Positions 1 through 64,000 of a DNA stretch of 64,000 bases are shown here, piece by piece. The translations under genes and the position numbers were made by a program. This stretch comes from Agelas oroides (taxonomy: Eukaryota > Porifera > Demospongiae > Agelasida > Agelasidae). Location: positions 6,956,205-7,020,204 of the forward strand of contig OX422187.1 in NCBI GenBank assembly GCA_949130485.1, read 5' to 3'. Each line of letters begins with the position of its first letter. Positions within the stretch are counted from its first letter, which is position 1. The notes under the pieces were generated by a model. The model ran no database searches. It worked only from the letters and a program-made list of their open reading frames with translations, and was not told the origin of the DNA.

Positions 1-2288
1 TGACCTCCGAGGAGGTGATGTTAATCACGTGCAGGCCTGATTAAGTGCCAAAGAAAATCGAGAGAGCAGTTTTCACCGCTGTTGTGGCCCTGTGAGGTTG
101 GTGCAAGCCTGTTTCTGTGAGGGAAATCTTGATAAATCAGTTTTAACCTCCGTGGACGAGCTGTGAAGCACGTGCATGCCTGTTTAAGTGCCAGAGACGA
201 TCGTGAAAGCAGTTTTCAGCGCTGTGGAGGCCGTGTGTGGTTGGTGCCAGACAGTTTAAATGCGGGAAAGATGTGATATTACCGTTTAACCTCTGTGGAG
301 GTGCTGTGATGCGGGAAAGAACTGATAACGACGTTTTAACCTCCGAGGAGGTGCTGTGAAGCACGTGCAGGCCTGTTTAAGTGCCAAACAAAATCGAGAA
401 AGCAGTTTTCACTTCTGTGGAGGCCCTGTGAGTTTGGTGCAAGCCTCTTTCTGTGAGGGAAATCCTGATAAAGCAGTTTTAACCGTCGTGGACGAGCTGT
501 GAAGCACGTGCATGCCTGTTTAAGTGCCAGAGAAGATCGTGAAAGCAGTTTTCATCCCTGTGGAGGCCGTGTGAGGTTTGTGCAAGCCTGTTTATGTGCT
601 AGAAAGATCTGATAACGCCGTTTAAGTACGTGGAGGCCTGTTTTAGTGCCAGAGAAGATCGAGAAAGCACTTTTCGTCGCTGTGGAGGCCGTGTGAGGTT
701 TGTGAAAGCCTGTTTATGTGCGGGAAAGGCCTGAAAAAGCTGTTTTAAACTCCGAGGAGATGCTGTGAAGCACCTGCAGGCCTGTTTAACTGCCAGGGAA
801 TATCAAGAAAGACGTTTGCACTGCTGTGGAGGTCCTGTGAGGCTCGTGCAAGGCTGTTTATGTGTGGGAAAGACCTGATAACGTCGTTTTAACCTCCGAG
901 GAGGTACTGTGAATCACGTGCAGGCCTGTTTAAGTGCCATAGAAGATCCAGAAAGCAGATTTCACTGCTCAGGCGGCCCTGTTAGGTTAATGCAAGCCTG
1001 TTTATGAGCGGGAAATCCCGATAAAGCAGTTTTAACCTCAGAGCAGGTGCTGTGAAGCACGTGCAGGCCTGTTTAAGTGCCCGAGAAGATCCAGAAAGCA
1101 GATTTCACTGCTCAGGCGGCCCCGTTAGGTTAATGCAAGCCTGTTTATGAGCGGGAAATCCCGATAAAGCAGTTTTAACCTCAGAGCAGGTGCTGTGAAG
1201 CACGTGCAGGCCTGTTTAAGTGCCAGGGAAGGTCGAGAACTCAATTGTCTCCACAGTGAAGCTCGTGCGACGCTCGTGTATGCCTGTTTATGTGCGGTAA
1301 AGACCTGATAACGCCGTTTGAACCTCCGTGGAGGTGCTGTGAAGCAATTGCCGACTTGTTTAAGTGCCAGGAAGGATCGAGAGTGCAGTTTTCTCCACTG
1401 TGGAGGTCCTGTGAGGTTGGTACAAGCCTGCTTATGTGCGGGAAGTCCTGATAAACAGTTTTAACCTCCGAGGAGGTGCAGTGAAGCACGTGTGGAAGAC
1501 CTGTGAGGCTCGTGCATGCCTGTTTATGTGCGGGTAAGACCTAGCTGATAACGTGCTTTTAACCGCCGAGGAGGTGCTGTGAAGCACGTGCAGTCCTGTT
1601 TAAGTGCCCGAGAAGATCGAGAAGCAGTTTTCACCACTGTGGAAGCCCTGTGATGTTGGTGCAAGCTTGTTTATGTGCGAGAAAAATCTGATAACGCCGT
1701 TTTAACCTCTAAGGAAGTGCTGTGAAGCACGTGGAGGCTTCTTTAAGTGCCATGGAAGATCGAGAAGCAGTTTTCACCACTGTGGAGGCCCTGTGATGTT
1801 GATGCAAGCCTGCTTATGTGCGGGAAATCCTGATACACAGTTTTAACCTTCGAGGAGGTGCTGTCAAGCACGTGAAGGCGTGCTTAAGTGTCAGGGAAGA
1901 TCGAGAAAGCAGTTTTCACCACTGAGGAGGACCTGTGAGGCTCGTGCATGCCTGTTTATGTGCGGGAAAGACCTGATAACGTAGTCTTAACCAACGAGGA
2001 GGTTCTGTGAAGCATGTGCAGGCCTGTTTAAGTGCCAGAGAAGATCGAGAAAGAAGATTTCACTGCTCAGGAGGCCCTGTTAGGTTGGTGCAAGCCTGTT
2101 TGTGTGCGGGAAAGATCTGATAACGCCGTTTTAACCTCTGAGGGTGTGCTGTGAAGTACGTGGAGGCATGTTTAATTGCCTGGGATGACCGAGAAAGCAG
2201 TGGAGTTTCTGTGAGGCTCGTGCATGTCTGTTTATGCGCGGGAATGAGCTGATAACGCCGTTTTAACCTCCGTGGAGGTGCTGTGAAG
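1..2288. repeat. 144-bp dimeric satellite, left block
   Basis: Tandem array with a monomer of about 144 bp. Each monomer is two 72-bp halves that align end to end. Half A starts GTGAAGCACGTGCAGGCC and continues TGTTTAAGTGCC. Half B starts GTGAGGTTGGTGCAAGCC and continues TGTTTATGTGCGGG. Both halves end in a GGAGG-type segment followed by CCCT or TGCT. Monomers in this block are diverged from one another, but 144-bp neighbours can be nearly identical, as at about 950-1210. No gene is seen. Short ORFs here are chance products of a period divisible by three. Confidence 0.95.
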
Positions 2289-2842
2289 CTTCTTCTTCGT
2301 CTTTGTAACCTCCTTTCTAGGAGGGTATCCCAAGTTGGGCTATATAGGGCCGGGTTGGAATGGTAGTGTGATCCGATGTGCACGGAGTTGGTCTAGAAAG
2401 TCCACAATGTACACCTGTGTTTGGTGGTCCTTAATCCATACACAGCTGACCATGACGTCGACAAAGTGGTCAGGGTCCAGGTTAATATCAGGGAGTAGCG
2501 ATTTAACGTGGGAGGGTGCATCTGAGAGTAATTCATGGCGGCGAGTGGAGAGGGAGGGGCAGCGCAAAATGAACTGGGCGGGGTCCTCAGGTGCAGTGAG
2601 ACACAGCTTGCAGGTGGAGTCGCCAGTGGCTGTGCCATTCATCCTGCGTTGAAACCTCGAGGCGTCAGCCTCCTGGCCATCACAGCCAACCAGCATTCTA
2701 AGACGAAAGTTGGTTCTGATGGTGGCTTGTCGATCGTGCAGGGTGGAGTACCAATGGTGGGACGGTTTACCGAAGGGGAGGTCGCAGTAGCCAATCGGTC
2801 TAGAAAGTCAACAATGTACACTTGTGTTGCGTGGTCCTTAAG
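2289..2842 (-). mobile_element. 3' fragment of a non-LTR retrotransposon (LINE)
   Basis: A non-satellite insert read on the minus strand. Its 3' end (low coordinate) is a GAAGAAGAAG-type tail abutting the satellite. Its coding part is the C-terminal region of a LINE reverse transcriptase. At the 5' side (about 2797-2842) a second, diverged copy of the terminal coding stretch VYIVDFLD appears, matching 2390-2435. The fragment therefore holds either a partial tandem duplication of its own 3' end or two overlapping insertions. A short AAGC direct repeat at both junctions may be the target-site duplication. The LINE family differs from the CR1/L2-like LINE elsewhere in the window; an I- or RTE-type assignment would be a guess. 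Confidence 0.75.
2340..2799 (-). pseudogene. LINE reverse transcriptase C-terminus with zinc knuckle (fragment)
   Basis: Minus-strand open frame. It reads HHWYSTLHDRQATIRTNFRL, then MLVGCDGQEADASRF, then a cysteine/histidine knuckle of the type CKLC...RCPSL...RRHELL. This arrangement, with an arginine-rich helix followed by C-x2-C...C, is usual at the C-terminus of LINE ORF2 proteins downstream of the RT domain. No RT catalytic motifs are present, so this is only the last 150 or so residues. The ATG inside the frame (about 2696) is internal to the original protein and is not a real start. No host function is suggested. Confidence 0.7.
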
Positions 2843-5800
2843 CACGTGCAACCTTTTAAAGTACCAGAGAAGATCGAAATAGCAGTTTTCACCGCTATTG
2901 GGGCCCTCTGAGGTTGGTGCAAGCCTGTTTATGTACGGGAAAGACCTGATAACACCGTTTTAACCTAGCTCCGAGGTGGTGCTGTTAAGCTCGATGAGGC
3001 CTGTTTAAGTGCCAGAGAAGATCGAGAAAGCAGTTTTCACCGCTGTGGAGGCCCTGTGAGGTTGGGGCAAGCCTGTTTATGAGCGGGAAATCCTAATAAA
3101 GCAGTTTTAACCTCAGAGGAAGCTCTGTGAAGCACGTGCAGGCCTGTTTATGTGCCAGGGAAGGTCGAGAAATCAATTTTTTCCACAGTGGAGCTTCTGC
3201 GACTCTGGTGTATGCCTGTTTATGTGCGGTAAAGACCTGATGACGCAGTTCAAAGCTCCGTGGAGGTGCTGTGAAGCACTTGCAGGCTTGTTTAAGTGCA
3301 AGGGAAGATCGAGAATGCAGTTTTCACCAATGTGGAGGTCCTGCGAGGCTCGTGCAAGCCTGTTTATGAGCGGGACAGAACTGGTAACGACGTTTTAACC
3401 TCCGAGGAGTTGCTGTGAAGCACGCGCAGGCCTGTTCAAGTGCCAGAGAAGATCGAGAAAGCAGTTTTCAATGCTGTGGTTGCCCTGTGAGGTTGGTGCA
3501 AGCCTGTTTATGTACAGGAAAGACCTGATAACGCCGTTTTAACATACGAGGCTGCTCTGTGAAGAACGAGAAAGCCTGTTTATGTTCTTGAGAAGGTCGA
3601 GAAATCAATTTTCGCCACAGAGGAGTTCCTGCGACTCTCGTGTATGCCTGTTTATGTGCGGTAAAGACATGACAACGCCGTTTAAACCTCCGTTGAGGTG
3701 CTGTGAAGCACTTGCAGGCTTGTTTAAGTGCCAGGGAAGATTGAGAATGCAGTTTTTACCACTGTAGAGGTGCTGTGAGGCTCGCGCAAGCCTGTTTATG
3801 TGCGGGAAACAACTGATAACGACGTTTTAACCTCCGAGGAGGTGCAGTGAAGCACGTTCAGGCCTGTTTAAGTACCAAAGAAAATCGATAAAGCAGTTTT
3901 CACCGCTGTGGAGGCCCTGTGAGGTTGGGGCAAGCCTGTTTATGTGCAGGAAAGACCTGATAACGCCATTTTAACCTCCGAGGAGGTGCAGTGTAGCACG
4001 TGCAGGCCTGTTTAAGTGCCAGAGAAGATCGAGAAAGCAGTTTTCAAAGCTGTGGAAGCGGTTTGAGGTCGGTGAAAGCCTGTTCATATATGGGAAAGAC
4101 CTGATAACGCCGTTTTCACCTCCGAAGGGGTACTGTGAAGCACGTGCAGGCCTGTTTAAGCGCCAGGGAAGATCGAGAATGCAGTTTTCACCACTGCGGA
4201 GGTCCTGTGAGGCTCGTCCAAGCCTGCTTATGAGCGGGAAATAATTGATAATGACGTCTTAACCTCGGAGGAGGTGCTGCGAAGAACGTGCCGGCCTGTT
4301 TAAGTGCCAGGGAAGATCGAGAAAGCAGTTTTCACAGCTGTGGCCGCCCTGTGAGGTTGGTGCAAGCCTGTTTATGTACAGGAAAGACCTGATAACGCCG
4401 TTTTAACCTACGAGGCTATGCTGTGAAGCTCGTGAAGGCCTGTTTCAGTGACAGTGAAGATCAAGAAAGCAGTTTCCACCACTGTGGAAGTCCTGTGAGG
4501 TTGGTGCAAGCCTGTTTATGTGCGGGAAAGACCTGACAAAGTAGTTTTAACCTCCGAGTAGGTGCTGTGAAGCACGTGTAGGCCTGTTTAAGTGCCAAAG
4601 AAAATCGATAAAGCAGTTTTCACCGCTGTGGAGGCCCTGTGAGGTGGGGACAAGGTTGTTTATGTACAGGAAAGACCTGATAACGCCGTTTTAACCAATA
4701 CGAGGCTGTGCTGTGAAGCTCGTGAAGGCCTGTTTCAGTGACAGTGAAGATCAAGAAAGCAGTTTCCACCACTGTGGAGGTCCTGTGAGGTTGGTGCAAG
4801 CCTGTTTATGTGTGGGAAAGACCTGATAACGCCGTTTTAACCTCCAAGGTGGTGCTGTGAAGCACGTGCAGGCCTGTTTAAGTGCCAGAGAAGACCGAGA
4901 GAGATGTTTTCACCGCTGTGGCTGCCCTGTGAGGTTGTTGCAAGCCTGTTTATGTGCTGGAAAGACCTGACAAAGTAGTTTTAACCTCCAAGGTGGTGCT
5001 GTGAACCACGTGTAGGCCTGTTTAAGTGCCAAAGGAAATCGATAAAGCAGTTTTCACCGCTGTGGAGGCCCCGTGAGATTGGACAAGCCAGTTTATGTGA
5101 AAGACTTGAAAAGTCGTTTTAAACTCCCAGGGGGTGCTGTGAAGCACGTGCAGGCTTGTTTAAGTGCCATGCAAGATCGAGAAAACAGTTTTCACCACTG
5201 TGGTGGTCCTTTGGGGCTCCTGTAAGACTGTTTATGTGCGGGAAAGAACTGATAACGACGTTTTAACCTCCGAGGAGCTACTGTGAAGCACGTGAAGGCC
5301 AGTTTAAGTGCCAAAGAAGATCGATAAAGCAGTTTTCACCGCTGTGGAGGCACTGTGAGGTTGGGGCAAGCCTGTTTATGTGCGGGAAAGACCTGATAAC
5401 GCCATTTTAACCTCCGAGGAGATGCAGTGAAACACGTGCAGGCCTGTTTATGTGCCAGAGAAGATCGAGAAAGCAGTTTTCACTGCTGTGGCTGCCCATG
5501 ATATTGGTGCAGCCTGTTTATGTACAGGAAAGACCTAATAACGACTTTTTAACCTACGAGGCTGTGCTGTGAAGCTCGTGAAAGCCTGTTTCAGTGACAG
5601 TGAAGATCAAGAAAGCAGTTTCCATCACTGTGGTGGTCCTGTGAGGTTGGTGCAAGCCTGTTTATGTGCGGGAAAGACCTCATAACGCTGTTTTAACATC
5701 CGAGGAGGTGCTGTGATGTACTGGAGGCCTGTTTAAGTACCAGAGATGATCGAGAGAGCAGTTTTCACCACTGGGGAGGCCCTGTGAAGTTGTTGCAAGC

Positions 5801-8800
5801 CTGTTTATGTGCGGGAAAGACCTGACGAAGTCGTTTTAACCTCCGAGGAGGTGCTGTGACGCACTTGTAGGCCTGTTTAAGTGCCAGGGAAGATCGGGAC
5901 AGCAGTTTTCACCACTGAGAAGGACCTGTGAGGCTCCTGCATTCCTGTTTATGTGCGGGTAAAATCTGACAACGCCGTTTTGACCTCAGAGGAAGTGCTG
6001 TGAAGCACGTGCAGGCCAGTTTAAGTGGCAGGGAAGGTCGAGAAATCAATTTTCTCCACAGAGGAGTTCCTGCGACTCTCGTGTATGCCTGTTTATGTGC
6101 GGTAAAGACATGATAACGCCGTTTTAACCTCCGAGGTGGTGCTGTGAAGCACGTGCAGGCCTGTTTAAGTGCCAAAGAAAATCGATAAAGCTGTTTTCAC
6201 CGCTGTGGAGGCCCTGTGACGTTGGGACAAGTCTGTTTATGTGCGGGAAAGACCTGATAACGGCATTTTAACCTACGAGGAGGTGCAGGGAAGCTCGTGC
6301 AGACCTGTGTAAGTGCCAGAGAAGATCGAGAAAGCAGTTCTCACTGCTGTGGCTGCCCTGTGAGGTTGGTGAAAGCATGTTTGTGTGCGGGAAAGACCTA
6401 AAAAAGCTGTTTTAAACTCCGAGGAGATGCTGTGAGGCACCTGCAAGCCTGTTTAACTTCCAGGGAAAATCGAGAAAGAAGTTTATACCACTCTAGAGGT
6501 CCTGTGAGGTTCGAGAAAGCCTATTTATCTGAGGGAAAGAACTAATTACGACGTTTTCACTTCGGAGGAGGTGCTATGAAGCACGTGCAGGCCTGTTTAA
6601 GCGCCAAAGAAAATCGATAAAGCAGTTTTCACAGCTGTGGAGGCCCTATGAGGTTTCGGCAAGCCTGTTTTATGTGAGGAAAAGACCTGATAACGGCATT
6701 TTAAGCTCCGAGGAGGTGCGGTGAAGCACGTGCAGGCCGGTTTAAGTGCCAAAGGAAATCGATAAAGCAGTTTTCACCGCTGTGGAGGCCCTGTAAGGTT
6801 GGGACAAGGCTGTTTATGTACAGGAAAGACCTGATAACGCCGTTTTAACCAATACGAGGCTGTGCTGTGAAGCTCGTGAAGGCCTGTTTCAGTGACACTG
6901 AAGATCAAGAAAGCAGTTTCCACCACTGTGGAGGTCCTGTGAGGTTGGTGCAAGCCTGTTTATGTGCGGGAAAGACCTGACAAATTAGTTTTAACCTCCG
7001 AGGTGGTGCTGTGAAGCACGTGTAGGCCTGTTTAAGTGCCAAAGGAAATTGATAAAGCAGTTTTCACCGCTGTGGAGACCCCGTGAAGTTGGGACAAGTC
7101 TGTTTATGTGCGGGAAAGACTTGAAAAGTCGTTTTAAACTCCCAGGGGGTGCTGTGAAGCACGTGCAGGCTTGTTTAAGTGCCATACAAGATCGAGAAAA
7201 CAGTTTTCACCACTGTGGTGGTCCTTTGGGGCTCCTGTAAGACTGTTTATGTGCGGGAAAGAACTGATAACGACGTTTTAACCTCCGAGGAGCTACTGTG
7301 AAGCACGTGAAGGCCAGTTTAAGTGCCAAAGAAGATCGATAAAGCAGTTTTCACCGCTGTGGAGGCACTGTGAGGTTGTTGCAAGCCTGTTTATGTGCGG
7401 GAAATACCTGACAAAGTAGTTTTAACCTCCGAGGAGGTGCTGTGACGCCCTTGTAGACCTGTTTAACTGCCAGGGAAGATCGGGACAACAGTTTTCACCA
7501 CTGAGGAGGACCTGTGAGGCTCCTGCATTCCTGTTTATGTGCGGGTAAGATCTGATAACGCCGTTTTGACCTCAGAGGAAGTGCTGTGAAGAACGTGCAG
7601 GCCTGTTTAAGTGCAAGGGTAGGTCGAGAAATCAATTTACTCCGCAGTGGAGTTCCTGCGACTCTCGTGTATGCCTGTTTATGTGCAGTAAAAACCTGAT
7701 AACGCCGTTTAAACATCCGAGGAGGTGCTGTGAAGCACGTGCAGGCCTGTTTAAGTGCCGAAGAAAATCGATAAAGCTGTTTTCACCGCTGTGGAGGCCC
7801 TGTGAGTTTGGGGCAAGCCTGTTTATGTGCGAGAAAAACCAGATAATGCCATTTTAACCTCCGAGGAGGTGCAGTGAAGCACATGCCGGCTTGTTTAAGT
7901 GCCAGAGAAGATCGAGAAAGCAGTTTTCACTGCTGTGGCTGCCCTATGATGTTGGTGCAAGCCTGTTTATGTACAGGAAAGACCTGATAACGCCGTTTTA
8001 ACCAATACGAGGCTGTGCTGTGAAGCTCGTGAAAGCCTGTTTCAGTGACAGTGAAGATCAAGAAAGAAGTTTCCACCACTGTGGAGGTTCTTTGAGGTTG
8101 GTGCAAGCCTGTTTATGTGCGAGAAAGACCTGATAACGCCGTTTTAACCTCCTAGGAGGTGCTGTGATGTACGTGGTAAGTGCCAGAGAAGATCGAGAGA
8201 GCAGTTTTCACCGCTGTGGAGGCCCTGTGACGTTGTTGCAAGCCTGTTTATGTGCGAGAAAGACCTGATAACGCCGTTTTAACCTCCGAGGAGGTGCTGT
8301 GATGTACGTGGTAAGTGCCAGAGAAGACCGACAAAGCAGTTTTCACCGCTGTGGAGGCCCTGTGAGGTTGGTGCAAGCCTGTTTATATGCGGGAAAGACT
8401 TGACAAAGTAGTTTTAACCTCCAAGGTGGTGCTGTGACACACTTGTAGGCCTGTTTAAGTGCCACGGAAGATCGGGTAAGCAGTTTTCACCACTGAGGAC
8501 GACCTATGAGGCTCGTGCTTGCCTGTTTATGTGCGAGAAAGATCTGATATCGCCGTTTTCTCCTCAGAGGAAGTGCTGTGATGCACGTGCAGGCCTGTTT
8601 AAGTGGTAGGGAAGGTCGAGAAATCAATTTTCTCCACAGAGGAGTTACTGCGACTGTCGTGTATGCCTGTTTATGTGCGGTAAAGACCTGATAACGCCGT
8701 TTCAACCTCCGAGGCGGTGCTGTGAAGCACGTGCAGGCCTGTTTAAGTGCCAGAGAAAATCGATAAAACTGTTTTCACCGCTGTGGAGGCCCTGTGAGGT

Positions 8801-11800
8801 TGGGGCAAGCTTGTTTATGTGCGGGAAAGACTTGATAACGCCATTTTAACCTCCGAGGAGGTGCAGTGAAGCACATGCCGGCCTGTTTAAGTGCCAGAGA
8901 AGATCAAGAAAGCAGTTTTCACTGCTGTGGCTGCCCTATGATGTTGGTGACAAGCCTGCTTATGCACAGGAAAGACCTGATAACGCCGTTTTAACCTACA
9001 AGGCTGTGCTGTGAAGCTCGTGAAAGCCTGTTTCAGTGACAGTGAAGATCAAGAAAGCAGTTTCCACCACTGTGTAGGTCCTGTGAGGTTGGTGCAAGCC
9101 TGTTTATGTGCGGGAAAGAACTGACAACGACGGTTTAACCTCGGAGGGGGTGCTGTGAAGCACGTGCAGGCCTGTTTAAGTGCCAAAGAAAATGGATAAA
9201 GCAGTTTTCACCGCTGTGGAGGCCCTGTGAGGTTGGGGTAAGCCTGTTTATGTGCGGGAAAGACCTGATAACGCCATTTTAACCTCCGAGGAGGTGCAGT
9301 GAAGCTCGTGCAGGCCTGTTTAGGTGCCAGAGAAGATCGAGAAAGCAGTTTTCACTGCTGTGGATGCCCTGTGAGGTTGGTGCAAGCCTGCTTATGTACA
9401 GGAAAGACCTGATAACGCCGTTTTAACCTACGAGACTGTGCTGTGAACCTCGTGAAAGCCTGTTTCAGTGACAGTGAAGATCAAGAAAGCAGTTTCCACC
9501 ACTGTGTAGGTCCTGCGAGGTTGGTGCAAGCCTGTTTATGTGAGGGAAAGAACTGATAACGACGTTTTAACCTCGGAGGAGGTGCTGTGAAGCACGTGCA
9601 GGCCTGTTTAAGTGCCAAAGAAAATCGATAAAGCAGTTTTCACCGCTGTGGAGGCCCTGTGAGGTTGGGGTAAGCCTGTTTATGTGCGGGAAATACCTGA
9701 TAACGCCATTTTAACCTCCGAGGAGGTGCAAGGAAGCACGTTCAGGCCTGTTTAAGTGCCAGAGAAGATCGAGAAAGCACTTTTCGTCGCTGTGGAGGCC
9801 GTGTGAGGTTGGTGAAAGCCTGTTTATGTGCGGGAAAGACCTGAAAAAGCTGTTTTAAACTCCGAGGAGATGCTGTGAAGCACCTGCAGGCCTGTTTAAC
9901 TTCCAGGGAATATCGAGAAGGACGTTTATACCACTGTGGAGGTCCTGTGAGGTTCGAGAAAGCCTGTTTATCTGAGGGAAGGAACTAATAACGACGTTTT
10001 CACATCGGAGGAGGTGCTATGAAGCACGTACAGGCCTGTTTAAGTGCCAAAGAAAATCGATTAAGCAGTCTTCACCGCTGTGGAGACCCTGTGAGGTTGG
10101 GGCAAGCCTGTTTATGCGCGGAAAAGACCTGATAACGGCATTTTAAGCTCCGAGGAGGTGCGGTGAAGCACGTGCAGGCCTGTTTAAGTGCCAGAGAAGG
10201 TCGAGAAAGCAGTTTTTACAGCTGTGGCGGCCCTGTGAGGTTGGTGCAAGCCTATTTATGTACAGGAAAGACCTGATAACGCCGTTTTAACTTACGAGGC
10301 TGTGCTGTGAAGCTCGCGAAAGCCTGTTTCAGTGACAGTGAAGATCAAGAAAGCAGTTTCCACCACTGTGGAGGTCCTGTGAGGTTGGTGCAATCCTGTT
10401 TATGTGCTGGAAAGACTTGATAACGCCGTTTCAACCTCCGAGGTGGTGCTGTGAAGCACGTGCAGGCCTGTTTAAGTGCCAGAGAAGACCGACAAAGCAG
10501 TTTTTACCGCTGTGGAGGCCCTGTGAGGTTGGTGCAAGCCTGTTTATATGCGGGAAAGACCTGATAAAGTAGTTTTAACCTCCGAAGAGGTGCTGTGACG
10601 CACTTGTACGCCTGTTTAAGTGCCAGGGAAGATCGGGTAAGCAGTTTTCACCACTGAGGAGGACCTGTGTGGCGGGCATGCCTGTTTATGTGTGGGAAAG
10701 ATCTGATAACTCCGTTTTGACCTCAGAGGAAGTGCTGTGAAGCACGTGCAGGCCTCTTTAGGCGGCAGGGAAGGTCGAGAAATCAATTTTCTCCACAGAG
10801 GAGTTCCTGCGACTCTCGTGTATGCCTGTTTATGTGCGGTAAAGACTTGATAACGCCGAATAAAACCTCCGTGGAGTTGCTGTGAAGCACTTGCAGGCTT
10901 GTTTAAGTGCAAGGGATGGCCACTGTGAAGATCCTGTGACGCTCGCGCAAGCCTGTTTATGTGCGGCACTGAACTGGTAACGACGTTTTAACCGCCATGT
11001 AGGTGCATTGAAGCACGTGCCGGCCTGTTTAAGTGCCAGAAATGATCGAGAAAGCAGTTTTCACTGCTGTGGCTGCCCTATGATGTTGGTGCAAGCGTGT
11101 TTATGTACAGGAAAGACCTGATAACGCCGTTTTAACCTCCGAGGCTGTGCTGTGAAGCTCGTGAAAGCCTGTTTCAGTGACAGTGAAGATCATGAAAACA
11201 ATTTCCACCACTCTGGCTGCCCTGTGAGGTTGGTGAAAGCATGTTTGTGTGCGGGAAAGACCTAAGAAAGCCGTTTTAAACTCCGAGGAGATGCTGTGAA
11301 GCACCTGCAGGCCTGTTTAACTTCCAGGGAATATCGAGAAAGAAGTTTACACCACTGTGGAGGTCCTGTGAGGCTCGTGAAAGCCTGTTTATCTGCGGGA
11401 AAGAACTGATAACGACGTTTTAACCTCGGAGGAGGTGCTGTGAAGAACGTGCAGGCCAGTTTAAGTGGCAAAGAAAATCGATAAAGCAGTTTTCACCGCT
11501 GTGGAGGCCCTGTGAGGTTGGGGCAAGCCTGTTTATGTGCGGGAAAGACCTGATAAGGCCATTTTAACCTCCGAGGAGGTGCAGTGAAGCACGTGCAAGC
11601 TTTTTTTAAGTGCCAGGGAAGATCGAGAAAGCAGTTTTCACTGCTGTGGCTGCCCTGTGAGGTTGGTGAAAGCATGTTTGTGTGTGGGAAAGACTTAAAA
11701 AATCCGTTTTAAACTCCGAGGAGATGCTGTGAAGCACCTGCAGGACTGTTTAACTTCCAGGGAATGTCGAGAAAGAAGTTTACACCACTGTGGAGGTCCT

Positions 11801-14575
11801 GTGGGGCTCGTGAAAGCCTGTTTATCTGCGGGAAAGAAGTGATAACGACGTTTTAATCTCGGAGGAGGTGCTGTGAAGCACGTGCAAGCCTGTTTAAGTG
11901 CCAGAGAAGATCGAGAAAGCAGTTTCCACCTCTGTGGAAGTCCTGTGAGGTTGGTGCAAGCCTGTTTATGTGCGGGAAAGACCTGATAACGCCGTTTTAA
12001 ACTCCGAGGAGGTGCTGTGAAGTACGTGGAGGCCGGTTTAAGTGCCAGAGAAGATCGAGAGAACAGCTTTCACCGCTGTGGAGGCCCTGTGAGGTTGTTG
12101 CAAGCCTGTTTATGTGCGGGAAAGACCTGACGAAGTCGTTTTAACCTCCGAGGAGGTGCTGTGACGCACTTGTAGGCCTGTTTAAGTGCCAGGGAAGATC
12201 GTGAAAGCAGTTTTCACCACTGAGGAAGACCTGTGAGGCTCGTGCATGCCTGTTTACGTGCGGGAAAGACCTGGTAACGCCGTTTTAACCTACGAGGAGG
12301 TACGTGCAAGCCTGTTTAAATGCCCGAGAATATCCAGAAAGCAGATCTCACTACTCAGTCGGCCCTGTTAAGTTGGTGCAAGCCTGTTTATGTGCGGGAA
12401 AGATCTGATATCGCCGTTTTAACCTCTCATGAGGTGCTGTGAAGTACGTGGAGGCCTGTTTAAGTGCCAGAGAAGATCAAGAAAGCAGTTTCCACCACTG
12501 TGGAGGTCCTGTGAGGTTGGTGCAAGCCTGTTTATGAGCGGGAAATCCTGATAAAGCAGTTTTAACCTCAGAGGAAGTGCTGTGAAGCACGTGCAGGCCT
12601 GTTTATGTGCCAGGGAAGGTCGAGAAATCAATTTTCTCCACAGTGGAGTTCCTGCGACTGTCGTGCATGCCTGTTTATGTGCGGTAAAGACCTGATAACG
12701 CCGTATAAAACCTCCGTGGAGGTGCTGGAAGCACTTGCAGGCTTGTTTAAGTGCCAGGGAAGATCGAGAATGCAGTTTTCACCACTGTGGAGGTCCTGTG
12801 AGGCTCGTGCGAGACTGTTTATGTGCGGGACAGAACTGATAACGACGTTTTAACTTGCGAGGAGGTGCTGTGAAGCACGTGCAGGCCTGTTTAAGTGCCA
12901 GAGAAGATCGAGAAAGCAGTTTTCACCGCTGTGAAGGTCCTGCGAGTTTGGAGCAAGGCTGTTTATGAGTCGGAAATCTTGACAAAGCAGTTTTAAGCTC
13001 AGAGGAGATGCTGTGAAGCACGTCCAAGCCTTTTTAAGTACCAGAGAAGATCGAGAAAGCAGTTTTCACCGCTTTGGGGGCCATCTGATGTCGGTGCAAG
13101 CCTGTTTATGAGCGGGAAAGACCTCATAACGCCGTTTTAACCTACGAGGCTGTGCTGTGAAATCGCAAAGGCCTGTTCCAGTGACAGTGAAGATCAAGAA
13201 AGCAGTTTCCATCACTGTGGAGGTCCTGTGAGGTTGGTGCAAGCCTGTTTATGTGCTGGAAAGACCTGATAACGCCGTTCAAACCTCCGTGGAGGTGCTG
13301 TGAAGCACTTGCAGGTTTGTTTAAGTGCCAGGAAAGATCGAGAATGCAGTTTTGACCACTGTGGAGGTCCTGTGAGGCTCGTGCAAGCCTGTTTATGCGC
13401 GGGAAAGAACTGATAACGACGTTTTAACCTACGAGGCTGTGCTGTGAAGCACGTGCAGGCCTCTTTAAGTGCCAGGGAAGGTCGAGAAATCAATTTTCTC
13501 CACAGTGGAGCTCCTGCGACTGTCGTGTATGCCTGTTTATGTGCGGTAAAGACCTGATAACGCCGAATAAAACCTCCGTGGAGTTGCTGTGAAGCACTTG
13601 CAGGCTTGTTTAAGTGCCAGGGATGGCCACTGTGAAGATCCTGTGACGCTCGCGCAAGCCTGTTTATGTGCGGCACTGAACTGATAACGACGTTTTAACC
13701 TCCGAGGAGGTGCTGTGAAGCACGTGCAGGCCTGTTTAAGTGCCAGGGAAGGTCGAGAAATCAATTTTCTCCACAGTGGAGCTCCTGCGACTGTCGTGTA
13801 TGCCTGTTTATGTGCGGTAAAGACCTGATAACGCCGAATAAAACCTCCGTGGAGTTGCTGTGAAGCACTTGCAGGCTTGTTTAAGTGCCAGGGATGGCCA
13901 CTGTGAAGATCCTGTGACGCTCGCGCAAGCCTGTTTATGTGCGGCACTGAACTGATAACGACGTTTTAACGTCCGAGGAGGTGCTGTGAAGCACGTGCAG
14001 GCCTGTTTAAGTGCCAGGGAAGGTCGATAAATCAATTTTCTCCACAGTGGAGCTCCTGCGACTGTCGTGTATGCCTGCTTATGTGCGGTAAAGACCTGAT
14101 AACGCCGAATAAAACCTCCGTGGAGTTGCTGTGAAGCACTTGCAGGCTTGTTTAAGTGCCAGGGATGGCCACTGTGGAGATCCTGTGACGCTCGCGCAAG
14201 CCTGTTTATGTGCGGCACTGAACTGATAACGACGTTTTAACCTCCCAGGAGGTGCTGTGTAGCACGTGCAGGCCTGTTTAAGTGCCATAGAAGATCGAGA
14301 AAGCAGTTTTCACCGCTGTGGAGGCCCTGAGAGGTTGGGGCAAGCCTGTTTATGAGCCGGAAATCCTGATAGAGCATTTTTAACCTCAAAAGAGGTGCTG
14401 TGAAGCACTTGCAGGCCTGTTTAAGTGCCAGGGATGTGAGGTTGTTGCAAGCCTGTTTATGTGCGGGAAAGACCTGACAAAGTGGTTTTAACATCCGAGG
14501 AGGTGCTGTGAAGCTGGTTTAGGCCTGTTGAAGTGCCAGAGGAGATCCAGAAAGCAGTTATCACTGCTGTGGCTG
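2843..14575. repeat. 144-bp dimeric satellite, second block
   Basis: The same family as at the left edge, about 80 dimers long and heterogeneous. Local variants recur: a form with GAAATCAATTTTCTCCACAG in half A, and a form with CAGTGACAGTGAAGATCAAG. Their alternation gives irregular higher-order patterns. No interspersed element and no gene were recognised in this stretch. Confidence 0.95.
13447..14246. repeat. 271-bp higher-order repeat, about three units
   Basis: Inside the satellite, a 271-bp unit repeats about three times with almost no change (for example 13537, 13808 and 14079 start equivalent positions). Each unit is four 72-bp halves (288 bp) with 17 bp lost around the sequence GGGATGGCCACTGTG. 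A related single unit lies near 10800-10980. Because the unit is not a multiple of 72, the short deletion must predate the amplification. Confidence 0.85.
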
Positions 14576-14590
14576 CACAGAAAAAAAAAA

Positions 14591-14815
14591 GTGTGCTAAT
14601 CTGACACAAAAAGTGTGTCAAAAGTGATGTCTCCAGTTTTGACACCTACACGCATGTCAAATTGTTAGGTGTGTCAAAACTACACATGTGCTAACTGGAC
14701 AGTGTGCCAAATTAGTAGTGTGCTATTCAGCAAGTGTGCTAAATAACAAGTGTGTTATTCTACCAATGTGTCAAAATTGGTGTGCAAAATTAGCAGTGTG
14801 TCAACTGACATGCAG
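14591..14815. repeat. Left subterminal motif cluster of the 7.5-kb element
   Basis: Roughly ten copies of GTGTGCTA, GTGTGTCA, GTGTGCCA or their complements occur in about 225 bp, in both orientations. Clusters like this are known as transposase-binding sites in CACTA-type elements; the role here is inferred. The matching right cluster lies at about 21915-22060. Confidence 0.65.
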
Positions 14816-16949
14816 CTGACCCCTCTCTTAGTGGGTGGAGCTTTTACATGGAATTTCCAATGAAACACTCTTGACTGTAAGCAAAATATAATTGTGACAT
14901 ACACTGAGTTGAAAACATGAATATACTAAAACAAGCAAACAATACTTACGTTACAGCAAATCCGTATGTGATTGAAGTACTACATTGTACAAAAATGTGT
15001 CAATATACTCTATACATACAAAAATGGCATTCAACTATGCATATAATATACATTTTATGTACCTATCGATCAGTTAGTTGAGTTCAATTGTTAACATTCA
15101 TCTGTGAAAGAATAGCACATGCAATAATTATTCATATACTAGTCAGGTCATGCGATAGAGGAACTGCAATCATTCTATTATTCCATTATACAAGTCATGT
15201 GGGGCATCTTGGAGGACAAAACAGTAGTGATTATCATACTAGCGCATTGAACTTCCCGCCCTAGCAATGCTCCTACCAGTAGCATTCATTTCTCACAGAG
15301 GTGTGTTAAATGTCTTCACTAACCCTTTGCATAGTCTAAAGTTGAAGTTAAACGCCCGAAACAGGTCTGTAGAAATGTAATTTTTGTATAATTGCTTTCC
15401 TTCAATTGCCTTCCAACATGGCAGCATGTGTACTGAAAATATTTCGAAAGTGTGGCAGCTATCATTTCAAATGCAATTCCTCTACCGGGGTATGTGAAGA
15501 AATCACACAGTCAGCATCTCAGAAAGGCTCATCTTGTTTGTTGTTATTCATGCATACATGGAAATCCCTGAACGTAATCACCAGGGATAAGGCTAGATGT
15601 ATTAAACGTTGTAACCACTCACTTGGCTATGAGCCTCTTCAAGCAGCTGGGGCCTCCGTAGTCAGTTGGTGTAGTGAGGAGAAGTAAACAGGCCTGGATG
15701 GTGTAGTGGAAGATGGTCATGATACAAACTAGGTTTGCAAATTTAAGAGTACAAAAACGCAAGCACTGGAAAATTCCCAACCAGAAGAGTCATCCACTCA
15801 GCAGGTACATTTCAGAAAATACAAGGCCTTGTGTACAACTTATGTTCTCCCCACCTCATTAAGAAATGTGCTATGGTTCCCCCCACCCCCAATCCAGTGC
15901 GGAACAAATTAAGGAGGAAGACCTAAATGTAAATTCAGACAACTGCAGTTGTAATAAGTACAAGCTTACTTACCAGCAGTTTAAACCACTTGCAGGGCAG
16001 CGTGGAGATTGAACCTTGTGGCCTGGGTACTTCTGAACAATGAGGCATTAATAGCCTGGAGACAAAGGTCCTGCGTATGGATATACAAGTGATGTGAATT
16101 AATCATCTGGGGCTTTTAAATAAAAGCTTTTGTTCTCCCTATCTCGTACCTTTCCTCTCTGTGCATATACAGCCCCCAGAACCTCCCTTCAGAACATGTC
16201 TTTGGGAAGGCCGCAGACTCACTCTGTGTACCTATCACCACCACGATCTCTCAGACAACATCAGTATAGAGGAAGACTAACTGGTCTAGCTAGTCTGGTA
16301 GTTGGTGGAAGGATGAGAAGGGAACAAGCAGGGAGGTATAAAGTCGAAAGAAAGAAATGACACATTCAACAATATTTCTTTAGCGACTTTACTACTGCAG
16401 TACAACTCTATAGCTAGCTATATGTTTCTTTACGCGGAAATAGCTACTTTAGCTATTTTATATGTAGTAAAAAAAGGACATTTATAAATTCATTGACTTT
16501 CAGCCACTTCTTACCACGGTGGTGTGAAGTCTCAGCGATGTAACCGCTCCGCACTCCTTGTCACCGAAAGACATTCGCTCCCGTGGGACATCGAACATGG
16601 AAGCCCTCTCCTCCACTAAGCTCAGGTACCATTTTGTTGCTGGCGGAATTTTCACGAACGGATCATATCAAAGAAGACGAACTTGAAGTGTACGATCGAA
16701 GTGAGAAAATGCGAAATGGCGCGTGCCATGTTGCGCACGCGTACAAGGACTGAGCCACGCCCCTGTCATTATTAGCCCCACCCTGTTTGCAAGGCTGGCT
16801 CCTGTACTTCTAAGTATAAGTTTCTGTAACAAAACAGACTCTACATACACGCTACTACCTGTCATGATGGTTGTTCTCTCCAGACTAAAGCTACAGGAGT
16901 TGGAAAAGTTATTGCATGATCATGTATATTCATATATGTAATATAAATC
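14816..16949. other. Single-copy interior of the 7.5-kb element, no recognised gene
   Basis: AT-rich, non-repetitive DNA. The longest ORF with an ATG starts at 15418 and ends at 15687 on the plus strand (about 89 codons, cysteine-containing). It matches nothing I recognise and has no supporting signals. A GC-richer patch at about 16500-16760 is described separately. No transposase motif is visible. Confidence 0.6.
16517..16735 (-). other. GC-rich patch resembling a promoter plus short first exon (weak)
   Basis: On the minus strand an ATG in good context opens a 25-codon ORF (MARAISHFLTSIVHF...). Further on lies a separate open stretch of about 50 codons containing ASMFDVPRERMSFGDKEC. It ends at a consensus-like splice donor, GTGGTAAGAAG, near 16517-16530. 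The plus strand has AAATGGCG, similar to a YY1 site. CpG density is higher than in the surroundings. This might be a captured host promoter/exon or chance; no product is recognised. Confidence 0.2.
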
Positions 16950-17346
16950 AGGCCTGAAACAGCTAAATAATACTTGACCAAATGGGTATCAAACAGTTCC
17001 ATTTAATGTGTACCTTCATAATCTGATGTTTGTTTTCATTTTGGTATGAGTGGTTCAAAAATAGTCTAGGTACAGTTGTGATTTTACCACTTGTACATAT
17101 CGGTTACTTGTAACTAACAACTTCAGGCCTGGAACAGCTAATACTTGACCGAACTGTAAAAAATGGGTATTAAACAGTTCCATTTGATGTTTACATTCAT
17201 AATCTGATGTTTGTTTTCATTTTGGAGTAAGTGTTCTGAAAATTGTCTGGGTACGGTTGTGGTTTTACCAACGTATCGGTTAGTTGTAACTAACAATTTC
17301 AGGCCCGAAACAGCTAATACTTGACCAAACTATACAAAATGGGTAT

Positions 17347-18023
17347 CAGTGGCGGATTTAGGGGGGGTAAGGGGGGTGCAAATGCACCCCCCTTTGGCGG
17401 CTAGTAATGTATTTTGCGTACATAACTGCACGAGTCCATCAAATGATTATGCAGCAGTGGCATGCAGCAACAACATCCAGGCACAGCTACACACTCACAT
17501 ATCAGTTCCTTACTGATCTCCAGACGTTTGACTAGGCCTAGAGTTGCTTCCAGATATTCAGTTCGGCCCGAGGGGTCCGCCACGGCGCGCCTCTGCGTAC
17601 GAGATTTCGAAATCCACTGGATTTCATGTGGATTTCGGATTTCAGAGTGGATTTGTGGATTTCACAGTGGATCTGGATTTCAGTTTGGATTTCTGCCGAT
17701 AGGTTTCTTCTTGTATGTTCTTGGATATTTTAGTTACCGGTATAGTTCCCAGCTTAGCAAAAAATTTTAGTTAGTTGTAGTTTTGGTTAACTAAATTTTA
17801 AAAAGGCCATACTAAAATGTATTTAGTTATAGTTAACTAAAACAACACTGTCGACAGTGTACGAGATTTCTTTTGTGACGGACAGCTCGGTTCGGCCTTC
17901 CAGCTATATTTTGTACGAATGCGTTCACGTGACCGAAAGTGGGCGTGGCAACCCAAAAATTTCCGCCGCACTTCGCGCGCAGGTGACTGAACCCCCCTTT
18001 CTAAATTTCTAGATCCGCCACTG
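17347..18023. mobile_element. 677-bp MITE-like DNA element nested in the 181-bp satellite
   Basis: Ends are CAGTGGCGGATTTAG and, reverse complemented, CAGTGGCGGATCTAG, a 15-bp TIR with one mismatch. The 5-bp GGTAT is repeated at 17342-17346 and 18024-18028, and removing the element restores the satellite unit. A G-run follows the left TIR and a C-run precedes the right TIR. The interior includes an iterated GGATTTC motif near 17605-17700. No transposase is encoded. The 5-bp target duplication does not fit hAT (8 bp), so the superfamily is left open. Confidence 0.85.
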
Positions 18024-20337
18024 GGTATCAAACAGTTCCATTTGATGTGTACCTTCATAATCTGATGTTTGTTTTCATTTTGGTATGAGTGGTTCAAAAA
18101 TAGTCTAGGTACAGTTGTGATTTTACCACTTGTACATATCAGTTACTTGTAACTAACAACTTCAGGCCTGGAACAGCTAATACTTGACCGAACTGTACAA
18201 AATGGGTATTAAACAGTTCCATTTGATGTTTACATTCATAATCTGATGTTTGTTTTCATTTTGGAGTAAGTGTTCTGAAAATTGTCTGGGTACGGTTGCG
18301 GTTTTACCAACGTATCGGTTAGTTGTAACTAACAATTTCAGGCCCGAAACAGCTAATACTTGACCAAACTATACAAAATGGGTATCAAACAGTTCCATTT
18401 GATGTGTACATTCATAATCTGATGTTTGTTTTGATTTTGGTATGAGTGGTTCAAAAATAGTCTAGGTGCGGTTGTGATTTTACCACTTGAACATATCGGT
18501 TACTTGTAACTAACAATTAATTTCAGGCCCGAAACAGCTAATACTTGACCAAAATATACAAAATGGGTATCAAACAGTTCCATTTGATGTGTACATTCGT
18601 AATCTGATGTTTGTTTTGATTTTGGTATGAGTGGTTCAAAAATAGTCTAGGTGCGGTTGTGATTTTACCACTTGAACATATCGGTTACTTGTAACTAACG
18701 ATTAATTTCAGGCCCGAAACAGCTAATACTTGACCAAAATATACAAAATGGGTATCAAACAGTTCCATTTGATGTGTACATTCGTAATCTGATGTTTGTT
18801 TTCATTTTGGTATGAGTGGTTCAAAAATAGTCTAGGTGCGGTTGTGATTTTACCACTTGTACATATCGGTTACTTGTAACTAACAATTTCAGGCCCGAAA
18901 CAGCTAATACTAGACCAAACTATACAAAATGGGTTTCAAACAGTTCCATTTGATGTGTACATTCATAATCTGATGTTTGTTTTCATTTTGGTATGAGTGG
19001 TTCAAAAATAGTCTAGGTGCGGTTGTGATTTTACCACTTGTACATATCAGTTACTTGTAACTAACAACTTCAGGCCTGGAACAGCTAATACTCGACCAAA
19101 CTATACAAAATGGGTATCAAACAGTTCCATTTGATGTGTACATTCATAATCTGATGTTTGTTTTCATTTTGGTATGAGTGGTTCAAAACTAGTCTAGGTG
19201 CGGTTGTGATTTTACCACTTGTACATATCGGTTACTTGTAACTAACAATTTCAGGCCCGAAACAGCTAATACTTGACCAAACTATACAAAATGGGTTTCA
19301 AACAGTTCCATTTGATGTGTACATTCATAATCTGATGTTTGTTTTCATTTTGGTATGAGTGGTTCAAAAATAGTCTAGGTGCGGTTGTGATTTTACCACT
19401 TGTACATATCGGTTAGTTGTAACTAACAACTTCAGGCCTGGAACAGCTAATACTTGACCAAACTATACAAAATGGGTATCAAACAGTTCCATTTGGTGTG
19501 TACATTCATAATCTGATGTTGTTTTCGTTTTGGTATGAGTGGTTCAAAAATAGTCTAGGTGCGGTTGTGATTTTACCACTTGTACATATCGGTTAGTTGT
19601 AACTAACAACTTCAGGCCTGGAACAGCTAATACTTGACCAAACTATACAAAATGGGTATCAAACAGTTCCATTTGGTGTGTACATTCATAATCTGATGTT
19701 GTTTTCGTTTTGGTATGAGTGGTTCAAAAATAGTCTAGGTGCGGTTGTGATTTTACCACTTGTACATATCGGTTACTTGTAACTAACAACTTCAGGCCTG
19801 GAACAGCTAATACTTGACCAAGCCAGGCAAAATGGGTATCAAACAGTTCCATTTGGTGTGTACGTTCATGATCTGTTGTTTGTTCTCATTTTGGAGTAAG
19901 TGTTCTGAAAATTGTCTGGGTACGGTTGTGGTTTTACCACTTAATTGTACATATCGGTTACTTGTAACTAACAATATCATCCCTGAAACAGGCAATACTT
20001 GACCAAGCCAGACAAAATGGGTATCAAACAGTACCATTTGGTGTGTACATCCATAATCTGATGTTTGTTTTCGTTTTGGAGTAAGTGTTCTGAAAATTGT
20101 CTGGGTACGGTTGTGGTTTTACCAACGTATCGGTTAGTTGTAACTAACAATATCATCCCTGAAGCAGCTAATACTTGACCAAACTATACAAAATGGCTAT
20201 CAAACAGTTCCATTTGATGTGTACATTCATAATCTGATGTTTGTTTTCATTTTGGTATGAGTGGTTCAAAAAGAGTCTAGGTACGGTTGTGATTTTACCA
20301 CTTGTACATATCGGTTACTTGTAACTAACAATTTCAG

Positions 20338-21763
20338 GTCCGAATCAGCTAATACTTGACCAAACTATACCAAATGGGTATAAAACAGTTCCATTTGGTG
20401 TGTACATTCATAATCTCATGTTTGTTTTCATTTTGGAGTAAGTGTTCTGAAAATTGTCGGGGTACGGTTGTGGTTTTACCAACGTATCGGTTAGTTGTAA
20501 CTAACAATATCATCTCTGAAGCAGCTAATACTTGACCAAACTATACAAAATGGGTATCAAACAGTTCCATTTGATGTGTACATTCATGATCTGATGTTTG
20601 TTTCATTTTGGAGTAAGTGTTCTGAAAATTGTCTGGGTACGGTTGTGGTTTTACCAACGTATCGGTTAGTTGTAACTAACAATATCATCCCTGAAGCAGC
20701 TAATACTTGACCAAACTATACAAAATCGGCATCAAACAGTTCCATTTGATATGTACATTCATAATCTGATGTTTGTTTTCATTTTGGTATGAGTGGTTCA
20801 AAAAGAGTCTAGGTACGGTTGTGATTTTACCACTTGTACATATCGGGTACTTGTAACTAACAATTTCAGGCCTGGAACAGCTAATACTTGACTAAACTAT
20901 ACAAAATGGGTATCAAACAGTTCCATTTGATGTGTACATTCATAATCTGATGTTCTTTTCCATTTTCGTATGAGTGGTTCAAAAATAGTCCAGGTGCGGT
21001 TGTGATTTTACCACTTGTACATATCGGTTACTTGTAACTAACAATTTCAGGTCCGAATCAGCTAATACTTGACCAAACTATACCAAATGGGTATAAAACA
21101 GTTCCATTTGGTGTGTACATTCATAATCTCATGTTTGTTTTCATTTTGGAGTAAGTGTTCTGAAAATTGTCGGGGTACGGTTGTGGTTTTACCAACGTAT
21201 CGGTTAGTTGTAACTAACAATATCATCTCTGAAGCAGCTAATACTTGACCAAACTATACAAAATGGGTATCAAACAGTTCCATTTGATGTGTACATTCAT
21301 GATCTGATGTTTGTTTCATTTTGGAGTAAGTGTTCTGAAAATTGTCTGGGTACGGTTGTGGTTTTACCAACGTATCGGTTAGTTGTAACTAACAATATCA
21401 TCCCTGAAGCAGCTAATACTTGACCAAACTATACAAAATCGGCATCAAACAGTTCCATTTGATATGTACATTCATAATCTGATGTTTGTTTTCATTTTGG
21501 TATGAGTGGTTCAAAAAGAGTCTAGGTACGGTTGTGATTTTACCACTTGTACATATCGGGTACTTGTAACTAACAATTTCAGGCCTGGAACAGCTAATAC
21601 TTGACTAAACTATACAAAATGGGTATCAAACAGTTCCATTTGATGTGTACATTCATAATCTGATGTTCTTTTCCATTTTCGTATGAGTGGTTCAAAAATA
21701 GTCCAGGTGCGGTTGTGATTTTACCACTTGTACATATCGGTTACTTGTAACTAACAATTTCAG
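20338..21763. repeat. 713-bp higher-order repeat, two tandem copies
   Basis: Within the 181-bp array, 20338-21050 and 21051-21763 are near-identical blocks of four units each, including shared private variants such as GTCCGAATCAGC and TGTTCTTTTCCATTTTCG at a constant 713-bp offset. This is a recent duplication by unequal exchange or replication slippage. Confidence 0.88.
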
Positions 21764-22071
21764 GCCCGAAACAGCTAATACTTGACCAAACTATACAAAA
21801 TGGGTATCAAACAGTTCCATTTGGTGTGTACAATCACAATCAATCACATAATATTTCCATTGCATGACAAGGATCAGAGTCTGATCATATACACAAACTA
21901 TCACAAGTGTGTCCCATGCAGTTGTTGTGTTAGTGTGCTGATCATGATGAGAAACTAGCACACGTGGTGTGTCATACAGTTTTGGTGATGAGGAACTAGC
22001 ACATGTAGTGTGTCATACTGCTTATTTGGCACACCAGTTTTACCCAAATAGCACACCAGTTTTTTTCTGTG

Positions 22072-22817
22072 TGCCCTGTGAGGTTGATGCAAGCTTGTTT
22101 ATGTGCGGGAAAGACCTGATAACAGCGTTTTAACCTCTGAGGATGTGCTGTGAGAAGTACGTGGAGGCCTGTTTAGGTGCCAGAGAAGATCGAGAGAGCA
22201 GTTTTCACCGCTGTGGCTACCCTGTGAGGTTGTTGCAAGCCTGTTTATGTGCGGGAAAGACCTGACAAAGTAGTTTTCACCTCCGAGGAGGTGCTGTGAA
22301 GCTCGTGTAGGCCTGTTTATGTGCCAGAGAAGATCGAGAAGGCAGTTTTCACTACTGTGGCTGCCCTGTGAGGTTGGTGCAAGCCTGTTTATGTACAGGA
22401 AAGACCTAATAACGACGTTTTAACCTACGAGGCTGTGCTGTGAAGCTCGTGAAAGCCTGTTTCAGTGACAGTGAAGATCAAGAAAGCAGTTTCCATCACT
22501 GTGGTGGTCCTGTGAGGTTGGTGCAAGCCTGTTTATGTGCGGGAAAGACCTGACAAAGTAGTTTTAACCTCGGAGGAGGTGCTGTGAAGCACGTGTAGGC
22601 CTGTTTAAGTGCCAGAGAAGATCGGGAAAGCAGTTTTCACCACTCTGGAGGTCCTGTGAGGCTCATGCAAGCCTGTTTATTTGCGGGAAAGACTTGAAAA
22701 GTCGTTTTAAACTCCCAGGAGGTGCTGTGAAGCACTTGCAGGCTTGTTTAAGTGCCAGGGAAGATCGGGAAAGCAGTTTTCACCACTGAGGAGGACCTGT
22801 GAGGCTCGTGCATGCAT
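22072..22817. repeat. 144-bp dimeric satellite between the 7.5-kb element and the Penelope fragment
   Basis: Five or so dimers. The block resumes in phase with the sequence left of 14576. The segment from about 22741 onward belongs to the duplicated block that recurs at 49017. Confidence 0.92.
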
Positions 22818-23466
22818 ATACATCCAGATAGGATCAGCTGTCTACCAACAAACAATTGGCATCCCTATGGGTACTGATTGTGCTCCATTAGTTGCGGATC
22901 TATTTCTTTTCTCCTATGAATTTGAGTTTATGAAATCCCTAATCCGAACTGACCTCTCTGTAGCAGCTAAATTTAGTAATACTTGCAGATATATTGATGA
23001 CTTGCTTACACTTAACAACCCTGATTTTCAAGCATGCATAGGCCAAATTTACCCCCCAGAATTAGAGCTTAAGAAAACTACAGAGAGCCATGACAGCTGT
23101 TCCTACCTGGATCTTAACATTAATGTCCTGAATGGTAAGTTTTGCACAGACTTGTATGATAAGAGGGATGCCTTCAACTTTTCAATAGTCAATTTTCCAC
23201 ACATGGATAGCAACATACCCTCAAAACCAGCATACGGAGTAGTAATTTCACAGTTAGTTCGATATTTGAGGATATGTTGTAATTACCAAGATTTTGTTTA
23301 CAGATCTAAACTACTCACAACCAGATTACTTAGACAGGGATACGTATACCAAAAACTCTGTAGCACCTACAAGACCTTTGTGCATCGCTACCCCAGGACT
23401 TTACAGAAGTACGGGAGGTGCCTTAAAACCATTATTACTGAATGCATTGCCATAGCTACTGTTTAA
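22818..23466 (+). pseudogene. Penelope-type reverse transcriptase, C-terminal half, copy 1
   Basis: About 216 codons are open to a TAA at 23464-23466. Visible motifs are GIPMGTDCAPLVADLFLF (RT motif B) and CRYIDDLL (motif C, with the YxDD catalytic aspartates). DSCSYLDLNINV follows in the region after motif C, and then comes the thumb region. Motif A and everything upstream are absent because the insertion is 5'-truncated. The frame happens to run back into the satellite to an ATG at 22744; that ATG is satellite sequence and not a native start. The protein lacks the finger domain, so activity is not expected. Confidence 0.85.
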
Positions 23467-23597
23467 CGCAGTCTGAACATGCAGTTTACTTGGCTTGTCA
23501 CATTTATGCACACACAGCCTTTAAACACGCACTGTTTGCCTTACACTGTTTGCCTTGTGCCTTATTAACAATACTTCCGGTACCTCCAGTGCCTCTG

Positions 23598-23622
23598 TAT
23601 GCGCGCGCGCGCACGCACGCGT
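23598..23622. repeat. Alternating purine-pyrimidine GC tract
   Basis: The 3' non-coding region of the Penelope fragment contains an alternating GC/AC run (TATGCGCGCGCGCGCACG...) of about 25 bp. Such tracts can adopt Z-DNA. The same tract is kept in copy 2 near 49874-49898. Confidence 0.7.
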
Positions 23623-23790
23623 CAATAACACGTAACGATCAATCGCTACGTAAGACCTTCGAACGAAAGACAGCTGCACGAAGAACAGCTGCACGAAGAG
23701 ACGGTGCTTTCGAGGAGTCTCTACCGACTTTTGAATAAGGCCAGCCACCTGACTGCATTCTGTGCATGAGATAGCAGTCCCCATTTCCCG

Positions 23791-23853
23791 GTCACCTCAG
23801 CGCAGCTGATGAGGCCTGGTATTGGCCGAAACGCGTCCTGCGCAGTGGGTGAC
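23791..23853 (+). ncRNA. Type I hammerhead ribozyme, copy 1
   Basis: Every core element is present in order. Stem I 5' strand: GTCACC (23791-23796), bulge TCA, GCGCAG (23800-23805). Core: CTGATGA (23806-23812). Stem II: GGCC / GGCC (23813-23816 and 23824-23827) with a 7-nt loop. GAAA: 23828-23831. Stem III: very short CGCG (23832-23835). Cleavage triplet: GTC (23835-23837). Stem I 3' strand: CTGCGC (23838-23843), bulge AGTG, GGTGAC (23848-23853). Both halves of stem I pair perfectly. Predicted self-cleavage falls after C23837. Minimal stem III is typical of Penelope-associated hammerheads, which are thought to act partly as dimers. The internal loop of stem I and loop II are placed for the usual tertiary contact. 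Confidence 0.93.
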
Positions 23854-23913
23854 TTTGCATAACATCTAGGCCTGTTTTATAAGGGAGATGTGGTTCGTTG
23901 ATTGTTCATGCAT

Positions 23914-26900
23914 GTTTATGTGCGGGAAAGATTTGATAACGCCGTTTTGACCTCAGAGGAAGTGCTGTGAAGCACGTCCAGGCCTGTTTAAGTGCCAGGG
24001 AAGGTCGAGAAATCAATTTTCCCCACATAGGAGTTCCTACCACTCTCGTGTATGCCTGTTTATGTGCGGTAAAGAGCTGATAACTCCGTTTAAACCTCCG
24101 AGGTGTTGTGAAGCACGTGCAGGCCTGTTTAAGTGCCAAAGAAAATCGATAAAGCTGTTTTCACGGCTGTGGAGGCCCTGTGAGTTTGCGGCAAGCCTGT
24201 TTATGTGCGGGAAGGACCTGATAACGCCGTTTTAACCTCCGAATAGGTGCTGTGATGTACGTGGAGGCATGTTTAAGTGCCAGAGAAGATCGAGAGAGCA
24301 GTTTTCACCGCTGTGGAGGCCCTGTGAGGTTGTTGCAAGCCTGTTTATGTGCGGGAAAGACCTGACAAAGTAGTTTTAACCTCCGAGGAGGTGCTGTGAC
24401 GCACTTGTAGGCCTGTTTAAGTGCCAGGGAAGATCGGGAAAGCAGTTTTCACTACTCTGGAGGTCCTGTGAATCTCATGCAAGCCTGTTGAAGTGCCAGG
24501 GAAGATCGAGAAAGCAGTTTTCACCACTGAGGATGACCTGTGAGGCTCGTGCATCCCTGTTTATGTGCGGGAAAGATCTGATAAAGCCGTTTTGACCTCA
24601 GAGGAAGTGCTGTGAAGCACGTGCAGGCCTGTTTAAGTGCCAGCAAAGGTCGAGAAATCAATTTCCTCCACAGAGGAGTTCCTGCGACTCTCGTGTATGC
24701 CTGTTTTATGTGCGATAAAGACCTGATAACGCCGTTTAAACCTCAGAGGAGGTGTTGTGAAGCACGTGCAGCCCTGTTCAAGTGCCAAAGAAAATCGATA
24801 AAGCTGTTTTCACCGCTGTGGAGGCCCTGTGAAGTTGGGGCAAGCCTGTTTATGTGCGAGAAAGACTTGATAACGCCATTTTAACCTCCGAGGAGGTGCA
24901 GTGAGGCACGAGCCGGCCTGTTTAAGTGCCAGAGAAGATCGAGAAAGCACTTTTCACTGCTGTGGCTGCCCTATGAGGTTGGTGCAAGCCTGTTTATGTA
25001 TAAGGAAGACCTGATAACGCCGTTTTAACATAAGGGGCTGTGCTGTGAAGCTCATGAAAGCCTGTTTCAGTGACAGTGAAGATCAAGAAAGCAGTTTCCA
25101 CCACTGTGGAGGTCCTGTGAGGTTGGTGCAAGCCTGTTTATGTGTGGGAAGGACCTGATAACGCCGTTTTAACCTCCGAGTAGGTGCTGTGATGTACGTG
25201 AAGGCCTGTTTAAGTGCCAGAGAAGATCGAGAGAGCAGTTTTCACTGCTGTGGAGGCCCTGTGAGGTTGTTGCAAGCCTGGTTTTGTGCGGGAAAGACCT
25301 GACAAAGTAGTTTTAACCTCCGAGGATGTGCTGTGACGCACTTGTAGGCCTGTTTAAGTGCGAGGGAAGATCGGGAAAGCAGTTTTCACCACTCTGGAGG
25401 TCCTGTGAATCTCATGCAAGCCTGTTGAAGTGCCAGGGAAGATCGAGAAAGCAGTTTTCACCACTGAGGATGACCTGTGAGGCTCGTGCATGCCTGTTTA
25501 TGCGCGGGAAATATCTGATAACGCCGTTTTGACCTCAGAGGAAGTGCTGTGAAGCACGTGCAGGCCTGTTTAAGTGCCAGGGAAGGTCGAGAAATCAATT
25601 TCCTCCACAGAGGAGTTCCTGCGACTCTCGTGTATGCCTGTTTTATGTGCGGTAAAGACCTGATATCGCCGTTTAAACCTCCGAGGAGGTGTTGTGAAGC
25701 ACGTACAGGCCTGTTCAAGTGCCAAAGAAAATCGATAAAGCCGTTTTCACCGCTGTGGAGGATCTGTGAGGTTGGGGCAAGCCTGTTTATGTGCGAGAAA
25801 GACCTGATAACGCCGTTTTAACCTACGAGGCTGTGCTGTGAAGCTCGTGAAAGCCTGTTTCAGTGACAGTGAAGATCAAGAAAGCAGTTTCCACCACTGT
25901 GGAGGTCCTGTGAGGTTGGTGCAAGCCTGTTTATGTGCGGGAAACACCTGATAACGCCGTTTTAACCTCCGAGGAGGTGTTGTGAAGAACGTGGAGGCCT
26001 GTTTAAGTGCCAGAGAAGATCGAGAGAGCAGTTTTCACTGCTGTGGAGGCCCTGTGAGGTTGTTGCAGGCCTGGTTTTGTGCGGGAAAGACCTGACAAAG
26101 TAGTTTTAACCTCCGAGGAGGTGCTGTGACGCACTTGTAGGCCTGTTTAAGAGCCAAAGAAAATCGGGAAAGCAGTTTTCACCGCTGAGGAGACCCTGTG
26201 AGGTTGGTGCAAGCCTGTTTATGTGCGGGAAAGACCTGATAACGCCGTTTAAACCTCCGTGGAGGTGCTGTGAAGCAATAGCAGGCTTGTTTAAGTGCCA
26301 GGAAAGGTCGAGAAAGCCCAATGTGGAAGTCCTGTGAGGTTGGTGCAAGCCTGCTGATGTGCGGGAAATCCTGATAAAACAGTTTTAACCTCCGAAGAGA
26401 TGCAGTGAAGCACGTGCAGACCTGTTTAAGTGCCAGGCAAGATCAAGAAAGCAGTTTTCACCACTGAGAAGGACCTGTGAGGCTCGTGAATGCCCGTTTA
26501 TGTGCGGGAAATATTTGATAACGCCGTTTTGACCTCAGAGGAAGTGCTGTGAAGCACGTGAAGGCGTGTTTAAGTGCCAGGGAAGGTTGAGAAATCAATT
26601 TTCTCCACAGAGGAGTTCCTGCGACTCTCGTGTATGCCTGTTTATGTGCGATAAAGGCCTGATAACGCCGTTTATACCTCCGTGGAGGTGCTGTGAAGCA
26701 CTTGCAGGCTTCTTTAAGTGCCAGGGATGATCGAGAATGCAGTTTTTTCCACTTTAGAGGTCCTGTGAGGTTCGTGCAAGCCTGTTTGTGTTCGGGAAAG
26801 AACTGATAACGACGTTTTAACCTCCGAGGAGGTGCAGTGAAGCACGTGCAGGCCTGTTTAAGTGCCAAAGGAAATCGATAAAGCAGTTTTCACCGCTGTG

Positions 26901-27240
26901 GAAGTCCTGTGAGGTTGGGGCAAGCCTGTTTATGTGCGGGAAAGACCTGATAACGCCATTTTGACCTTTGAGGAGGTGCTGTGAAGTACGTGGAGGCCTG
27001 TTTAAGTGCCTGAGAAGATGGAGAAAGATGCTTTCACCACTGAGGAGGACCTGTGAGGCTCGTGCATGCCTGTTTATGTGCGGGAAAGACCTGATAACGT
27101 AGTCTTAACCAACGAGGTTGTTCTGTGAAGCACGTGCAGGCCTGTTTAAGTGCCAGAGAAGATCGAGAAAGAAGATTTCACTGCTCAGGAGGCCCTGTTA
27201 GGTTGGTGCAAGGCTGCTTATGTGCGGTAAAGGTCTGATG
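23914..27240. repeat. 144-bp dimeric satellite with a 937-bp higher-order repeat
   Basis: Satellite block between the Penelope fragment and LINE copy 1. Two blocks of 937 bp (13 x 72 + 1) repeat in tandem: positions 24612 and 25549 are equivalent. The whole block is duplicated at 50190-53516 without net length change (offset 26276). Confidence 0.92.
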
Positions 27241-27381
27241 CTACTGGGTATTTGCAACAACCAGTCACTACAGAGGGCATTTGGCTATAGTTCAGCATAG
27301 CACTAACTTCGCTACAGTACACAGTCGAGTGACAGTAGGCGGGTGCTCGGTGGAGTACGAGTACATACTTCTACGTCACTT
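27241..27381. repeat. 140-bp repeat at the 3' side of LINE copy 1
   Basis: Begins CTACTGGGTATTTGCAAC and interrupts the satellite. It is identical or nearly so to 53517-53657 and 59935-60075, and is inverted relative to 58053-58192. It always sits just outside the LINE poly-T tract. Probably the terminal repeat of an older element that served as the LINE target. Confidence 0.75.
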
Positions 27382-27391
27382 CGCTCACGTT

Positions 27392-27392
<1 letters not shown>

Positions 27393-27431
<39 letters not shown>

Positions 27432-28330
27432 CAATAATTTTGTCATTAAAGACAAGGATACATGTATATAGCAACATTGGCTAATACTAGACATGATCCA
27501 TAAACTAAACTAATGAAGTAGAATGTACATGTAAGTATCTATTAAAGGCATGAACAGAAGAAGCACAAACGATAGATGAATCTAATTTATTCCAGTGAAA
27601 GATGGTTTGAGGGACAAAAGAATAGAAATATGAATTAGTTCTGGCGAAAGGACGATTTAAAACAAGATTGTGTGGTGCATGGTGACTAAGGGAAGTGCTT
27701 ACGGTGAAAGTTGTTTCATCAAAGTAACACAGTTTGTTGATAATCTTGTACAGTAGACTGAGTCGAGTTTCCAGCCTTCGGCATTCAAGTGATGGAAGGT
27801 CAGCAAGTTCCAGGAGATCTTGGTAACCGCTGTCCCATAGTCCGGTAGCCATGCGGCATGCAAATTTTTGAACATTCTCAAGTTCAGTTTTGTCCTTGCT
27901 TAGGTAAGGGGACCAGATGGCCGAGGCATAATCGAGATGGGGCCTAACGAGGGAGATGTAGAGTTGAAGTAGAGCACTACCCGGAGCATTATTGTAGAAT
28001 CTTCTGTAGAGAAGGCCAAGGATCTTCCTAGCCTTACTGCAGATTGATTGAACATGTTCACCCCAAGAGAGATCATGTGACAAGAGAACACCCAGATACT
28101 TGAACATTTCCACCTGTTCCAGAGAATGGCCTTCAAGCAAAAGTGGTGATGATGGTGTAGATACAGTTTTCCTGCGTGAAACAATCATGTATTTGCATTT
28201 ATCCCTATTGAGTGTGAGATGGTTGGTGCAGGACCAGTTCCCAACTTTATCAATATCATCCTGGAGTTTAGCAAAGTCTTCAGGTGAGTTGATGACTCGA
28301 AACAACAGGACATCATCTGCATACAGGGTT
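27393..28330 (-). mobile_element. LINE copy 1, 3' portion (CR1/L2-like)
   Basis: Minus-strand LINE. Its 3' end is an uninterrupted run of 36 T on the plus strand (the poly-A tail) at 27393-27428. The coding part runs from the catalytic YADD motif to the stop at 27505: LYADDVLLF, KCKYMIVSRRK, FKYLGVLLSHDLSW, and a C-terminal region with NVQKFACRMATG. It is cut at 28330 by a Penelope-like insertion and continues at 31404. In the intact layout of copy 2 these residues are contiguous with DGAKI upstream of YADD. Confidence 0.92.
27505..28330 (-). pseudogene. LINE reverse transcriptase, C-terminal part, copy 1
   Basis: About 275 codons starting just before RT motif C (YADD) and running through the thumb to the natural stop. 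The frame continues a little into the inserted Penelope-like DNA, giving a spurious N-terminus. It matches copy 2 residue for residue over the shared part. Because motifs A and B lie on the far side of a 3-kb insertion, this copy cannot encode a complete enzyme. Confidence 0.88.
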
Positions 28331-28915
28331 TGGGGTATCGGGTGGGGGAGCGCCAACACTGCTACGCACATCGTAGCTCCCATTTGTTGAGGCAAGGCTC
28401 GCATAGTTGTGTAAATTGTGTCTTCTCCTAATGCGTGGGGGTCGTTGAGGGAGAGGGGGGGGTGATGGCCACTTGTTCTGGATTATGCTGGGGGTGGGGC
28501 TGAATAGTTCGATGGATCCAGGTAGGGATTCTTCATGCTGGGGGCTAGTGCTATGGGAAGAGGTTAGACTGTTAGTGGGGCTAAGTGGAGGGGGAGGTGG
28601 CTGGTCCTGGGTGGAATCAGGGGTAGGGGCATGGACTGGGCTTGCGGTGGGTGTGGGGCTAAACAGTAAGGGGGAAGGGCTATGGTTAACAGATTCTATA
28701 CTACTTATACAGGGCATGCACGGGGTTACCGAGAGTACCAGCCTAAATTGGCTTTTTGGTGTCTCTTGTATGCTGCTGATGCTGTCATCCTGCGTCTGGG
28801 GGGGCTCTGACAGTATCTCCGGGGACGTAATCGGTTCCTCGGTATAGATCTCCCTGGACCGAAGGGCGTATCTCAGGCGAGTAGTATAGTGCAGTAGTTT
28901 CATAAATGACGTCAT
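28331..28915 (-). pseudogene. N-terminal region of a second Penelope-like ORF unit (Pro/Ser-rich)
   Basis: About 195 codons from ATG at 28913-28915 to the insertion border. It begins MTSFMKLLHYTTRLRYALRS and then becomes rich in Pro, Ser and Thr (PPPPPLSPTNSLTSS). It lies just downstream of the hammerhead-like region, where the start of a Penelope ORF is expected after a pseudo-LTR. Its end is the junction with the LINE. I infer that it is the amino-terminal part of the same protein whose C-terminal part lies at 29304-31403, in a head-to-tail arrangement. A separate ORF1 is the alternative. Confidence 0.5.
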
Positions 28916-28997
28916 ACTGCGGCGCTGCGGTATAGGCTTATTGATATGATGAGGACAGTAGGAGGGGGTTGGCAAAACTTTATTCTCTGCTTAGAGG

Positions 28998-29036
28998 CCC
29001 GACGTTTCGCTCATCTATGGAGAGCTTTTTCAAGGG
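28998..29036 (-). ncRNA. Degenerate hammerhead-like motif in the Penelope-like element
   Basis: On the minus strand the order is CCC, TTGAAAA, then stem II GCTC...GAGC with a 9-nt loop, then GAAA, C-GTC, GGG. This is the hammerhead plan with a 3-bp stem I and a 1-bp stem III, in the position expected for a Penelope pseudo-LTR. The core departs from CTGANGA at C3 (T) and G8 (A). Those two positions normally pair, so the change could preserve pairing as U-A. Cleavage is doubtful. Confidence 0.4.
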
Positions 29037-29303
29037 TAAGTACAATGAAATGAAACAGCGCTTAAATATAGGTTTGCTTAGTAACAGCGTGTATGATAAC
29101 TAGCAACGGCGTGTATCTAGTGATAGCGTGTTTGCCATGGCAACAGCATGCTATCGTAAACTATGTAAGGCCTAAGGGATACAGCATGTGAAAGGCCTAA
29201 AGGGACTTCAAATACAAACAAAAAATAATAAGGGACGTATACTCCAGGGAACGAACCCTGGAGGGACAACAAAACGGGAGCAATGGCAGTAGGTGTAGGG
29301 AGG

Positions 29304-31403
29304 CTATGGGATGATATTTAGTCCGTAGGGTTCTATTGTTCTTAAGGCCTTGATCCAAGCACTTTCTCTCTTCTTCAGACTTCTTTGATCTTCTGTGCTT
29401 TCAACTGGCTGGACTTGGATGTCAGAGGGGATGTGGTGGTTCTGTTGGACATGTCTATACAGGCGAGTTTGTACCCAGTTAGCTGGTCTTTTGGTGAACA
29501 TTTCTCTCAAATGGTTTCTGAATCTATTGTGTAAGGGTTGTGTGGTCATTCCTGCATATTGGACTTTACATCTAGTGCATGTTATTACATAGATGACATT
29601 CCTTGTTTTACAGCTAATGGTGTTTGTAATCTTGAGGTTGTGGTATGTACCTTTGGAGGTGCTCTTAATATAAGGTTTGGTATCGAGGGCTCTGCATGTC
29701 AAGCAGTTTTTACTGCATCTTTTGATTAGTGGGGGTGCATTCAGGGCAGGCAGGGGTTCACAAAGGAGAGTGAGGTCTCGGTCAATTTTATATACGATCT
29801 TTGAGTCCTCTAGTCTTGCTCGGGTAAGCTGTTTTCTGATGCTCTTATGGGTTCTAAAGGCTACCGTGGGTCTATTTGGGAAAAGTCTAGAAAGTAGCGG
29901 GGATTTCTCGATGAGGTGCCAGTGTTTAACAAGCAATCTTCTGAGGCGGTGTGTTGGTAAATGCGGTGAATATGTAGTAGTGAAAGTTAGGCGTTCATCT
30001 CCAGCGTGTGGTTTGCTTGCTAGTGTTTTTAGTCTGTCAGGGAATTTAATCCCTCTAATGCTCTCGTCTATGGTCTCTTGCCTATATCCTCTTTTTTTCA
30101 TATTTTCGACATGCTTCTCTCTGTGCGTTTGGAATGTAGCTTCGTTTGAGTTCGTTCGGAGGTATCTAAGTAGTTCTCCTTTAATGATACCCCGGCCCGT
30201 TCCAGGGGGGTGGGCAGATGAGGCATGTACATACTGTTGGGTATTGGTGGGCTTGATATGGGTTTTGATATCCAGGATGCCTTCCTTGACAAATCTCTCC
30301 CCTTTGTGTAAGCATAGGTCTAAGAACGTGATTTCGTCTTTTGAAAACTCGGCAGTAAAATTAATGCGCGGGTGTAGGTTGTTGATGCTTTTGATGAACT
30401 GTTCCAGGCTTTCTTTCGTGTCAGTCCACACTAAAAATATATCATCTATGTATCTCTTCCAATGTATGGGGGAGGGGTTTGTTTCAGAAAGGATTCTGGA
30501 TTCCAGTGCACCCATGAAGATGTTAGCATAGGCAGGTGCCATCTTTGTACCCATGGCTGTGCCTTGTTTCTGAATGTAAAATTTATCGTTAAATCTGAAA
30601 ACATTTTTGTAAAGAATGAGTTCTAAAAGCTTTTTTAGCCAACTGGTTGGAGGACACAGAGGGTCCTTGTTATCCCAGTTTTCAATGGCTTGAAGCGCAG
30701 CGTGAATGCCATCTTCCGTCGGGATGTTGGTGTACAATGAGGAAACATCCAGGGTACAAAGAATGCAGTCCTTGGGTAATTTAGTGGATTCTATGTATTT
30801 AACAAATTCATTTGTGTCTTTTATGTAGGAGGGGAGTGACTTCGCCAGGGGCTGAAGCCAGTGGTCCAAGTAAGCTGAAATCTTTTCAGTTGGACCATCA
30901 CAACCTGAGACTATGGGCCTAGCTGAGGGTGGGTTTTTGTGTATCTTTTTTAGGAAGTACATTTCCTGTGTCCTCACCATTCGTGGAGGTAGGAGGTACT
31001 CAGCAGTGGGTTTATCTATGTGTCCCTCTTGGTACATGGATCTAACAGCTTGGGTTACTTCTGCGGCTACTTGTTTAGTCTGGTCTTCCTGAAGCTCATT
31101 GTACGTATCTCTATCTGAAAGATGCTGTAAACCAGTTTCAATGTATTCCTGTCTATCTTGTATTACAACAGTGGATCCTTTGTCTGCCTTTTTGATGATA
31201 ATGTCTTTCCTTTTTCTAAGTTTTCTGAGGGCTATTCGTTGGCGTTGGCTTAGATTGTTTCTAGTCCTATGTGGTTTCAACTTGGTAGCTTCTATCTTGA
31301 GGGCATATATATAGTCTTCTAGGCAATTATTCGTTGATGGGGGGGGTATGTAATTGCTTTGGGGTTTAAATTTCCTTTTCTTTGGCCTGTTTTGCTGAAA
31401 CTT
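29304..31403 (-). CDS. Penelope-like reverse transcriptase with C-terminal GIY-YIG endonuclease (5'-incomplete)
   Basis: An open frame of about 699 codons runs from the insertion border to a stop at 29304. From the N-terminus it shows a basic stretch near NRPKKRKFKPQ, then KKADKGSTVV and FLKKIHKNPPSARPIVSG. RT motif A is LDVSSLYTNIP, motif B is GTAMGTKMAPAYANIFM and motif C is KRYIDDIFLVW. After the thumb comes a cysteine cluster (CSKNCLTC). Then comes a GIY-YIG nuclease with NVIYVITCTRC, VQYAGMT and the conserved arginine in NRFRNHLREMF. RT followed by GIY-YIG is diagnostic for endonuclease-bearing Penelope-like elements. No ATG is near the 5' border; the first methionine-like codon usually chosen (31278-31280) is TTG, so the native start lies outside the insert. 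Confidence 0.92.
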   Translation of the reverse strand, partial: KFQQNRPKKRKFKPQSNYIPPPSTNNCLEDYIYALKIEATKLKPHRTRNNLSQRQRIALRKLRKRKDIIIKKADKGSTVVIQDRQEYIETGLQHLSDRDTYNELQEDQTKQVAAEVTQAVRSMYQEGHIDKPTAEYLLPPRMVRTQEMYFLKKIHKNPPSARPIVSGCDGPTEKISAYLDHWLQPLAKSLPSYIKDTNEFVKYIESTKLPKDCILCTLDVSSLYTNIPTEDGIHAALQAIENWDNKDPLCPPTSWLKKLLELILYKNVFRFNDKFYIQKQGTAMGTKMAPAYANIFMGALESRILSETNPSPIHWKRYIDDIFLVWTDTKESLEQFIKSINNLHPRINFTAEFSKDEITFLDLCLHKGERFVKEGILDIKTHIKPTNTQQYVHASSAHPPGTGRGIIKGELLRYLRTNSNEATFQTHREKHVENMKKRGYRQETIDESIRGIKFPDRLKTLASKPHAGDERLTFTTTYSPHLPTHRLRRLLVKHWHLIEKSPLLSRLFPNRPTVAFRTHKSIRKQLTRARLEDSKIVYKIDRDLTLLCEPLPALNAPPLIKRCSKNCLTCRALDTKPYIKSTSKGTYHNLKITNTISCKTRNVIYVITCTRCKVQYAGMTTQPLHNRFRNHLREMFTKRPANWVQTRLYRHVQQNHHIPSDIQVQPVESTEDQRSLKKRESAWIKALRTIEPYGLNIIP

Positions 31404-31677
31404 ATTTTGGCGCCATCTGTGAGGTTGATCTCAGTAAGATCGTTAATATAGATCAGAAAAAGAAGGGGACCAAGAACAGAGCCCTGTGGTACTCCAGAAA
31501 TAACAGGAACAGGCAAAGAAGATTCACCATTAACCACAACAGACTGGGAACGACTAGCTAGATATCCACTGACCCAGTGCAGTATGTGGTCATTGAAGCC
31601 AAGATTCTCCAGTTTCTTTAGCAGAGGCAAGTGAGGGACACTGTCAAAGGCTTTCCGATAGTCAAAGAACACAGCAC
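31404..31677 (-). mobile_element. LINE copy 1, RT motif A-B portion
   Basis: This is the 5' remnant of LINE copy 1. It encodes FFDYRKAFDSVPH (motif A, catalytic Asp) and ISGVPQGSVLGPLLFLIYI (motif B), ending in DGAKI at the Penelope-like insertion. On its other side the LINE is cut at AGCAC, which is shared with the satellite sequence GAAGCACGTGC. The border is therefore a microhomology junction and not a classical target-site duplication. LINE copy 3 has exactly the same junction at 61085-61089. Confidence 0.9.
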
Positions 31678-34600
31678 GTGCAGGCGTGTTTAAGTGCCAG
31701 AGAAGATCGAGAAAGCAGTTTTCACTGCTCTGGCTGCCCTATGAGGTTGGTGCAAGCCTGTTTATGTACGGGAAAGACCTGATAACTCCGTTTTAACCAA
31801 CGAGGCTGTGCTATGAAGCTCATGAAAGCCTGTTTCAGTGACAGTGAAGATCAAGAAAGCAGTTTCCACCACTGTGGAGGTCCTGTCAGGTTGGTGAGGG
31901 CCTGTTTATGTGCGGGAAACAGCTGATAACGCCGTTTTAACCTCCGAGGTGGTGCTGTGAAGCACGTGCAGGCCTGTTTAAGTGCCAGAGAAGACCGACC
32001 AAGCAGTTTTCACCGCTGTGGAGGCCCTGTGAGGTTGGTGCAAGCCTGTTTATATGCGGGAAAGACCTGACAAAGTAGTTTTAACCTCCGAGGAGGTGCT
32101 GTGACACACTTGTAGGCCTGTTGAAGTGCCAGGGACGATCGAGAAAGCAGTTTTCACCACTGAGGAGGACCTGAGAGGCTCGTGCATGCCTGTTTCAGTG
32201 TGGGAAAGATCTGATAACGCCGTTTTGACCTCAGAGGCTGTGCTATGAAGCTCGCGAAGGCCTGTTTCAGTGACAGTGAAGATCAAGAAAGCAGTTTCCA
32301 CTACTGTGGAGGTCCTGTGGGGTTGGTGCAAGCCTGTTTATGTGCGGGAAAGACCCGATAACGCCGTTTTAACCTCCGAGGTGGTGCTGTGAAGCACGTG
32401 CAGGCCTGTTTAAGTGCCAGAGAAGACCGACCAAGCAGTTTTCACCGCTGTGGAGGCCCTGTGAGGTTGGTGCAAGCCTGTTTATATGCGGGAAAGACCT
32501 GACAAAGTAGTTTTAAGCTCCGAGGAGGTGATGTGACGCACTTGAAGGCCTGTTTAAGTGCCAGGGAAGATAGGGAAAGCAGTTTTCACCACTGAGGAGG
32601 ACCTGTGAGGCACTTGCATGCCTGTTTATGTGTGGGAAAGACACGATAACGCCGTTTTAACCTCCGAGGTAGTGCTGTGAAGCACGTGCAGGCCTGTTTA
32701 AGTGCAAGAGAAGACCGACCAAGCAGTTTTCACTGCTGTGGAGGCCCTGTGAGGTTGGTGCAAGCCTGTTTATATGTGGGAAAGACCTGACAAAGTAGTT
32801 TTAACCTCAGAGGAGGTGATGTGACGCACTTGTAGGCCTGTTTAAGTGCCAGGGAAGATAGGGAAAGCAGTTTTCACCACTGAGGAGGACCTGTGAGGCA
32901 CTTGCATGCCTGTTTATGTGCGGGAAAGACCCGATAACGCCGTTTTAACCTCCGAGGTGGTGCTGTGAAACACGTGCAGGCCTGTTTAAGTGCCAGAGAA
33001 GACCGACCAAGCAGTTTTCACTGCTGTGGAGGCCCTGTGAGGTTGCTGCAAGCCTGTTTATGTGCGGGAAAGACCTGACAAAGTAGTTTTAACCTCCGAG
33101 GAGGTGCTGTGACCCACCTGTAGGCCTGTTTAAGAGCCAGGGAAGATCGGGAAAGTAGTTTTCACCACTCTGGAGGTCCTATGAATCTCATGCATGCCTG
33201 TTGAAGTGCCAGGGAAGATTGTGAAAGCAGTTTTCACCACTGAGGAGGACCTGAGAGGTGGGGACAAGTCTGTTTAAGTGCTGGAAAGACCTGATAACGC
33301 CATTTTAACCTCCGAGGAGGTGCAGTGAAGCACGTTCAGGCCTGTTAAAGTGCCAGAGAAGATCGAGAAAGCAGTTTTCACTGCTGTGGCTGCCCTGTGA
33401 GGTTGGTGAAAGCATGTTTGTGTGCGGGAAAAACCTAAAAAAGCTGTTTTAGACTCCGGGGAGATGCTGTGAAGCACCTGCAGGCCTGTTTAACTTCCAG
33501 GGAATATCGAGAAAGAAGTTTACACCACTGTGGAGGTCCTGTGAGGCTCGTGAAAGCCTGTTTATCTGCGGGAAAGAACTGATAACGACGTTTTAACCTC
33601 GCAGGAGGTGCTGTGAAGCACGTGCAGGCCAGTTTAAGTGCCAAAGAAAATCGATAAAGCAGTTTTCACCGCTGTGCAGGCCCTGTGAGGTTGGGGCAAG
33701 CCTGTTTATGTGCGGGAAGGACCTGACAACGCCATTTTAACCTCCGAGGAGGTGCAGTGAAGCACGTGCAGGCCTGTTTAAGTGTCAGAGAAGATCGAGA
33801 AAGCAGTTTTCACTGCTGTGGCTGCCCTGTGAGGTTGGTACAAGCCTGTTTATGTACAGGAAAGACTTGATAACGCCGTTTTAACCTACGAGGCTGCGCT
33901 GTCAAGCTCGCGAAGACCTTTTTCAGTGACAGTGAAGATCAAGAAAGCAGTTTCCACCACTGTGGCGGTCCTGTAAGTTTGGTGCAAGCCTGTTTATGTG
34001 CAGCAAAGACCTGATAACGCCGTTTTAACCTCCGCGGTGGTGCTGTGAAGTACGTGGAGGCCTGTTTAAGTGCCAAAGAAGATCGATAAAGCAGTTTTCA
34101 CTGCTGTGGAGGCCCTGTGAGGATGGAGCAAGCCTGTTTATGTGCGGGAAAGACCTGATAACGCCATTTTAACCTTCGAGGAGGTGCAGTGAAGCACGTG
34201 CAGGCCTGTTTCAGTGACAGTGAAGACCAAGAAAGCAGTTTCCACCACTGTGGAGGTCCTGTGAGGTTGATGCAAGCCTGTTTATGTACAGGAAAGACCT
34301 GATAATGCCGTTTTAACCTACGAGGCTGTGCTGTGAAGCTCGCGAAAGCCTGTTTCAGTGACAGTGAAGATCAAGAAAGCAGTTTCCACCACTGTGGTGG
34401 TCCTGTGAGGTTGGTGCAAGCCTGTTTATGCACAGGAATGACCTGATAACGCCGTTTTAACCTACGGGGCTGTGCTGTGAAGCTCGCGAAGGCCTGTTTC
34501 AGTGCCAGAGAAGATCGGGAAAGCAGTTTTCATCACTCTGGAGTTCCTGTCAATCTCATGCAAGCCTGTTGAAGTGCCAGGGACGATCAAGAAAGCAGTT

Positions 34601-37600
34601 TTCACCACTGAGGAGGACCTGAGAGGCTCGTGCATGCCTGTTTCAGTGTGGGAAAGATCTGATAACGCCGTTTTGACCTCAAAGGCTGTGCTATGAAGCT
34701 CGCGAAGGCCTGTTTCAGTGACAGTGAAGATCAAGAAAGCAGTTTCCACCACTGTGGAGGTCCTGTGAGGTTGGTGCAAGCCTGTTTAAGTGCGGGAAAG
34801 ACCTGATACACCGTTTTAACCTCCGAGATGGTGCTGTGAAGCACGTGCAGGCCTGTTTAAGTGCCAGAGAAGACCGACAAAGCAATTTTCACCGCTGTGG
34901 AGGCCCTGTGAGGTTGGTGCAAGCCTGTTTATATGCGGGAAAGACCTGACAAAGTAGTTTTAACCTCCGAGGAGGTGCTGTGACGCACTTGTAGGCCTGT
35001 TTAAGTGCCAGGGAAGATCTGGAAAGCAGTTTACACCACTGAGGAGGACCTGTGAGGCTCGTGCATGCCTGTTTATGTGCGGGAAAGATCTGATAACGCC
35101 GTTTTGACCTCAGAGGAAGTGCTGTGAAGCACGTGGAGGTCTCTTTAAGTGCCAGAGAGATCGAGAAAGCAGTTTTCACCGCTGTGGAGTCCCTGTGAGG
35201 TTGTCGCAAGCCTGTTTATATGCGGGAAAGACCTGACAAAGTAGTTTTAACCTCCGAGGAGGTGCTGTGACTCACTTGTAGGCCTGTTTAAGTGCCAGGG
35301 AAGATCGGGAAAGCAGTTTTCACCACTCTGGAGGTCCTGTGAATCTCATGCAAGCCTGTTGAAGTGCCAGGGACGATCGAGAAAGCAGTTTTCACCACTG
35401 AGGAGGACCTGAGAGGCTCGTGCATGCCTGTTTCAGTGTGGGAAAGATCTGATAACGCCGTTTTGACCTCAGAGGCTGTGCTATGAAGCTCGCGAAGGCC
35501 TGTTTCAGTGACAGTGAAGATCAAGAAAGCAGTTTCCACTACTGTGTAGGTCCTGTGGGGTTGGTGCAAGCCTGTTTATGTGTGGGAAAGACCCGATAAC
35601 GCCGTTTTAACCTCCGAGGTGGTGCTGTGAAGCACGTGCAGGCCTGTTTAAGTGCCAGAGAAGACCGACCAAGCAGTTTTCACCGCTGTGGAGGCCCTGT
35701 GAGGTTGGTGCAAGCCTGTTTATATGCGGGAAAGACCTGACAAAGTAGTTTTAAGCTCCGAGGAGGTGATGTGACGCACTTGAAGGCCTGTTTAAGTGCC
35801 AGGGAAGATAGGGAAAGCAGTTTTCACCACTGAGGAGGACCTGTGAGGCACTTGCATGCCTGTTTATGTGCGGGAAAGACACGATAACGCCGTTTTAACC
35901 TCCGAGGTAGTGCTGTGAAGCACGTGCAGGCCTGTTTAAGTGCCAGAGAAGACCGACCAAGCAGTTTTCACTGCTGTGGAGGCCCTGTGAGGTTGGTGCA
36001 AGCCTGTTTATATGTGGGAAAGACCTGACAAAGTAGTTTTAACCTCAGAGGAGGTGATGTGACGCACTTGTAGGCCTGTTTAAGTGCCAGGGAAGATAGG
36101 GAAAGCAGTTTTCACCACTGAGGAGGACCTGTGAGGCACTTGCATGCCTGTTTATGTGCGGGAAAGACCTGACAAAATAGTTTTAACCTCCGAGGAGGTG
36201 CTGTGACCCACTTGTAGGCCTGTTTAAGAGCCAGGGAAGATCTGGAAAGTAGTTTTCACCACTCTGGAGGTCCTATGAATCTCATGCAAGCCTGTTGAAG
36301 TGCCAGGGAAGATTGTGAAAGCAGTTTTCACCACTGAGGAGGACCTGTGAGGCTCGTGCATGCCTGTTTATTTGCGGGAAAGATCTGATAATGACATTTT
36401 AACCTCCGAGGAGGTGCAGTGAAGCACGTTCAGGCCTGTTTAAGTGCCAAAGAATATCAATAAAGCAGTTTTCACCGCTGTGGAGGCCCTGTGAGGTTGG
36501 GACAAGTCTGTTTAAGTGCGGGAAAGACCTGATAACGCCATTTTAACCTCTGAGGAGGTGCAGTGAAGCACGTGCAGGCCTGTTAAAGTGCCAGAGAAGA
36601 TCGAGAAAGCTGTTTTCAATGCTGTGGCTGCCCTGTGAGGTTGGTGAAAGCATGTTTATGTGCGGGAAAAACCTAAGAAAGCTGTTTTAGACTCCGAGGA
36701 GATGCTGTGAAGCACCTGCAGGCCTGTTTAGCTTCCAGGGAATATCGAGAAAGAAGTTTACACCACTGTGGAGGTCCTGTGAGGCTCGTGAAAGCCAGTT
36801 TATCTGCGGGAAAGAACTGATAACGACGTTTTAACCTCGGAGGAGGTGCTGTGAAGCACGTGCAGGCCAGTTTAAGTGCCAAAGAAAATCGATAAAGCAG
36901 TTTTCACCGCTGTGGAGGCCCTGTGAGGTTGGGGCAAGCCTGTTTATGTGCGGGAAGGACCTGACATCGCCATTTTAACTTCCGAGGAGGTGCTGTGACG
37001 CACTTGTAGGCCTGTTTAAGTGCCAGGGAAGATCGGGAAAGCAGTTTTCACCACTCTGGAGGTCCTGTGTATCTCATGTTGACCTCAGAGGCTGTGCTAT
37101 GAAGCTCGCGAAGGCCTGTTTCAGTGACAGTGAAGATCAAGAAAGCAGTTTCCACCACTGTGGAGGTCCTGTGAGGTTGGTGCAAGCCTGTTTATGTGCG
37201 GAAAAGACCGGATACGCCGTTTTAACCTCCGAGATGGTGCCATGAAGCACGTGCAGGCCTGTTTAAGTGCCAGAGAAGACCGACAAAGCAGTTTTCACCG
37301 CTGTGGAGGCCCTGTGAGGTTGGTGCAAGCCTGTTTATATGCGGAAAGACCTGACAAAGTAGTTTTAATCTCCGAGGAGGTGCTGTGACGCACTTGTAGG
37401 CCTGTTTAAGTGCCAGGGAAGATCAGGAAAGCAGTTTACACCACTGAGGAGGACCTGTGAGGCTCGTGCATGCCTGTTTATGTGTGGGAAAGATCTGATA
37501 ACGCCGTTTTGACTTCAGAGGAAGTGCTGTGAAGCACGTGGATGTCTGTTTAAGTGCCAGAGAGATCGAGAAAGCAGTTTTCACCGCTGTGGAGTCTCTG

Positions 37601-40600
37601 TGAAGTTGTCGCAAGCCTGTTTATATGCGGGAAAGACCTGACAAAGTAGTTTTAACCTCCGAGGAGGTGCTGTGACTCACTTGTAGGCCTGTTTAAGTGC
37701 CAGGGAAGATCGGGAAAGCAGTTTTCACCACTCTGGAGGTCCTGTGAATCTCATGCAAGCCTGTTGAAGTGCCAGGGACGATCGAGAAAGCAGTTTTCAC
37801 CACTGAGGAGGACCTGAGAGGCTCGTGCATGCCTGTTTCAGTGTGGGAAAGATCTGATAACGCCGTTTTGACCTCAGCGGCTGTGCTATGAAGCTCGCGA
37901 AGGCCTGTTTCAGTGACAGTGAAGATCAAGAAAGCAGTTTCCACTACTGTGGAGGTCCTGTGGGGTTGGTGCAAGCCTGTTTATGTGCGGGAAAGACCCG
38001 ATAACGCCGTTTTAACCTCCGAGGTGGTGCTGTGAAGCACGTGCAGGCCTGTTTAAGTGCCAGAGAAGACCGACCAAGCAGTTTTCACCGCTGTGGAGGC
38101 CCTGTGAGGTTGGTGCAAGCCTGTTTATATGCGGGAAAGACCTGACAAAGTAGTTTTAAGCTCCGAGGAGGTGATGTGACGCACTTGTAGGCCTGTTTAA
38201 GTGCCAGGGAAGATAGGGAAAGCAGTTTTCACCACTGAGGAGGACCTGTGAGGCACTTGCATGCCTGTTTATGTGCGGGAAAGACACGATAACGCCGTTT
38301 TAACCTCCGAGGTAGTGCTGTGAAGCACGTGCAGGCCTGTTTAAGTGCCAGAGAAGACCGACCAAGCAGTTTTCACTGCTGTGGAGGCCCTGTGAGGTTG
38401 GTGCAAGCCTGTTTATATGCGGGAAAGACCTGACAAAGTAGTTTTAACCTCAGAGGAGGTGATGTGACGCACTTGTAGGCCTGTTTAAGTGCCAGGGAAG
38501 ATAGGGAAAGCAGTTTTCACCACTGAGGAGGACCTGTGAGGCACTTGCATGCCTGTTTGTGCGGGAAAGACCTGACAAAATAGTTTTAACCTCCGAGGAG
38601 GTGCTGTGACCCACTTGTAGGCCTGTTTAAGAGCCAGGGAAGATCGGGAAAGTAGTTTTCACCACTCTGGAGGTCCTATGAATCTCATGCAAGCCTGTTG
38701 AAGTGCCAGGGAAGATTGTGAAAGCAGTTTTCACCACTGAGGAGGACCTGTGAGGCTCGTGCATGCCTGTTTATTTGCGGGAAAGATCTGATAATGACAT
38801 TTTAACCTCCGAGGAGGTGCAGTGAAGCACGTTCAGGCCTGTTTAAGTGCCAAAGAATATCAATAAAGCAGTTTTCACCGCTGTGGAGGCCCTGTGAGGT
38901 TGGGACAAGTCTGTTTAAGTGCGGGAAAGACCTGATAACGCCATTTTAACCTCTGAGGAGGTGCAGTGAAGCACGTGCAGGCCTGTTAAAGTGCCAGAGA
39001 AGATCGAGAAAGCTGTTTTCAATGCTGTGGCTGCCCTGTGAGGTTGGTGAAAGCATGTTTATGTGCGGGAAAAACCTAAGAAAGCTGTTTTAGACTCCGA
39101 GGAGATGCTGTGAAGCACCTGCAGGCCTGTTTAGCTTCCAGGGAATATCGAGAAAGAAGTTTACACCACTGTGGAGGTCCTGTGAGGCTCGTGAAAGCCA
39201 GTTTATCTGCGGGAAAGAACTGATAACGACGTTTTAACCTCGGAGGAGGTGCTGTGAAGCACGTGCAGGCCAGTTTAAGTGCCAAAGAAAATCGATAAAG
39301 CAGTTTTCACCGCTGTGGAGGCCCTGTGAGGTTGGGGCAAGCCTGTTTATGTGCGGGAAGGACCTGACATCGCCATTTTAACTTCCAAGGAGGTGCTGTG
39401 ACGCACTTGTAGGCCTGTTTAAGTGCCAGGGAAGATCGGGAAAGCAGTTTTCACCACTCTGGAGGTCCTGTGTATCTCATGTTGACCTCAGAGGCTGTGC
39501 TATGAAGCTCGCGAAGGCCTGTTTCAGTGACAGTGAAGATCAAGAAAGCAGTTTCCACCACTGTGGAGGTCCTGTGAGGTTGGTGCAAGCCTGTTTATGT
39601 GCGGAAAAGACCGGATACGCCGTTTTAACCTCCGAGATGGTGCCATGAAGCACGTGCAGGCCTGTTTAAGTGCCAGAGAAGACCGACAAAGCAGTTTTCA
39701 CCGCTGTGGAGGCCCTGTGAGGTTGGTGCAAGCCTGTTTATATGCGGAAAGACCTGACAAAGTAGTTTTAATCTCAGAGGAGGTGCTGTGACGCACTTGT
39801 AGGCCTGTTTAAGTGCCAGGGAAGATCAGGAAAGCAGTTTACACCACTGAGGAGGACCTGTGAGGCTCGTGCATGCCTGTTTATGTGTGGGAAAGATCTG
39901 ATAACGCCGTTTTGACTTCAGAGGAAGTGCTGTGAAGCACGTGGATGTCTGTTTAAGTGCCAGAGAGATCGAGAAAGCAGTTTTCACCGCTGTGGAGTCT
40001 CTGTGAAGTTGTCGCAAGCCTGTTTATATGCGGGAAAGACCTGACAAAGTAGTTTTAACCTCCGAGGAGGTGCTGTGACTCACTTGTAGGCCTGTTTAAG
40101 TGCCAGGGAAGATCGGGAAAGCAGTTTTCACCACTCTGGAGGTCCTGTGAATCTCATGCAAGCCTGTTGAAGTGCCAGGGACGATCGAGAAAGCAGTTTT
40201 CACCACTGAGGAGGACCTGAGAGGCTTGTGCATGCCTGTTTCAGTGTGGGAAAGATCTGATAACGCCGTTTTGACCTCAGAGGCTGTGCTATGAAGCTCG
40301 CGAAGGCCTGTTTCAGTGACAGTGAAGATCAAGAAAGCAGTTTCCACTACTGTGTAGGTCCTGTGGGGTTGGTGCAAGCCTGTTTATGTGCGAGAAAGAC
40401 CCGATAACGCCGTTTTAACCTCCGAGGTGGTGCTGTGAAGCACGTGCAGGCCTGTTTAAGTGCCAGAGAAGACTGACCAAGCAGTTTTCACCGCTGTGGA
40501 GGCCCTGTGAGGTTGGTGCAAGCCTGTTTATATGCGGGAAAGACCTGACAAAGTAGTTTTAAGCTCCGAGGAGGTGATGTGACGCACTTGTAGGCCTGTT

Positions 40601-43394
40601 TAAGTGCCAGGGAAGATAGGGAAAGCAGTTTTCACCACTGAGGAGGACCTGTGAGGCACTTGCATGCCTGTTTATGTGCGGGAAAGACACGATAACGCCG
40701 TTTTAACCGCCGAGGTGTTGCTGTGAAGCACGTGCAGGCCTGTTTAAGTGCCAGAGAAGACCGACCAAGCAGATTTCACTGCTGTGGAGGCCCTGTGAGG
40801 TTGGTGCAAGCCTGTTTATATGCGGGAAAGACCTGACAAAGTAGTTTTAACCTCAGAGGAGGTGATGTGACGCACTTGTAGGCCTGTTTAAGTGCCAGGG
40901 AAGATAGGGAAAGCAGTTTTCACCACTGAGGAGGACCTGTGAGGCACTTGCATGCCTTGTTTATGTGCGGGAAAGACCCGATAACGCCGTTTTAACCTCC
41001 GAGGTGGTGCTGTGAAACACGTGCAGGCCTGTTTAAGTGCCAGAGAAGACCGACCAAGCAGTTTTCACTGCTGTGGAGGCCCTGTGAGGTTGGTGCAAGC
41101 CTGTTTATGTGCGGGAAAGACCTGACAAAGTAGTTTTAACCTCCGAGGAGGTGCTGTGACCCACCTGTAGGCCTGTTTAAGAGCCAGGGAAGATCGGGAA
41201 AGTAGTTTTCACCACTCTGGAGGTCCTATGAATCTCATGCATGCCTGTTGAAGTGCCAGGGAAGATTGTGAAAGCAGTTTTCACCACTGAGGAGGACCTG
41301 AGAGGTGGGGACAAGTCTGTTTAAGTGCTGGAAAGACCTGATAACGCCATTTTAACCTCCGAGGAGGTGCAGTGAAGCACGTTCAGGCCTGTTAAACTGC
41401 CAGAGAAGATCGAGAAAGCAGTTTTCACTGCTGTGGCTGCCCTGTGAGGTTGGTGAAAGCATGTTTGTGTGCGGGAAAAACCTAAAAAAGCTGTTTTAGA
41501 CTCCGGGGAGATGCTGTGAAGCACCTGCAGGCCTGTTTAACTTCCAGGGAATATCGAGAAAGAAGTTTACACCACTGTGGAGGTCCTGTGAGGCTCGTGA
41601 AAGCCTGTTTATCTGCGGGAAAGAACTGATAACGACGTTTTAACCTCGGAGGAGGTGCTGTGAAGCACGTGCAGGCCAGTTTAAGTGCCAAAGAAAATCG
41701 ATAAAGCAGTTTTCACCGCTGTGCAGGCCCTGTGAGGTTGGGGCAAGCCTGTTTATGTGCGGGAAGGACCTGACAACGCCATTTTAACCTCCGAGGAGGT
41801 GCAGTGAAGCACGTGCAGGCCTGTTAAAGTGCCAGAGAAGATCGAGAAAGCAGTTTTCACTGCTGTGGCTGCCCTGTGAGGTTGGTGAAAGCATGTTTGT
41901 GTGCGGGAAAAACCTAAAAATGCTGTTTTAGACTCCGGGGAGATGCTGTGAAGCACCTGCAGGCCTGTTTAACTTCCAAGGAATATCGAGAAAGAAGTTT
42001 ACACCACTGTGGAGGTCCTGTGAGGCTCGTGAAAGCCTGTTTATCTGCGGGAAAGAACTGATAACGACGTTTTAACCTCGCAGGAGGTGCTGTGAAGCAC
42101 GTGCAGGCCTGTTCAAGTGCCAGAGAAGATCGAGAAAGCAGTTTTCACTGCTGTGGCTGCCCTGTGAGGTTGGTGCAAGCCTGTTTATGTACAGGAAAGA
42201 CTTGATAACGCCGTTTTAACCTACGAGGCTGCGCTGTCGAGCTCGCGAAGACCTTTTTCAGTGACAGTGAAGATCAAGAAAGCAGTTTCCACCACTGTGG
42301 CGGTCCTGTAAGTTTGGTGCAAGCCTGTTTATGTGCGGGAAAGACCTGATAACGCCGTTTTAACCTCCGCGGGGGTGCTGTGAAGTACGTGGAGGCCTGT
42401 TTAAGTGCCAGAGAAGATTGAGAGAGCAGTTTTCACCGCTGTGGAGGCCCTGTGAAGTTGTTGCAAGCCTGTTTATGTGCGGGAAAGACCTGACAAAGTA
42501 GTTTTAACTTCCGAGGAGGTGCTGTGACGCACTTGTAGGCCTGTTTAAGTGCCAGGGAAGATTGGGAAAACAGTTTTCACCACTCTGAAGGTCCTGTGAA
42601 TTTCATGCAAGCCTGTTGAAGTGCCAGGGAAGATCGAGAAAGCAGTTTTCACCACTGAGGATGACCTGTGAGGCTCGAGCATCCCTGTTTATGTGCGGGA
42701 AAGATCTGATAACGCCGTTTTAACCTCAGAGGAAGTGCTATGAAGCACGAGCAGGCCTGTTTCAGTGCAAGGGAAGGTCGAGAAATCAATTTTCTCCACA
42801 GAGGAGTTTCTGCGACTCTCGTGTAATCCTGTTTATGTATGGTAAAGACATGATAACTCCGTTTAAACCTCCGAGGAGGTGTTGTGAAGCACGTGCAGGC
42901 CTGTTTAAGTGCCAAGGAAAATCGATAAAGCAGTTTTCACCGCTGTGGAGGCCCTATGAGGTTGGAGCAAGCCTGTTTATGTGCGGGAAAGACCTGATAA
43001 CGCCATTTTAACCTCCGAGGAGGTGCAGTGAAGCACGTGCAGGCCTGTTTAAGTGCCAGAGAAGATCGAGAAAGCAGTTTTCACTGCTGTGGCTGCCCTG
43101 TGAGGTTGGTGCAAGCCGGTTTATGTACAGGAAAGACCTGATAACGCCGTTTTAACCTACGAGGCTGTGCTGTGAAGCTCATGAAAGCCTGTTTCAGTGA
43201 CAGTGAAGATCAAGAAAGCAGTTTCCACCACTGTGGAGGTCCTGTGATGTTGGTACAAGCCTGTTTATGTGCGGGAAAGACCTGATACGCCGTTTTAACC
43301 TCCGAGATGGTGCTGTGAAGCACATGCAGGCCTGTTTAAGTGTCAGAGAAGACCGACAAAGCAGTTTTCACCGCTGTGGAGGCCCTGTGAAGTT
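31678..43394. repeat. 144-bp dimeric satellite, central block
   Basis: The longest block without coding content. It holds the 2403-bp higher-order repeat described separately. Sequence at about 32924-33770 recurs at 40971-41817 with a constant offset of 8047 bp. Within the latter, a 432-bp (three-dimer) segment is locally duplicated (41321 and 41753 are equivalent). The first 270 bp after the LINE junction are also duplicated at 61090-61360. Confidence 0.95.
34675..40970. repeat. 2403-bp higher-order repeat, about 2.6 units
   Basis: Units start near 34675, 37081 and 39484 and share private variants in the same order, such as CCGAGATGGTGC followed by CATGAAGC. Units two and three differ by only a few bases and one has a 2-bp loss near 38557. 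The period is not a multiple of 72 (33.4 halves), so indels preceded amplification. The third unit ends near 40970, where the flanking 8-kb duplicate begins. Confidence 0.85.
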
Positions 43395-43403
43395 GGTGCA
43401 AGC

Positions 43404-44486
43404 ATAGATATATGACACGGAACAGGATTGGAAACAAGTCACGTGCGCGCATTGTTCACATACTGAGCGGCGCGAGCCATCCGCGTTTGTGTTAATAGAC
43501 TGTAGAAGGTGATGATTGCGAGTTGCGGCTGTATCTAGAGGTGATCTTTTTGTGAAGATAAGAGAGGAAGATTTGTGGGACTGGAGTGACGCCACCAGGT
43601 GGCTACAAAAGTAAGTGAGACCATCGACGTACAAGTTACAGATAGCTCTATTGGGAGGGGGGCTCTAAATGGGTACAGGCGGTATAGGAACGTGTTAGGA
43701 ACCACTTTCCACTTTTTGGTGAGGTCTTGTTGATACCTAGTTATGTGGGACCAAATCTAAAGAGGTATACAGTATGACAAAGGCTTTTGGTACCATTGGG
43801 TAGATAAAAGATTGGTCTAACGGGATAAACCAATATCAACAACCATGGTAACTTGTGTTGCTTGTAATGAAGCTAGTTAGCTGTTCATTTCAGTCGAACC
43901 GCCATGGTTTGATACTGACTGTAAGCTCTCTATTTCTGTATGCTAGCAAATTATGGATATATTTTGTTACAGGTATAGGGAAGAGGAAACTGAGGCTTGC
44001 TCAATCGGAAGTACAGGAGAATCAGTGGACTCACTTTCTATTCCATTGGAGCATGCCTCTATGATACCGATCCTTAGCTGGTTTACTTACAAACCACAAT
44101 TACAATTCTTTTTGTAATGCATTCATGTTTTATCCATCTGCAAATATTGATACTATTCCAATAACTTTCCAATAGACTCTAGTAACATTTTTACAAGTAC
44201 TCATTCATTGTGCAGTATCTCTTAACAGCCTTCTCTTTCATCTCTGACTCTTCACTTGCACTCCCATCGTTGAGATGATGCCGAAGTTCTAGTTGCATTG
44301 ACAAAGTCGGGCGTCCTGAGTCGAGCGAGTCCGCAGGCTCGAGTGTAGGCGATTGCTGCTTCAAAATAACGCACACCGATCTCTGCATCTGACCCTTATA
44401 CGTGATTTTCCCACCAAACCCGGATGATCCGCGCTAATTACTGGAAATAGGCCAGTTTCCAATCCTGTTCCGTGTCATATATCTAT
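43404..44486. mobile_element. 1083-bp TIR element with 32-bp perfect TIRs and 9-bp target duplication
   Basis: Both ends carry ATAGATATATGACACGG... as a perfect 32-bp inverted repeat (43404-43435 and 44455-44486). GGTGCAAGC, part of the satellite, is repeated at 43395-43403 and 44487-44495, and excision restores the satellite in phase. A 9-bp target duplication is characteristic of Mutator-like elements, though the TIRs are short for that group. The interior is single copy here, encodes nothing recognisable (longest ORF about 69 codons), and so the element is non-autonomous. Perfect TIRs suggest a recent insertion. Confidence 0.9.
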
Positions 44487-44495
44487 GGTGCAAGC

Positions 44496-47400
44496 CTGCT
44501 TATATGCTGGAAAGACCTGACAAAGTAGTTTTAACCTCCGAGGAGGTGCTGTAACGCACTTGTAGGCCTGTTTAAGTGCCAGGGAAGATCTGGAAAGCAG
44601 TTTACACCACTGAGGAGGACCTGTGAGGCTCGTGCATGCCTGTTTATGTGCGGGAAAGATCTGATAACGCCGTTTTGACCTCAGAGGAAGTGCTGTGAAG
44701 CACGTGGAGGTCTGTTTAAGTGCCAGAGAGATCAAGAAAGCAGTTTTCACCGCTGTGGAGTCCCTGTGAGGTTGTCGCAAGCCTGTTTATATGCGGGAAA
44801 GACCTGACAAAGTAGTTTTAACCTCCGAGGAGGTGCTGTGACGCAATTGTAGGCCGGTTTAAGTGCCAAAAAAGATCGAGAAAGCAGTTTTCACTGCTGT
44901 GGCTGCCCTATGATGTTGGTGCAGCCTGTTTATGTACAGGAAAGAGCTGATAACGTCGTATCAACCTACGAGGCTGTGCTGTGAATCTCGCGAAGGCCTG
45001 TTTCAGTGACAGTGAAGATCAAGAAAGCAGTTTCCACCACTGTGGAGGTCCTGTGAGGTTGGTGCAACCCTGTTTATATGCGGGAAAGACCTGACAAAGT
45101 AGTTTTAACCTCCGAGGAGGTGCTGTGACGCACTTGTAGGCCTGTTTAAGTGCCAGGGAAGATCGTGAAAGCAGTTTTCACAACTGAGGAGGACCTGTGA
45201 GGCTCGTGCATGCCCGTTTATGTGTGGGAAAGATCTGATAACGCCGGTTTGACCTCAGAGGAAGTGCTGTGAAGCACGTGCAGGCCTGTTTAAGTGCCAG
45301 GGAAGGTCGAGAAATCAATTTTCTCCACAGAGAAGTTCCTGCGTCTCTCGTGTATGCCTGTTTATGTGCGGTAAAGACCTGATAACTCCGTTTAAACCTC
45401 CGTGGAGGTGTTGTGAAGCACGTGCAGGCCTGTTTAAGTGCCAAAGAAAATCGATAAAGCTGTTTTCACAACTGTGGAGGCCCTGTGAGGTTGGGGCAAG
45501 CCTGTTTATGTGCGAGAAAGACTTGATAACGCCGTTTTAACCTCCGAGGGGGTGCTGTGAAGTACGTGGAGGCCTGTTTAAGTGCCAGCGAAGATCGAGA
45601 GAGCAGTTTTCACCGCTGTGGAGGACCTGTGAGGTTGTTGCAAGCCTGTTTATGTGCGGGAAAGACCTGACAAAGTAGTTTTAACCTCCGAGGAGGTGCT
45701 GTGACGCACTTGTAGGCCCGTTTAAGTGCCAGGGAAGATCGGGAAAGCAGTTTTCACCACTCTGGAGGTCCTGTGAATCTCATGCAAGCCTGTTGAAGTG
45801 CCAGGGAAGATCGAGAAAGCAGTTTTCACCACTGAGGATGACCTGTGGGGCTTGTGCATGCCTGTTTATGTGCGGGAAAGATCTGATAACGCCGGTTTGA
45901 CCTCAGAGGAAGTGCTGTGAAGCACGTGCAGACCTGTTTAAGTGCCAGGGAAGGTCTAGAAATCAATTTTCTCCACAGAGGAGTTCCTGCGACTCTCGTG
46001 TAATCCTGTTTATGTATAGTAAAGACATGATAACTCCGTTCAATCCCCCGAGAAGGTGTTGTGAAGCACGTGCAGACCTGTTCAAGTGCCAAAGAAAATC
46101 GATAAAGCTGTTTTCACCGCTGTGGAGGATCTGTGAGGTTGGGGCAAGCCTGTTTATGTGCGATAAAGACCTGATAACGCCGTTTTAACCTACAAGGCTG
46201 TGCTGTGAAGCTCGTGAAAGCCTGTTTCAGTGACAGTGAAGATCAAGAAAGCAGTTTCCACCACTGTGGAGGTCCTGTGAGGTTGGTGCAAGCCTGTTTA
46301 TGTGCGGGAAAGACCTGATAACGCCGTTTTAACCTCCGAGGAGGTGCTGTGAAGAACGTGGAGGCCTGTTTAAGTGCCAGAGAAGATCGAGAGAGCAGTT
46401 TTCACTGCTGTGGAGGCCCTGTGAGGTTGTTGCAGGCCTGGTTTTGTGCGGGAAAGACCTGACAAAGTAGTTTTAACCTCCGAGGAGGTGCTGTGACGCA
46501 CTTGTAGGCCTGTTTAAGTGCCAGGGAAGATCGTGAAAGCAGTTTTCACAACTGAGGAGGACCTGTGAGGCTCGTGCATGCCCGTTTATGTGCGGGAAAG
46601 ATCTGATAACGCCGGTTTGACCTCAGAGGAAGTGCTGTGAAGCACGTGCAGGCCTGTTTAAGTGCCAGGGAAGGTCGAGAAATCAATTTTCTCCACAGAG
46701 AAGTTCCTGCGTCTCTCGTGTATGCCTGTTTATGTGCGGTAAAGACCTGATAACTCCGTTTAAACCTCCGTGGAGGTGTTGTGAAGCACGTGCAGACCTG
46801 TTTAAGTGCCAAAGAAAATCGATAAAGCTGTTTTCACAACTGTGGAGGCCCTGTGAGGTTGGGGCAAGCCTGTTTATGTGCGAGAAAGACTTGATAACGC
46901 CGTTTTAACCTCCGAGGGGGTGCTGTGAAGTACGTGGAGGCCTGTTTAAGTGCCAGCGAAGATCGAGAGAGCAGTTTTCACCGCTGTGGAGGACCTGTGA
47001 GGTTGTTGCAAGCCGGTTTATGTGCGGGAAAGACCTGAAAAAGTAGTTTTAACCTCCGAGGAGGTGCTGTGACGCACTTGTAGGCCCGTTTAAGTGCCAG
47101 GGAAGATCGGGAAAGCAGTTTTCACCACTCTGGAGGTCCTGTGAATCTCATGCAAGCCTGTTGAAGTACCAGGGAAGATCGAGAAAGCAGTTTTCACCAC
47201 TGAGGATGACCTGTGGGGCTCGTGCATGCCTGTTTATGTGCGGGAAAGATCTGATAATGCCGGTTTGCCCTCAGAGGAAGTGCTGTGACGCACGTGCAGA
47301 CCTGTTTAAGTGCCAGGGAAGGTCTAGAAATCAATTTTCTCCACAGAGGAGTTCCTGCGACTCTTGTGTAATCCTGTTTATGTATAGTAAAGACATGATA

Positions 47401-49086
47401 ACTCCGTTCAATCCCCCGAGAAGGTGTTGTGAAGCACGTGCAGACCTGTTCAAGTGCCAAAGAAAATCGATAAAGCTGTTTTCACCGCTGTGGAGGATCT
47501 GTGAGGTTGGGGCAATCCTGTTTATGTGCGATAAAGACCTGATAACGCCGTTTTAACCTACGAGGCTGTGCTGTGAAGCTCGTGAAAGCCTGTTTCAGTG
47601 ACAGTGAAGATCAAGAAAGCAGTTTCCACCACTGTGGAGGTCCTGTGAGGTTGGTGCAAGCCTGTTTATGTGCGGGAAAGACCTGATAACGCCGTTTTAA
47701 CCTCCGAGGAGGTGCTGTGAAGAACGTGGAGGCCTGTTTAAGTGCCAGAGAAGATCGAGAGAGCAGTTTTCACTGCTGTGGAGGCCCTGTGAGGTTGTTG
47801 CAGGCCTGGTTTTGTGCGGGAAAGACCTGACAAAGTAGTTTTAACCTCCGAGGAGGTGCTGTGATGCACTTGTAGGCCTGTTTAAGAGCCAAAGAAAATC
47901 GGGAAAGCAGTTTTCACCGCTGAGGAGGCCCTGTGAGGTTGGTGCAAGCCTGTTTATGTGCGGGAAAGACCTGATAACGCCGTTTAAACCTCCGTGGAGG
48001 TGCTGTGAAGCAATAGCAGGCTTGTTTAAGTGCCAGGAAAGGTCGAGAAAGCCCACTGTGGAAGTCCTGTGAGGTTGGTGCAAGCCTGCTGATGTGCGGG
48101 AAATCCTGATAAAACAGTTTTAACCTCCGAAAAGATGCAGTGAAGCACGTGCAGACCTGTTTAAGTGCCAGGCAAGATCAAGAAAGCAGTTTTCACCACT
48201 GAGGAGGACCTGTGAGGCTCGTGAATGCCTGTTTATGTGCGGGAAAAACCTGATAACGCCATTTTAACCTCCGAGGATGTGCAGTGAAGCACGTACAGGC
48301 CTGTTTAAGTGCCAGAGAAGATCGAGAAAGCAGTTTTCACTGCTGTGGCTGCCCTGTGAGGTTGGTGCAAGCCTGTTTATGTACAGGAAAGACCTGATAA
48401 CGCCGTTTAAACGTAAGCGGCTGTGCTGTGATGCTCGCGAAGGCCTGTTTCAGTGACAGTGAAGATCAAGAAAGCAGTTTCCACCACTGTGGAAGTCCTG
48501 TGAAATTGGTGCAAGCCTGTTTATGTGCGGGAAAGACCTAACAAAGTGGTTTTAACCTCCGAGGAGGTGCTGTGACGCACTTGAAGGCCTGTTTAAGTGC
48601 CAGGGAAGATCTGGAAAGCAGTTTACACCACTTAGGAGGACCTGTGAGGCTCGTGCATACCTGTTTATGTGCAGGAAAGATCTGATAACGCCGTTTTGAC
48701 CTCAGAGGAAGTGCTGTGAAGCACGTGGAGGCCTGTTTAAGTGCCAGAGAGATCGAGAAAGCAGTTTCCACCACTGTGGATGTCCTGTGAGGTTGGTGCA
48801 AGCCTGTTTATGTGCGGGAAAGACCTGATAACGCCGTTTTAAACTCCGAGGAGGTGCTGTGAAGTACGTGGAGGCCTGTTTAAGTGCCAGAGAAGATCGA
48901 GAGAGCAGTTTTCACCGCTGTGGAGGCCCTGTGAGGTTGTCGCAAGCCTGTTTATATGTGGGAAAGACCTGACAAAGTAGTTTAAACCTCCGAGGAGGTG
49001 CTGTGACGCACTTGTTGGCCTGTTTAAGTGCCAGGGAAGATCGGGAAAGCAGTTTTCACCACTGAGGAGGACCTGTGAGGCTCGTG
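44496..49086. repeat. 144-bp dimeric satellite with a 1368-bp higher-order repeat
   Basis: Between about 45080 and 47860 two 1368-bp units (exactly 19 x 72 bp) lie in tandem; equivalent positions include 45178/46546 and 45826/47194. An odd number of half-units means that adjacent units swap half A and half B register at the boundary or contain an unpaired half. The remainder is ordinary satellite. Confidence 0.92.
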
Positions 49087-49093
49087 CATGCAT

Positions 49094-49742
49094 ATACATC
49101 CAGATAGGATCAGCTGTCTACCAACAAACAATTGGCATCCCTATGGGTACTGATTGTGCTCCATTAGTTGCGGATCTATTTCTTTTCTCCTATGAATTTG
49201 AGTTTATGAAATCCCTAATCCGAACTGACCTCTCTGTAGCAGCTAAATTTAGTAATACTTGCAGATATATTGATGACTTGCTTACACTTAACAACCCTGA
49301 TTTTCAAGCATGCATAGGCCAAATTTACCCCCCAGAATTAGAGCTTAAGAAAACTACAGAGAGCCATGACAGCTGTTCCTACCTGGATCTTAACATTAAT
49401 GTCCTGAATGGTAAGTTTTGCACAGACTTGTATGATAAGAGGGATGCCTTCAACTTTTCAATAGTCAATTTTCCACACATGGATAGCAACATACCCTCAA
49501 AACCAGCATACGGAGTAGTAATTTCACAGTTAGTTCGATATTTGAGGATATGTTGTAATTACCAAGATTTTGTTTACAGATCTAAACTACTCACAACCAG
49601 ATTACTTAGACAGGGATACGTATACCAAAAACTCTGTAGCACCTACAAGACCTTTGTGCATCGCTACCCCAGGACTTTACAGAAGTACGGGAGGTGCCTT
49701 AAAACCATTATTACCGAATGCATTGCCATAGCTACTGTTTAA
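49094..49742 (+). pseudogene. Penelope-type reverse transcriptase, C-terminal half, copy 2
   Basis: It encodes the same protein sequence as copy 1 (motif B GIPMGTDCAP, motif C CRYIDDLL), ending at TAA 49740-49742. The one difference noticed near the 3' end of the frame is synonymous (ATTACT versus ATTACC). The 5' part with motif A is missing. Confidence 0.85.
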
Positions 49743-50066
49743 CGCAGTCTGAACATGCAGTTTACTTGGCTTGTCACATTTATGCACACACAGCCTTTAA
49801 ACACGCACTGTTTGCCTTACACTGTTTGCCTTGTGCCTTATTAACAATACTTCCGGTACCTCCAGTGCCTCTGTATGCGCGCGCGCGCACGCACGCGTCA
49901 ATAACACGTGACGATCAATCGCTACGTAAGACCTTCGAACGAAAGACAGCTGCACGAAGAACAGCTGCACGAAGAGACGGTGCTTTCGAGGAGTCTCTAC
50001 CGACTTTTGAATAAGGCCAGCCACCTGACTGCATTCTGTGCATGAGATAGCAGTCCCCATTTCCCG

Positions 50067-50129
50067 GTCACCTCAGCGCAGCTGATGAGGCCTGGTATTG
50101 GCCGAAACGCGTCCTGCGCAGTGGGTGAC
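50067..50129 (+). ncRNA. Type I hammerhead ribozyme, copy 2
   Basis: Identical to copy 1 over all 63 positions: stem I GTCACC/GGTGAC and GCGCAG/CTGCGC, core CTGATGA (50082-50088), stem II GGCC/GGCC, GAAA (50104-50107), cleavage triplet GTC (50111-50113). Confidence 0.93.
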
Positions 50130-50189
50130 TTTGCATAACATCTAGGCCTGTTTTATAAGGGAGATGTGGTTCGTTGATTGTTCATGCAT

Positions 50190-53100
50190 GTTTATGTGCG
50201 GGAAAGATTTGATAACGCCGTTTTGACCTCAGAGGAAGTGCTGTGAAGCACGTCCAGGCCTGTTTAAGTGCCAGGGAAGGTCGAGAAATCAATTTTCCCC
50301 ACATAGGAGTTCCTACCACTCTCGTGTATGCCTGTTTATGTGCGGTAAAGAGCTGATAACTCCGTTTAAACCTCCGAGGTGTTGTGAAGCACGTGCAGGC
50401 CTGTTTAAGTGCCAAAGAAAATCGATAAAGCTGTTTTCACGGCTGTGGAGGCCCTGTGAGTTTGCGGCAAGCCTGTTTATGTGCGGGAAGGACCTGATAA
50501 CGCCGTTTTAACCTCCGAATAGGTGCTGTGATGTACGTGGAGGCATGTTTAAGTGCCAGAGAAGATCGAGAGAGCAGTTTTCACCGCTGTGGAGGCCCTG
50601 TGAGGTTGTTGCAAGCCTGTTTATGTGCGGGAAAGACCTGACAAAGTAGTTTTAACCTCCGAGGAGGTGCTGTGACGCACTTGTAGGCCTGTTTAAGTGC
50701 CAGGGAAGATCGGGAAAGCAGTTTTCACTACTCTGGAGGTCATGTGAATCTCATGCAAGCCTGTTGAAGTGCCAGGGAAGATCGAGAAAGCAGTTTTCAC
50801 CACTGAGGATGACCTGTGAGGCTCGTGCATGCCTGTTTATGCGCGGGAAATATCTGATAACGCCGTTTTGACCTCAGAGGAAGTGCTGTGAAGCACGTGC
50901 AGGCCTGTTTAAGTGCCAGGAAAGGTCGAGAAATCAATTTCCTCCAAAGAGGAGTTCCTGCGACTCTCGTGTATGCCTGTTTTATGTGCGGTAAAGACCT
51001 GATAACGCCGTTTAAACCTCAGAGGAGGTGTTGTGAAGCACGTGCAGCCCTGTTCAAGTGCCAAAGAAAATCGATAAAGCTGTTTTCACCGCTGTGGAGG
51101 CCCTGTGAAGTTGGGGCAAGCCTGTTTATGTGCGAGAAAGACTTGATAACGCCATTTTAACCTCCGAGGAGGTGCAGTGAGGCACGAGCCGGCCTGTTTA
51201 AGTGCCAGAGAAGATCGAGAAAGCACTTTTCACTGCTGTGGCTGCCCTATGAGGTTGGTGCAAGCCTGTTTATGTATAAGGAAGACCTGATAACGCCGTT
51301 TTAACATACGGGGCTGTGCTGTGAAGCTCATGAAAGCCTGTTTCAGTGGCAGTGAAGATCAAGAAAGCAGTTTCCACCACTGTGGAGGTCCTGTGAGGTT
51401 GGTGCAAGCCTGTTTATGTGTGGGAAGGACCTGATAACGCCGTTTTAACCTCCGAGTAGGTGCTGTGATGTACGTGAAGGCCTGTTTAAATGCCAGAGAA
51501 GATCGAGAGAGCAGTTTTCACTGCTGTGGAGGCCCTGTGAGGTTGTTGCAAGCCTGGTTTTGTGCGGGAAAGACCTGACAAAGTAGTTTTAACCTCCGAG
51601 GATGTGCTGTGACGCACTTGTAGGCCTGTTTAAGTGCGAGGGAAGATCGGGAAAGCAGTTTTCACCACTCTGGAGGTCCTGTGAATCTCATGCAAGCCTG
51701 TTGAAGTGCCAGGGAAGATCGAGAAAGCAGTTTTCACCACTGAAGATGACCTGTGAGGCTCGTGCATGCCTGTTTATGCGCGGGAAATATCTGATAACGC
51801 CGTTTTGACCTCAGAGGAAGTGCTGTGAAGCACGTGCAGGCCTGTTTAAGTGCCAGGGAAGGTCGAGAAATCAATTTCCTCCACAGAGGAGTTCCTGCGA
51901 CTCTCGTGTATGCCTGTTTTATGTGCGGTAAAGACCTGATAACGCCGTTTAAACCTCCGAGGAGGTGTTGTGAAGCACGTACAGGCCTGTTCAAGTGCCA
52001 AAGAAAATCGATAAAGCTGTTTTCACCGCTGTGGAGGATCTGTGAGGTTGGGGCAAGCCTGTTTATGTGCGAGAAAGACCTGATAACGCCGTTTTAACCT
52101 ACGAGGCTGTGCTGTGAAGCTCGTGAAAGCCTGTTTCAGTGACAGTGAAGATCAAGAAAGCAGTTTCCACCACTGTGGAGGTCCTGTGAGGTTGGTGCAA
52201 GCCTGTTTATGTGCGGGAAAGACCTGATAACGCCGTTTTAACCTCCGAGGAGGTGCTGTGAAGAACGTGGAGGCCTGTTTAAGTGCCAGAGAAGATCGAG
52301 AGAGCAGTTTTCACTGCTGTGGAGGCCCTGTGAGGTTGTTGCAGGCCTGGTTTTGTGCGGGAAAGACCTGACAAAGTAGTTTTAACCTCCGAGGAGGTGC
52401 TGTGACGCACTTGTAGGCCTGTTTAAGAGCCAAAGAAAATCGGGAAAGCAGTTTTCACCGCTGAGGAGGCCCTGTGAGGTTGGTGCAACCCTGTTTATGT
52501 GCGGGAAAGACCTGATAACGCCGTTTAAACCTCCGTGGAGGTGCTGTGAAGCAATAGCAGGCTTGTTTAAGTGCCAGGAAAGGTCGAGAAAGCCCACTGT
52601 GGAAGTCCTGTGAGGTTGGTGCAAGCCTGCTGATGTGCGGGAAATCCTGATGAAACAGTTTTAACCTCCGAAGAGATGCAGTGAAGCACGTGCAGACCTG
52701 TTTAAGTGCCAGGCAAGATCAAGAAAGCAGTTTTCACCACTGAGGAGGACCTGTGAGGCTCGTGAATGCCCGTTTATGTGCGGGAAATATTTGATAACGC
52801 CGTTTTGACCTCAGAGGAAGTGCTGTGAAGCACGTGAAGGCGTGTTTAAGTGCCAGGGAAGGTTGAGAAATCAATTTTCTCCACAGAGGAGTTCCTGCGA
52901 CTCTCGTGTATGCCTGTTTATGTGCGATAAAGGCCTGATAACGCCGTTTATACCTCCGTGGAGGTGCTGTGAAGCACTTGCAGGCTTCTTTAAGTGCCAG
53001 GGATGATCGAGAATGCAGTTTTTTCCACTTTAGAGGTCCTGTGAGGTTCGTGCAAGCCTGTTTGTGTTCGGGAAAGAACTGATAACGACGTTTTAACCTC

Positions 53101-53516
53101 CGAGGAGGTGCAGTGAAGCACGTGCAGGCCTGTTTAAGTGCCAAAGGAAATCGATAAAGCAGTTTTCACCGCTGTGGAAGTCCTGTGAGGTTGGGGCAAG
53201 CCTGTTTATGTGCGGGAAAGACCTGATAACGCCATTTTGACCTTTGAGGAGGTGCTGTGAAGTACGTGGAGGCCTGTTTAAGTGCCTGAGAAGATGGAGA
53301 AAGATGCTTTCACCACTGAGGAGGACCTGTGAGGCTCGTGCATGCCTGTTTATGTGCGGGAAAGACCTGATAACGTAGTCTTAACCAACGAGGTTGTTCT
53401 GTGAAGCACGTGCAGGCCTGTTTAAGTGCCAGAGAAGATCGAGAAAGAAGATTTCACTGCTCAGGAGGCCCTGTTAGGTTGGTGCAAGGCTGCTTATGTG
53501 CGGTAAAGGTCTGATG
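50190..53516. repeat. 144-bp dimeric satellite, duplicate of the 23914-27240 block
   Basis: Collinear with 23914-27240 at offset 26276 and nearly identical, including the 937-bp higher-order repeat (50888 and 51825 are equivalent). Scattered single-base differences are seen, for example near 50742 and 51350. Confidence 0.92.
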
Positions 53517-53657
53517 CTACTGGGTATTTGCAACAACCAGTCACTACAGAGGGCATTTGGCTATAGTTCAGCATAGCACTAACTTCGCTACAGTACACAG
53601 TCGAGTGACAGTAGGCGGGTGCTCGGTGGAGTACGAGTACAAACTTCTACGTCAGTT
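53517..53657. repeat. Left arm of a 140-bp inverted repeat flanking LINE copy 2
   Basis: Starts CTACTGGGTATTTGCAAC and ends ACTTCTACGTCAGTT. Its inverted partner at 58053-58192 is about 90% identical. Together they bracket the LINE exactly, with only 11 bp (CGCTCACGTTG) between this arm and the poly-T tract. Confidence 0.85.
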
Positions 53658-53776
53658 CGCTCACGTTGTTTTTTTTTGTTTTGTTTTGTTTGTTTTTTTT
53701 ATACAATAATTTTGTCATTAAAGACAAGGATACATGTATATAGCAACATTGGCTAATACTAGACATGATCCATAAA

Positions 53777-56589
53777 CTAAACTAATGAAGTAGAATGTAC
53801 ATGTAAGTATCTATTAAAGGCATGAACAGAAGAAGCACAAACGATAGATGAATCTAATTTATTCCAGTGAAAGATGGTTTGAGGGACAAAAGAATAGAAA
53901 TATGAATTAGTTCTGGCGAAAGGACGATTTAAAACAAGATTGTGTGGTGCATGGTGACTAAGGGAAGTGCTTACGGTGAAAGTTGTTTCATCAAAGTAAC
54001 ACAGTTTGTTGATAATCTTGTACAGTAGACTGAGTCGAGTTTCCAGCCTTCGGCATTCAAGTGATGGAAGGTCAGCAAGTTCCAGGAGATCTTGGTAACC
54101 GCTGTCCCATAGTCCGGTAGCCATGCGGCATGCAAATTTTTGAACATTCTCAAGTTCAGTTTTGTCCTTGCTTAGGTAAGGGGACCAGATGGCCGAGGCA
54201 TAATCGAGATGGGGCCTAACGAGGGAGATGTAGAGTTGAAGTAGAGCACTACCCGGAGCATTATTGTAGAATCTTCTGTAGAGAAGGCCAAGGATCTTCC
54301 TAGCCTTACTGCAGATTGATTGAACATGTTCACCCCAAGAGAGATCATGTGACAAGAGAACACCCAGATACTTGAACATTTCCACCTGTTCCAGAGAATG
54401 GCCTTCAAGCAAAAGTGGTGATGATGGTGTAGATACAGTTTTCCTGCGTGAAACAATCATGTATTTGCATTTATCCCTATTGAGTGTGAGATGGTTGGTG
54501 CAGGACCAGTTCCCAACTTTATCAATATCATCCTGGAGTTTAGCAAAGTCTTCAGGTGAGTTGATGACTCGAAACAACAGGACATCATCTGCATACAGGG
54601 TTATTTTGGCGCCATCTGTGAGGTTGATCTCAGTAAGATCGTTAATATAGATCAGAAAAAGAAGGGGACCAAGAACAGAGCCCTGTGGTACTCCAGAAAT
54701 AACAGGAACAGGCAAAGAAGATTCACCATTAACCACAACAGACTGGGAACGACTAGCTAGATATCCACTGACCCAGTGCAGTATGTGGTCATTGAAGCCA
54801 AGATTCTCCAGTTTCTTTAGCAGAGGCAAGTGAGGGACACTGTCAAAGGCTTTCCGATAGTCAAAGAACACAGCACATACTTCTTGGCCATATTCAAGGG
54901 CAGAGAGCTATTCCTCGGTAACCGACAACAATGCAGTAACTGTTGAGCGACCAGAACGAAACCCCCATTGTGAATCTGATAGCAAATGATGGTTGGATAA
55001 GTGTTCGTACATGAGGCCATAGATGTGTTTTTACAACAGTTTACAGAGAATACAGGTGAGGGAGATTGGTCTGTAATTTCCAGGATGAGATGACTTCGAA
55101 GTTGACTTAGGTATTGGTGCTATCATGGCTTCCTTCCAGCAGTCAGGAATTCTGCCCAGACGGATGGATATATTGAACAATTTGGTGACAGATGGTGCAA
55201 TGCTAGACGCTGTATATTTTAACATCTGAGCTGAAATCTTGTCAGGGCCACATGCTTTAGAGACTTCAAGACCTTGTAGCAGGTGCTCAACTTCAGAGAT
55301 GGTACAGTACATTTGATCAAGGGTGGAATCGTGTTGGGATGATGTTGGTGGGACAGGTGAGAATACAGTAAGTGGAGGGTGGGATTTGTTGAAAGTGGTT
55401 GAGAAGAAAGTGTTCAGAAGCTCAGCTTTTTGTAGGTCAGTATTAGCAGTTTGTTCACCATGTTGGAGTGTAGGGATTGTAGACTGCTGCTTATTGAGGT
55501 ATTTAACTGCTTTCCAAAACTTCTTTGAGTCCCTTGGATTCAAGTTTTTGAAATAGTTGGCTTTAGCTCTGCGAAGCATGCCAATGACTCTATTGCGAGC
55601 AGATCTGAATTTAGCACTGTAGCCAGTCTTTTTAAAGATGGTGTTTCTTCTCCTCATTGCACTTCTGACATCTTTATTCAACCATGGCAGATTCCTTCGT
55701 GATGGTAAGACTTTCTTTGGTATGCACTCCTCCATAATGCTCATGAACTTTGAGTACCACCTGTCCCAGGAAAGATTTATGTCTTCAGTCAACATACTAT
55801 CCCAGTCAGAGGCCTCTATTTTCTCACAAGCTTTGCCCCAGTCAGCATGGGAATAGTGCCAGACTGTACGACGTGGGGGTCGAACTGTCTTGCTGGTACC
55901 CCTTATTCGGATCTCTGTTTTGATTCCCAGATGATCAGAATTGGACAAGGGTGGGATAACCTGGCAGTAAGAGAGAGATGATGGATTAGACATTAGTACA
56001 AGATCAATAAATGAGTGACTGTTGCCCTGATGGACATAAGTATGATCTCTAACAACCTGTGTCAAACCAAAAGATGACAAAATGTTACAAAGGTTAGAAA
56101 AGGATGGGTGGAACTGTCAGAAAAATTAATGTTAAAATCACCAATAAGTACAAAACTAGAAAACCGAGAAATGTTAACTGACTGAAGGTAGTTATGCAAA
56201 AAATATAAAACTTCTACAGATGAGCTGGGAGGACGATAAAACAATGACAAACAAAGTTTTAAATTACCAGAATGCAAAGTTACAGTAAGCAATTCAAGTG
56301 ACGGATGAAAAGGAAGTAGTTTGACAGTAAATCTGTGTGAAACATACATGAGAACGCCACCACCATGTCTGTTTCTGTCATGTCTTAGGGACTGATAGCC
56401 AGGAATCAAGATTTCAGAATCCTGAATGTCACCAGAAAGCCAGGATTCAGTGATACAGATGACATCTGGGTTATGAGAGTCAGCCAAAATTAGCAGCTCA
56501 TCAAATTTAGGAAGCAGACTCCTGGCATTGTAGTACAAGGTTTTCAACATGTTGTTAGACAGAGCATTAGTCGATTCACTGTTATACAT
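53777..56589 (-). pseudogene. LINE ORF2: endonuclease-reverse transcriptase, broken
   Basis: ORF2 begins with ATG at 56587-56589, 45 nt after the ORF1 stop. The endonuclease shows LKTLYYNARSLLPKFDEL, VICITESWL (catalytic Glu), HGGGVLMYV, LIGDFNINF and SDHLGIKTEI (catalytic Asp-His). A one-base loss near 56095 shifts the frame inside the endonuclease. The linker and RT entry (IPDCWKEAMIAPIPK, NYRPISLT) follow. In-frame stops occur at 55031-55033 (TAA after CKLL) and 54908-54910 (TAG). The RT core then reads FFDYRKAFDSVPH, GVPQGSVLGPLLF and LYADDVLLF, and is open to the stop at 53777. Three lesions in 2.8 kb indicate a moderately old or relaxed copy. Confidence 0.92.
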
Positions 56590-56634
56590 GGTATGCTTAC
56601 TGTGACCTCTCCCAGCTGCATCTGTGGAATGTAG

Positions 56635-57723
56635 TCAGTGGTTCTCTGGTAGAGTGGATGACTCAGTAGAATCATCAGGGGTGACAGCAGTAGATCCGGA
56701 AAGGGTAGAATGAATAGAGCAATCTGAGGTGCATGGTAAAATCACAGGTGTTTGCAGATCTGGTGAATTTACAGGTGCTTGTACATCTGAGTTTGCAATG
56801 ACAATGGGAGATGATACACTGACAATGGGAGATGATACAATGACTGGTGAGGTGGGGACAGTGAGATCCATGTTGCTTCCTGCATTTGTTTCTCTTGTCA
56901 AAGACCCGTCCTGCTTCGGCATGAAGCATGGTTCTAATTTCCATGCTAGTTGTAGCCCAACACGCTCCCATTCACCTTCAAGCTGAGTAAGAACCTCCTC
57001 TTCACCTCTTAATACAAACCACCATCGAGTATGCCCTGAAGCCAACTGTCTGTGCTTACGTTTGATTGTCACTTGACTTCCCACAGTTGTAAGCTTCTTT
57101 AAGGCAGAGGAAATTGCACCTGGTGTTGTTGATTTCAAGGTTCCCCAAACTCTTCTAGCACCAGGGACCTTTTCTCTTTCTATTTCATGCCGCCGGGCCG
57201 TCTGAATTCCACCCACAGACTTTTGAGATGAAGTAGGCACAGTAGCTTCGCTTGACTCCCACCGAGCAGAACGAGACGCGGCACCAGCGCCGTTTCCACC
57301 TTTCTTGGCACAGCCAGCTTTCTGGGCCGCTCTTGAGGCATAGGTGTCAGCCACCACGGTCATTTGAGCCTGATTCTGCTTCTGCTTTTGTGAAAGGACA
57401 GTGACAGCCTCCTTCAGCTGGGCGAGTTCCAGTTTCAACATAGCAACTTCACTTGACAAGGTATCAATTTCCAGCTGCTGCTTGGCGCGACAACAAGTTG
57501 GACATAGAAACTCAGCCTTCTTCGCAGTGAGTTCTTGGTATTGCTCTTCGGTGATGCTGGCGCAGAAACGATGCATTAGTCGCTTACAAGCACCTTCGCA
57601 GAAGAGGGCCTCGTCTTTGCCAGGGGTAACCGCTTGACAACAAACACCGCAAACGCTGTTCTCAGCCTTTCCTTGACTCAGGCTCAGAGTCCTGCTCTGG
57701 GCCTTGCTTCCTTTCTTTGGCAT
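56635..57723 (-). CDS. LINE ORF1 protein with PHD finger and coiled coil
   Basis: 362 codons, intact from ATG (57721-57723). Residues 25-77 form a C4HC3 PHD-type finger: C25-x2-C28, C42-x3-C46, H51-x2-C54, C74-x2-C77. Residues about 80-118 are a predicted coiled coil (IDTLSSEVAMLKLELAQLKE...). After a low-complexity basic linker, residues about 195-275 form a compact basic domain (WGTLKSTTPGAISSALKKL, then KRKHRQLASGHTRWWFVLRG) that is probably RNA/DNA binding. The C-terminus is Ser/Thr/Val-rich. PHD-bearing ORF1 proteins are known in CR1/L2-type LINEs, where ORF1p acts as an RNP component and chaperone. It is the only complete CDS in the window. Confidence 0.88.
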   Translation of the reverse strand: MPKKGSKAQSRTLSLSQGKAENSVCGVCCQAVTPGKDEALFCEGACKRLMHRFCASITEEQYQELTAKKAEFLCPTCCRAKQQLEIDTLSSEVAMLKLELAQLKEAVTVLSQKQKQNQAQMTVVADTYASRAAQKAGCAKKGGNGAGAASRSARWESSEATVPTSSQKSVGGIQTARRHEIEREKVPGARRVWGTLKSTTPGAISSALKKLTTVGSQVTIKRKHRQLASGHTRWWFVLRGEEEVLTQLEGEWERVGLQLAWKLEPCFMPKQDGSLTRETNAGSNMDLTVPTSPVIVSSPIVSVSSPIVIANSDVQAPVNSPDLQTPVILPCTSDCSIHSTLSGSTAVTPDDSTESSTLPENH

Positions 57724-58052
57724 ATTGACAGGTTAGCTCTGGGCAATCAATGTTCAAACTTCATGTGTTACCTGTTTGCACACAGACTGCCGTATACAAG
57801 CGTTTTATCTATTTGTACGACATCGCTGCAGGGCCACACGAAGCGTTTTTGAAAGAAAAATTTTCCAGTTCGCCGTGGTTTGTTTTCGAAGTTACTGGGT
57901 AGCTGTTTTTCGAGTATCCAGCAGCCTTTCAGCCACTGCCGCTCTGTGCTGTTCCGAGATATGAGCAAAACCGCATCGTGTGGCCCTGCAGTGAGTTGCT
58001 CTGGCTCTGTTTAAGTCATAAATAGCACCTAGTTCCTCCTACCGTCGTAGTA

Positions 58053-58192
58053 AACTGACGTAGAAGTTTGTACTCTACTCCGTCGTGCAGCCCCCTACTG
58101 TCACTCGACTGTGTACTGAAGCAAAGTTAGTATTATGCTGAACTATAGCCAAATGCCCTCTGTAGTGACTGGTTGTTGCAAATATCCAGTAG
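58053..58192. repeat. Right arm of the 140-bp inverted repeat flanking LINE copy 2
   Basis: Reverse complement of 53517-53657 with roughly a dozen differences. It ends CCAGTAG. Outside it, 58193-58265 is unique DNA with no feature I recognise, and satellite resumes at about 58266. No matching flanking duplication could be identified next to the two arms. Confidence 0.8.
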
Positions 58193-58265
58193 TTTTTGTG
58201 TAGGAAAAGTTATACAGGTAAGTTTTTGACATACTAATTTTATTCATGAACTTGTACCCGTAACC

Positions 58266-59934
58266 TTAAGTGCCAAAGCAAATCGATAAAGCGGTTCTCA
58301 CCGCTGTGGAGGCCCCGTGAGTTTGGGACGAGCCTGTTTATGGGCGGGAAAAACTTGAAAAGTCGTTTTAAACTCCCAGGAGGTGCTGTGAAGCACGTGC
58401 AGGCTCTTTTAAGCACCAGGGAAGATCGAGAAAACAGTTTTCACCAATGTGGTGGTCCTTTGAGGCTCGTGGAAGACTGTTTATGTGCGGGAAAGAACTG
58501 ATAACGACGTTTCAACCCCCGAGGGGGTGCTGTGAAGCACGTGCAGTCCTGTTTATGTGCCAAAGAAGATCGATAAAGCAGTTTTCACCGCTGTGGAGAC
58601 CCTGATAGGTTGGGGCAAGCCTGTTTATGTTCGGGAAAGAACTGATAACGCCATTTTAACCTTCGAGGAGGTGCAATGAAGCACGTGCAGGCCTGTTTAA
58701 GTGCCAGAGAAGATCGAGAGAGCAGTTTTCACTGCTGTGGAGGCCCTGTGAGGTTGTTGCAGGCCTGGTTTTGTGCGGGAAAGACCTGACAAAGTAGTTT
58801 TAACCTCCGAGGAGGTGCTGTGACGCACTTGTAGGCCTGTTTAAGAGCCAAAGAAAATCGGGAAAGCAGTTTTCACCGCTGAGGAGGCCCTGTGAGGTTG
58901 GTGCAACCCTGTTTATGTGCGGGAAAGACCTGATAACGCCGTTTAAACCTCCGTGGAGGTGCTGTGAAGCAATAGCAGGCTTGTTTAAGTGCCAGGAAAG
59001 GTCGAGAAAGCCCACTGTGGAAGTCCTGTGAGGTTGGTGCAAGCCTGCTGATGTGCGGGAAATCCTGATGAAACAGTTTTAACCTCCGAAGAGATGCAGT
59101 GAAGCACGTGCAGACCTGTTTAAGTGCCAGGCAAGATCAAGAAAGCAGTTTTCACCACTGAGGAGGACCTGTGAGGCTCGTGAATGCCCGTTTATGTGCG
59201 GGAAATATTTGATAACGCCGTTTTGACCTCAGAGGAAGTGCTGTGAAGCACGTGAAGGCGTGTTTAAGTGCCAGGGAAGGTTGAGAAATCAATTTTCTCC
59301 ACAGAGGAGTTCCTGCGACTCTCGTGTATGCCTGTTTATGTGCGATAAAGGCCTGATAACGCCGTTTATACCTCCGTGGAGGTGCTGTGAAGCACTTGCA
59401 GGCTTCTTTAAGTGCCAGGGATGATCGAGAATGCAGTTTTTTCCACTTTAGAGGTCCTGTGAGGTTCGTGCAAGCCTGTTTGTGTTCGGGAAAGAACTGA
59501 TAACGACGTTTTAACCTCCGAGGAGGTGCAGTGAAGCACGTGCAGGCCTGTTTAAGTGCCAAAGGAAATCGATAAAGCAGTTTTCACCGCTGTGGAAGTC
59601 CTGTGAGGTTGGGGCAAGCCTGTTTATGTGCGGGAAAGACCTGATAACGCCATTTTGACCTTTGAGGAGGTGCTGTGAAGTACGTGGAGGCCTGTTTAAG
59701 TGCCTGAGAAGATGGAGAAAGATGCTTTCACCACTGAGGAGGACCTGTGAGGCTCGTGCATGCCTGTTTATGTGCGGGAAAGACCTGATAACGTAGTCTT
59801 AACCAACGAGGTTGTTCTGTGAAGCACGTGCAGGCCTGTTTAAGTGCCAGAGAAGATCGAGAAAGAAGATTTCACTGCTCAGGAGGCCCTGTTAGGTTGG
59901 TGCAAGGCTGCTTATGTGCGGTAAAGGTCTGATG
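58266..59934. repeat. 144-bp dimeric satellite before LINE copy 3
   Basis: From about 58690 onward the block is effectively identical to 52272-53516 (offset 6418). The first 400 bp are different satellite variants. Confidence 0.92.
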
Positions 59935-60075
59935 CTACTGGGTATTTGCAACAACCAGTCACTACAGAGGGCATTTGGCTATAGTTCAGCATAGCACTAA
60001 CTTCGCTACAGTACACAGTCGAGTGACAGTAGGCGGGTGCTCGGTGGAGTACGAGTACAAACTTCTACGTCAGTT
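59935..60075. repeat. 140-bp repeat at the 3' side of LINE copy 3
   Basis: Direct copy of 53517-53657 (offset 6418). No inverted partner exists on the other side of this LINE copy, because the LINE joins satellite directly at 61085-61089. Confidence 0.8.
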
Positions 60076-60194
60076 CGCTCACGTTGTTTTTTTTTGTTTT
60101 GTTTTGTTTGTTTTTTTTATACAATAATTTTGTCATTAAAGACAAGGATACATGTATATAGCAACATTGGCTAATACTAGACATGATCCATAAA

Positions 60195-61084
60195 CTAAAC
60201 TAATGAAGTAGAATGTACATGTAAGTATCTATTAAAGGCATGAACAGAAGAAGCACAAACGATAGATGAATCTAATTTATTCCAGTGAAAGATGGTTTGA
60301 GGGACAAAAGAATAGAAATATGAATTAGTTCTGGCGAAAGGACGATTTAAAACAAGATTGTGTGGTGCATGGTGACTAAGGGAAGTGCTTACGGTGAAAG
60401 TTGTTTCATCAAAGTAACACAGTTTGTTGATAATCTTGTACAGTAGACTGAGTCGAGTTTCCAGCCTTCGGCATTCAAGTGATGGAAGGTCAGCAAGTTC
60501 CAGGAGATCTTGGTAACCGCTGTCCCATAGTCCGGTAGCCATGCGGCAGGCTAGGAAGATCCTTGGCCTTCTCTACAGAAGATTCTACAATAATGCTCCG
60601 GGTAGTGCTCTACTTCAACTCTACATCTCCCTCGTTAGGCCCCATCTCGATTATGCCTCGGCCATCTGGTCCCCTTACCTAAGCAAGGACAAAACTGAAC
60701 TTGAGAATGTTCAAAAATTTGCATTACTGCAGATTGATTGAACATGTTCACCCCAAGAGAGATCATGTGACAAGAGAACACCCAGATACTTGAACATTTC
60801 CACCTGTTCCAGAGAATGGCCTTCAAGCAAAAGTGGTTGATCTCAGTAAGATCGTTAATATAGATCAGAAAAAGAAGGGGACCAAGAACAGAGCCCTGTG
60901 GTACTCCAGAAATAACAGGAACAGGCAAAGAAGATTCACCATTAACCACAACAGACTGGGAACGACTAGCTAGATATCCACTGACCCAGTGCAGTATGTG
61001 GTCATTGAAGCCAAGATTCTCCAGTTTCTTTAGCAGAGGCAAGTGAGGGACACTGTCAAAGGCTTTCCGATAGTCAAAGAACAC
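60195..61084 (-). pseudogene. LINE reverse transcriptase remnant, copy 3
   Basis: Two minus-strand pieces survive: 60195-60548 (C-terminus MATGLWDSGYQDLLELADL to the stop) and about 60840-61084 (motif A FFDYRKAFD and motif B GVPQGSVLGPLLF). Between them the inverted segment is readable on the plus strand (ARKILGLLYRRFYNNAPGS, 60541-60741). The deletion removes catalytic motif C, so the remnant is non-functional. Confidence 0.9.
60549..60723. other. 175-bp inversion inside LINE copy 3
   Basis: The plus strand here is the exact reverse complement of 54131-54305, while the flanks GCGGCA and TTACTGCAG stay in the original orientation. No bases are gained or lost at either breakpoint. Confidence 0.95.
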
Positions 61085-61089
61085 AGCAC

Positions 61090-63339
61090 GTGCAGGCGTG
61101 TTTAAGTGCCAGAGAAGATCGAGAAAGCAGTTTTCACTGCTCTGGCTGCCCTATGAGGTTGGTGCAAGCCTGTTTATGTACGGGAAAGACCTGATAACTC
61201 CGTTTTAACCAACGAGGCTGTGCTATGAAGCTCATGAAAGCCTGTTTCAGTGACAGTGAAGATCAAGAAAGCAGTTTCCACCACTGTGGAGGTCCTGTCA
61301 GGTTGGTGAGGGCCTGTTTATGTGCGGGAAACAGCTGATAACGCCGTTTTAACCTCCGAGTAGGTGCTGTGATGTACGTGTAGGCCTGCTTAAGTGCCAG
61401 AGAAGATCGAGAGAGCAGTTTTCACCGCTGTAGAGGCCCGGTGAGGTTGTTGCAAGCCTGTTTATGTGCGGGAAAGACCTGACAAAGTAGTTTTAACCTC
61501 CGAGGAGGTGCTGTGACGCACTTGTAGGTCTGTTTAAGTGCCAGGGAAGATCGGGAAAGCAGTTTTCACCGCTCTGGAGGTCCTGTGAATCTCATGCAAG
61601 CCTGTTGAAGTGCCAGGGAAGATCGAGAAAGCAGTTTTCACCACTGATGATGACCTGTGAGGCTTGTGCATGCCGGTTTATGTGTGGGAAATATCTGATA
61701 ACGCAGTTTTGACCTCAGAGGAAGTGCTGTGAAGCACGTGCAGGCCTGTTTAAGTGCCAGGGAAGGTCGAGAAATCAATTTCCTCCACAGAGGAGTTCCT
61801 GCGACTCTCGTGTATGCCTGTTTTATGTGCGGTAAAGACCTGATAACGCCGTTTAAAGCTCCGAGGTGCTGTGAAGCACGTGCAGGTCTGTTCAAGTGCC
61901 AAAGAAAATCGATAAAGCTGTTTTCACCGCTGTGGAGGATCTGTGAGGTTGGGGCAAGCCTGTTTATGTGCGATAAAGACCTGATAACGCCGTTTTAACC
62001 TACGAGACTGTGCTGTGAAGCTCGTCAAAGCCTGTTTCAGTGACAGTGAAGATCAAGAAAGCAGTTTCCATCACTGTGGAGGTCCTGTGAGGTTGGTGCA
62101 AGCCTGTTTATGTGCGGAAAAGACCTGATAATGCCGTTTTAACCTCCGAGGAGGTGCTGTGATGTACGTGAAGGCCTGTTTAAGCGCCAGAGAAGATCGA
62201 GAGAGCAGTTTTCACTGCTGTGGAGGCCCTGTGAGGTTGTTGCAAGCCTGGTTTTGTGCGGGAATGACCTGACAAAGTAGTTTTAACCTCCGAGGAGGTG
62301 CTGTGACGCACTTGTAGGCCTGTTTAAGTGCCAGGGAAGATCGGGAAAGCAGTTTTCACCACTCTGGAGGTCCTGTGAATCTCATGCAAGCCTGTTGAAG
62401 TGCCAGGGAAGATCGAGAAAGCAGTTTTCACCACTGAGGATGACCTGTGAGGCTCGTGCATGCCTGTTTATGCGCGGGAAATATCTGATAACGCCGTTTT
62501 GACCTCAGAGGAAGTGCTGTGAAGCACGTGCAGGCCTGTTTAAGTGCCAGGAAAGGTCGAGAAATCAATTTCCTCCACAGAGGAGTTCCTGCGACTCTTG
62601 TGTATGCCTGTTTTATGTGCGGTAAAGACCTGATAACGCCGTTTAAACCTCCGAGGAGGTGTTGTGAAGCACGTACAGGCCTGTTCAAGTGCCAAAGAAA
62701 ATCGATAAAGCTGTTTTCACCGCTTTGGAGGCCCTGTGAGGTTGGTGAAAGCCTGTTTATGTGCGATAAAGGCCTGATAACGCCGTTTATACCTCCGTGG
62801 AGGTGCTGTGAAGCACTTGCAGGCTTCTTTAAGTGGCAGGGATGATCGACAATGCATTTTTTTCCACTGTAGAGGTCCTGTGAGGTTCGTGCAAGCCTGT
62901 TTGTGTTCCGGAAAGAACTGATAACGACGTTGTAACCTCCGAGGAGGTGCAGTGAAGCACGTGCAGGCCTGTTTAAGTGCCAAAGGAAATCGATAAAGCA
63001 GTTTTCACCGCTGTGGAAGTCCTGTGAGGTTGGGGCAAGCCTGTTTATGTGCGGGAAAGACCTGATAACGCCATTTTGACCTTTGAGGAGGTGCTGTGAA
63101 GTACGTGGAGGCCTGTTTAAGTGCCTGAGAAGATAGAGAAAGATGCTTTCACTGATGTGGCTGCCCTGTGAGGTTGGTGCAAGCCTGTTTATGTGCAGGA
63201 AAGACCTGATAACGCCGTTTTAACCTACGAGGCTGTGCTGTGAAGCTCGTGAAGGCCTGTTTCAGTGACAGTGAAGATCAAGAAAGCAGTTTCCACCACT
63301 GTGGCTGCCCTGTGAGGTTGGTGCAAGCCTGTTTATGTG
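61090..63339. repeat. 144-bp dimeric satellite, right block
   Basis: The first 270 bp match 31678-31950, then different variants follow. Two blocks with a 790-bp period (61729 and 62519 are equivalent) are related to the 937-bp repeat near 24612 and 50888. Ends at TTTATGTGAGGGAG next to the terminal palindromic element. Confidence 0.92.
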
Positions 63340-64000
63340 AGGGAGACTAGCCTCGTACTCAGGCTCCTCCCTGTGCAGAAAAACGGGGAGAGAGCCTGGA
63401 AGATTTGATCACGTGCCGTACCGTGCGTGGTTTTGTGCGTTGTTTTGATAATCGAATTATTGGCCACGCACTCTGTCACGGAATATTGCCCAGCATAATT
63501 TGTAAAATGCTAGACTGTCGTTGTTGAATTGTGGATGTTGCTGGCACTTACGTACGGATCCGCTGTTTTACTGTTCGCGAGCTAGCTTGTAGGCTACAAT
63601 AAGTGTAGCTTCTACCGGGGCTTTAACATAGCCGCGGGTCGTTCGGTTCAACGGGCGCTCGAGACGGTCCCCTTGTTGATGGTCACAGCGCTGGTTGCCG
63701 CTCACCGCAACAGCAATGGGTCCTTCGAAGGCCTCTATGAACAACTGTGAGTTCTAAAAACAAGTTCAACAAAGCTATAAGCTCTATAGCTTCTATAAAG
63801 CTCGTTCCCCAGCTGGTTTGTTGCATGTTAGTTATGTGACCAAGCCTGGGAACTAGTTCTTAGAACTCACAGTTACTCGTAGCGGCCTTTGACTCCTAGG
63901 ACTAGGACTCCTCCTTGGAGTCAGAGTGCGTGGGCAATAATTCGATTATGAAAACCACGCACAAAACCACGCGCAAAACGTCACGTGGCACGTGATCAAA
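63340..64000. mobile_element. Palindromic TIR element, right end outside the window
   Basis: Satellite stops at about 63340 and unrelated DNA follows. 63404-63475 and 63922-64000 are inverted repeats: both arms read TTTGATCACGTGCC, then GTGCGTGGTTTTGTGCG, then ATAATCGAATTATTG. A second inverted pair lies inside (63743-63757 with 63860-63874, AACTGTGAGTTCTAA) and extends imperfectly over about 40 bp. The outer left arm (ACTAGCCTCGTACTCAGGCT) presumably has its partner past the window edge. No coding sequence is recognised. Probably a non-autonomous DNA element; the family is unknown. Confidence 0.7.

Follow-up and report, generated by a model that had tools for sequence, protein, structure and literature searches.

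Minimal type I hammerhead ribozymes of Penelope-like elements (PLEs) have reportedly been described by Cervera and de la Pena (2014) and by Lunse, Weinberg and Breaker (2017), and Craig et al. (2021) are said to have described permuted-domain PLEs of the Naiad type, in which GIY-YIG comes first and the reverse transcriptase (RT) second. In the available text of PMC7761336 the PLE hammerheads are minimal type I motifs in tandem that may self-cleave as dimers, and minimal forms without helix III are described for these elements; 'PLE/Naiad' is listed as a PLE class in the available text of PMC10941475. The axolotl type I motif, which combines a one-pair stem III with a palindromic tetraloop, cuts poorly when monomeric and more efficiently in dimeric constructs, according to the accessible portion of PMC7229834. 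For the PLE of Anolis carolinensis (Poseidon PAc), the accessible sections of PMC11167929 put the cut at 26 bp and the start of reverse transcription at 111-118 bp of the ORF, the latter lying 85-92 nt beyond the cut; they describe the ribozyme as dispensable for insertion in vitro and as cutting only with protein present, report unprocessed RNA as the main insertion template in vitro, and state that no reads had their start or end at the cut.

The DNA analyzed here is a 64,000-nucleotide (64-kb) stretch from the sponge Agelas oroides, referred to as the window, and it carries a type I hammerhead ribozyme with a minimal, self-complementary stem III at 23791..23853 on the + strand, an assignment that draws on the sequence, the pairings, a strict motif scan with simulation, and a sub-threshold alignment to the Rfam model HH9. 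As a sequence motif the hammerhead is confirmed to be genuine. The core words that the original prediction had placed there are exact and at the correct coordinates on the + strand, with CTGATGA at 23806-23812, GAAA at 23828-23831 and GTC at 23835-23837, so that CUGAUGA, GAAA and GUH follow one another in the order of a type I motif; G10.1-C11.1 closes stem II, and stem I is open at its outer ends. The pairing, claimed to be perfect, is so throughout stem II (GGCC/GGCC, 4 bp, with the 7-nt loop TGGTATT) and in both segments of stem I, the inner being GCGCAG/CTGCGC (6 bp) and the outer GTCACC/GGTGAC (6 bp), separated by an internal loop of TCA opposite AGTG. Since hammerheads cut 3' of GTC, the predicted cleavage site lies between 23837 and 23838 (+), and 23838 would be the 5' end expected after cleavage.

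The description of the ribozyme as complete was correct as to type I and the minimal stem III, but overstated the case in that a stable stem III is missing: within one molecule, stem III consists of a single A-U pair that closes a CGCG loop, or else of two pairs that leave a loop of 2 nt. The same palindrome, ACGCGT at 23831..23836 (+), is self-complementary, and pairing analysis allows it a 6-bp stem III with a second copy. Set beside the minimal type I PLE hammerheads, as far as the available parts of PMC7761336 and PMC6155905 describe them, the Agelas motif has the same core, the same type I layout, a near-absent stem III and the same, putatively pseudo-LTR, place past the RT, and dimer cleavage has been suggested for them also; two in tandem within one element were not seen here, and no difference is established. 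According to the accessible text of PMC7761336, PLE variants lack tertiary contacts between the stem I loop and loop II; in the Agelas ribozyme both the stem I internal loop and the 7-nt loop II exist.

Judged from its borders, the ~1.09 kb from 22818 (or 22816) to 23906 is one 5'-truncated insertion. We place this Penelope-like insertion (+) at 22818..23906 (1089 bp), given that an RT frame starts abruptly after satellite DNA, that the satellite resumes past the element in the same phase, and that comparison of the flanks gives CATGCAT, or at least CATGC, as target-site duplication on both sides, at 22811..22817 and 23907..23913 (+). The left border falls at 22816 if the duplication is 5 bp and at 22818 if it is 7 bp. 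An intact satellite word, GTGCATGCCTGTTTATG, which has 16 copies in the window, is continued from one side of the insertion to the other with a single base changed; with a 7-bp duplication the unit that was struck had A where the 16 copies have C, and since the empty-site word so implied has no copies elsewhere in the window, the duplication may be 5 bp. If CATGC alone was duplicated, the right flank was altered later. The surrounding satellite has a period of 72/144 bp and the insertion sits in phase within one unit, bearing out the placement of the ribozyme inside a satellite array, just as the RT similarity bears out the claim that its host is a Penelope-like fragment. The borders and the target-site duplication go beyond the original prediction, as do the self-complementary stem III and the derivation of both ribozyme copies from one duplicated insertion.

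The insertion opens with the C-terminal part of a Penelope-like RT (QTIGIPMGTDCAPL...CRYIDDLL) at 22825..23466 (+), with a stop at its end and no GIY-YIG after it. The stretch at 23467..23790 (+), 5' of the ribozyme, is by position a 3' untranslated or putative pseudo-LTR region, a name taken from known PLE anatomy, and a 53-nt tail follows the ribozyme at 23854..23906 (+), which by analogy with the Anolis element, as the available sections of PMC11167929 describe it, is possibly the start of a next element copy. The start of the hammerhead thus lies 325 nt beyond the RT stop and its end 53 nt before that of the element, the predicted cut being 69 nt from the element end. A pseudo-LTR hammerhead would be expected at this place, in an element in which a second pseudo-LTR, and with it the repeat, is absent.

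The satellite occurs in 72/144/288-bp forms in many arrays in the window (for example 2840-14434), and its units contain, by eye in the consensus, short palindromes, GTGCT-GTGA-AGCAC and CCTCC-GA-GGAGG among them, at which satellite transcripts could form small hairpins. A second satellite, of 181 bp and about 21 copies, occupies 18022-21841, and a short stretch with this period also lies at 16980-17348.

The generic RT model is nearly silent on this fragment: Pfam RVT_1 gives E 0.055, and alone does not reveal a Penelope-type RT. Pfam found no GIY-YIG after the RT in this 5'-truncated fragment, and NCBIfam gave no match above its cutoff. Among 14 stretches from genome_contigs one locus proved to be a relative (L001), to whose C-terminal part the fragment is 36% identical over query residues 6-200 (BLASTP, 72/198 identical, 122 bits); to the window's own PLE with GIY-YIG last the identity is 23% (BLASTP, 39.7 bits). 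These similarities to L001 and to a GIY-YIG-bearing PLE mark the fragment as a Penelope-type RT. L001 comes from a record labelled as a Flavobacteriales MAG, presumably misbinned eukaryotic DNA. Its ORF, of 1013 aa, has GIY-YIG at aa 154-234 (E 2.4e-6, which passes the cutoff) and the RT at aa 711-861 (E 2.2e-4, which does not), so that GIY-YIG stands upstream of the RT within one ORF, in the N-terminal half that is missing from the truncated fragment. Searches of viral_contigs returned no relatives, whether the query was the RT fragment (2 stretches), the L001 protein (3), the window's other PLE (1) or the alignment (26), nor did a pattern search; solved structures gave two matches up to E 1, the best at 0.46, which were not accepted as relatives. 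In the L001 contig, which is short, the exact hammerhead core is absent and Rfam gives no hammerhead match up to E 5, which would speak mildly against a shared ribozyme.

On the strength of this one relative, the RT likely belongs with the permuted-domain PLEs (GIY-YIG first, RT second; Naiad-type), which it resembles in being closest to a protein of that order and from which it differs in that the N-terminal half is gone by truncation. Given that GIY-YIG precedes the RT in L001, the domain could be lost simply with the truncated 5' part, and permutation plus truncation is the likely, though not proven, best explanation of the missing tail. The RT without a GIY-YIG tail was therefore correctly noted, while its interpretation as the sign of a less-described lineage finds no support, the one relative found having GIY-YIG N-terminally. 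An undescribed, endonuclease-lacking PLE lineage was rejected as the default on the same ground.

Other retroelements lie near by. A second PLE, with a C-terminal GIY-YIG, occupies 28331-31401 (-) and is inserted in a CR1-like element; its 708-aa frame matches RVT_1 (E 7.9e-13) and GIY-YIG (E 2.1e-4, just under cutoff), and its empty site is kept in the duplicated block near 54602. Over its 3071 bases it has no exact CTGATGA, and with CTGANGA allowed only CTGAAGA at base 2024. A non-LTR retrotransposon, which we take to be CR1-like, lies in several frames at 53777-57732 (-), with an RT (RVT_1, E 2.1e-25), an endonuclease (Exo_endo_phos_2, E 1.7e-6) and one ORF in which a PHD finger is matched slightly below the cutoff. 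Partial frames judged by eye to match it lie at 27505-28482, 31319-31738, 60195-60572 and 60635-61150.

The 63-nt ribozyme stretch is repeated exactly within the window at 50067..50129 (+), inside a duplicate of the Penelope-like insertion at 49094..50182 (+; offset 26,276) that has the same CATGCAT flanks and 2 differences in 1089 bp. Two independent insertions were rejected on account of those shared flank words and so few differences: the two ribozymes are, on comparison of the sequences, one independent copy, which leaves no covariation test of the stems. BLAST aligns 22072-28330 with 48350-54602 at 97.78%; the left 741 aligned satellite bases hold 103 differences, which puts the probable start of the young block near 22.75 kb. 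We observe a recent segmental duplication of ~22750-28330 and 49030-54602, ~26.3 kb apart inside the satellite array; other blocks related to these lie at 58364-60548 and 61086-62360. The copies differ at 2 of 1091 positions of the insertion (wider border), 0 of 891 of the CR1-like part and 21 of 3328 of the right satellite. Special conservation of the ribozyme was rejected, the neighboring DNA being conserved alike, and for this reason conservation is unusable as evidence of function.

The sequence, the motif, the borders, the duplicated flank word, the segmental duplication and one RT relative are observed, and together they make it probable that the hammerhead belongs to the pseudo-LTR of a Penelope-like retrotransposon with a probably permuted (Naiad-type) RT, that it lies in a 5'-truncated copy inserted in a satellite and later duplicated, and that it cuts as a dimer; its activity, its dimeric state, its template role and its clade are what we infer. 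A 5'-truncated copy of the element landed in one 72/144-bp satellite unit and was later duplicated together with its surroundings. Where element RNA is in tandem or in multiple copies, a pair of hammerheads would join via ACGCGU in a 6-bp stem III and form stem I across the two partners, and cleavage would occur after GUC. Reverse transcription would begin ~69 nt downstream of the cut site, to judge from the border at 23906 and the Anolis element, and starting thus beyond the cut it would leave new insertions carrying the ribozyme and a short tail. The insertion includes sequence from either side of the cut, and the RNA copied into it was therefore probably intact at that point, or had been rejoined. 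The fragment at 22818-23906 is incapable of moving by itself.

This anatomy fits the Anolis picture by analogy, 69 nt here being close to 85-92 nt there, and as far as the available text of PMC11167929 goes the two elements are alike in having the hammerhead near the pseudo-LTR/ORF junction and an insertion 3' end tens of nt past the cut, so that the copied RNA crossed the cut. Poseidon PAc differs in its C-terminal GIY-YIG and in having a ribozyme that overlaps with the start codon and depends on protein for cleavage in vitro (same text).

There is an even chance that the hammerhead is now a sequence without present function, carried along first by the element and then by segment copying. That reading agrees with a pseudo-LTR origin in a Penelope-like element and differs from it on present activity only. 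It gains from the truncation of the element, which lacks most of the RT and any GIY-YIG, and from the recent duplication of a block whose neighboring parts are as well conserved as the insertion; against it, the core is intact and the chemistry could still occur.

Folded alone, a 69-mer holding the motif reaches -30.1 kcal/mol (z -2.15; 4 of 200 shuffles equally stable), and the minimum-energy monomer fold is not a hammerhead, the GAUG of the core being paired with CGUC. Hammerhead-compatible folds, computed with the core held unpaired, make up ~4% of the predicted ensemble for the lone motif in each of four contexts of 69 to 440 nt, satellite read-through included; stem II has a predicted probability of ~0.7 and inner stem I of 0.93-1.0 in all four. 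For two molecules in the double-hammerhead arrangement, in which stem I pairs between the two strands, the computed energy is -59.9 kcal/mol versus -54.4 without stem III, the 6-bp stem III adding 5.5. The dimer minimum, at -66.0 kcal/mol, is better than this, and two misfolded monomer minima sum to -60.2, level with the double hammerhead, so that energy alone is no proof of the dimer; nearest-neighbor energies leave the folded core out of account. Among random tetraloops 36 of 256 are self-pairing, with G-U counted. Cleavage as a dimer is nonetheless the likeliest mode, given the modeled folds and the analogy with related hammerheads, and a single ribozyme at 23791 is expected from the folding to cut weakly if at all.

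It is accordingly unlikely that the hammerhead acts in cis as a monomer, cutting satellite read-through transcripts to yield processed satellite RNA. Stems I and II are predicted in all four contexts, satellite read-through among them, and satellite-borne hammerheads elsewhere are transcribed and active, according to the accessible parts of PMC8490949 and PMC7229834; but stem III has one or two pairs, the preferred fold is the GAUG/CGUC pairing with the compatible share as small as given above, and the satellite itself contains no exact-core hammerhead in the 64-kb window. The satellite was also rejected as the source of the ribozyme, its units having no exact-core motif. The newt/axolotl satellite hammerhead is alike in its one-pair stem III and palindromic tetraloop, but it sits in the tandem repeat itself, in the available text of PMC7229834, whereas that of Agelas sits in a retroelement inserted in a ribozyme-free satellite. 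The read-through cleavage that the original prediction put forward is possible, but the analysis found no evidence for it. In a more elaborate form, with the satellite transcribed, its long transcripts would be cut by the two same-orientation copies 26 kb apart, possibly pairing through ACGCGU, which we consider very improbable; if true, the array would owe a defined site of RNA processing to a retroelement.

Just as doubtful is a retrozyme-like, non-autonomous element from which a small circular RNA would be excised between tandem hammerheads. The available part of PMC7229834 gives tandem repeats of 150-450 bp with type I hammerheads as typical for animal retrozymes, but the hammerhead per 150-450 bp tandem unit that marks an animal retrozyme was not found: the motif occurs once per insertion, adjoining an RT frame, in copies 26,276 bp apart, and the nearby 72/144/181-bp repeats have no exact-core motif.

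The core words alone, as a loose pattern, match twice in the window; 100 shuffles average 0.28 matches, and 4 of the 100 have at least 2, so that by themselves the words are not convincing. With stem II of at least 3 bp and stem I of at least 5 bp required in addition to the core, the only sites in the 64-kb window are those at 23791 and 50067, with none on the other strand, and simulation gave 1 match per 1500 first-order Markov windows of 64 kb, both strands; exact CTGATGA occurs seven times (6 +, 1 -), with the rest of the motif at two of the seven. A covariance-model scan had been named as the check that might refute the ribozyme, and at gathering threshold Rfam, with 4227 families, has no match in the window. 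At relaxed threshold the top hammerhead match is Hammerhead_HH9, which both copies hit with 22.5 bits where the cutoff is 52; the E-value is 0.46 when the whole window is searched and 0.0018 when 251 bases are. The alignment keeps the core and stems I and II in register and has a deletion of 5 positions in stem III of the model. Because this best sub-threshold match is still a hammerhead in register over the core, the missing gathering-score match is not counted as a refutation: Rfam backs the hammerhead by ranking, not by threshold. Chance resemblance to the hammerhead words, for which the shuffled recurrence of the loose pattern and the sub-cutoff Rfam score speak, is extremely improbable in view of the rarity of the strict motif and of a position, past the RT in the pseudo-LTR region, that is the one reported for PLE hammerheads.

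The Agelas hammerhead looks, from its sequence, like a genuine member of a kind already described, a dimer-type Penelope hammerhead in a truncated, probably permuted PLE, and its dimer-type stem III suggests that such ribozymes can be missed by Rfam thresholds. It is also a well-bounded example, in that the insertion itself shows that the copied RNA spanned the ribozyme cut site. A copied RNA left uncut would bear on the role of hammerheads in Penelope-like elements and would agree with the in vitro result for the Anolis element, where unprocessed RNA is the main template as far as the accessible text reports (PMC11167929).
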